Of a stretch of 37,758 nt of DNA, positions 1-37,758 are shown in pieces (the stretch's first letter is position 1; every line of letters starts with the position of its first letter). A model generated the notes under the pieces. It was not told the DNA's origin, did no database searches, and saw nothing but the letters and a program-made list of their open reading frames with translations. The translations under genes were made by a program, and so were the position numbers. Origin of the DNA: Hydrogenophaga sp. (GTDB lineage Bacteria > Pseudomonadota > Gammaproteobacteria > Burkholderiales > Burkholderiaceae_C); NCBI GenBank assembly GCA_025458915.1, contig JALORL010000008.1, positions 1-37,758 of the forward strand, in the 5' to 3' direction.

Positions 1-1
1 G

Positions 2-571
2 CCGCACGAGGTGCGCATCATCGGTGGTCTGTGGAAGCGCACGCCGCTGACGGTGGTGGATGCGCCCGGCCTGCGCCCCACGCCGGCCCGCGTTCGCGAA
101 ACCCTGTTCAACTGGCTGGGGCAGGACCTCAGCGGCTGGCGGTGTCTGGACGCCTTTGCGGGCACGGGGGCGCTCGGGCTGGAAGCGGCCTCGCGCGGTG
201 CCGCCGAATCGGTGCTTGTGGAGAACGACGCGGCCCTGGTTTCCCGCCTGCAGGCCGTGAAGACCCGTCTCAAGGCCGATGCCGTCCGCATCGAACGCGG
301 TGATGCCCTGGCCGCCCTGCGCCAGCGCGCAGGACAGAACCTCGATGTGGTTTTTCTTGATCCGCCCTTTGCGCAAGGCGGGAACGAACCCCTGTTTATC
401 GCCGCGCTCGGCGCAGCCGCGCAGGCAGTGGGACCACAAGGCTTCGTATATCTGGAGGCCCCGCGTTCGTGGGGTGCTGCCGAACTCGAAGCGCTTGGAT
501 TCGCGTTGCACCGCGAGGGACGGGCCGGTGCGGTGGCCTTTCACCTGTTGCGGCCATTGCCCCGAAGCTGA
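2..571 (+). CDS. rsmD: 16S rRNA (guanine966-N2)-methyltransferase RsmD, 5' end outside window
   Basis: RsmD methylates G966 of 16S rRNA during 30S assembly, using S-adenosylmethionine. The family's opening RIIGG block is followed by RPTPARVRETLFNWL, a SAM-binding DAFAGTGALGLEA segment and the catalytic DPPF tetrad in DVVFLDPPF. The frame is open to the left edge (codons reading P-H-E come before the GTG at 11). In the family the RIIGG block normally follows a short N-terminal stretch, so the true start probably lies upstream of the window and the GTG at 11 is not needed. The stop is at 569-571. It lies 38 bases before coaD, a common pairing in proteobacteria. The identification is secure; only the start is unknown. 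Confidence 0.93.
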   Translation, partial: PHEVRIIGGLWKRTPLTVVDAPGLRPTPARVRETLFNWLGQDLSGWRCLDAFAGTGALGLEAASRGAAESVLVENDAALVSRLQAVKTRLKADAVRIERGDALAALRQRAGQNLDVVFLDPPFAQGGNEPLFIAALGAAAQAVGPQGFVYLEAPRSWGAAELEALGFALHREGRAGAVAFHLLRPLPRS

Positions 572-594
572 ACGGCCAGGCCCGGGCTGCGGCG

Positions 595-600
595 CATAAT
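595..600 (+). promoter_or_regulatory. candidate -10 element before coaD
   Basis: CATAAT sits between the rsmD stop and the coaD start. No convincing -35 hexamer is visible at 17 bases. If used, transcription would begin within a few bases of the coaD ATG at 609, leaving almost no leader. Confidence 0.3.
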
Positions 601-608
601 TCCGACCC

Positions 609-2090
<1,482 letters not shown>

Positions 2091-2147
2091 GAGCGCCGAT
2101 TATCGGTGACCCGTTTTCGCTGAACCGGGTGGCAGCAGGGGCCCATG

Positions 2148-2172
2148 AAAAAGGCCCGCCAGAGCGGGCCTT
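2148..2172 (-). terminator. Rho-independent terminator after rplY
   Basis: A perfect 9-bp stem (AAGGCCCGC / GCGGGCCTT) with a 4-base loop is followed, on the minus strand, by five Ts. It lies 29 bases past the rplY stop and before pth, so it should end the prs-rplY transcript. Confidence 0.85.
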
Positions 2173-2200
2173 CAAGGCAGGAGCAGGGCCCCTGGAAGAA

Positions 2201-2824
2201 TCACTTCTTCTTCTTGCCTTTCTTGTCGTCGGCGGGAGCGGCCACCGGCGCTGCCACGACTTCTTCCACCGGCTCCACCACCGTGGCCACCGTCATGTTG
2301 GTGCGGCCATGGGTGACCAGCTTGATGCCCTTGGCGAGCTTGATGTCACCGGTGTGGATGGTGCTGCCTTTGGTGACTTCGCTCAGATCCACCACGATGT
2401 GCTCGGGCAATTGCGTTGCCAGGCACTCGATCTCGATGTCGGTCATCACGTGGTTGATCAGGCACTTGTCCACCTTGACGGCGGGCGAATTCTCGGCGCC
2501 TTCAAAGTGCAGGGGAACCTTCTTGCGCAGACGGGTTTTTTCGTCCACACGCTGGAAGTCCACGTGCAGCACCTGGGGCTTGTAGGGGTGGTACTGCACA
2601 TCGCGCAGCAGAACCTTGTGCACCGCTCCGCCGATTTCCATGTCAAGGATGGCCGAGTGGAAGGCTTCCTTCTTCAGGGCGTGCCACAGGGCGTTGTGAT
2701 CGAGTTCGATCGTGGTGGCGGGGGTATTGCCACCAAAAACGATACCGGGCGCGCGACCGGTGTTGCGCAGACGGCGGCTCGCACCCGTACCCTGCTTGGC
2801 GCGCTCAAAAGCGACGAATTGCAT
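2201..2824 (-). CDS. rplY: 50S ribosomal protein L25 (long, Ctc-type)
   Basis: L25 binds 5S rRNA in the large ribosomal subunit. This 207-residue form has the N-terminal 5S-binding domain ([20 protein letters not shown], then the GxxPGIVFGG turn), the C-terminal beta domain of the general-stress protein Ctc, and a Lys-rich tail. The start is the ATG at 2824, which has a strong AGGAG ribosome-binding site six bases upstream. The frame upstream of this ATG is open and is the coding frame of prs: no stop codon separates the two genes. Free L25 is probably made by internal initiation, and a Prs-L25 fusion by ribosomes arriving from prs. A good terminator follows the gene. Confidence 0.93.
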
Positions 2825-3817
2825 GACTGACTCCTGTTGAGGGGTTCCGCGACCAGAACGCCCGGCAAACAAACTCATCACCGACTCGCCCGAAGCAATG
2901 CGCGCAATGGTCTCGGCCATCAGCGGTGCCACGGAAAGCTGGCGGATCTTGGCGCAGGCCTGGGCGGCCTGCGACAGGGGAATGGTGTTGGTCACAACCA
3001 CTTCGTCCAGTGCGCTGCCCTTGGCAATGCGCTCGATGGCCGGACCGGAGAAGATCGGGTGCGTGCAATAGGCATACACATTCTTGGCACCGCGTTCCTT
3101 GAGCACCTCGGCTGCCTTCACCAGCGTTCCGGCGGTGTCGATCATGTCGTCCATGATCACGCAGTTGCGGCCGTCAATGTCACCGATGACATGCATCACT
3201 TCCGACACGTTGGCCTTCGGTCGGCGTTTGTCGATGATCGCCATGTCGCAGTTCAGCTGCTTGGCCAGCGCGCGGGCGCGCACCACGCCGCCCACATCGG
3301 GCGACACCACCAGCAGGTCGGGGTAATTCTTCTGGCGCAGGTCACCCAGCAGCACCGGTGATGCATAAATGTTGTCCACGGGAATGTCGAAGAAACCCTG
3401 GATTTGGTCGGCGTGCAGGTCCATGGTGAGCACCCGGTTCACGCCCACGGCTTGCAGCATGTTGGCCACCACCTTGGCCGAAATGGGCACCCTGCTCGAA
3501 CGCGGCCGGCGGTCCTGGCGGGCATAGCCAAAATAGGGAATCACTGCGGAAATGCTCACCGCCGACGCGCGCTTGAGGGCGTCAACCATGATGATGAGCT
3601 CCATCAGGTTTTCGTTGGTGGGGGCGCAGGTCGACTGGATGACGAACACGTGGCGCGCCCGAACGTTCTGCGTGATCTCGACGGTGACTTCACCGTCCGA
3701 GAACCGCCCCACGTTGGCTGCGCCCAGCTGGGTGCCCAGATGCTGGGCAATTTCTGCTGCAAGAACCGGGTTGGCGTTCCCGGTGAAGATCATGAAATCC
3801 GGGGGCTGAACTTGCAT
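2201..3817 (-). CDS. prs: Ribose-phosphate pyrophosphokinase Prs, reading without a stop into L25
   Basis: Prs makes PRPP from ribose 5-phosphate and ATP for purine, pyrimidine, His, Trp and NAD synthesis. The Prs part (about 318 residues, 3817 to 2864) is complete. It has [10 protein letters not shown], the flexible-loop region [18 protein letters not shown], the catalytic [11 protein letters not shown], and the PRPP loop [13 protein letters not shown]. It ends at the usual C-terminus, SVMSLFA. The frame does not stop there: 13 linker residues ([13 protein letters not shown]) lead straight into L25, and the first stop is at 2201. The start at 3817 ([17 protein letters not shown]) matches the family. 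The frame also stays open upstream into tRNA-Gln, which is not coding. The fusion is read directly from the bases; whether it is real in the cell is open. Confidence 0.9.
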
Positions 3818-3909
3818 GGTGTTCCCAGCGTGTTGAACGGTTCCGGCGCCAGGGCCTTCACCGTCGCCTGTTGGGCAGGCGGCTCGCTTGCGTGTGTGCA
3901 TGAATAGAG

Positions 3910-3986
3910 TGGCAGGGGAGGAAGGACTCGAACCCTCGCATGCCGGAATCAAAATCCGGTGCCTTTACCAACTTGGCGACTCCCCT
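3910..3986 (-). tRNA. tRNA-Gln (anticodon TTG)
   Basis: On the minus strand a full cloverleaf can be drawn. The acceptor stem is AGGGGAG/CTCCCCT, the anticodon arm is CCGGA-TTTTGAT-TCCGG with anticodon TTG, the T-arm contains TTCGAGT, the discriminator base is G, and the CCA end is encoded. It reads CAA/CAG glutamine codons. It lies between ispE and prs on the same strand, an arrangement common in betaproteobacteria, and is probably cut out of a longer transcript. Confidence 0.95.
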
Positions 3987-4074
3987 ACACAGGCCCTCAG
4001 ACTGGACTTCGTCCGCTGCTGGCCCCGTAGCCTGTTGACCGTGTGATCACCACCCGACCGACAAGCCCAGTATT

Positions 4075-4986
4075 CTAATCCGGACACCAGTCGTGCAGCG
4101 GGTGCACGTTCAAGATGCTGCAGATTTTTGACGTCCACCCGGCCGGCATTTCAGGCAGCGTCATGCCAGGCTCGATGAGCGCAAACACCGCTGATCCCGA
4201 ACCTGTCATGCGACCGTGCAAACCATGACTGGACAACCAGTCAAGACACGCACCGATGCCAGGGCACAGGGCTTTCGCCACAGGCTGAAGGTCGTTGTGA
4301 CCCCACTCCAGCACTTTCCGGAGGTCGAGTCTGTTTGTACCTTCTTGCCCATTTGCAGCAAAGCCTTGGAGTATAGCAGTTTCCGTGTCTCTTTTTAGTT
4401 CAGATGAGCGGAATATGTCCTGGGTGGATGCCCCATCAAGCGGCTTGATCACAACAAAGCGTGCCGGCTCCAGTTCGATGGGCGTGAGTGTTTCGCCGAT
4501 TCCTTCCACCCACGCGGTGCGCCCCCCCACAAAAAAGGGCACATCTGCCCCCAAAGGAAGGGCGATTTCGGAGAGCTCTTTGCGGTTCAGACCCAGTCCC
4601 CACAGCCGGTTCAGGGTCAGCAGGCAGGTGGCTGCGTCCGAGGAGCCGCCTCCCATGCCCGCCTCTGCAGGCAGGTGTTTTTCGAGCCGGATGTGGACGC
4701 CCTGCGTGCAACCCGTGGCGCGTTGCAATGCCCTTGCCGCACGGACGCAGAGGTCTTCGGCGGGAAGGCTGTGGCCATTGAGGTCCTCCCGGCTGATGCC
4801 ACCGTCTTTCCGCCATTGGAAGGTCAGCCTGTCGCACCAATCCACCAGAACGAACAGGGATTGCAGGAGGTGGTAGCCGTCCGGACGCCGCCCGGTGACA
4901 TGGAGAAACAAGTTGAGTTTGGCTGGCGCAGGGACATCCAGCAGCTCCTGCAGCGGTTGTGGCGAATGAACGGGTGCGGGTGTCAT
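4075..4986 (-). CDS. ispE: 4-diphosphocytidyl-2-C-methyl-D-erythritol kinase IspE
   Basis: IspE phosphorylates CDP-methylerythritol in the MEP pathway to isoprenoid precursors. Visible GHMP-kinase features are PAPAKLNLFLHVTGRRPDGYH at residues 19-39 (catalytic Lys and substrate contacts), the ATP-binding loop PAEAGMGGGSSDAAT at 106-120, GADVPFF with the catalytic Asp region, and the C-terminal MTGSGSAVFAL glycine motif. At 303 residues it is slightly longer than usual because of a short N-terminal lead. Its ATG overlaps the lolB stop by four bases (ATGA), so the two are probably translationally coupled. tRNA-Gln and prs follow. The TAG stop is at 4075-4077. Confidence 0.95.
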   Translation of the reverse strand: MTPAPVHSPQPLQELLDVPAPAKLNLFLHVTGRRPDGYHLLQSLFVLVDWCDRLTFQWRKDGGISREDLNGHSLPAEDLCVRAARALQRATGCTQGVHIRLEKHLPAEAGMGGGSSDAATCLLTLNRLWGLGLNRKELSEIALPLGADVPFFVGGRTAWVEGIGETLTPIELEPARFVVIKPLDGASTQDIFRSSELKRDTETAILQGFAANGQEGTNRLDLRKVLEWGHNDLQPVAKALCPGIGACLDWLSSHGLHGRMTGSGSAVFALIEPGMTLPEMPAGWTSKICSILNVHPLHDWCPD

Positions 4987-5489
4987 GGTTCCACGATCAG
5001 ACGCAGCTCCGCGCTGGGCAATGGGGTACTTCGCCGCGCGAGAATCCGCCCTTCGCCGCGTCGGCTCAGGTCGGCCTGCCAGCCATCAGCCACTGCTGCC
5101 TCCCCCCGCAACCAGGCGAACAGGGCGGACACGGGTAGTGCCGCTCCTCCCAGCTCGGTTGCGAGTTCGTCCAGCGAGCCTTTGCGCACCACCTGATTGC
5201 CCTGGCGCCACTCGGCACTGTCCCCATCCCAGGTGGCGCTGGCCACGGCCGTTCCCAGCGGTGAAGTCAGCACGAAATACCCCTGCCTGGGCGATCCTTG
5301 CAGGCTGAAGCCGGCGGAGACCAGTTGAACCGGTTCCGTATCCACCCGCAATGACAGGCGGCCGCTCCACCCGGGTTCACCATCTGGAAGGGTGGTCTGG
5401 GGCACGGCACAGGCTGCAAGCACCAGTGGCAGTGCCAGCGATATGCCCCTGCGCGTCAGGCCCCGTGCGGGTGAATGCCACGCCTTCAT
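4983..5489 (-). CDS. lolB: Outer-membrane lipoprotein receptor LolB
   Basis: LolB accepts lipoproteins from LolA and inserts them into the outer membrane; it is itself a lipoprotein. The start at 5489 gives a basic N-terminus, a hydrophobic stretch and the lipobox LAAC, with the lipidated Cys at residue 27. The mature part has the LolB strand pattern W-x-G-R-L-S-L-R-V, GYFVLTSPLGTAVASATW and LPVSALFAWLRG. The 168 residues are a little short for the family. The frame is open further upstream, but that stretch overlaps the TPR gene and adds no signal. The gene overlaps both neighbours by four bases, joining the TPR lipoprotein, lolB and ispE into one unit. Sequence conservation in LolB is low, so part of the call rests on position. 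Confidence 0.88.
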   Translation of the reverse strand: MKAWHSPARGLTRRGISLALPLVLAACAVPQTTLPDGEPGWSGRLSLRVDTEPVQLVSAGFSLQGSPRQGYFVLTSPLGTAVASATWDGDSAEWRQGNQVVRKGSLDELATELGGAALPVSALFAWLRGEAAVADGWQADLSRRGEGRILARRSTPLPSAELRLIVEP

Positions 5490-7324
5490 GGTCTGACCTG
5501 GAACCGCTCCAGCGTGCTGCGCAAGGTCTCGTTGTCGTTGGCGAGCAGCATCCCCTCCCGCCAGATCTTCAGGGCCTGGTCCCTCTGACCCAGCACCCAC
5601 AGCACCTCGCCGAGGTGCGCCGCAATTTCGGCATCGGGCCGCTTGCTGTAGGCCGCCTGCAGGATGGTCAGGGCCCTTGCTGTGTTGCCCATGCGGTACT
5701 CCACCCAGCCCAGACTGTCCTGGATGTATGCATCTCCCGGAGCCAGTTCCACCGCCTTTTCAATGAGCGCCTTGGCTTCGCCCAGCCGCTCGTTGCGGTC
5801 AGCCAGCGAGTAGCCCAGAGCGTTGTAGGCATGGTGGAAGTCGGGACGGGCCGCGATCAGCTGGCGCAGCAACGCCTCCATTTCAGCAGGTTTTCCCGCC
5901 TTCTCGGCCATCATGGCCTGGTCGTACAGAAGATCGGTCTCCGCAGGAAAGCGCCTGACTGCCTCGGAATACACCTGGTAGGCGGCTTCCCAGGACTTGA
6001 AGTCCCGGAGCAGTTGTGCCTCCGCCACCAGCTTGAGACGCGCATCGTCCGGCCGCCGTTCCGGCTGGTTTCGCAGCAGGGCACGGGCCTGTTCCATCTG
6101 CCCTTGTCGGGCCAGCAACGAAGCCCGGCGCATCTGTGCGGCCATGATGTCGTCGGCATTCTCGATGCGGTCCAGCCAGGCGTTTGCGGCCTGGAAGTCG
6201 CCTTGCTTCTCGGAGACCTGGGCCATCAGCAGGTAGGCCTGGGTCAATCCGCGCTGCGCGCGCTCGTCACCGGAATCTCGGGCGAGCCGCATGTGGTTCT
6301 GCAGCGAGGTGGTGGCTGCTTCCAGCTTGTTGTCCTGCACTTCAACGGACGCCCTCAACAACCAGGCGTCCGCCAATTCGGGCTGGCTGCTGGTGAGGTT
6401 GTCCAGTTGGCGCATCGCGTCGGCGGTCCGCTGGAGGTCCACCAGCACCCTGGCGTACGCCAAGGCCACCTGGGGGGTCAGCGGACTGTCTGGTCTGGCG
6501 GTTTGCAGCTGCTGGCGAACGATGTCTTCGGCCCCTGCCGTGTTGCGCTCCACGAGTTCAAGCGCCAGCAGCGCCGGGAATGGCGATGCTGGCTCCGCAC
6601 GGTGGCCCTGCCGGGCCGATGCGAGGGCCTCGCCGTTTCGATCCAGGGCCAGCTCCATGCGCCCGAGCGAGGTCCACGCCGCCGGGGCGTGTCGGCCCTC
6701 GAGGTAGGGTGCAAGGGCCACTTTCACCACCTGCAATGCCAGAGCCTTGTCTGATGCTCGGGAAAATGTTTGCGGAATGGCATTGATCGCGTCGTCGCGT
6801 TCGTTTGCCGACACGCTGCCCAGCAGTGCTGCGAGTGCCGGGCCCGTCTCGGACACCCGGTTGAGTGCCAGCAGGATCTGCAGCGTGAACCGGTCAGCGT
6901 CGGCGGAGCCCGGAAGGTCCGCAGACCATGCCCTGGCAGCGCTCAGCGCGGCCTCTCCCGAGCGTGCCCGCAGGGCAATGTCCACCGCGCGCCGGTACAA
7001 CTGGGCGTCGCGCTGCTTCCGTGCTGCATCAAAAATGAGCGAGTAGGCTGCTCCCTGGTCATCAGACAGCGCGTTAAGTTCCCCGATCAGCAGCTGGTAG
7101 AACAGGGGCGCATCAAGCCCGGAGTTCACGACCGCTGGCGGTTTTTGCTCAGAAGCCGTGGCGGTTTGTTCGCGCTGCGGCGTTTGCGCGCAGGCCACCA
7201 GGGTGGAGCTCGCAGCGAGCAGGGCAAGCAGTGCTGTACGCAACTTCGAAGGCGAAGCGCGGTGGCCAGCAGCGTCCGCAAAGGGCTCGTGAGCGGGGGG
7301 CTGGGCGCTATACAGGGTATTCAT
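5486..7324 (-). CDS. Large TPR-repeat lipoprotein
   Basis: This is a 612-residue exported protein made mainly of tetratricopeptide-like helix pairs. The N-terminus has about 27 cytoplasmic residues, a hydrophobic segment and the lipobox LVAC, with the lipidated Cys at 45. The clearest TPR units are in the C-terminal third, for example the [21 protein letters not shown] and [20 protein letters not shown] regions. The start at 7324 was chosen because it gives the signal; the frame extends upstream only as an antisense shadow of mutM. It overlaps lolB by four bases, so it is co-expressed with the lipoprotein-sorting factor that would probably place it in the outer membrane. Its partners are unknown; TPR scaffolds usually organise protein complexes. 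Confidence 0.85.
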
Positions 7325-7417
7325 CGGTTCATGATAATTGAAGCCCTCCGGCAGGCCGGTCGTGTGATCCCAATACCTTGCTGGCGTTCCCTCCTGTTTC
7401 CCGCATTGCGTTCTTCC

Positions 7418-8233
7418 ATGCCCGAGTTGCCCGAAGTTGAAGTGACCCGCCGCAGCTTTGCCGATCGCATCGCTGGCGCCCGCGTACTGGATGTGTTCAT
7501 GGGCAAGCCGTTGCGTTGGCCGCTGGGCTGCGCGCCTGGGGAGTTGCAAGGCCGTGTGGTGCATGCGGTCGGTCGCCGGGGCAAATACCTGATCCTCCAA
7601 TTCGATACAGGCCTGTTGCTGGTGCACCTGGGCATGTCCGGGAGCCTGCAATTCGGCCTTTCGCTGCCAAAACGCGGGCCGCACGATCACTTTGAACTGC
7701 GCACTTCCCTTGGCAGCTTGCGCCTGCACGATCCGCGCCGGTTCGGGGCGGTGGTGTTTGCAGACAACCTGCAGGCTGCCTCCGCCCGCAAGTTGCTGGA
7801 CGGGTTGGGACTTGAGCCCCTGGAGTCGGGTTTCGAGCCCGTTCGGTTTCACCAGGCGTTGCAATCCCGCCGGGCGCCCATCAAGCAGGTTCTGCTGGCC
7901 GGTGACATCGTGGTGGGCGTTGGCAACATCTATGCTTCCGAGGCACTCTTCAAGGCCGGGATCCGTCCCACGGTGCGCGCCGATCGCATCAGCCAGCCCA
8001 GGGCAACGCGCCTTCACGGCGCAATCGTGTCGGTTCTGAACCGGGCGCTGGCTCTGGGGGGAAGCTCCTTGCGGGACTTCACCAGCGCAGAAGGACAGTC
8101 GGGCTACTTCCAGCTCGATGCAATGGTGTATGGCCGCGCCGGTCTTCCATGCCGGGTCTGTGGTACGGTCGTCAGGACCATCCGGCAGGGGCAGCGTTCC
8201 ACCTTTTTCTGCCCTCAGTGCCAGAAGCGCTGA
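7418..8233 (+). CDS. mutM: Formamidopyrimidine-DNA glycosylase MutM (Fpg)
   Basis: MutM excises 8-oxoguanine and formamidopyrimidines and cuts the abasic site. The protein begins MPELPEVEV; after Met removal P2 is the Schiff-base nucleophile and E3 the acid. Other landmarks are the [10 protein letters not shown] lysine segment, LVHLGMSG, and the H2TH region [16 protein letters not shown]-terminal zinc finger has the pattern C-x2-C-x16-C-x2-C and ends in QCQKR. Length (271 aa) is standard. The frame is open upstream to 6770, but that part is antisense to the TPR gene. It is divergent from the TPR gene with 93 bases between, and is followed by the dynamin-like gene and mutY, its partner in the 8-oxoguanine (GO) repair system. 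Confidence 0.96.
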
Positions 8234-8283
8234 AGTTGCCGGAGTCCGTCGGAAAACCCGATATCCAGCCAGAACGCCGGTGC

Positions 8284-8289
8284 TATATT
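8284..8289 (+). promoter_or_regulatory. candidate -10 element before the dynamin-like gene
   Basis: TATATT lies 23 bases before the ATG at 8313, in the short gap after mutM. No good -35 is seen, so this is only a candidate for a promoter driving the dynamin-like gene and mutY apart from mutM. Confidence 0.35.
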
Positions 8290-8312
8290 GCCAACCGTAC
8301 TGAAAACTGTTT

Positions 8313-10256
8313 ATGAGTTTCAACCAGGAATTTGATCAGCATGGGGCATGGCGCAGGCAGTTTGCCCTTCGCCTCAAGCTGCTGTCCGAGTGGCTGACCG
8401 ATCACGACCTGATGGAGCCCGGCGTGCGGGAGCGGCTGGACCAGTTGCACGAGCAGGTTCGCAACGACAAGATCATGGTCGCGTTCGTTGCCGAATTCTC
8501 CCGTGGCAAATCCGAGCTGATCAATGCCGTCTTCTTCGCAGGTTATGGGCGCCGGATCATGCCGGCGAGCGCGGGGCGGACCACCATGTGCCCCACCGAG
8601 CTGGGTTACGAGGCCGACATTCCGCCCTGCCTGCGCTTGCTGCCCATTGAAACCCGCCTCCAGCCCAAGTCGCTGCTGGATTGGCGCGGTGCCCCCGACA
8701 AATGGGAGCGCATCGACCTTGATGTCAACGATCCGCAGCAGTTGGCACGTGCCATCCAGAAGGTGGCCGAGGTTCGCCGCGTCACCAAGGCCGAGGCCGC
8801 TGCACTGGGTTTCTGGAACGATGAGCTGCCCGACGACAATCCACTGCCCAGTCCGGACGGAATGATCGAAGTGCCGAAATGGCGGCACGCCCTGATCAAC
8901 ATGGCGCACCCCTTGCTCAAGCAGGGTCTGGTCATTCTCGACACGCCTGGGCTCAACGCGATCGGCGCTGAGCCCGAACTGACGGTCAGCCTGCTGCCCC
9001 AGGCGCACGCGGTCGTGTTCATCCTGGCGGCGGACACCGGCGTCACGAAATCCGACCTCAGCATCTGGCGCCAGCACCTCTCGGGGTTGGGGGAGGGGCA
9101 GGAGTCCCGGCTTGTCGTGCTCAACAAGATTGACACCATGTGGGATGCGCTGAGCTCCCCCGAGCAGGTTCAGCTGCAAATCGCCGCCCAACGAACCGAC
9201 GCTGCCGAAGTTCTGGGGTTGTCTCCGGATCATGTACTTGCAGTGTCGGCTCAGAAAGGGTTGCTGGCCAAGGTCAACCGCGACAAGAAGCTGCTCAAGG
9301 CCAGCAAGCTCATGGAGCTCGAGAAGGCGCTGGGCGTCGACCTGCTGGGGCAGCGTCGCCAAATCCTGCGCACGTCGGTGGCTGCGGGTATCCAGTCGCT
9401 GCGCCAGGAAACCGGGCGCCTCGTTCATACCCGGGCCCGCGACCTCGTCGAGCAGATCCAGGAGCTGGAGGGCCTTCGTGGCAAGAACGACGGCGTGATC
9501 AAGCAGATGCGTCTGCGCATCGAGCAGGAGCAGGCGGAGTTCGATGCCAGCGGCGCCAAGATCCAGGCCGTTCGCTCGGTGCACCTGCGCCTGCTCAAGG
9601 ACCTGTTCGCCCTGTTGGGGCACAGCTATCTCAAACGTGAAGTGTCCGAGCTCTCCAAGGCATTGAAGCAGCCCGGTGTGAAGCTGGGCGTGCGCCGCGC
9701 CTACGGCAAGACCTTCGAGCGCCTGCGCGAGGGCCTGGCCCAGACGGAACGCCTGGCCACCGAGATCCAGTCCATGCTGGAAGGCAGTTTCAAGGGGCTG
9801 AATGCCGAATATGGGTTCTCGCTGCAGGCGCCGCCCCAGCCGAAGCTGGCGCGCTTTTACAAGGATCTGGAGCTGATCGAGAAAAGCCACATCCAGTACC
9901 TCAGTCTGGGCAACGCCCTCCGGCTGGCCCAGCCCGAGTTTGCTGAGCGGCTGGCTCGGGCTCTCATGAGCCGCCTGCGCGTGGTGTTTGAGACTGCCGT
10001 CAACGAGGTGGAGCTCTGGAACAAATCCGCTGCTGCACAACTGGACGCCCAGTTGCGGGAGCGCCGCCGCAATTTCAGTCGCCGCATTGAAGCGGTTTCC
10101 CGCATCCAGCAGGCGGCCGGTGGTTTGAACGAGCGCATCCGGGAATTGCAGGCCATCCAGAGCGAATTGAATCTGGTGGACACCAAGCTGGGCGAGTTGA
10201 CCGAACATCTCCTGGCGGTGCAGCCCGGCGAAATCCGCGAAGCAGTTGCCGCATGA
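8313..10256 (+). CDS. Dynamin-family large GTPase
   Basis: This 647-residue protein has a dynamin-type GTPase domain in its first half and a long, charged, probably coiled-coil second half. G1 is VAEFSRGKSELIN (residues 59-71), where the first Gly of the usual GxxxxGK(S/T) is Ala. SAGRTTMCPTEL is the likely G2 region, LVILDTPGLNA is G3 and VVLNKID is G4. No membrane-spanning segment is evident. Bacterial dynamin-like proteins typically act on membranes, but some work elsewhere, and the substrate here is unknown. The stop overlaps the mutY start by four bases and mutM lies just upstream, so expression is probably linked to repair of oxidised guanine. There is no clear Shine-Dalgarno site before the ATG. 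Confidence 0.9.
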   Translation: MSFNQEFDQHGAWRRQFALRLKLLSEWLTDHDLMEPGVRERLDQLHEQVRNDKIMVAFVAEFSRGKSELINAVFFAGYGRRIMPASAGRTTMCPTELGYEADIPPCLRLLPIETRLQPKSLLDWRGAPDKWERIDLDVNDPQQLARAIQKVAEVRRVTKAEAAALGFWNDELPDDNPLPSPDGMIEVPKWRHALINMAHPLLKQGLVILDTPGLNAIGAEPELTVSLLPQAHAVVFILAADTGVTKSDLSIWRQHLSGLGEGQESRLVVLNKIDTMWDALSSPEQVQLQIAAQRTDAAEVLGLSPDHVLAVSAQKGLLAKVNRDKKLLKASKLMELEKALGVDLLGQRRQILRTSVAAGIQSLRQETGRLVHTRARDLVEQIQELEGLRGKNDGVIKQMRLRIEQEQAEFDASGAKIQAVRSVHLRLLKDLFALLGHSYLKREVSELSKALKQPGVKLGVRRAYGKTFERLREGLAQTERLATEIQSMLEGSFKGLNAEYGFSLQAPPQPKLARFYKDLELIEKSHIQYLSLGNALRLAQPEFAERLARALMSRLRVVFETAVNEVELWNKSAAAQLDAQLRERRRNFSRRIEAVSRIQQAAGGLNERIRELQAIQSELNLVDTKLGELTEHLLAVQPGEIREAVAA

Positions 10257-11341
10257 GTCGAGCTGCCCCGGCAGCCGAACCTCTGCCCTCCGGTTTTGCG
10301 CAGGCGCTCATCCGCTGGCAACGGGCTCACGGTCGAAGCGGTCTGCCCTGGCAGGGCACCCGCGACCCTTATGTGGTCTGGCTGTCGGAGATCATGTTGC
10401 AGCAGACCCAGGTCAGCGCCGTGGTCCCGTACTTTCACCGTTTCCTGCAGCGCTTCCCCGACGTGCATGCGCTCGCGGCTGCGTCAGAGGACGAGGTGTT
10501 GTCGCTCTGGAGCGGTTTGGGCTACTACAGCCGTGCGCGCAACCTGCAGCGCTGTGCCCAGCTGGTGGTGCAGGAGCATGCGGGTGAGTTTCCGCGCAGT
10601 GTGGAGGGCCTGGCCAAGTTGCCGGGTATCGGGCAGACCACGGCGGCAGCGATTGCAGCGTTCTGTTTTGGTGAAAAGGTATCCATCCTCGACGGCAATG
10701 TGCGGCGTGTGCTGACCCGGTTGATGGCCTTCGGAGGCGACCAGTCCAACGTTGCGGCCCAGCGGGCGCTCTGGAATCTGGCCCAGAAACTGGTTCCTGC
10801 AGATCCGCTGGGCGACGACATGACCGCCTACACACAGGGCTTGATGGACCTGGGCGCCACAGTGTGTACCCGCACCCGACCCAAATGCCTGCATTGCCCG
10901 GTCTGTGAAATGTGCGAGGCGCGCAAATCGGGTACTCAGGCGCAGTTTCCCGTGAAAACAGGCAGAACACTCAAACGCCACGAAAGCTGGTGGCTTCTGC
11001 TGGTGCGGCGCCAGCATCCTTCCGGGCAGGCACAGTGGTGGCTCGAGCGCCGTTCTGCCAACGGAATATGGGCTGGGCTGTACTGTCCGCCGGTGTATGG
11101 CAGCGAGACTGCATTGAACAGCACGCTGGAGCGCTCACTTCTGGATCAGCAACTGACGGCTTGTGAGGCCATCACCCACCAGCTGACACACAGGGAGCTG
11201 CGGCTGCAACCCATGCTGCTCGACCTGCCTGCCACCTCGACGCTGTCCAGCTTTCAAGAAAACGGACGCTGGGCCCTGGCATCGGAGTTGGGCGACCTGG
11301 GTTTGCCAGCGCCAATACGCCCCTTGCTTGCGGGACTCTGA
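10253..11341 (+). CDS. mutY: A/G-specific adenine glycosylase MutY
   Basis: MutY removes adenine mispaired with 8-oxoguanine. Its parts are the catalytic Glu46 in WLSEIMLQQTQV, the helix-hairpin-helix LPGIGQTTAAAI followed by the catalytic Asp147 in ILDGNVRRVLTR, and the [4Fe-4S] cluster ligands C205-x6-C212-x2-C215-x5-C221. A C-terminal NUDIX-like domain, which recognises 8-oxoG, starts near residue 240 (WWLLLVRR). The 362-residue length is normal. The ATG overlaps the stop of the dynamin-like gene by four bases, implying translational coupling. It converges with rapZ, with only 12 bases between the stops. Confidence 0.96.
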   Translation: MSRAAPAAEPLPSGFAQALIRWQRAHGRSGLPWQGTRDPYVVWLSEIMLQQTQVSAVVPYFHRFLQRFPDVHALAAASEDEVLSLWSGLGYYSRARNLQRCAQLVVQEHAGEFPRSVEGLAKLPGIGQTTAAAIAAFCFGEKVSILDGNVRRVLTRLMAFGGDQSNVAAQRALWNLAQKLVPADPLGDDMTAYTQGLMDLGATVCTRTRPKCLHCPVCEMCEARKSGTQAQFPVKTGRTLKRHESWWLLLVRRQHPSGQAQWWLERRSANGIWAGLYCPPVYGSETALNSTLERSLLDQQLTACEAITHQLTHRELRLQPMLLDLPATSTLSSFQENGRWALASELGDLGLPAPIRPLLAGL

Positions 11342-11353
11342 AGCTCCCGCGGG

Positions 11354-12283
11354 TCAACGCTCCGGAGACGTTTTTGCTGCTGGCCAGCCATCCATCTCCC
11401 GGTGCCGCAGACGCGTGGTCCAGGCCGACGAAAATGCGTTGGCCAGTTGCTCCACCATATACACCGATCGGTGTTGTCCACCCGTACAACCGATGGCCAC
11501 GGTGACATAGCTGCGGTGATCGCTGAGCATGTGCGGCAGCCAGTGCCCGAGGAATCTTGCAATCTGGTCCTGCATCTCCATGACCTCCGGCATAGCCCGC
11601 AGGAAGGCTGCAACAGGCTCATCCCTGCCCGTGAGCGGCTTCAGCGCCGGCTCGTAGTGCGGGTTGGGAAGCATGCGCACGTCGAACACAAAATCGGCGT
11701 CCATGGGAATGCCGCGCTTGAAAGCGAATGATTCGAAGACCAACGTGAGCGGTGCGGGGGCACTGCCCAGCAGGGCCTTGATATGGCTTCGGAGCTGTGC
11801 AGGCCGGATCATGCTGGTGTCCAGCACCAAAGCGGCATCTCGCAGCTCTTCGAGCAGATTCCTCTCCTCCTCGATGGCGTCGGTCAATGCCCTGTGTTGA
11901 TCGTCTGCGGTGGGCAGGGACAGCGGATGCAGCCGCCGGGTCTCGGAGAAGCGCCGCACCAGAATGTCGGTCGTGGCGTCGAGGAAGAGGGTGGTGAGCT
12001 GGACGCGCCGCGCCTGCCGGCGTGTCAGTTGCTTCAACCGCTCGGGTAGCCCCGGCAAGGATGCCGCGCTGCGCACGTCCATGGCCACAGCGACGCGGTG
12101 TGCCCGATGGGTCTGATCCAGATCCACAAAAGCGTCCAGCAGATCCGGGGGCAGGTTGTCGACGCAAAAGTAGCCCAGATCCTCCAGCGCGGTCAGCGCC
12201 ACGGATTTGCCAGACCCTGACATGCCCGTGATCAATACCAGCTCGATGGGGCCAGGGTCAGATGCATGCGGGGTGGGTTTCAT
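11354..12283 (-). CDS. rapZ: RNase adapter / nucleotide-binding protein RapZ
   Basis: In enterobacteria RapZ binds the small RNA GlmZ and hands it to RNase E, controlling glucosamine-6-phosphate synthase. Outside that group it is a conserved P-loop protein of less certain role. Seen here are the Walker A loop GMSGSGKS (residues 20-27), [10 protein letters not shown], the DVRSAASL segment, VSFGFK-like [21 protein letters not shown], and the C-terminal signature [12 protein letters not shown]. The 309 residues include short extra stretches at both ends. It lies 12 bases after recN on the same strand and converges with mutY. None of the usual PTS-Ntr neighbours (hprK, ptsN, hpf) is adjacent in this window. 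Confidence 0.92.
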
Positions 12284-12295
12284 GGCGGCTCAGTC

Positions 12296-13939
12296 TCAGA
12301 CAGCCAACAGTTCGCGGGCGTGGGCCATGGAGACCTCCGAGCGGGCGCTGCCGCCCAGCATGCGGGCCAGCTCTTCCACCCGCGCCTCCGCAGCGATCTG
12401 GGTGACCGCGCTCAACGTCTGCGGTCCCACTTGACGCTTGTTCACGAGCAGATGGTGACCTGCGCAGGCAGCCACCTGCGGCAGGTGTGTGACGGCCAGA
12501 ACCTGGCGGTCCATGCCCAGTTGCCGCAGCAGTTGGCCCACGGTGTGCGCCACTGCCCCACCAATGCCGGAATCTACTTCGTCGAAGATGAGTGTGGGGG
12601 CCGTACCCAGGCGGCTCGTGACCACCGACAGAGCCAGCGCAATCCGCGAAAGCTCTCCACCGGACGCGATCTTTCCCACCGGCTTGGGGGTTGTACCGGC
12701 ATGTCCTGCCACAAGAAAGTCCACCTGTTCCCATCCCTTGGGCTGGGGCTCGTCCAGCCGCTTCAGTGCCACCTCAAACACACCGCCCTGCATGCCCAGG
12801 GTCTGCATGATGTCGGTCACGGCGGAAGCCAGCTTCGGGGCGGCCGCCTCTCGCTGCCGGGTCAGGCCGGCCAGCGCTTTCTCAAAGGTTTTCCAGGCCT
12901 GCCGTTCTGCCTGTTCGAGTGCATCGAGGTCCAGTGCGTTGCCCACCTGAGCGAGTTCCTGCCTGCACTGGATCAACAGGTCGGCCAGTTCTTCCGGCGC
13001 GCGGTGGTAGCGGCGTGCCAACGACATCCATAGGGCCATGCGATGGTCCAGCACTTCAAGTTGTGCGGGATCCAGCTCGGTGTGGCGGGTGAATTGGTGC
13101 AGGTTGTGCAGGGTGTCCTGGACCTGCGCCAGCGCCGATTCGAGAACCTCCACATCGGTGGCAAAGGCCGGTTCGATGTGCGCCTGCGCACGCAGCGCGA
13201 CCACCGCGCGGTGCAGCAGGGCGGTGGCGCTCGCCTGATCATCCTCCAGGGCATGAATGGCAGTCTGTGCTGCGTCCAGGAGGCCATGGGCGTTCGCCAG
13301 TCTCGCGTGCTGCGCGTTGAGTTCTTCCCACTCGCCCGGCAGCGGTGAGAGCTTTTCCAGTTCACCCAGCTGCCAGGACAGCCGGTCGCTTTCCTGTTGC
13401 AAGGTCTGTTTGCGCTCGGTGGCTGTCATCAGGGCCGAACGCCGGCTCCGCCAGTTGGCGCAGGCCGCTTCCGCCGCGTGGGTATCGATGCCGGCGAACG
13501 CATCCAGCAGGTCACGCACGGCGTTGGGCCGTGTCAGGCTCTGCCAGGCGTGCTGACCATGGATGTCCACCAGACATTCGGCCATCGTCTTGAGCTGGGC
13601 CACCGTGGCCGGACTTCCATTGATCCATGCCCGACTTCTGCCTTCCTGGTCCACTGTCCGGCGCAGCAGCAATCCATCGTCCGTGGAAAACCCCTGGTCT
13701 TCCAGCCAGGGGACGAGCGATGCGGGCGTGTCGAATTCGGCGGCAATGTCGCAGCGCTGGGTCCCTTCGCGCACCACCCCGCTGTCAGCCCGTCCGCCCA
13801 GCGCCAGTTGCAGGGCATCGATCAGGATGGATTTGCCAGCGCCGGTTTCTCCAGTGAGAACACTGAACCCAGCCTGAAGGTCGAGATCCAGCGATTCAAC
13901 GATCACGAAATCGCGCAGGACGATGCGTCGGAGGCTCAT
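12296..13939 (-). CDS. recN: DNA repair protein RecN
   Basis: RecN is an SMC-like ATPase that helps repair double-strand breaks. The Walker A GETGAGKS is at residues 30-37. A long coiled-coil region rich in Gln, Ala, Leu and Glu occupies the middle, interrupted near residues 155-190. The ABC signature SGGELSRIALAL and the Walker B TLIFDEVDSGIGG are in the C-terminal third. The length of 547 is standard. It sits between nadK (59 bases upstream) and rapZ, a common order for nadK-recN. No LexA-type SOS box (CTGT-N8-ACAG) is evident in the short upstream gap, although recN is an SOS gene in enterobacteria. Confidence 0.96.
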   Translation of the reverse strand: MSLRRIVLRDFVIVESLDLDLQAGFSVLTGETGAGKSILIDALQLALGGRADSGVVREGTQRCDIAAEFDTPASLVPWLEDQGFSTDDGLLLRRTVDQEGRSRAWINGSPATVAQLKTMAECLVDIHGQHAWQSLTRPNAVRDLLDAFAGIDTHAAEAACANWRSRRSALMTATERKQTLQQESDRLSWQLGELEKLSPLPGEWEELNAQHARLANAHGLLDAAQTAIHALEDDQASATALLHRAVVALRAQAHIEPAFATDVEVLESALAQVQDTLHNLHQFTRHTELDPAQLEVLDHRMALWMSLARRYHRAPEELADLLIQCRQELAQVGNALDLDALEQAERQAWKTFEKALAGLTRQREAAAPKLASAVTDIMQTLGMQGGVFEVALKRLDEPQPKGWEQVDFLVAGHAGTTPKPVGKIASGGELSRIALALSVVTSRLGTAPTLIFDEVDSGIGGAVAHTVGQLLRQLGMDRQVLAVTHLPQVAACAGHHLLVNKRQVGPQTLSAVTQIAAEARVEELARMLGGSARSEVSMAHARELLAV

Positions 13940-13998
13940 GGAACAAGGTAAGGATGGGACCGTGAACGAAACACCAGCCGCGTATTCTCACCGCTAAA

Positions 13999-14916
13999 TC
14001 AGGCCCCTTCGTTCCAGTGGAGCTTCTTTCTCAGGGTGTCGAAATAGTTCCACCCCGCAGGGTGCAACAGGCGCAATGCACGTGCAGCCCGGCGCACGAC
14101 GATTCGGTCACCGTGCAGCAGGCTGGTGAACGATTGCATGTCGAAGTTGGCGCTGGCGTCCTTGCCCGAGACGATTTCCACCGCAATCTCGCTGGCGCAG
14201 GGCAGCACCACCGGTCGGTTGGACAGGGTGTGGGGGGCGATCGGCACCATCACCCAGCCGTCGATCCCAGGGTGGAGCAAAGGCCCGCCCGCCGACAGTG
14301 CGTAGGCAGTCGACCCGGTCGGCGACGCGATGATGAGGCCATCTGCGCGCTGGTTGGCCACGAAGTGCCCGTCCACCTCCACCCGCAGTTCGATCATGCT
14401 GGCGGCGCCGCCCCGGTTCACAACGACGTCGTTGAGCGCGGTGGCCTCGAATACGCAGCGGCCATCCCGCCAGACGGTGGCAGACATGAGTGCCCGGGCA
14501 TCTTCCTCGTAGTTGCCCCGCAGGATGGGTTGCAGTTTTTCCCTGTAGCCATCAAAAGCAATATCGGTGATGAAGCCAAGCCGCCCCTGGTTGATACCCA
14601 CCAGGGGCACGCCGTAGCGGGCCAACTGCCGACCGATGCCCAACATCGTGCCGTCACCTCCCACCACCAAGGCGAGATCACACCGTTCGCCCATGACCGG
14701 CACCGTCAACGCAGGGTACTGGAGAAGACCGGTGTTGAGCGCCGTCTCGCGCTCCAGCGAGACATCGCAACCCTCGTCGTGCAGGAAATGGGCGATTTCA
14801 TCGACGGCATTCTTTGATCCGACGGCCTGGTACTTGCCAACAATGACCACATGCTGGAATTTCAGCGGGCCAACGGCGGGCACCAGATCGGGAATTCGGG
14901 TGCGGGGCTGGTTCAT
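13999..14916 (-). CDS. nadK: NAD kinase
   Basis: NadK phosphorylates NAD to NADP in the cytosol. Diagnostic parts are [11 protein letters not shown] (residues 86-96, the GGDGT motif), [19 protein letters not shown], and the substrate segment [25 protein letters not shown]. The start at 14916 ([10 protein letters not shown]) fits the family. An earlier in-frame ATG at 14973 would add a Cys-rich stretch with no family similarity. Length is 305. It is transcribed away from hrcA, with about 95 bases between the two starts, and toward recN. The nadK/hrcA divergence is frequent in beta- and gammaproteobacteria. Confidence 0.95.
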
Positions 14917-14997
14917 GCGCAAATTACAGCACAGGCATCCGCATTGTCTGCCCGTTGAATCACCAATGGTCATTCACTGGAAATCCCGGTGTTTCCT

Positions 14998-15003
14998 TAG
15001 AAT
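14998..15003 (+). promoter_or_regulatory. candidate -10 element immediately before hrcA
   Basis: TAGAAT ends seven bases before the preferred hrcA ATG at 15011. A TTCACT at 14973-14978 is a weak, widely spaced -35. Transcription from here would start at or next to the ATG, giving a leaderless message; no Shine-Dalgarno site is seen. Confidence 0.35.
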
Positions 15004-15010
15004 GCAGTGC

Positions 15011-16030
15011 ATGCTGGATGACCGCGCTAAGCTGCTGCTCAAGGCCTTGGTCGAGCGATATATCGCCGACGGACAACCCGTGGGCTCCCGAACGCTTGCC
15101 AAGGCTGCCGGTCTGGAACTCTCGCCCGCAACCATCCGCAATGTGATGAGTGACCTGGAAGAGCTGGGTCTCATCGTCAGCCCACACACGTCGGCGGGGC
15201 GGATACCCACTGCCAGAGGCTACCGTCTGTTCGTGGACACGATGCTGACGGTGCGCCGCGAAAATCTTGCCGATGTACCCGACATGGCCGCTTCCAGCAT
15301 GGCCGGCGCCCAGCCGCAGCGGGTGATCAGCCACGCCGCCAACATGTTGTCGAACCTTTCCCATTTTGTGGGGGTTGTGATGGCGCCGCGGCGTGCGTCC
15401 GTGTTCCGCCACATTGAATTCCTGAGCCTGTCGGAGCGCCGCGTTCTGGTGATCATCGTGTCACCCGACGGTGACGTTCAGAACCGCATCATTCACACCC
15501 AGGTGGATTTCACCCAGACACAACTGCTGGAGGCGGCCAATTTCCTCAACGTCCACTACGCCGGCCTGGCCATGGAGGCCGTGCGCGAGCGGCTGCGCAC
15601 CGAGGTGGATGCCCTGCGGGGCGAGATCGCCGACCTCATGAAGGCAGCCGTGGCAATCGGCTCGGAGGGGGAGGGAGCACGCGAGGAGGTTGTGGTGGCG
15701 GGCGAACGCAACCTCCTGTCCGTCAGCGAGTTCTCCAGCGACATGGGCCAGCTGCGGCGGTTGTTCGACCTGTTCGAGCAGAAGACCCAGTTGATTCGTC
15801 TGCTGGACGTTTCTTCGCAGGCCGAAGGCGTGCGCATCTACATCGGAGGGGAGAGTCAGGTCGTCCCATACGAGGATCTGTCCGTTGTCACCGCTCCCTA
15901 TGAGGTGGATGGACAGGTGGTGGGAACGCTCGGTGTCATCGGCCCCCAGCGCATGCCTTATGACCGCATGATCCAGATCGTCGATGTCACGGCGAAGCTC
16001 GTGACCAACGCCCTCAGCCACGGGAAGTAG
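15011..16030 (+). CDS. hrcA: Heat-inducible transcription repressor HrcA
   Basis: HrcA represses chaperone genes (groESL, often dnaK or grpE) by binding CIRCE palindromes; GroEL restores its activity. The N-terminal winged helix is clear ([21 protein letters not shown], then [18 protein letters not shown] and [20 protein letters not shown]). The GAF-like and dimer parts follow, ending in [20 protein letters not shown] chose the ATG at 15011 (MLDDRAKLL, 339 aa). An in-frame ATG at 15002 would add three residues. The frame is open far upstream only as a shadow of nadK. No CIRCE sequence is visible at this locus, so autoregulation through CIRCE is not supported here. Confidence 0.95.
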
Positions 16031-16048
16031 TCAGTCGGCCAGCGGGCC

Positions 16049-16054
16049 TACAAT
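16049..16054 (+). promoter_or_regulatory. candidate -10 element of the CAU-anticodon tRNA gene
   Basis: TACAAT lies 11 bases before the tRNA and is followed by a GC-rich discriminator (CGCGGC), as expected for a growth-rate-controlled stable-RNA promoter. The -35 is weak. Confidence 0.45.
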
Positions 16055-16065
16055 CGCGGCTCCCA

Positions 16066-16142
16066 GGGCCGTTAGCTCAGTTGGTTAGAGCAGAGGACTC
16101 ATAATCCTTTGGTCGAAGGTTCAAGTCCTTCACGGCCTACCA
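16066..16142 (+). tRNA. tRNA with CAT anticodon, probably tRNA-Ile2 (lysidine type), otherwise elongator tRNA-Met
   Basis: The cloverleaf is complete: acceptor GGGCCGT/ACGGCCT (first pair G-U), D-arm GCTC/GAGC, anticodon arm GAGGA-CTCATAA-TCCTT, variable loop TGGTC, T-arm GAAGG-TTCAAGT-CCTTC, discriminator A, and an encoded CCA. The anticodon CAT fits either elongator Met or the isoleucine tRNA whose C34 is changed to lysidine by TilS. The C4-G69 and C5-G68 pairs and the TGGTC loop match what is known of Ile2 (E. coli elongator Met has U4-A69 and A5-U68). Ile2 is therefore favoured. An initiator is unlikely, since it would have a mismatched first pair of C-A type and three G-C pairs in the anticodon stem. 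Confidence 0.9.
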
Positions 16143-16154
16143 AAAAAAGCATGC

Positions 16155-16160
16155 TACAAT
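16155..16160 (+). promoter_or_regulatory. candidate -10 element of tRNA-Arg
   Basis: A second TACAAT lies 10 bases before tRNA-Arg, mirroring the one before the preceding tRNA. It may give tRNA-Arg its own promoter. The -35 is poor. Confidence 0.4.
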
Positions 16161-16170
16161 GCATGGCTTA

Positions 16171-16247
16171 GCGGCTGTAGCTCAGCTGGATAGAGTACTT
16201 GGCTACGAACCAAGGGGTCGTGGGTTCGATTCCTGCCAGCCGCACCA
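16171..16247 (+). tRNA. tRNA-Arg (anticodon ACG)
   Basis: The acceptor stem is GCGGCTG/CAGCCGC, the D-arm GCTC/GAGT, the anticodon loop CTACGAA with anticodon ACG, the T-loop TTCGATT, the discriminator A, and the CCA end is encoded. A34 is expected to be deaminated to inosine by TadA so that CGU, CGC and CGA are read. It follows the other tRNA by 28 bases and is closed by a strong terminator. Confidence 0.96.
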
Positions 16248-16253
16248 ACATGA

Positions 16254-16290
16254 AAGCCCGCAGCCACAAGCTGCGGGCTTCTTCATTTTT
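16254..16290 (+). terminator. Rho-independent terminator after tRNA-Arg
   Basis: A perfect 11-bp stem (AAGCCCGCAGC / GCTGCGGGCTT) with a CACAA loop is followed by CTTCATTTTT. It lies seven bases past the tRNA-Arg CCA and 38 bases before greB, separating the tRNA unit from greB. Confidence 0.9.
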
Positions 16291-16328
16291 GCGTCTTTCG
16301 CAGAGGGCGCACCGTCCAGTCTGACGAC

Positions 16329-16898
16329 ATGAGCAAAGCCTTCACCCGCGAATCCGACGGCGACGAAGAAGAAGCTTCTCCGGACGGAACGTCTGCCCCG
16401 CAGGGCAAGAACTACATCACCCGCATCGGCTACGACAGGCTGCGTAGCGAACTGCTCGGGCTGATCGACGACGAACGCCCGCGCGTGGTGGAAATCGTTC
16501 ACTGGGCCGCCAGCAACGGCGATCGATCCGAAAACGGGGACTACCTCTACGGAAAAAAACGCCTGCGGGAAATCGACCGCCGCATCCGTTTTCTGACGCG
16601 ACGTCTGGAAATGGCCGAGGTGGTGGATCCGTCGGTGCACCATGGCGGCGAACATGTCTATTTCGGCGCCACCGTCACTTACGCGAACAGGGCTGGTGAG
16701 GAGACCACGGTCACCATCCTCGGAATCGACGAGGCCGACAGCAGCAAAGGCCAGATCAGCTGGGTCTCCCCGGTCGCCAAAGCCTTGCTGCGCTGCCGGG
16801 TCGGCGACGAGGTGCAGATCATGCTGCCCGACGGATCGCAGATGCTGGAAGTGCTCGAGGTGTCCTACCCGGCACCCACCCCGGAGTCGGGTCATTGA
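16329..16898 (+). CDS. greB: Transcription elongation factor GreB
   Basis: GreB enters the RNA polymerase secondary channel and stimulates cleavage of backtracked RNA. Seen are an N-terminal acidic lead of about 25 residues, then the coiled-coil domain (NYITRIGYDRLRSELLGLIDDERP). At its tip is the acidic NGDRSENGDYLYGKKRL segment carrying the catalytic Asp/Glu. The C-terminal FKBP-like domain (VYFGATVTY to ISWVSPVAKALL) follows. Length is 189, longer than usual only by the acidic N-terminus. GreB rather than GreA is favoured by the YLYGKKRLREIDRRIRFLTRRL stretch. It converges with spoT, with 23 bases between the stops. Confidence 0.95.
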   Translation: MSKAFTRESDGDEEEASPDGTSAPQGKNYITRIGYDRLRSELLGLIDDERPRVVEIVHWAASNGDRSENGDYLYGKKRLREIDRRIRFLTRRLEMAEVVDPSVHHGGEHVYFGATVTYANRAGEETTVTILGIDEADSSKGQISWVSPVAKALLRCRVGDEVQIMLPDGSQMLEVLEVSYPAPTPESGH

Positions 16899-16921
16899 AC
16901 CTGCCGGGGCAGGATGGGCGA

Positions 16922-19180
16922 TCAGGCCTTCCCAGGCTTGAACCGCTGGGCTTTCAGGACCGAGGGTGTGCGTTTGAGACTGCGCAGTACATCTGCCAGG
17001 TGCACCCGGTCGCGGACCGACACCAGGAAACGGATGTCGGTTGCCGATTGCGCCGGTTCGTTGCCCATGTCGACATGGGTGATGTCGGCTTCGGCATTGG
17101 CAATCGCCGAGGCGACCCGCGCCAGCACCCCTTTGCCATTCGTCACGGTCACCAGCAAGGTCGTGTCAAAGGGGCGCATCGGCTCATCGGCCCATTCGAC
17201 CTCCAGAAACCGCTCGCTGTCCCGCGACAGCAGCCGTTTGCCGACCGGGCAATCGTCGGAATGCACGGTGAGGCCTTCGCCCCTTCCGAGATATCCCACG
17301 ATGCGGTCACCCGGTACCGGTTTGCAGCAAGCGGCATACTGGACCGACAAGCCCTCGCTGCCATCCAGCGTCACAACGCCTTGCGACACCGATTCATCCT
17401 GCCCCGCTGCATAGCGTTCCCGGCTGATCAGAAGGGCGTCGGGTTTGATGCCGGTTTCTGCCATCAGCACAGCCAGCTTCTTGCCGACCATGCTGGCGAT
17501 GCGTTTGCCCATCCCGATGTCGGCCAGAAGCTCGATGCGTGACTTGCTGCCGGTGAAGCGCAGCAACTTTTCCCATGTAGCGCGGTTGTCCTCATCGTCC
17601 TTCGGAAGGGTGGCAACCCCTTCAGACCGCAGAGCCTGGCTCAGCATGCGCTCTCCGAGTACATGGGCCTTTTCCTGTGCCATGGTTTTGAGGTAATGGC
17701 GTATCTTGGACCGGGCCCGTCCAGTCTTCACGAATGACAGCCAGGCGGGGTTGGGCTCCGCGCTGGGCGCCGTGGTGATCTCCACCACATCGCCGTTGTT
17801 GAGCTCCGTGCGCAATGGCATCTGCTCGCCGTTGATGAGCGCCGACACGGTGTGGTTGCCCACGTCGCTGTGGATCGCGTAGGCAAAGTCCATCACCGTA
17901 GCCCCCCGGGGCAGTGCAAGAATCTTGCTTTTCGGGGTGAAGACGTAGACCGCATCCGGAAACAGGTCGATCTTGATGTGGTCCCAGAATTCGCTGGCGT
18001 CGTGCGTTTCCTGCTGGATGTCTAGCAGCGATTGCAGCCATTGCGTCCCCAGACGCTGCGATGTGTCGCTGTTGGGTTCGCTGGCCTTGTAAAGCCAGTG
18101 GGCGGCCACGCCGGATTCGGCCACCACATCCATGGCATGGGTGCGGAGTTGAAACTCGATGTTGGTGCCGAAGGGCCCAATCAGGGTGGTGTGCAGGGAC
18201 TGGTAGCCGTTCACCTTGGGGATGGCCACGTAGTCCCGGAATTTGCCCGGTAGAGGCTTGTACAGCTGGTGCAGGATACCGAGGCCGGTGTAGCAATCGG
18301 TGAGCTCGGGCACAACGATCCGAAAGCCGTAGATGTCGGTGACCTGGGAGAAGGACAGGTGCTTGCTGTCCATCTTGCGGTAGACGGAGTAGAGGGTTTT
18401 CTCGCGTCCCAGGATGCGTATGGACATGCCGTGTTGTGCAAACAGCGCTGCAACTTCCTGCTCGACGCGGTTGATCAGGTCACGCCGGCGGGTCCGGGAT
18501 TTGTTCAGGGCCTTTCTCAGCACCTCGTAACGCCAGGGATGCAGATAACGGAATGCCAGATCCTGCAGTTCGCGGTAGGTGAAGTTCAGCCCCAGGCGGT
18601 GTGCGATCGGAGCGTAGATCTCAAGCGTTTCACTGCTGATGCGTTCCCATTTGCTGCGCGGCATGTCTCCCATGGTGCGCATGTTGTGGGTGCGATCGGC
18701 CAGCTTGATCAGGATGACGCGCACATCCTTGGCCATGGCCAGCAGCATCTTTCGGAAGGACTCCGCCTGGTTCTGCTCCCGGGTGTCGAATTCCAGCTTC
18801 TCGAGCTTGGTGAGACCGTCGACCAGATCCGCCACTGGCGCTCCGAACCGTTCGACCAGTTCGAGCTTTGTGATCCCGCAGTCCTCGATGACATCGTGCA
18901 TGAGCGCTGCCATGAGCGCCTGGGCATCCAGCTTCCACTCGGCGCATTGGGCTGCCACCGCGATGGGATGCGTGATGTAGGGGTCACCGTTCTTGCGCAA
19001 TTGCCCCAGGTGGGCTTCGTCGGCCAGGCGATAGGCTTGGCGGACACTCTCGACCTCGACTGCACTCATGTAGTCCAGCTTGCCGACCAGTGCGGCAAAG
19101 CTGGCAGCCGCAGCGCTTGCCGCAGGATGCGAAGGCATCTGGGCGGCCTCGAAAGCGCTGGTTTGAACGGCTGCGGTCAT
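16922..19180 (-). CDS. spoT: Bifunctional (p)ppGpp synthetase/hydrolase SpoT
   Basis: This enzyme makes and breaks the alarmone (p)ppGpp. The domain order over 752 residues is: HD hydrolase (H71 in YITHP, HDVIED at 95-100, LADRTHNMRT); synthetase (FRIVVPELTDCYTGLG, YVAIPKVNGYQSLHTTL, EFQLRT); TGS (VYVFTPKSKILALPRGATVMDFAY); a conserved Cys-containing linker (YAACCKPVPGD); and a C-terminal ACT domain. The HD motif is intact, so hydrolase activity is expected. Betaproteobacteria generally carry a separate RelA, hence the SpoT name. It is the last gene of yicC-gmk-rpoZ-spoT, but a strong hairpin between rpoZ and spoT may limit read-through. Confidence 0.96.
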   Translation of the reverse strand: MTAAVQTSAFEAAQMPSHPAASAAAASFAALVGKLDYMSAVEVESVRQAYRLADEAHLGQLRKNGDPYITHPIAVAAQCAEWKLDAQALMAALMHDVIEDCGITKLELVERFGAPVADLVDGLTKLEKLEFDTREQNQAESFRKMLLAMAKDVRVILIKLADRTHNMRTMGDMPRSKWERISSETLEIYAPIAHRLGLNFTYRELQDLAFRYLHPWRYEVLRKALNKSRTRRRDLINRVEQEVAALFAQHGMSIRILGREKTLYSVYRKMDSKHLSFSQVTDIYGFRIVVPELTDCYTGLGILHQLYKPLPGKFRDYVAIPKVNGYQSLHTTLIGPFGTNIEFQLRTHAMDVVAESGVAAHWLYKASEPNSDTSQRLGTQWLQSLLDIQQETHDASEFWDHIKIDLFPDAVYVFTPKSKILALPRGATVMDFAYAIHSDVGNHTVSALINGEQMPLRTELNNGDVVEITTAPSAEPNPAWLSFVKTGRARSKIRHYLKTMAQEKAHVLGERMLSQALRSEGVATLPKDDEDNRATWEKLLRFTGSKSRIELLADIGMGKRIASMVGKKLAVLMAETGIKPDALLISRERYAAGQDESVSQGVVTLDGSEGLSVQYAACCKPVPGDRIVGYLGRGEGLTVHSDDCPVGKRLLSRDSERFLEVEWADEPMRPFDTTLLVTVTNGKGVLARVASAIANAEADITHVDMGNEPAQSATDIRFLVSVRDRVHLADVLRSLKRTPSVLKAQRFKPGKA

Positions 19181-19265
19181 GCCGCTACTTTAGCCGGAGA
19201 CGGCCAGGGGCGTCAGTTTGCGCCGACTTGCTGCCAGGGCCTGCAGGGTTGCCACGTCCAGAAAC

Positions 19266-19294
19266 AGAAAAGCACCGCATGGCGGTGCTTTTCT
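19266..19294 (-). terminator. Hairpin terminator or attenuator between rpoZ and spoT
   Basis: A perfect 13-bp stem (AGAAAAGCACCGC / GCGGTGCTTTTCT) with a 3-base loop carries its T-rich arm inside the stem and is followed by GTTTCTGG on the minus strand. It lies 19 bases past the rpoZ stop and 85 bases before spoT, and probably ends or attenuates the yicC-gmk-rpoZ transcript. Confidence 0.75.
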
Positions 19295-19313
19295 GGCAAT
19301 GCAGGAACGCTGC

Positions 19314-19517
19314 TCAGAGCGGAACCTTCTTGAGCATCTCCAGGCCTACCTTGCCCTCTGCGATTTCTCGCAATGCGGTCACGCCAGGCTTGTTCTTGCT
19401 TTCGATTTTGGGTGCATGGCCCTGGCTCAGCATGCGTGCGCGGTAGGTCGCCGCCAGAACCAGCTGGAAGCGGTTGGGGATTTTTTCCAGACAATCTTCG
19501 ACGGTGATGCGTGCCAT
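19314..19517 (-). CDS. rpoZ: RNA polymerase omega subunit RpoZ
   Basis: Omega helps fold beta-prime and, in proteobacteria, forms part of one ppGpp-binding site on RNA polymerase. The 67-residue protein begins [20 protein letters not shown] and has the conserved AATYRARML and [15 protein letters not shown] segments. The length is typical of betaproteobacteria and shorter than in E. coli. It lies 25 bases after gmk and upstream of spoT, the classic gmk-rpoZ-spoT arrangement, which places a ppGpp target next to the enzyme that makes ppGpp. Confidence 0.97.
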
Positions 19518-19542
19518 TGGGGCTCCAGTGCGGATGCGGGGT

Positions 19543-20163
19543 TTACAGGATGTTCAGTGCGCTGAAGGTTTCGCTGCGGGCGATGCGCTGGGCGGCAAAC
19601 TTGAGCCGCTGGGCATGAACAATGGCTTTCAGATCGAAAAGCGCACGTTCAAACAACTCGTTGATTATAACGAAGTCGAATTCCTTGGCATGGCCCATTT
19701 CCGTCGCCGCGTTTTGCAAGCGCAACTCGATCACCTCGGCGCTGTCTTCTGCGCGCCGCTCGAGGCGCGAACGCAACTCCTCCCAACTCGGAGGCAGAAT
19801 GAACACCAGCACCGCGTTGGGGAAAATGCGCTTGACCTGGATGGCCCCCTGGAAATCGATCTCGAGCACCACATCGGCTCCCTGGGCCATGCGTTGCTCG
19901 ATGGACTGCTTTGATGTGCCATAGCGGTTGCCGTGCACCATCGCCCACTCCAGGAAGGCGCCTTGAATCACCATCTGGTCGAAGGTTTCCTTCGAAACAA
20001 AATAGTACTCACGACCATGCAGTTCCTGCCCTCTGGGTGCCCGGGTGGTATGGGAAATGGAGGGGACAACCCGTGAATCCAGCTCCATGAGGGCCTTCAC
20101 CAGGCTGGACTTGCCTGCCCCGCTGGGGGCTGCCACGACGAACAGATTGCCAGGATATTGCAT
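19543..20163 (-). CDS. gmk: Guanylate kinase
   Basis: Gmk converts GMP to GDP with ATP. The P-loop APSGAGKSS is at residues 12-20. The GMP-binding segment [13 protein letters not shown] and the REYYFVS stretch follow, then the lid with [23 protein letters not shown], and [14 protein letters not shown] with the R-x-x-x-R pattern. The 206 residues are normal. It starts eight bases after the yicC stop and is followed by rpoZ, so the genes are probably co-transcribed. Gmk is itself a ppGpp target in many bacteria, which fits its place before spoT. Confidence 0.97.
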
Positions 20164-20171
20164 GTTGTGGG

Positions 20172-21104
20172 TTATTCGATGTTCTGGACCTGTTCGCGCA
20201 TCTGCTCGACCAGCACCTTCATGTCGACGGAAATCCGGGTGAGTTCGAGGCTCGACGACTTTGCCCCCAGTGTGTTGGCCTCGCGGTGCAGTTCCTGGAT
20301 CAGGAAGTCGAGCCGTTTGCCGATTTCCCCGCCCCGGGATAGCAGGCGTTCAATTTCCGTCAGGTGCGAGTCCAGCCGTGTGATCTCTTCGGCCACATCG
20401 ATGCGGATGGCGAAGGCGGTTGCCTCGGTCAACGCGCGGTCCTGTGCCATCTCGGAGGCGCCACCCAGAGGGCCGGTGGAGCCTGAACCAGCCTGCATGG
20501 CCTCGTTCCAGCGGTCCAGGAATCGCTGCCGTTGCTGGGCCACCAGCAGGGGGATCAGCGGCTGGGCTTCCTGGGCAAGCTGGCGCAGCCGGCCCGATCG
20601 ATCCCGCAGCATGTCGGCCAGGCGCTGCCCTTCGCGTGCCCTGGCCTCTACCAGCTGGTCTACCGAACGCAAGGCCAGTTCCATCAGGGGTTCCTGAAGA
20701 GCGCCTGCATCAACCGCGTGTCGGCTCGACAGCTGGAGTACCTCGGCCACCGACAGTGGTGCCGCAGTGGGCAGCCAGCTGCGCACGCTGTCCTGAAGGC
20801 CGACCAGCTTCTGCAAGTCGGCCGTGCTGGGCGCCCTCGCGCCGGTTTCCTGGCGGTTCTCGATCCAGGCCCGGATCTCGACCTTGCCCCGTTTCAGCCG
20901 TGCACCCAACAGGTCCCGCAGGCCCGGCTCGGCGGAGCGCAATTCGTCGGGGAGCTTGAAAGCGAGATCCAGAAAGCGGCTGTTGACCGATCGGATCTCC
21001 AGACCCAACGTGGGCGAAAGCGTGCGTTCCGGGTCGGTCAGACCGGTGCTTCTGGCCCCTGGGGACTGGACCGTTGCATAGCCGGTCATGCTGTAAACTG
21101 CCAT
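20172..21104 (-). CDS. yicC: YicC-family endoribonuclease
   Basis: YicC proteins are metal-dependent single-strand endoribonucleases; E. coli YicC has been linked to turnover of the small RNA RyhB. The start at 21104 gives the typical opening [13 protein letters not shown], followed by [31 protein letters not shown], and the C-terminal DUF1732 block ([58 protein letters not shown]). Length is 310. An in-frame upstream ATG exists but falls within the region of the divergent kinase gene. It heads the yicC-gmk-rpoZ unit and faces away from the kinase gene. Confidence 0.94.
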
Positions 21105-21165
21105 CGATCTGCGTCCCATCAGCTTGTCTGGTCCAAAACGAGGCGTTCCGGAATTCCTCCGAATT

Positions 21166-22176
21166 ATGTCAAAGGTCAAACCCGCTCCCTTGCCGCCGGA
21201 CACCGTGATCGGTGGCTACCGCATCGTACGAAAAGTGGCAGCAGGCGGTTTCGGTGTGGTGTACCTTGCCGTGGACACCGAGGGACAGCAGGTGGCTGTC
21301 AAGGAGTATCTCCCTTCGTCGCTGGCCACGCGCGCCCCGGGTGAGCTGCTGCCGCAGGTGCAACCCGAGAAGCTCTCTCTGTATCGGTTGGGCCTGAAGA
21401 GCTTCTTTGAGGAAGGCCGTGCGCTGGCCCAGATCTCCCACCAGTCGGTGGTGAGCGTGCTGAATTTCTTCCGGGAGAATGAAACCGTCTACATGGTGAT
21501 GAATTATCTGGAGGGCGCGTCCCTGCAGGAGTTCATCATCACGGCGCGCGAGCAAAAAAAACAGAAGGTATTCCGGGAATCCACCATCCGTTCGCTGTAC
21601 GACGAGGTGCTTCGCGGATTGCGCATCGTGCATCAGCACAAGATGCTGCACCTCGACATCAAGCCCGCCAACATTTTCGTGACCGACGACAACCGGGCTG
21701 TGCTGATCGATTTCGGCGCCGCCCGCGAGGTTCTCAGCAAGGAAGGCAACTTCATCCGTCCGATGTACACACCGGGCTTTGCCGCACCCGAGATGTACCG
21801 CCGGGATTCGTCGATGGGGCCCTGGACGGACATCTATGCGATCGGAGCCTGCATCTACGCCAGCATGCAGGGATACCCCCCGAACGACGCCCCGCAACGT
21901 CTGGAAAAGGACCGTCTGTCGCTCGCGTTGTCCCGTCTGCGCGGCGTGTACTCGGACAACCTCATCGAGGTGGTGGAATGGTGCATGTCGCTGGATCCCC
22001 TGTCCCGTCCGCAATCGGTGTTTGCTCTTCAAAAGGAGCTGAGCCGCGAAACCGAGCGCAGCTACACCAAGCTGACGGTTGCCGAGAAGATGCGTCTGCA
22101 GTTCGACAGCATCGTCTCTGACAACAAGAAATCCGGCATGCGCAGGTCGACCAATGCCGGTACCAAGTTTCGATGA
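21166..22176 (+). CDS. Hanks-type serine/threonine protein kinase
   Basis: This 336-residue protein is mostly one kinase domain. It has the glycine loop VAAGGFGVVYLA (24-35), the ATP-anchoring Lys46 in VAVKEYLP, the catalytic loop HLDIKPANIF (162-171), the metal-binding DFG at 182-184, and the APE-type GFAAPEM. The catalytic loop reads H-L-D, not H-R-D, so it is a non-RD kinase and probably does not need activation-loop phosphorylation. I see no transmembrane helix or sensor domain; a basic tail of about 30 residues ends it. The ATG at 21166 was preferred to a TTG at 21124. The stop overlaps the phosphatase gene by four bases. Substrates are unknown. Confidence 0.92.
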   Translation: MSKVKPAPLPPDTVIGGYRIVRKVAAGGFGVVYLAVDTEGQQVAVKEYLPSSLATRAPGELLPQVQPEKLSLYRLGLKSFFEEGRALAQISHQSVVSVLNFFRENETVYMVMNYLEGASLQEFIITAREQKKQKVFRESTIRSLYDEVLRGLRIVHQHKMLHLDIKPANIFVTDDNRAVLIDFGAAREVLSKEGNFIRPMYTPGFAAPEMYRRDSSMGPWTDIYAIGACIYASMQGYPPNDAPQRLEKDRLSLALSRLRGVYSDNLIEVVEWCMSLDPLSRPQSVFALQKELSRETERSYTKLTVAEKMRLQFDSIVSDNKKSGMRRSTNAGTKFR

Positions 22177-23072
22177 AATTTTCGGTCTACCAGATCAGCC
22201 GGCAGGGAGGTCGTGAGCGCAACGAAGACCGCATGGGCTACGCCTACACCCGGGAATCGGGTCTGTTCGTGCTGGCCGACGGCATGGGGGGACACCCCGA
22301 GGGAGCGATGGCTGCGCAGTTGGCGCTGCAAACCTTCTCTGCCTACTTCCAGAAGGCAGCCAATCCCACCGTAAAGGAAGTGACCGAGTTCCTGTCGAGT
22401 GCGCTGATGGCGGCGCACCATCAGATCATTCGGTATGCCTCGGAGAAGGGCATGCTGGACACGCCGCGGACCACGTTGGTGGCCGCCGTGATGGAGCGCA
22501 ACCACATCCACTGGGTGCACTGTGGCGATTCGCGTTTGTATATTGTTCGGGACGGTAAGCTGCTCACCCGCACGCGCGACCATTCGTACATGGAGCAGCA
22601 GGCCCACCTGGGTCGCACCACGGAGCACATCAACCGCAACATCCTGTTCACCTGCCTGGGCTCGCCTGCCAAGCCGGTGTACGACCTGTCCGGACCACTG
22701 CAACTGGTTCAAGGGGATCGGGTGCTGCTGTGCTCCGATGGCCTTTGGGGAACGGTTGAAGACATCGAAATTGCCAATGAGCTGTCGCGAAATTCGCTGG
22801 AGCAGTCGGTGCCCGAACTGGTTGAGCTGGCCTTGAAACGCGGTGGACCGCGTTGCGACAACGTGACGGTGTTGGCGATGGAGTGGGAAACCCCCGACGA
22901 ATTCCAGTCCACCCGTGTCTCCACCGAAGACATTGACGATGGTGTGTTCGCTTCCACCATCCAGTCGGGTGTGCCCGACCCGTCTATCGAAGACCTGGAC
23001 GATGAGGCCATCGAGCGCTCCATCGCCGAGATCAATGAAGCGATCCGCCGCACGGCGGAACGCAAACTCTGA
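22173..23072 (+). CDS. PP2C-family serine/threonine phosphatase
   Basis: This 299-residue metal-dependent phosphatase carries the PP2C motifs in order: RERNEDR (14-20), the metal-binding [48 protein letters not shown], and CDNVTVLAM. After about residue 240 an acidic tail of 60 residues follows, rich in Asp, Glu and Ser. It overlaps the kinase gene by four bases (ATGA), so kinase and phosphatase are made together and very likely act on the same targets. It is 11 bases before rph. A kinase/PP2C pair can be part of type VI secretion control, but no secretion genes are present here. Confidence 0.92.
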
Positions 23073-23083
23073 GACCTTTCCCC

Positions 23084-23815
23084 ATGACTGATTTGATTCG
23101 ACCGGGCCACAGGGCCCATGACGCGCTGCGTGAGGTGCGCATCACCCGTGGATTCACCGTACATGCCGAAGGCTCGGTGCTGATCGAATTTGGTCAGACC
23201 CGTGTGCTGTGTACGGCTTCCGTCGAGGAAAAGGTCCCCGCCCACAAGCGCGGCTCCGGGGAAGGCTGGGTGACCGCGGAATATGGCATGCTGCCCCGCG
23301 CCACGCATACCCGCGGTGACCGCGAGGCAGCCCGTGGCAAGCAGAGCGGCCGGACGCAGGAAATCCAGCGGTTGATTGGCCGCTCCCTGCGCGCGGTGTT
23401 CGACCTGCAGGCCTTGGGCGAGCGCACGCTAACGCTGGACTGCGATGTATTGCAGGCCGATGGCGGCACCCGCACGGCAAGCATCACCGGGGCCTTTGTG
23501 GCAGCGCACGATGCAGTGGGCCGGCTGATCGCCGATGGAAAGATCTCCGCCTCACCGATCAGGGATCATGTGGCGGCTGTCTCGGTGGGCCTGCTGCACG
23601 GCGTGGGTTTGCTGGACCTGGAGTACGTGGAAGATTCCGCCTGCGATACCGACATGAATGTGGTGATGACAGGCGCTGGGAACTTCGTCGAGGTTCAGGG
23701 CACTGCCGAAGGGGTGGCTTTCACCCGCCAGCAAATGGACCACCTGCTGGCGTTGGCCGAAAATGGCATTGCGCAGCTGGTGGGCCTTCAGCGTCATGCC
23801 CTTGGCCTGCGCTGA
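23084..23815 (+). CDS. rph: Ribonuclease PH
   Basis: RNase PH is a phosphate-dependent 3'-5' exonuclease that trims tRNA ends and helps degrade structured RNA. Visible blocks are [25 protein letters not shown], the phosphate-binding [46 protein letters not shown], and [20 protein letters not shown]. The 243 residues are normal and the C-terminus is intact, unlike the frameshifted rph of E. coli K-12. It follows the phosphatase gene by 11 bases and precedes rdgB by 22. Confidence 0.97.
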
Positions 23816-23837
23816 CCAGGTTGCTGGAGTCCATTCC

Positions 23838-24461
23838 ATGAAGCTCGTCCTCGCCTCCCACAACGCCGGCAAGCTGGCCGAATTGCAGGCGCTGTTCGCG
23901 CCACTGGGCGTGGAGATGGTCCTGCAGGCGTCGCTGGGCATTCCAGCCGCCGACGAACCCTACAGGACTTTCATCGAAAACGCGCTGGCCAAGGCCCGGC
24001 ATGCATCGCTGCACAGCGGTCTGCCCGCCGTGGCAGACGACGCGGGTCTATGCGTGGAGGCATTTGGAGGACTGCCGGGGGTGGACACCGCGTTCTATGC
24101 CACCCGCTTCGGATACACCAAAGGCGACGATAACAATGTGCGCGCCCTGCTGGAGCAGATGGAAGACGTGAACGATCGCCGGGCGGCACTGGTGAGCACC
24201 CTGGTGGCGCTGCGTAGCCCCGACGACCCCGAACCGCTCGTGGCCACGGGGAGGGCGCCCGGATTGATCACCCGGGAGCGGCTTGGGCACAACGGCTTCG
24301 GATTCGACCCTGTGATGTACCTGCCCGAATTCGGACAGACCTTCGCGCAGTTGCCGGCCGAGATGAAGAACGCGCACAGCCATCGGGGGCGCGCCGCGCA
24401 ACAGATGCTCGATCTCATGCGGGCACGCTGGTTTTCTTCGCCGGGCGCCGACAGCCCATGA
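23838..24461 (+). CDS. rdgB: dITP/XTP pyrophosphatase RdgB
   Basis: RdgB hydrolyses dITP, ITP and XTP to monophosphates, keeping deaminated purines out of DNA and RNA. The family motifs are LASHNAGKLAEL at the N-terminus, the TFIENALAKARHAS helix, the catalytic VADDAGLCVEAFGGLPGV, GHNGFGFDPVMYLPE, and AEMKNAHSHRGRA at the end. The start at 23838 (207 aa) fits the family; the frame is open further upstream only within rph. It overlaps hemW by four bases, and rph-rdgB-hemW is a common proteobacterial order. Confidence 0.96.
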   Translation: MKLVLASHNAGKLAELQALFAPLGVEMVLQASLGIPAADEPYRTFIENALAKARHASLHSGLPAVADDAGLCVEAFGGLPGVDTAFYATRFGYTKGDDNNVRALLEQMEDVNDRRAALVSTLVALRSPDDPEPLVATGRAPGLITRERLGHNGFGFDPVMYLPEFGQTFAQLPAEMKNAHSHRGRAAQQMLDLMRARWFSSPGADSP

Positions 24462-25735
24462 GCGACACGCCACCGGTGCCGGTGCGCTGGGCCGGCCAGG
24501 AATCAGGACCGGACCAAGACGCGCTTGACGGGCGCTGGAACGATGTGTCCCACTGGATGCGGCCAGGCACCCTGCAGCTGTCCGCGCTCCCGCCGTTGTC
24601 CCTGTACGTTCATCTGCCGTGGTGCCTGAAGAAGTGCCCCTACTGCGATTTCAATTCACACGAGTGGGGTGGCGCAGGTGGTTCGGGCGATTTGCCGGAG
24701 GCCCGGTACCTGGACGCCTTGCGCGCCGACCTGGAGATGTCGCTGCCGCTGATCTGGGGGCGTCCCGTACACAGCGTGTTCATTGGCGGCGGCACCCCCA
24801 GCCTGTTTTCTCCGGCTGGTGTGGACCGCCTGCTGGCCGACATTCGCGCCTTGGTTCGGCTGGATGCGGATGCCGAGATCACCCTGGAAGCCAATCCGGG
24901 AACGTTCGAGACGAACCGTTTCAAGGCCTTCCGCGACGCGGGCGTCACGCGCCTGTCGATCGGCGTGCAGAGTTTCAACGACGCCCACCTCAGCGCTCTG
25001 GGTCGCGTGCACGACCGCCGTCAGGCACTGGCAGCCGTGGAGGAGGCTGCGCGTTCGTTCGACACCTTCAACCTCGATGTGATGTATGCCCTGCCTGGGC
25101 AGACGGTGGACGATTGCCGGGAGGACATCCGCACCGCGCTGGCTTTTGCGCCGCCGCACGTCTCGATCTACCACCTGACCCTGGAGCCCAACACCTACTT
25201 CGCCAAGTTTCCGCCCAGCCTGCCGCCCGAGGACGATGCCTGGGACATGCTGGACCTGATCACAGCGACCACGGGCGCTGCAGGGCTGGAGCGTTACGAG
25301 GTGTCTGCCTACGCGCGTCCAGGGCACCGCTGCTGGCACAACCTGAACTACTGGCAGTTCGGTGATTACCTGGGCATCGGCGCGGGAGCCCACAGCAAGC
25401 TGAGCTTCGCCCACCGCGTGATGCGGGCGATCCGGGTGCGGGAGCCGCGGCTGTACATGGATCGTTCGCTGGCAGGCAGTGCCTTGGCACGCGTCGAAGA
25501 TGTTCCGCGCAGGAGTCTTCCGTTCGAGTTCATGCTGAATGCGCTGCGTCTGCGCGACGGCTTCGTGCTGCAACAGTTCTGCGAACGTACGGGCATGCCG
25601 CTCTCCAGCATTGAACCTGCTCTGATCGAGGCGGTGGAACAGGGATTGCTCCAGCGGGAGGGACCGACGGTCCGCCCCACGGTCAGGGGCTTCGATTTCC
25701 TCAGCGACCTGCAGGCGCTGTTTCTCGCCGACTGA
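24458..25735 (+). CDS. hemW: Radical SAM heme chaperone HemW
   Basis: HemW is a radical SAM protein that binds heme and is thought to deliver it to respiratory enzymes. It was long misnamed coproporphyrinogen III oxidase. The cluster motif C56-x3-C60-x2-C63 is followed by DFNSHE; then come FIGGGTPSLF, ITLEANPGTFE, LSIGVQSFND, and YHLTLEPNTYF. The C-terminal HemN-like domain includes ARPGHRCWHNLNYW and YLGIGAGAHS. The fourth Cys of true HemN (CxxxCxxCxC) is absent, which supports HemW. At 425 residues it has an N-terminal lead of about 45. It converges with the sensor kinase gene, with 16 bases between stops. Confidence 0.94.
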   Translation: MSDTPPVPVRWAGQESGPDQDALDGRWNDVSHWMRPGTLQLSALPPLSLYVHLPWCLKKCPYCDFNSHEWGGAGGSGDLPEARYLDALRADLEMSLPLIWGRPVHSVFIGGGTPSLFSPAGVDRLLADIRALVRLDADAEITLEANPGTFETNRFKAFRDAGVTRLSIGVQSFNDAHLSALGRVHDRRQALAAVEEAARSFDTFNLDVMYALPGQTVDDCREDIRTALAFAPPHVSIYHLTLEPNTYFAKFPPSLPPEDDAWDMLDLITATTGAAGLERYEVSAYARPGHRCWHNLNYWQFGDYLGIGAGAHSKLSFAHRVMRAIRVREPRLYMDRSLAGSALARVEDVPRRSLPFEFMLNALRLRDGFVLQQFCERTGMPLSSIEPALIEAVEQGLLQREGPTVRPTVRGFDFLSDLQALFLAD

Positions 25736-25751
25736 CGCCAGCGCGCAGGGT

Positions 25752-27170
25752 TCAAGACACCGCGGGGGAGGGAGACAGCAGGCTGAACCCCACCCGGGTC
25801 TGACCGCCACTGGATTCTGCGGTCGGGTAACCGTCGTGCATGCGGGCGATGGCCGCCACGATCGACAGGCCCAGGCCGTGGTGGAGCCGCTCGGGCTCGC
25901 TACGCGCCGAATCGGCCCGAAAGAAGCGGTCGAACAGGCGGGGCAGGTGGTTGGGGTCGATGGACGGCCCGGTGTTCTCCACCCACAGACGCACCGCATC
26001 GCTCGACTCCTGGACGATGAGCACCTTCAGGCCCGACCCTTTCTCCGCGTAACGCACGGCATTGCCGAGGAGGTTGGAGAGCGCGCGCTTGATCAGCGGT
26101 TCGTCCACGGGCAGGCGCACATCGCCCTGGATGGCAACTTGCAGGCTGGACTCTTCAATGGCCGCCTCATGGAATTCCACCACCTGTTTCACCAACCCAG
26201 CCAGACTGACCGGCGCACCCCGCCGGGCCTTCACTCCGCGGTCGGCTTGCGCCAGGAACAGCATGTCGTTGACGATGGCGGCCATGCGCTGGAGTTCCTC
26301 CAGGTTGGATACCAGTGTTTCATTGAGTTCTTCCGCGCTGCGTTCGCGGCTGAGGGCCAGCTCGGTCTGGCCGATCAGGGTGGCCAGCGGCGTGCGCAAT
26401 TCGTGCGCCACATCGGCATTGAACCCCTCCAGTTGCACATAGGTCCGCTCCACCCGGTGCATCAATCCGTTGAACTGGTCGATCAGCGGTTGCAGCTCCT
26501 CGACCGGTTCGCACAATGTGAGCCGCTGGCCCAGGCGCCGGGCGTCAATGGCCTTGGTTTGCGCGGCCAGGTCCATGAGAGGGTGCAGGCTGCTGCGTAC
26601 GCGCCAGAATGTGCCCCAGCCCACCAGGGCCGCCCCGGCGATGACGGAAGCAATCAGCAGCAGGGCCATGCGGCGCCCTGTCTCGGCATCCTTCGAGCAG
26701 TCAAGCACCAGGCGGCCCCGGAAGATCTCGGTACCGTTGCCACCGGTGACGGTGAATGTTTTGTCCTGGGCGGTGCTGTCGGTGGTATCGAAGGTGGGAG
26801 CAGCGTCGCGGTAGAGCTCGCTGCCGTCTGCGCGGCTGAGTTCGACATAGGTGCCCGGCCGGCGCTCAGCCAGCCAGGCCAGTTTGGCCACCACCTCGGT
26901 TTCGCCGCCCTGGCTGTGCGACTCGCGGATCACATCCACCAGAACCGACGAATAGCTGCGCAACTCTTCTTCGTGCTTGGCCATGAAGATCATGCTGGTT
27001 ACGCCGTAGATGGCAGCCAGCAGGACGCCCAGGCCGATCACGGTCTGGACGGCCAGGAGCATGGACAGCCGCCGGCCGATCGAATAGGCGCAGGGTTTGC
27101 AGCCGGGAGAAGCGGCTGCAGGCGCAGTGGCCGTGCTGCTGGGCCCCTGGGCGATGGCGTCTGTGGTCAC
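25752..27170 (-). CDS. Two-component sensor histidine kinase
   Basis: This is an inner-membrane sensor of 472 residues. TM1 is near 35-60, a periplasmic domain of about 100 residues follows, TM2 is near 167-189, and a HAMP linker comes next. The HisKA box NADVAHELRTPLATL carries the phosphorylated His256. The ATPase domain has the N-box NLLGNAVRYAEKG, a G1 box of the ENTGPSI type and a G2 box HGLGLSIV. The ENTGP form and overall layout resemble heavy-metal sensor kinases (CusS/IrlS-like). A CKPC motif precedes TM1 on the cytoplasmic side. It overlaps the response regulator gene by four bases. The signal is not known; metal is an inference from family resemblance only. Confidence 0.92.
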   Translation of the reverse strand: MTTDAIAQGPSSTATAPAAASPGCKPCAYSIGRRLSMLLAVQTVIGLGVLLAAIYGVTSMIFMAKHEEELRSYSSVLVDVIRESHSQGGETEVVAKLAWLAERRPGTYVELSRADGSELYRDAAPTFDTTDSTAQDKTFTVTGGNGTEIFRGRLVLDCSKDAETGRRMALLLIASVIAGAALVGWGTFWRVRSSLHPLMDLAAQTKAIDARRLGQRLTLCEPVEELQPLIDQFNGLMHRVERTYVQLEGFNADVAHELRTPLATLIGQTELALSRERSAEELNETLVSNLEELQRMAAIVNDMLFLAQADRGVKARRGAPVSLAGLVKQVVEFHEAAIEESSLQVAIQGDVRLPVDEPLIKRALSNLLGNAVRYAEKGSGLKVLIVQESSDAVRLWVENTGPSIDPNHLPRLFDRFFRADSARSEPERLHHGLGLSIVAAIARMHDGYPTAESSGGQTRVGFSLLSPSPAVS

Positions 27171-27847
27171 GGTCGTTCCTCCAGAACGTAGCCCATGCCG
27201 CGCACGTTGTGCAGCAGCTTGGGTTTGAATGGGTCGTCCATCTTGGAACGCAGGCGGCGCACTGCGACCTCGACCACGTTGGTGTCGGAGTCGAAGTTCA
27301 TGTCCCAGACCTGCTCGGCAATGGTGGTGCGGGACAGGATCTGTCCCTTGCGGCGCGCCAGCAGCGCCAGCAGCGAAAACTCCTTGGCGGTCAGCTCCAG
27401 GCGCTGGCCGGCGCGCCAGGCCTTGCGGCTGAGCAGGTCCATTTCCAAATCGCTCACCGTCATGCGCGAAGCCGCTGCTTCGGTGGCGGCCGGACCGCGT
27501 CGCAGCAGCGCGCCCACGCGGGCCAGCAGTTCGGAAAAGGCAAATGGCTTGACGAGGTAGTCGTCCGCTCCGGCTTCCAGGCCACGCACCCGGTCTTCCA
27601 CCCGCTCCCGGGCGGTCAGCATCAGCACCGGCGTGCGGTGGCGCTCGCGCAAGGCCGCCAGCACACCGAAACCATCGATACCGGGCAGCATGATGTCGAG
27701 CACCACCAGCTGGTAGTCGCCTTCCAGGGCCAGGTACCGGCCCTCGATGCCATCCTTGGCCACGTCCACCGTGTGCCCGGCCTCGGACAGACCGCGCTTG
27801 ACGTAGTCGGCGAGCTTGGCTTCGTCTTCGACGACCAGGATGCGCAT
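27167..27847 (-). CDS. OmpR/PhoB-family response regulator
   Basis: This 226-residue DNA-binding regulator is the partner of the adjacent sensor kinase. The receiver domain has the acidic pair in VEDEAKLADY, the phosphorylated Asp51 in VVLDIMLPGIDG, Thr in LMLTAR, and Lys in DDYLVKPFAFSELLARV. The C-terminal winged helix ends with the typical NVVEVAVRRLRSKMDDPF and HNVRGMGYVLEE. It is closest in style to CopR/IrlR/CusR regulators. Its ATG is 204 bases from the divergent DUF4148 gene. The gap holds a short palindrome (27938-27953) that could be its binding site, making self-regulation and control of the DUF4148 gene plausible. Confidence 0.94.
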   Translation of the reverse strand: MRILVVEDEAKLADYVKRGLSEAGHTVDVAKDGIEGRYLALEGDYQLVVLDIMLPGIDGFGVLAALRERHRTPVLMLTARERVEDRVRGLEAGADDYLVKPFAFSELLARVGALLRRGPAATEAAASRMTVSDLEMDLLSRKAWRAGQRLELTAKEFSLLALLARRKGQILSRTTIAEQVWDMNFDSDTNVVEVAVRRLRSKMDDPFKPKLLHNVRGMGYVLEERP

Positions 27848-27937
27848 GGTGGCGGGCGGGGATGGAACAGGTGGTGGATCGGGCCGTTGGTGGTCCGCGC
27901 GGTCCCCGAATTGTCCGGGAAACGGTGCCGGTGTTGC

Positions 27938-27953
27938 ATTACGAATTGGTAAT
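27938..27953. promoter_or_regulatory. Palindrome in the response regulator / DUF4148 gap, candidate operator
   Basis: ATTAC and GTAAT flank a 6-base spacer (GAATTG). Paired half-sites of about this size and spacing are typical of OmpR-family regulators. It lies 90 bases from the regulator ATG and 98 from the DUF4148 ATG. Downstream on the plus strand, TTCGGA (27961) and TTTAAA (27984) are a weak promoter candidate with a 17-base spacer. The rest of the 204-base gap shows nothing I can name. Confidence 0.45.
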
Positions 27954-28051
27954 CCTGCTGTTCGGAAAACGAAAACTCCGGTTTTTAAAGTTCATTCCGT
28001 GCCGCAGACAAGGCGGCGCAAACCTTCAACCTCCGTACCCAAGGAACCACC

Positions 28052-28420
28052 ATGACACTCGCTACCCGCATTCTTCTTCCCGTTGCGTTTTCCCTGACCG
28101 CCGGCGCCGCCATGGCCGAAGGCCCGATCCAGGGCAACGAGGTGTTCTCTTCGACTTCTGCCGCTGCCGTCAGCCGTGCCGACGTGCGGGATCAGGCCAT
28201 CGCCGCCCGCGACGCTGGTCTGATCGCTCGCGGCGAGATCCTGCCGGTGCAAGCCGACCGGGACATTGGCAAGAGCCGTGACCAGGTGCAGGCCGAGTAC
28301 GTGGAAGCACGTCGCCTGGGACTCGTGGCCACAGGTGAAATCCAGCCGATCGCCTCGCCTGCACAGGCTGAGCAAGTGCGCACGGCCGGCGTGCGTGCCA
28401 CCCAGATCGTCATGAAATGA
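28052..28420 (+). CDS. DUF4148-family exported protein
   Basis: This is a small periplasmic protein of 122 residues. A signal peptide (residues 1-22, ending AMA) is followed by EGPIQGNEVF. The body is two related helical segments, VSRADVRDQAIAARDAGLIARGEI and KSRDQVQAEYVEARRLGLVATGEI, the repeat pattern of DUF4148 proteins. These are abundant in Burkholderiales and have no established function. It is transcribed away from the two-component system, whose candidate operator lies in the shared gap. A large hairpin follows 13 bases after the stop. Confidence 0.88.
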   Translation: MTLATRILLPVAFSLTAGAAMAEGPIQGNEVFSSTSAAAVSRADVRDQAIAARDAGLIARGEILPVQADRDIGKSRDQVQAEYVEARRLGLVATGEIQPIASPAQAEQVRTAGVRATQIVMK

Positions 28421-28433
28421 CGCCCACCGGCCA

Positions 28434-28475
28434 GGCCGGATGGAGCGGCGCCCTGCGCTGAATCTCCATCCGGCC
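28434..28475 (+). repeat. 12-bp inverted repeat after the DUF4148 gene
   Basis: GGCCGGATGGAG at 28434-28445 pairs perfectly with CTCCATCCGGCC at 28464-28475. The 18-base loop contains a smaller GCGC-CCT-GCGC hairpin. No T-run follows. It could protect the 3' end of the mRNA or act as a terminator helped by Rho. It is the first of three hairpins in this 232-base gap. Confidence 0.6.
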
Positions 28476-28496
28476 CGTGCCGGGACCGTGCACACG

Positions 28497-28515
28497 CCGC
28501 ACAGGCGCTGTGCGG
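28497..28515 (+). repeat. 8-bp hairpin, second of three
   Basis: CCGCACAG and CTGTGCGG flank a GCG loop, with a further G-U pair possible outside. No T-run follows. Confidence 0.5.
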
Positions 28516-28519
28516 TCGG

Positions 28520-28546
28520 GCTGGCGCCCTTGCGATCCCCGCCAGC
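28520..28546 (+). repeat. 7-bp hairpin, third of three
   Basis: GCTGGCG at 28520-28526 and CGCCAGC at 28540-28546 flank a 13-base loop. It comes four bases after the second hairpin. A CATAAT at 28603-28608, further toward pldA, could be that gene's -10 element. Confidence 0.45.
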
Positions 28547-28652
28547 GCCGCTGTTCGAATCGCCTGTATTCCGGATGGGAACGTTCTGTCTCCCGGTGTC
28601 TTCATAATGCGCTGGACCCATGGTCCCCTGTTTCGCATGGAGACATTTCCCG

Positions 28653-30029
28653 ATGCCCATCCTCCTTCCCGCTACCTGTGCCCGGCACTGCGCCGCCGCG
28701 TTGTTGCTGTCCCTGGCGATGTTCCCGGGGCTGGTCATGGCGGTTGACGCTCCTGCGGCTGCCGTTGCCCCCGTCGCCCCTGATGGCGAGTTGCGCTACC
28801 GCTGCGGCGCCGATCAGCCGCTGGTGGTGCGGCTGGCTGCAGACCGTGCGCAACTGATCGTTGCCTTGCCCTCCGGACAGGTCCTGGAGCTGCCCGCGCA
28901 ATCCACGCACAGCGGGTTTGCCTACGGCGACGGCCAGCATGTGTTCACCGGGCAGCGCGACATGGCCAGCCTGCAGCTGCAGGGCCAGCCGCCCCTGGTG
29001 TGCGTGCTCGCGAATGCGCCGGCTGTGGCAGCCGCGCCATCGGGCAGCAATGCCGATGCCACCGATCTCTGTCTGCTGGAGCGCTTGCGCAGCATGCCGC
29101 CCACCGCCACCCTGGCCGAGGTGCGCAAGTCCTGTCAGCCATCGGATGCCATCGCGGCCCCTGCCACACCCGGCCAGGCCGCAGACTCTGCCGTTGCAGC
29201 GGGCAGCGCGCCGCCCGAGCCCGAACCAGCTGTGGCGAGCACCAGCAGCCGGCTGGCGGGCGAGTGGGCCGCTTACGACAATCCGTACGCGCTGACGATG
29301 AACCGCCCGTCCTACCTGATCCTTGGCCGCCAGTACACGACCCCCAACGCAGCGCCTTTTGCGGCGGCTTTCCCGGACATTTCTCCTGCGCTGGACCGCA
29401 ACGAAGCCAAATTCCAGATCAGTCTGAAGGCGCCCCTGGCGCTCAACCTGTTCGACGGACGTGCCGATGTGATCGCCGGCTACACCAACCGGTCGTTCTG
29501 GCAGGTGTTCAACAAGGACATTTCTTCACCATTCCGGGAAACCAACCACGAACCCGCAGTCTGGCTGCGCTGGCGCAGCGACTATTCCCTGCTGGGCGGG
29601 CGGTTCCGGGTGTTCAACCTGGGCTTCAACCACCAGTCCAACGGTCAGGCGGGGCCCCTGTCCCGCAGCTGGAACCGGGTGTTTCTGGAAACCCTGTACG
29701 AACGCGGGCCCTTTGCGGTCAACGCCCGGGTGTGGCAGCGCCTGCGCGAGGATGCCACCAAGGATGACAACCCGGACATCACCGATTTCATGGGCCGCTT
29801 CGAACTGACCGGCATCTACCGCCTGGGCGAGAGCGAGTTCAGTGCCCTGTGGCGCCGGAATTTCAGCACGCGCAAGGGCGCTTACCAACTGGACTGGAGC
29901 TACCCGCTGTACAAGAACCTGCGGGGCTATGTGCAGTGGTTCGACGGCTATGGCGAAAGCCTGATCGACTACAACCACCGCACCCGCACGCTGGGCATCG
30001 GCATCCAGCTGGGCGGATGGCTGCTGTGA
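28653..30029 (+). CDS. pldA: MliC-like domain fused to outer-membrane phospholipase A (PldA)
   Basis: This 458-residue exported protein has two parts. After a signal peptide (about 1-30), residues 47-118 resemble the lysozyme inhibitor MliC: YRC near the start, then LPSGQVLELP, SGFAYGDGQHVF, and a closing Cys117 that can pair with Cys51. A Pro/Ala-rich linker with two more Cys (140, 161) follows. From about 200 comes a full OMPLA barrel with SSPFRETNHEPA, catalytic His327 and Ser329 in FNHQSNG, and Asn341 in SRSWNR, spaced as in E. coli PldA, and ending WLL. OMPLA removes acyl chains from phospholipids misplaced in the outer leaflet. The Lys used by MliC against lysozyme appears to be Gln here. 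The start at 28653 has GGAG upstream; an earlier in-frame ATG at 28620 lacks a clean signal. Confidence 0.88.
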   Translation: MPILLPATCARHCAAALLLSLAMFPGLVMAVDAPAAAVAPVAPDGELRYRCGADQPLVVRLAADRAQLIVALPSGQVLELPAQSTHSGFAYGDGQHVFTGQRDMASLQLQGQPPLVCVLANAPAVAAAPSGSNADATDLCLLERLRSMPPTATLAEVRKSCQPSDAIAAPATPGQAADSAVAAGSAPPEPEPAVASTSSRLAGEWAAYDNPYALTMNRPSYLILGRQYTTPNAAPFAAAFPDISPALDRNEAKFQISLKAPLALNLFDGRADVIAGYTNRSFWQVFNKDISSPFRETNHEPAVWLRWRSDYSLLGGRFRVFNLGFNHQSNGQAGPLSRSWNRVFLETLYERGPFAVNARVWQRLREDATKDDNPDITDFMGRFELTGIYRLGESEFSALWRRNFSTRKGAYQLDWSYPLYKNLRGYVQWFDGYGESLIDYNHRTRTLGIGIQLGGWLL

Positions 30030-30162
30030 AGGGTTGGACTGGACATTCAGGGGGCACTGCCCGAACCACGGCGAACGGTAGCGCGACTGCAGGCGCATCC
30101 GGCAGCGCGCCCTCCAGGCAGACCGATCAAAGGCCAGCCTTGTGTGGCGAAAGATCCAGGCG

Positions 30163-30735
30163 ATGACCTTGCACGGCCACTCTCCCGTTCCTTCTACCGC
30201 TGACCGGTGGAGGCTGGCTGCTCTTGCCTGGTTGCTGTGCATGCTGTTCGTTGCCGGTGCGGTCGCTGCCGAACCTCGGACCGCCCATCGGGAACGTGCC
30301 AGTGATCCAGTGTATGTGGCGGAGGTGACGCGAATCTTCGACGGGGACACCCTGTGGGTACGTCCCGCAGCCGGCGGGCGCTACCGAAAGCTGCGGATCG
30401 AGGGCATTGATGCCCCCGAAATATGTCAAGCGGGCGGCGTGGCCTCACGCGATGCGCTGGAGCGCATGGTTCGGGGTGTTCCGGTGACGGTGGAGGTGCG
30501 CCGCCACGACAAATATGGCCGGGCGTTGGCCAGATTGCGCGTGGAAGGACAGGACGTTGCAGCGCGCCTGGTGAGCGAAGGCCATGCATGGTCGTACCGG
30601 TGGCAGCGCAACCAGGGCCCTTATGCAAGGGAAGAAGGGCTTGCTCGGCGCGAGCGCAGGGGCCTGTTTGCGGAGGCTGAGGCCGAACCGCCGCGGCAGT
30701 TCAGACAGCGCCACGGGCCGTGCCGGCAGCCTTGA
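30163..30735 (+). CDS. Exported thermonuclease-like (SNase) nuclease
   Basis: This staphylococcal-nuclease-fold protein of about 190 residues probably cuts DNA or RNA outside the cytoplasm. A signal peptide or anchor (LAALAWLLCMLFVAGAVAAE) ends near residue 37. The nuclease core has VTRIFDGDTLWV with the Ca-binding Asp region, LRIEGIDAPE with the catalytic Arg and Glu, and DKYGRALARL with the second catalytic Arg. The tail is basic and Arg-rich. A GTG at 30142 in the same frame is an alternative start. It lies 133 bases after pldA on the same strand and converges with moeB. The 30030-30162 gap shows nothing I can name. Confidence 0.88.
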   Translation: MTLHGHSPVPSTADRWRLAALAWLLCMLFVAGAVAAEPRTAHRERASDPVYVAEVTRIFDGDTLWVRPAAGGRYRKLRIEGIDAPEICQAGGVASRDALERMVRGVPVTVEVRRHDKYGRALARLRVEGQDVAARLVSEGHAWSYRWQRNQGPYAREEGLARRERRGLFAEAEAEPPRQFRQRHGPCRQP

Positions 30736-30756
30736 CCCGGCCTGGCCTCCCCTGGT

Positions 30757-31536
30757 TCAGTCTGCTTGCTGGAGCGCAGCCCGGTTGCTGGTGGCGCCGC
30801 ATACCGGGCATCGGGGGTTGTGGGGCAGGGCGATCTCGTGGAATGCCATGTCCCGCCCGTCGACCATCAGAAGGCGCCCCACGAGCCTGGACCCCATGCC
30901 CGTCAGTAGCTTGATGGTTTCGGCCGCTTGCAGGGTGCCCACGATGCCGACCAAAGGCGCGAAAACCCCCATGGTGGCGCACCGGGTTTCCTCCACGGCG
31001 GTGCTCTCGGGGAACACGCAGGCGTAGCAGGGACTGTCTGGCTGGCGGGGGTCGTACACGCTGAGCTGGCCATCCATTCGGATGGCAGCACCGGAGACCA
31101 GCGGCTTTCCAGCTACCACGCAGGCGCGGTTGATGGCGTGGCGGGTCTCGAAGTTGTCGGTGCAGTCGACGACCACATCCGCCATCTTCACCTGGTGGGA
31201 CAACAACCCGGCATCGGCCCGCGTCACGATCGCTTCAACCACCGGATCGGGGTTGATTTCGGCAATGGCCTGCTGCGCGGACTGCGCCTTGGGCTGGCCC
31301 AGGCGGGCCAGATTGTGCGCAATCTGCCGTTGCAGGTTGGTTTCGTCCACCGTGTCGTGGTCGATGAGCGTGATATGACCCACGCCGGCGCTGCCAAGGT
31401 ATAGCGCCACCGGTGAACCCAGCCCACCCGCGCCCACCACCAGCACCCTGGAGGCCAGGAGCTTGTCCTGTCCCTCGACACCCAGCTCGTTGAGCAGGAT
31501 GTGGCGGGAGTAACGCAGGAGCTGGGCGTCGTTCAA
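30757..31536 (-). CDS. moeB: MoeB/ThiF-family adenylyltransferase
   Basis: This E1-like enzyme adenylates the C-terminal Gly of a small sulfur-carrier protein (MoaD for molybdopterin or ThiS for thiamin). Seen are RYSRHILL at the N-terminus, the nucleotide-binding GAGGLGSPVALYL, DHDTVDETNLQRQ with the Arg finger, DCTDNFETRHAINRAC, and two Cys pairs for zinc (CYAC and CPVC). EETRCATMGVFAPLVGI carries a further conserved Cys. The 259 residues contain no C-terminal rhodanese domain. No moa or thi genes are near, so the partner cannot be fixed; MoeB is the customary name. It lies 33 bases downstream of the S41 protease gene. Confidence 0.9.
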   Translation of the reverse strand: MNDAQLLRYSRHILLNELGVEGQDKLLASRVLVVGAGGLGSPVALYLGSAGVGHITLIDHDTVDETNLQRQIAHNLARLGQPKAQSAQQAIAEINPDPVVEAIVTRADAGLLSHQVKMADVVVDCTDNFETRHAINRACVVAGKPLVSGAAIRMDGQLSVYDPRQPDSPCYACVFPESTAVEETRCATMGVFAPLVGIVGTLQAAETIKLLTGMGSRLVGRLLMVDGRDMAFHEIALPHNPRCPVCGATSNRAALQQAD

Positions 31537-31569
31537 GGGCAGGTCGGTGTGGCGCGGGGCGCTCCACCG

Positions 31570-33054
31570 TCAGTTGCTGGCTTTTTCTTCCGTGCGCACC
31601 GATTGTGTCTTGCTGGCGATGACCGATTGCCCCTTCAGGTGGTTGAGCGCCTGACGCAACTGGAAGTCTTGCTCGCTGCCAAATTCCGGCACAAGTCGCT
31701 GGCCAGGATTTTTGCGGGCCTCTTCCTCCAGGCGCTGGCGGGCCTGTTCGCGCTCGGTTTCCCGCTGCTGCTCAGCAGCGCGCTGGGCATCCGTCATGGG
31801 GGCCGCCGGTGCACTGCCATTGCCCAGGTGTTTTTGCAGATCGGCTTCCCGGGTGCGCAGCCCGGAGAACACATTGCCGTCGGCGGTTTCGTCGACCAGG
31901 ATGTCGGGCACGATGCCCTTGGCCTGGATCGATTTGCCCAGCGGCGTGTAGTAGCGCGCCGTGGTGAGCTTTAGCCCGGTGTCCGGACCGAGTGGTCGTA
32001 CGGTTTGCACCGACCCCTTGCCAAACGTCTGGCTGCCCATGATGGTGGCCCGTTTGTGGTCCTGCAGAGCGCCGGCCACGATTTCGCTGGCAGAAGCAGA
32101 ACCTTCGTTGACCAACACCACCAGAGGTACCCCGCGCAGAGCGCCTTTGGTGGTTTCTGTGAGGCGCCGGATCGGATCGGGGCCACCGCGGCGCAGGTAG
32201 TGCTGTGGCACGGCCTTGTAAACGAATTTGCTTTCCTCCAATTGGCCGTTCGTGGACACCACGGTCACGTTCTCAGGCAGGAAAGCAGCCGAAAGCGCCA
32301 CGGCTGCATCGAGCAGGCCCCCGGGGTCGTTGCGCAGGTCGAGCACCAGACCTTTCAGGTTGGGGTCCGCCTTGTAGATGTCTTCCACCTTGCGCGCAAA
32401 ATCCTCGACAGTGCGCTCCTGGAACTGGGAGACACGCACCCAGGCGTATCCGGGCTCCACCACCCTGGCCTTCACGCTTTGGGTCTTGATTTCTTCCCGG
32501 GTGATGGTGACCGGGAACGTGCGGTTCTCGTCCTTGCGGAAGATGGTGAGCAGCACCTTGGTCCGCGGCTCGCCCCGCATGAGCTTGACGGCGTCGTTGA
32601 TCGACAGCCCTTTGACCATGGTGTCGTCGATCTTGGTGATCAGGTCACCGGTTTTGAGCCCTGCCCGGAACGCGGGTGAATCCTCGATGGGAGACACCAC
32701 CTTCACCAGACCGTCTTCCATGGTGATTTCAATGCCCACGCCCACAAAGCGACCGCTGGTGCCCTCGCGGAATTCCCTGAACGACTTCTTGTCGAAGTAC
32801 TGGGAGTGCGGGTCGAGACTGGCCACCATACCGGAGATGGCGTCGGAAATGAGTTTTTTCTCGTCGACGGGCTCCACATAGTCGCTCTTGACCATGCCGA
32901 ACACAGCCGCGAGTTGCTGGAGCTCTTCCAGTGGTAGCGGCGCCATGGTGCTGCGGGCCACAGCCTGAAACTGCACCGTGGTCAGCGCCCCAGCCACCGC
33001 ACCGATGGCGACCCAGCCTGCGATTCTCAGCTTGTGACTCACTTGTTTGCCCAT
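31570..33054 (-). CDS. ctpA: S41-family C-terminal processing peptidase
   Basis: This periplasmic protease of 494 residues trims or degrades proteins from their C-termini. An N-terminal anchor or signal (IAGWVAIGAVAGALTT) is followed by a helical region with YVEPVDEKKL and SLDPHSQYFD. The PDZ domain (FVGVGIEITMEDGLVKVVSP to GLKTGDLITKIDD) comes next, then the catalytic core with LVLDLRNDPGG, the nucleophile in NEGSASASEI and the general-base Lys in SQTFGKGSVQT. A charged Gln/Arg/Glu-rich tail of about 80 residues ends the protein. AGGA lies upstream of the ATG at 33054. A TATATT on the minus strand (33116-33111) is a possible -10. It follows gpmA on the same strand, a frequent pairing. Confidence 0.93.
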   Translation of the reverse strand: MGKQVSHKLRIAGWVAIGAVAGALTTVQFQAVARSTMAPLPLEELQQLAAVFGMVKSDYVEPVDEKKLISDAISGMVASLDPHSQYFDKKSFREFREGTSGRFVGVGIEITMEDGLVKVVSPIEDSPAFRAGLKTGDLITKIDDTMVKGLSINDAVKLMRGEPRTKVLLTIFRKDENRTFPVTITREEIKTQSVKARVVEPGYAWVRVSQFQERTVEDFARKVEDIYKADPNLKGLVLDLRNDPGGLLDAAVALSAAFLPENVTVVSTNGQLEESKFVYKAVPQHYLRRGGPDPIRRLTETTKGALRGVPLVVLVNEGSASASEIVAGALQDHKRATIMGSQTFGKGSVQTVRPLGPDTGLKLTTARYYTPLGKSIQAKGIVPDILVDETADGNVFSGLRTREADLQKHLGNGSAPAAPMTDAQRAAEQQRETEREQARQRLEEEARKNPGQRLVPEFGSEQDFQLRQALNHLKGQSVIASKTQSVRTEEKASN

Positions 33055-33219
33055 CGAAGTATCCTGAAGTAAACGCCAGCGCCATGCCTGCATTGGCCCA
33101 CTGGCGAGCCAATATACACCTTGGAGCGCCCCACCGATCCCGGGTTCCGCAAACCCTGTCACGGTGGTCAGATGTGCCGTGGCGCTACCCGCCGATCGGT
33201 GACGGGAGAGCCTGGGACT

Positions 33220-33963
33220 TCAGGCCTTTCCCTGGGCGGCTACCGCAGCAGCGGCCTGTGCGATCGCCGCTGCGTCTCCCAGGTAGTTCCGGCTGATGGG
33301 TTGCAGTGCAGCGTCGAGTTCATACACCAGCGGGATGCCGTTGGGGATGTTCAGATTGACGATGTCGGCATCCGAAATGCCGTCCAGGTACTTCACCAGC
33401 GCCCGGATGCTGTTCCCGTGGGCGGCCACCACCACCCGTTTTCCGGAACGGATGGCCGGTGCCATGGACTCGTTCCAGAAGGGCAGGACCCGGGCGACCG
33501 TATCTTTCAGGCACTCGGTCAGAGGGACATCGCCGGGTTGCAGTTTCTCGTAACGGCGGTCGCCACGCTCGCTGCGCGGATCTCCCGGCTCGAGGGCGGG
33601 CGGCGGGGTGTCGTAGCTGCGGCGCCAGATGAGAACCTGCTCGTCCCCGTACTGCTTGGCCATGTCGGTCTTGTTCAAGCCCTGCAAGGCGCCATAGTGG
33701 CGTTCATTCAGGCGCCAGCTGTGGACCACCGGCAGCCAGGTGCGGTCCATTTCGTCCAGCACGTGCCACAGGGTGCGGGTGGCGCGCTTGAGCACGCTGG
33801 TGTAGGCCAGGTCAAAGTCATAGCCCTCGGCTTTCAGCAGCCGGCCGGCGTTCTTGGCCTGCTCCAGCCCGGTGGGCGTGAGGTCCACGTCGGTCCACCC
33901 GGTGAAGCGGTTTTCAAGGTTCCAGGTGGATTCGCCGTGGCGAATGAGAACAAGTTTGTACAT
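33220..33963 (-). CDS. gpmA: 2,3-bisphosphoglycerate-dependent phosphoglycerate mutase GpmA
   Basis: GpmA interconverts 3- and 2-phosphoglycerate in glycolysis and gluconeogenesis. The catalytic phospho-histidine lies in [10 protein letters not shown] at the N-terminus. [39 protein letters not shown] and the second His in [17 protein letters not shown] follow. The 247 residues are normal for the cofactor-dependent class, with an Ala-rich tail. The start at 33963 gives [12 protein letters not shown]. The frame is open further upstream without similarity. It diverges from the rhodanese gene, with 137 bases between starts. The 165 bases between gpmA and the protease start hold only the weak promoter candidate noted for the protease. 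Confidence 0.97.
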
Positions 33964-34100
33964 GGGGCGGGGTTCGGTTGAAGCGGAATTGGCGCCAGTC
34001 CTGCGGGTTTCCTGCGGCGCCTGGCGGATCTGTGGCCCGGTGGGCGGGACAGAACAGCCAAGCATTTTAGAATCCCGAGTTGTCTTGAAAGGATGGACCT

Positions 34101-34511
34101 GTGAGTTTCTTCATTGAAAACTGGATTCTGATTGCGGTGGCGTTCGCCTCCGGGGCGATGCTGGTGTGGCCGGCCGTTTCGGCGGGCGGGCGCACCGGGT
34201 CCATCAAACCCACCGACGCCGTGATGCTCATCAACCGGGAAAAGGCCGTGGTGGTCGACGTTTGCGAGCCCAGCGAGTTCGCTGCCGGGCACGTGATCGG
34301 CGCCAGGAACATCCCTCTGGCCGATCTGGAGGCGAAGTTGCCCGGTGCCGTGAAAAACAAGGCCACGCCCGTGATCCTTGTGTGCGCGACCGGCGCGAGG
34401 TCCAACCGGGCCATGGGCATTGCCAAGAAGCTGGGTTACGAGAAGGCGCAATCCCTCTCCGGCGGCATGGGCGCCTGGCGGGGTGCCAGCCTGCCGGTGG
34501 AAAAGGCCTGA
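34101..34511 (+). CDS. Membrane-anchored rhodanese-domain protein (YibN-like)
   Basis: This single-domain sulfurtransferase of 136 residues has one N-terminal membrane helix ([19 protein letters not shown]). The rhodanese fold then shows [25 protein letters not shown], the active-site loop [11 protein letters not shown] with the persulfide Cys, and [10 protein letters not shown]. The start is a GTG at 34101 with AAGGA upstream. It is the first gene of rhodanese-grxC-secB-gpsA, an order shared with many proteobacteria (yibN-grxC-secB-gpsA in E. coli). Its natural sulfur donor and acceptor are unknown. Confidence 0.93.
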
Positions 34512-34546
34512 TCATTTCGCCCGTTGTGAACCAGTCAGGAGAGAAG

Positions 34547-34804
34547 ATGGCCAGTGTGAAGATGTACACCAGCGCGTATTGCCCGTACTGCAGCCGAGCC
34601 AAGGCGCTGTTGCAGCGTCATGGTGTGCAGGAACTGGAAGAGGTATTCGTGGACGGACAGCCCGCCCTGCGGGCCCACATGACGGAGCTGACTGGCCGAA
34701 CCAGCGTGCCGCAGATCTTCATTGGTGACACACACGTGGGTGGTTGCGACGACATTCATGCGCTGGACGCGCGCGGAGAACTCGTGCCCATGCTGCGTGC
34801 CTGA
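34547..34804 (+). CDS. grxC: Glutaredoxin 3
   Basis: This 85-residue dithiol glutaredoxin reduces disulfides with glutathione. It shows the active site YCPYCSRAK, the cis-Pro segment RTSVPQIFIG and the glutathione-binding GGCDDIHALDARGEL. AGGAG lies nine bases before the ATG at 34547. It sits between the rhodanese gene (35 bases upstream) and secB, as in E. coli. A hairpin terminator in the following gap may end the rhodanese-grxC transcript. Confidence 0.96.
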   Translation: MASVKMYTSAYCPYCSRAKALLQRHGVQELEEVFVDGQPALRAHMTELTGRTSVPQIFIGDTHVGGCDDIHALDARGELVPMLRA

Positions 34805-34830
34805 TCCGGTACGGAGCAACCGCCCCGGGC

Positions 34831-34839
34831 TGACATAAT
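34831..34839 (+). promoter_or_regulatory. Extended -10 promoter candidate for secB
   Basis: TGACATAAT matches an extended -10 (TGn plus CATAAT), which can work without a good -35; none is seen. Transcription would start near 34846, just before the terminator hairpin. Confidence 0.5.
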
Positions 34840-34852
34840 CTCCCGGTCAGCG

Positions 34853-34888
34853 CCCGCTGCAGAAACCACTCGGCAGCGGGTTTTTTTT
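34853..34888 (+). terminator. Rho-independent terminator between grxC and secB
   Basis: CCCGCTGC and GCAGCGGG form a perfect 8-bp stem around a 12-base loop, followed directly by eight Ts. It can end the rhodanese-grxC message. Because the secB promoter candidate lies upstream of it, it could also act within the secB leader. Confidence 0.85.
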
Positions 34889-34910
34889 CGTTTTCTTCCG
34901 AGAGTCCACC

Positions 34911-35369
34911 ATGGCCGACAACCAAGAACCCACTTTCCAGATCCAGCGCGTCTACCTCAAGGAGGCGTCTCTGGAGCAACCCAACTCCCCGGCCATCCTG
35001 CTGGAGCAGGAGCAGCCCTCTGTGGACATCCAGCTGGGCGTGGAAGCTTCGCCAGCCGCCGATGGCGTGTACGAGATCTGTGTGACCGCCACTGTCACCA
35101 CCAAGATCAAGGACAAGACGGTGTTCCTGGTGGAAGTCAAGCAGGCCGGCATTTTCGAGATCCGCAACCTGCCAGAGGAGCAGATGGGTCCGATCATGGG
35201 CATCGCCTGCCCGCAAATCGTTTATCCCTACCTGCGCTCCAACGTGGCCGACCTGATCCAGCGCGGCGGCTTCCCGCCGGTGCATCTGGCCGAAATCAAC
35301 TTCCAGGCCATGTACGAACAGCAGCAGGCCCAGGCTGCGCAGGACGCGCCGCGCATCGTCACCCAGTAA
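34911..35369 (+). CDS. secB: Protein-export chaperone SecB
   Basis: SecB holds precursor proteins unfolded and delivers them to SecA. The 152-residue protein has the family landmarks [47 protein letters not shown], the SecA-contact acidic region near [42 protein letters not shown] split over two strands, and a Gln/Ala-rich tail. The start at 34911 follows a T-rich segment and GAGAG. It precedes gpsA by 18 bases, so the two are co-transcribed, as in E. coli. Confidence 0.97.
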
Positions 35370-35387
35370 CGCAAACGCCCACGTGCC

Positions 35388-36416
35388 ATGAAGCTTGCGG
35401 TGCTGGGGGCGGGCGCCTGGGGCACGGCGCTGGCGGTCAATGCCGCCAGCCGGTCCGACTCGGGTCTTTCGGTGAGCCTGTGGGCCCGCGATTCCGATCA
35501 ACGGGACGCCATGCGGGCCGTACGGGAGAACCGGCGGTACTTGCCCGGTGTGGCATTGCCCGCAGATCTCGAACTCGGGTTTTTCCCTGCGGATGGCCCT
35601 GCCGGCGCCGCGCTGGCCAGGTTCGGTGACGCCGATCTGGTTGTCATCGGAACACCGATGTCTGCCTTGCGGGGCATGCTGATTGCGTTGCGTGACCACT
35701 CTGGGCCCGTCGCGTGGTTGTGCAAGGGCTTTGAAGCGTCGCTCGCGGGGCAACCCGGGTTGCTCGGTCATGAGGTGTGCGCCCAGGTGGCGCCAGCCTT
35801 GCGGGTCGGTGTGTTGAGCGGGCCCAGCTTCGCGCTCGAGGTGGCCCGGGGTCAGCCCACGGCTCTGGTGGCTGCCAGCGAACATGCCCACGTGCGTGAT
35901 GCGCTGGTGGCAGCCTTCCACGGACCCACGTTGCGCGTGTATGCCAATGAGGATGTGGTGGGCGTTGAAGTGGGCGGCGCCGTGAAGAACGTGCTGGCCA
36001 TTGCCACGGGTCTGTGCGACGGCCTGGGCCTGGGCCTGAACGCACGCGCTGCACTGGTGACCCGGGGGCTGGCGGAAATGACGCGGCTTGGCCTGGCCCT
36101 GGGGGCGCGGGCAGAGACCTTCATGGGGCTGTCGGGTCTGGGTGACCTGGTGCTCACGGCCACGGGTGACCTGTCGCGCAACCGGCAGGTTGGGCAGCGG
36201 CTGGCGCAGGGGCAGAGCCTGCGGCAGGCGGTGGACGCCCTGGGGCACGTGGCCGAAGGGGTGTACAGCGCCCACACCGTGGTGCAGCGGGCCCAGTTGC
36301 TGGGCGTGGACATGCCCATCAGTTCTGCGGTGGTGGCCTTGCTGCAAGGACGGCTGGCCCCGGATCAGGCATTGAAGGCGCTGATGGGGCGCGACCCCAA
36401 GGACGAAGCGCTGTAG
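35388..36416 (+). CDS. gpsA: Glycerol-3-phosphate dehydrogenase [NAD(P)+] GpsA
   Basis: GpsA reduces dihydroxyacetone phosphate to sn-glycerol 3-phosphate, the backbone of phospholipids. The nucleotide-binding [10 protein letters not shown] opens the protein. [40 protein letters not shown], the catalytic Lys region [13 protein letters not shown], and [16 protein letters not shown] with [14 protein letters not shown] follow. The 342 residues are standard. It is the last gene of the rhodanese-grxC-secB-gpsA group and converges with panC, with 24 bases between the stops. Confidence 0.96.
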
Positions 36417-36440
36417 CGATCCGGCCCGGACGGGCAAGCG

Positions 36441-37199
<759 letters not shown>

Positions 37200-37758
37200 T
37201 TACCAGGCGTGCAGCTGGTTGTCGGGAAAGCTGCCGTCTTTCACGGCGGCCACATAGGCGGCCATGGCGTCGCGCACACTGGCCTGGCCTTCCATGAAGT
37301 TGCGAACGAACTTCGGGTTCTTGCCCAGGTTGATGCCGAGCATGTCGTGCATGACCAGCACCTGCCCGGCAGTGTCCCTGCCGGCGCCGATGCCGATGGT
37401 GTGGCAGGTCTTGAGCTGTTCGGTGATTTCCTTCGACAGGGTTGCCGGCACCATCTCCAGCACCAGCATGGCCGCACCGGCGTCCTGCAGCTCCAGCGCC
37501 TGGCGTTTGAGCTGCAAGGCCGCAGCATCGCCGCGGCCCTGCACGCGGTAGCCACCGAGGGCGTGCACGGTCTGGGGTGTGAGACCCAGGTGGGCGCACA
37601 CCGGGATGCCGCGTTCCACCAGAAAGCGCACGGTTTCTGTGGTCCAGCCGCCGCCTTCAAGTTTGACCATGTGGGCGCCGGCGCGCATGAGTTCGCTCGC
37701 GCTGCGCAAGGCCTGTTCGCGCGACTCGTGGTAACTGCCGAAGGGCAAGTCACCGATC
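37200..37758 (-). CDS. panB: 3-methyl-2-oxobutanoate hydroxymethyltransferase PanB, 5' end outside window
   Basis: PanB makes ketopantoate from 2-oxoisovalerate and methylene-tetrahydrofolate, the first committed step to pantothenate and CoA. The visible C-terminal two thirds have [81 protein letters not shown] with the conserved Gly/Asp pairs, and FVRNFMEG. It ends NQLHAW and is complete at this end. The frame is open to the right edge; an internal ATG at 37748 is not the real start. The TAA stop directly abuts the panC remnant. Confidence 0.95.

Follow-up and report, generated by a model that had tools for sequence, protein, structure and literature searches.

In the DNA examined here, a stretch of 37,758 nucleotides from Hydrogenophaga sp. 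(hereafter, the window), the genes for ribose-phosphate pyrophosphokinase (prs) and for the ribosomal protein bL25 (rplY) are joined in a single reading frame. This arrangement raises the questions of how the stop codon of prs was lost, whether the loss belongs to the organism or to its assembly, and what role is played by the DNA that now links the two genes.

One open frame through prs and rplY

Both genes lie on the minus strand, a detail left out of the sequence-only reading. Translation of positions 3817 to 2201 confirms the uninterrupted frame that had been claimed from the sequence alone; it is a single open reading frame of 538 codons with no internal stop codon. The relevant features are as follows, in the direction of transcription.

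3910-3986, minus strand: tRNA-Gln upstream of prs, given for context (annotation of the window).
2864-3817, minus strand: prs core, residues 1-318 of the fused frame (translation; family and structure matches; comparison of tails).
2836-2867, minus strand: GGUCGC hairpin, rplY leader and putative bL25 operator, with the apical GGTCGC at 2854-2849 (model match, covariation, conservation).
2862-2863, minus strand: putative deletion junction, at which relatives are longer by 69 (G018), 83 (G066) or 82 (L069) bases.
2825-2863, minus strand: 13-codon linker, a former 5' leader of rplY (translation; alignment to relatives).
2831-2835, minus strand: Shine-Dalgarno sequence AGGAG of rplY, 6 nt 5' of the ATG (sequence).
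2201-2824, minus strand: rplY, encoding a two-domain bL25 of 207 amino acids, with its own ATG at 2824-2822 (translation; family scans).

Family scans identified full-length Prs domains in the first half of the protein (PRK01259, 508.3 bits; curated cut-off 297). The bL25 half, which begins at Met332 of the fused frame and whose stop codon ends at 2201, scored 84.7 bits against PF01386 (cut-off 23.6) and 80.4 bits against PF14693 (cut-off 27), and NF004130 was also above its cut-off. Alignments with the nearest Prs chains of known structure span about residues 5-320 and end at 317-320 (the best, 3dah, over residues 8-318), and the Prs proteins of many relatives terminate two residues past SLF. 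We therefore regard the Prs core as complete; comparison of tails shows that it lacks the DQDNLF-type tail and the stop codon seen in genus relatives. Alignment to relatives also supports the proposal that the 13 linker codons were once intergenic DNA, in which a good AGGAG and an ATG for L25 are indeed kept.

Loss of the stop codon: deletion or artefact

The relatives compared carry 69-83 additional nucleotides at one point, which corresponds to window position 2863|2862. Judged from these relatives, what the window lacks is the final six codons of prs with their stop codon and, usually, a terminator-like hairpin. Genus DNA alignments, as listed, stop and restart within two bases of this point (query 1038/1039) where both flanks are on one contig. 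Elsewhere in the genus, all 29 loci that show both genes have a prs ending with ADQDNLF or a close variant, followed by a stop codon, and in 24 of these 29 the absent stretch includes a hairpin with following T residues according to a lenient test; a stricter terminator scan of one locus (L004) did not flag the hairpin. In some relatives, the flanks of the stretch share CCG or CCGA, about 3-4 bases at most, which would suit a microhomology deletion and proves nothing.

The window contig is otherwise broadly collinear with the genomes G018 (window 1-25735) and G066 (window 681-19203), and the prs-rplY junction is the sole loss of at least 12 nt that is common to both comparisons. Each comparison alone has one other spot at which the window is shorter. 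Relative to G066, the window has 36 nt instead of 117 nt at 10257-10294, and relative to G018 it is 64 nt shorter at 16143|16144, which falls between genes for tRNA-Met and tRNA-Arg. Because the window shows no such loss there in comparison with G066, the 64-nt difference is perhaps an insertion in G018.

We lean toward the view, from these alignments, that the fusion is a true allele created by a real and recent deletion. The alternative that survives best, which is possible but in our judgment the less probable, is an artefact of assembly or consensus calling, in which the genome itself would still have its stop codon and spacer, the reads having dropped out or been joined wrongly across the terminator-like hairpin. 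The fusion is known from one fragmented, MAG-like assembly (3.19 Mb, 355 contigs, 81% complete) and was found in no other locus read, and the absent stretch is the very site of the terminator-like hairpin in most genus relatives, all of which speaks for such an error. However, the few bases shared by the flanks appear too short for an overlap join, the join contains no N, and the contig exhibits no second loss of at least 12 nt common to both comparisons.

The sequence-only reading had proposed that the spacer be compared in sister genomes. The nearest relatives compared here are at most 89% identical to the window over the prs part. A stop codon separates prs from rplY in all 118 relative loci in which both genes were read. 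This count excludes a locus without prs (L003) and a placeholder (L120); the duplicate pairs within it number at least three (L032/L006, L079/L028 and L114/L104), and two further loci have an identical spacer (L116/L117). Many of the loci were retrieved with the fused protein as the query, which biases the set toward relatives with both genes in one frame. Among the 30 class-wide loci of best L25 score, the fusion is absent from all 28 that have prs in view, and a Prs-L25 fusion in more than one lineage was thus not found in either set (0/118 and 0/28).

A search of the genus detected L25 in 63 of 67 genomes, with an open frame of 587 codons in the window, 525 codons in G054 and 157-263 codons in the other 61. 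The frame in G054 was rejected as a second fusion: prs there ends with DQDNLF-TAA, and the L25 frame is open through prs only out of phase. Long L25 frames in seven genomes of the family (G358, G217, G082, G372, G314, G379 and G436) and two of the class (G646 and G521) were checked and are not fusions; this check was made among the matches listed, with G606, G667, G787 and G775 outside it.

Two peculiarities were observed among these genomes. In locus L113 (G217:C1:505200-508000), homology to prs is gone after residue 298 and gives way to an unrelated tail, with a frameshift near the end; because the stretch contains N, this is probably a sequence error. Also, G314 has two similar rplY loci on short contigs (G314:C101 and G314:C141), perhaps reflecting a strain mixture.

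A conserved hairpin upstream of rplY

Although the linker was correctly read as former intergenic DNA, that reading overlooked a conserved RNA hairpin within it, a leader of rplY with a tip of the type found in E. coli. The hairpin has an apical GGUCGC and a covarying stem. The window representative scores 27.7 bits (E 6.9e-6) against our hairpin model, R1, and folds with most of the stem. Among the publications listed by literature searches, none has a title that concerns an RNA element of the prs-rplY spacer.

GGTCGC is present in the spacer of the window and of all 115 relatives that remain once three duplicates are dropped, versus 1024 of 23000 spacers subjected to mononucleotide shuffling. 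By a rule that permits no bulges and halts at two consecutive mismatches, 80 of the 115 relatives have a stem of at least seven pairs, and in most of the rest 3-4 pairs precede a double mismatch. The distance between the hairpin and rplY varies from about 18 to 100 nt.

Covariation was assessed by using 98 distinct 32-nt pieces from the relatives, ungapped and with the window left out, in comparison with 500 shuffles. Three measures stood out, each equaled by 0/500 shuffles, namely the covariation score (0.593 versus 0.192 shuffled, with no slid register above 0.300), the proportion of paired cells (77.1% versus 54.3%) and the number of two-sided changes (287 versus 109.7), all of which are inflated by kinship of the sequences, as the shuffles ignore relatedness. 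Two other measures were not clearly distinct from the shuffles: pairs with two-sided change (333/500) and further pair types (28/500). The score was 0.652 for a hand-picked subset of 65 pieces, and R1 was built from this subset; the pieces omitted from it included three that fit poorly (L055, L088 and L105).

The hairpin is widespread in the class. GGTCGC occurs in 29 of the 30 leaders of the best-scoring class-wide rplY loci (L162 has none), 24 of which have at least 7 of 10 pairs. In an order whose L25 frames are short in 28 of 30 fetched loci, all 30 leaders contain it (shuffled, 30/6000). A phylum-wide sample yielded GGTCGC in 14/14 loci of the same class and 1/15 loci of other classes, and a further twelve same-class leaders, picked by hand, yielded ten (L250 and L257 are without it). 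When the class was searched with R1, 77 of 274 genomes had matches; among the best 30 loci, 23, including the window, have bL25 downstream, and the remaining seven are taken for chance matches. A second R1 match in the window (37066-37097, plus strand, 14.5 bits, E 0.049) is probably also due to chance.

In L147, E. coli and L130 (whose contig begins shortly upstream), the hairpin precedes rplY without prs upstream; it therefore goes with rplY, and the idea that it is part of prs was rejected. We regard it as unlikely that the hairpin is instead a processing, mRNA-stability or transcription element with no role as a bL25 operator. Such a role would accommodate the strong Shine-Dalgarno sequence of the window and the variable distance to rplY, and binding of bL25 to the hairpin is our supposition. 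However, the hairpin also accompanies rplY where prs is not upstream, is mostly confined to one class (14/14 and 10/12 within it, 1/15 outside) and has the same six apical bases as the stretch that the L25 leader family matches in E. coli. We conclude that the hairpin probably controls rplY as a leader resembling the L25 operator.

Two observations concern other elements near these genes. In other classes of the phylum, the region upstream of rplY contains another element, CCCTGGAGG, at 9 of 15 loci (L219, L220, L222, L223, L227, L233, L234, L238 and L243), compared with 1 of 3000 shuffles. In most cases this element folds into a hairpin, no match to Rfam 15 was found in the seven CCCTGGAGG loci scanned, and it may represent a second, unrelated L25 leader. 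In addition, a match to the RtT RNA family lies just upstream of prs in L093 (2821-2956).

Proposed origin, and comparison with known L25 leaders

The account that we favor, with a probability of roughly 0.55, is that a recent deletion of about 70-83 nt fused prs to rplY but spared a leader resembling a bL25 operator, such that both fused and free bL25 are made. The deletion would have taken the six last prs codons, the stop codon and, to judge from most genus relatives, the terminator-like hairpin. It would have spared the leader hairpin of rplY with its GGUCGC, the Shine-Dalgarno sequence and the ATG. Ribosomes that complete Prs would then read on through the hairpin to make the Prs-bL25 fusion. 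Free L25 is probably still produced, by internal initiation at the retained Shine-Dalgarno sequence and ATG. An extended form of L25 reported in E. coli (PMC13245402) provides a precedent for initiation 5' of the usual start. We infer that the allele is true and that its hairpin responds to bL25 as in E. coli; if the hairpin is such an operator, ribosomes passing through it would relieve or weaken repression. Because bL25 is described as non-essential in E. coli in a review (PMC10931766), even a clumsy fusion may be tolerated. If real, the allele is a natural test of translating through a ribosomal protein operator.

A more far-reaching version, which we consider improbable, holds that the fusion is real and that a working bL25 operator has become coding, with its bases serving as linker codons, so that Prs output and bL25 regulate each other through one RNA, and that the GGUCGC operator is ancestral to the class, bacteria with long bL25 included. 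Bound bL25 would then stall or obstruct the ribosomes that complete prs, and these ribosomes would in turn open the operator. PRPP synthetase output would thereby be tied to a 5S rRNA-binding protein, and the published restriction to short bL25 would be contradicted.

That the fusion is old and has been selected because it keeps both activities together is very improbable. It is in frame and both domains are intact, but neither the 118 relative loci nor the 28 class-wide loci that show both genes contain it. Moreover, when deletions that remove the stop codon but spare the downstream hairpin are simulated, 25% of them (mean for 29 relatives; range, 0 to 33%) leave prs and rplY in one open frame. 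The open frame is therefore weak evidence of selection and not statistically remarkable, and selection is unnecessary to explain the fusion. Hardly tenable is the claim of the sequence-only reading that only a substitution explains the loss of the stop codon: it agrees with the open frame, but it weighed single-base changes alone and supposed an otherwise unchanged spacer, whereas 69-83 nt are absent with the stop codon inside, and prs lacks its DQDNLF-type tail.

Among known systems, the window resembles ordinary Prs in its full core, with 3dah as the best solved match, and differs from the usual form, in which a DQDNLF-type tail is followed by a stop codon, in that the protein continues into bL25. 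Its rplY product has the PF01386 and PF14693 domains of two-domain bL25 proteins of the CTC/TL5 type, but this copy can be joined N-terminally to Prs by read-on translation.

The rplY operator of E. coli was reportedly described by Aseev et al. 2015. The E. coli leader consists of CCTGTTGCTG-GGTCGC-CTGTAGCAGG, then a GAGA Shine-Dalgarno sequence, and the match of the L25-Gammaproteobacteria leader family (RF03131) in E. coli is exactly the GGTCGC hairpin (L182, 4471-4496). A review (PMC10931766) describes the operator as an irregular hairpin located 5' of the ribosome-binding site, states that control requires the weak GAGA and is lost with a classic GGAGG, and confines such operator features to species with short bL25. 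Other literature includes a mention by Eckert and Weinberg 2020 (PMC7247131) of an L25 leader in Enterobacteria and work on the "rplY leader" that concerns E. coli (PMC13245402).

The window hairpin is likewise directly upstream of rplY (2836-2867, with the ATG at 2824) and has the apical GGUCGC in common with the E. coli match. The window and its relatives differ from the family in a mostly U-G pair beside the loop, in covarying stems, and in having two-domain bL25, with prs upstream in nearly all loci read. Whatever the status of the allele, the comparison showed that almost every leader sampled from the class has, ahead of rplY, a GGUCGC hairpin whose stem covaries. RF03131 matches E. coli and three of five other leaders of short bL25, with L248 and L195 unmatched despite their GGTCGC. 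It gave no hit to the window, whether at the gathering threshold or with E relaxed to 10, nor to 15 loci scanned at gathering or ten loci scanned with E up to 5; conversely, R1 has no match in E. coli. Common descent is thus argued by the shared tip and place, not by model score. Because the window has a strong AGGAG in place of the weak GAGA, the E. coli mechanism, in which the protein competes with the 30S subunit at a weak Shine-Dalgarno sequence, may not carry over. A hairpin with this GGUCGC tip extends to lineages with long bL25 across the class, beta lineages included, which suggests that autogenous control of L25 is old in the class and no speciality of bacteria with short bL25.
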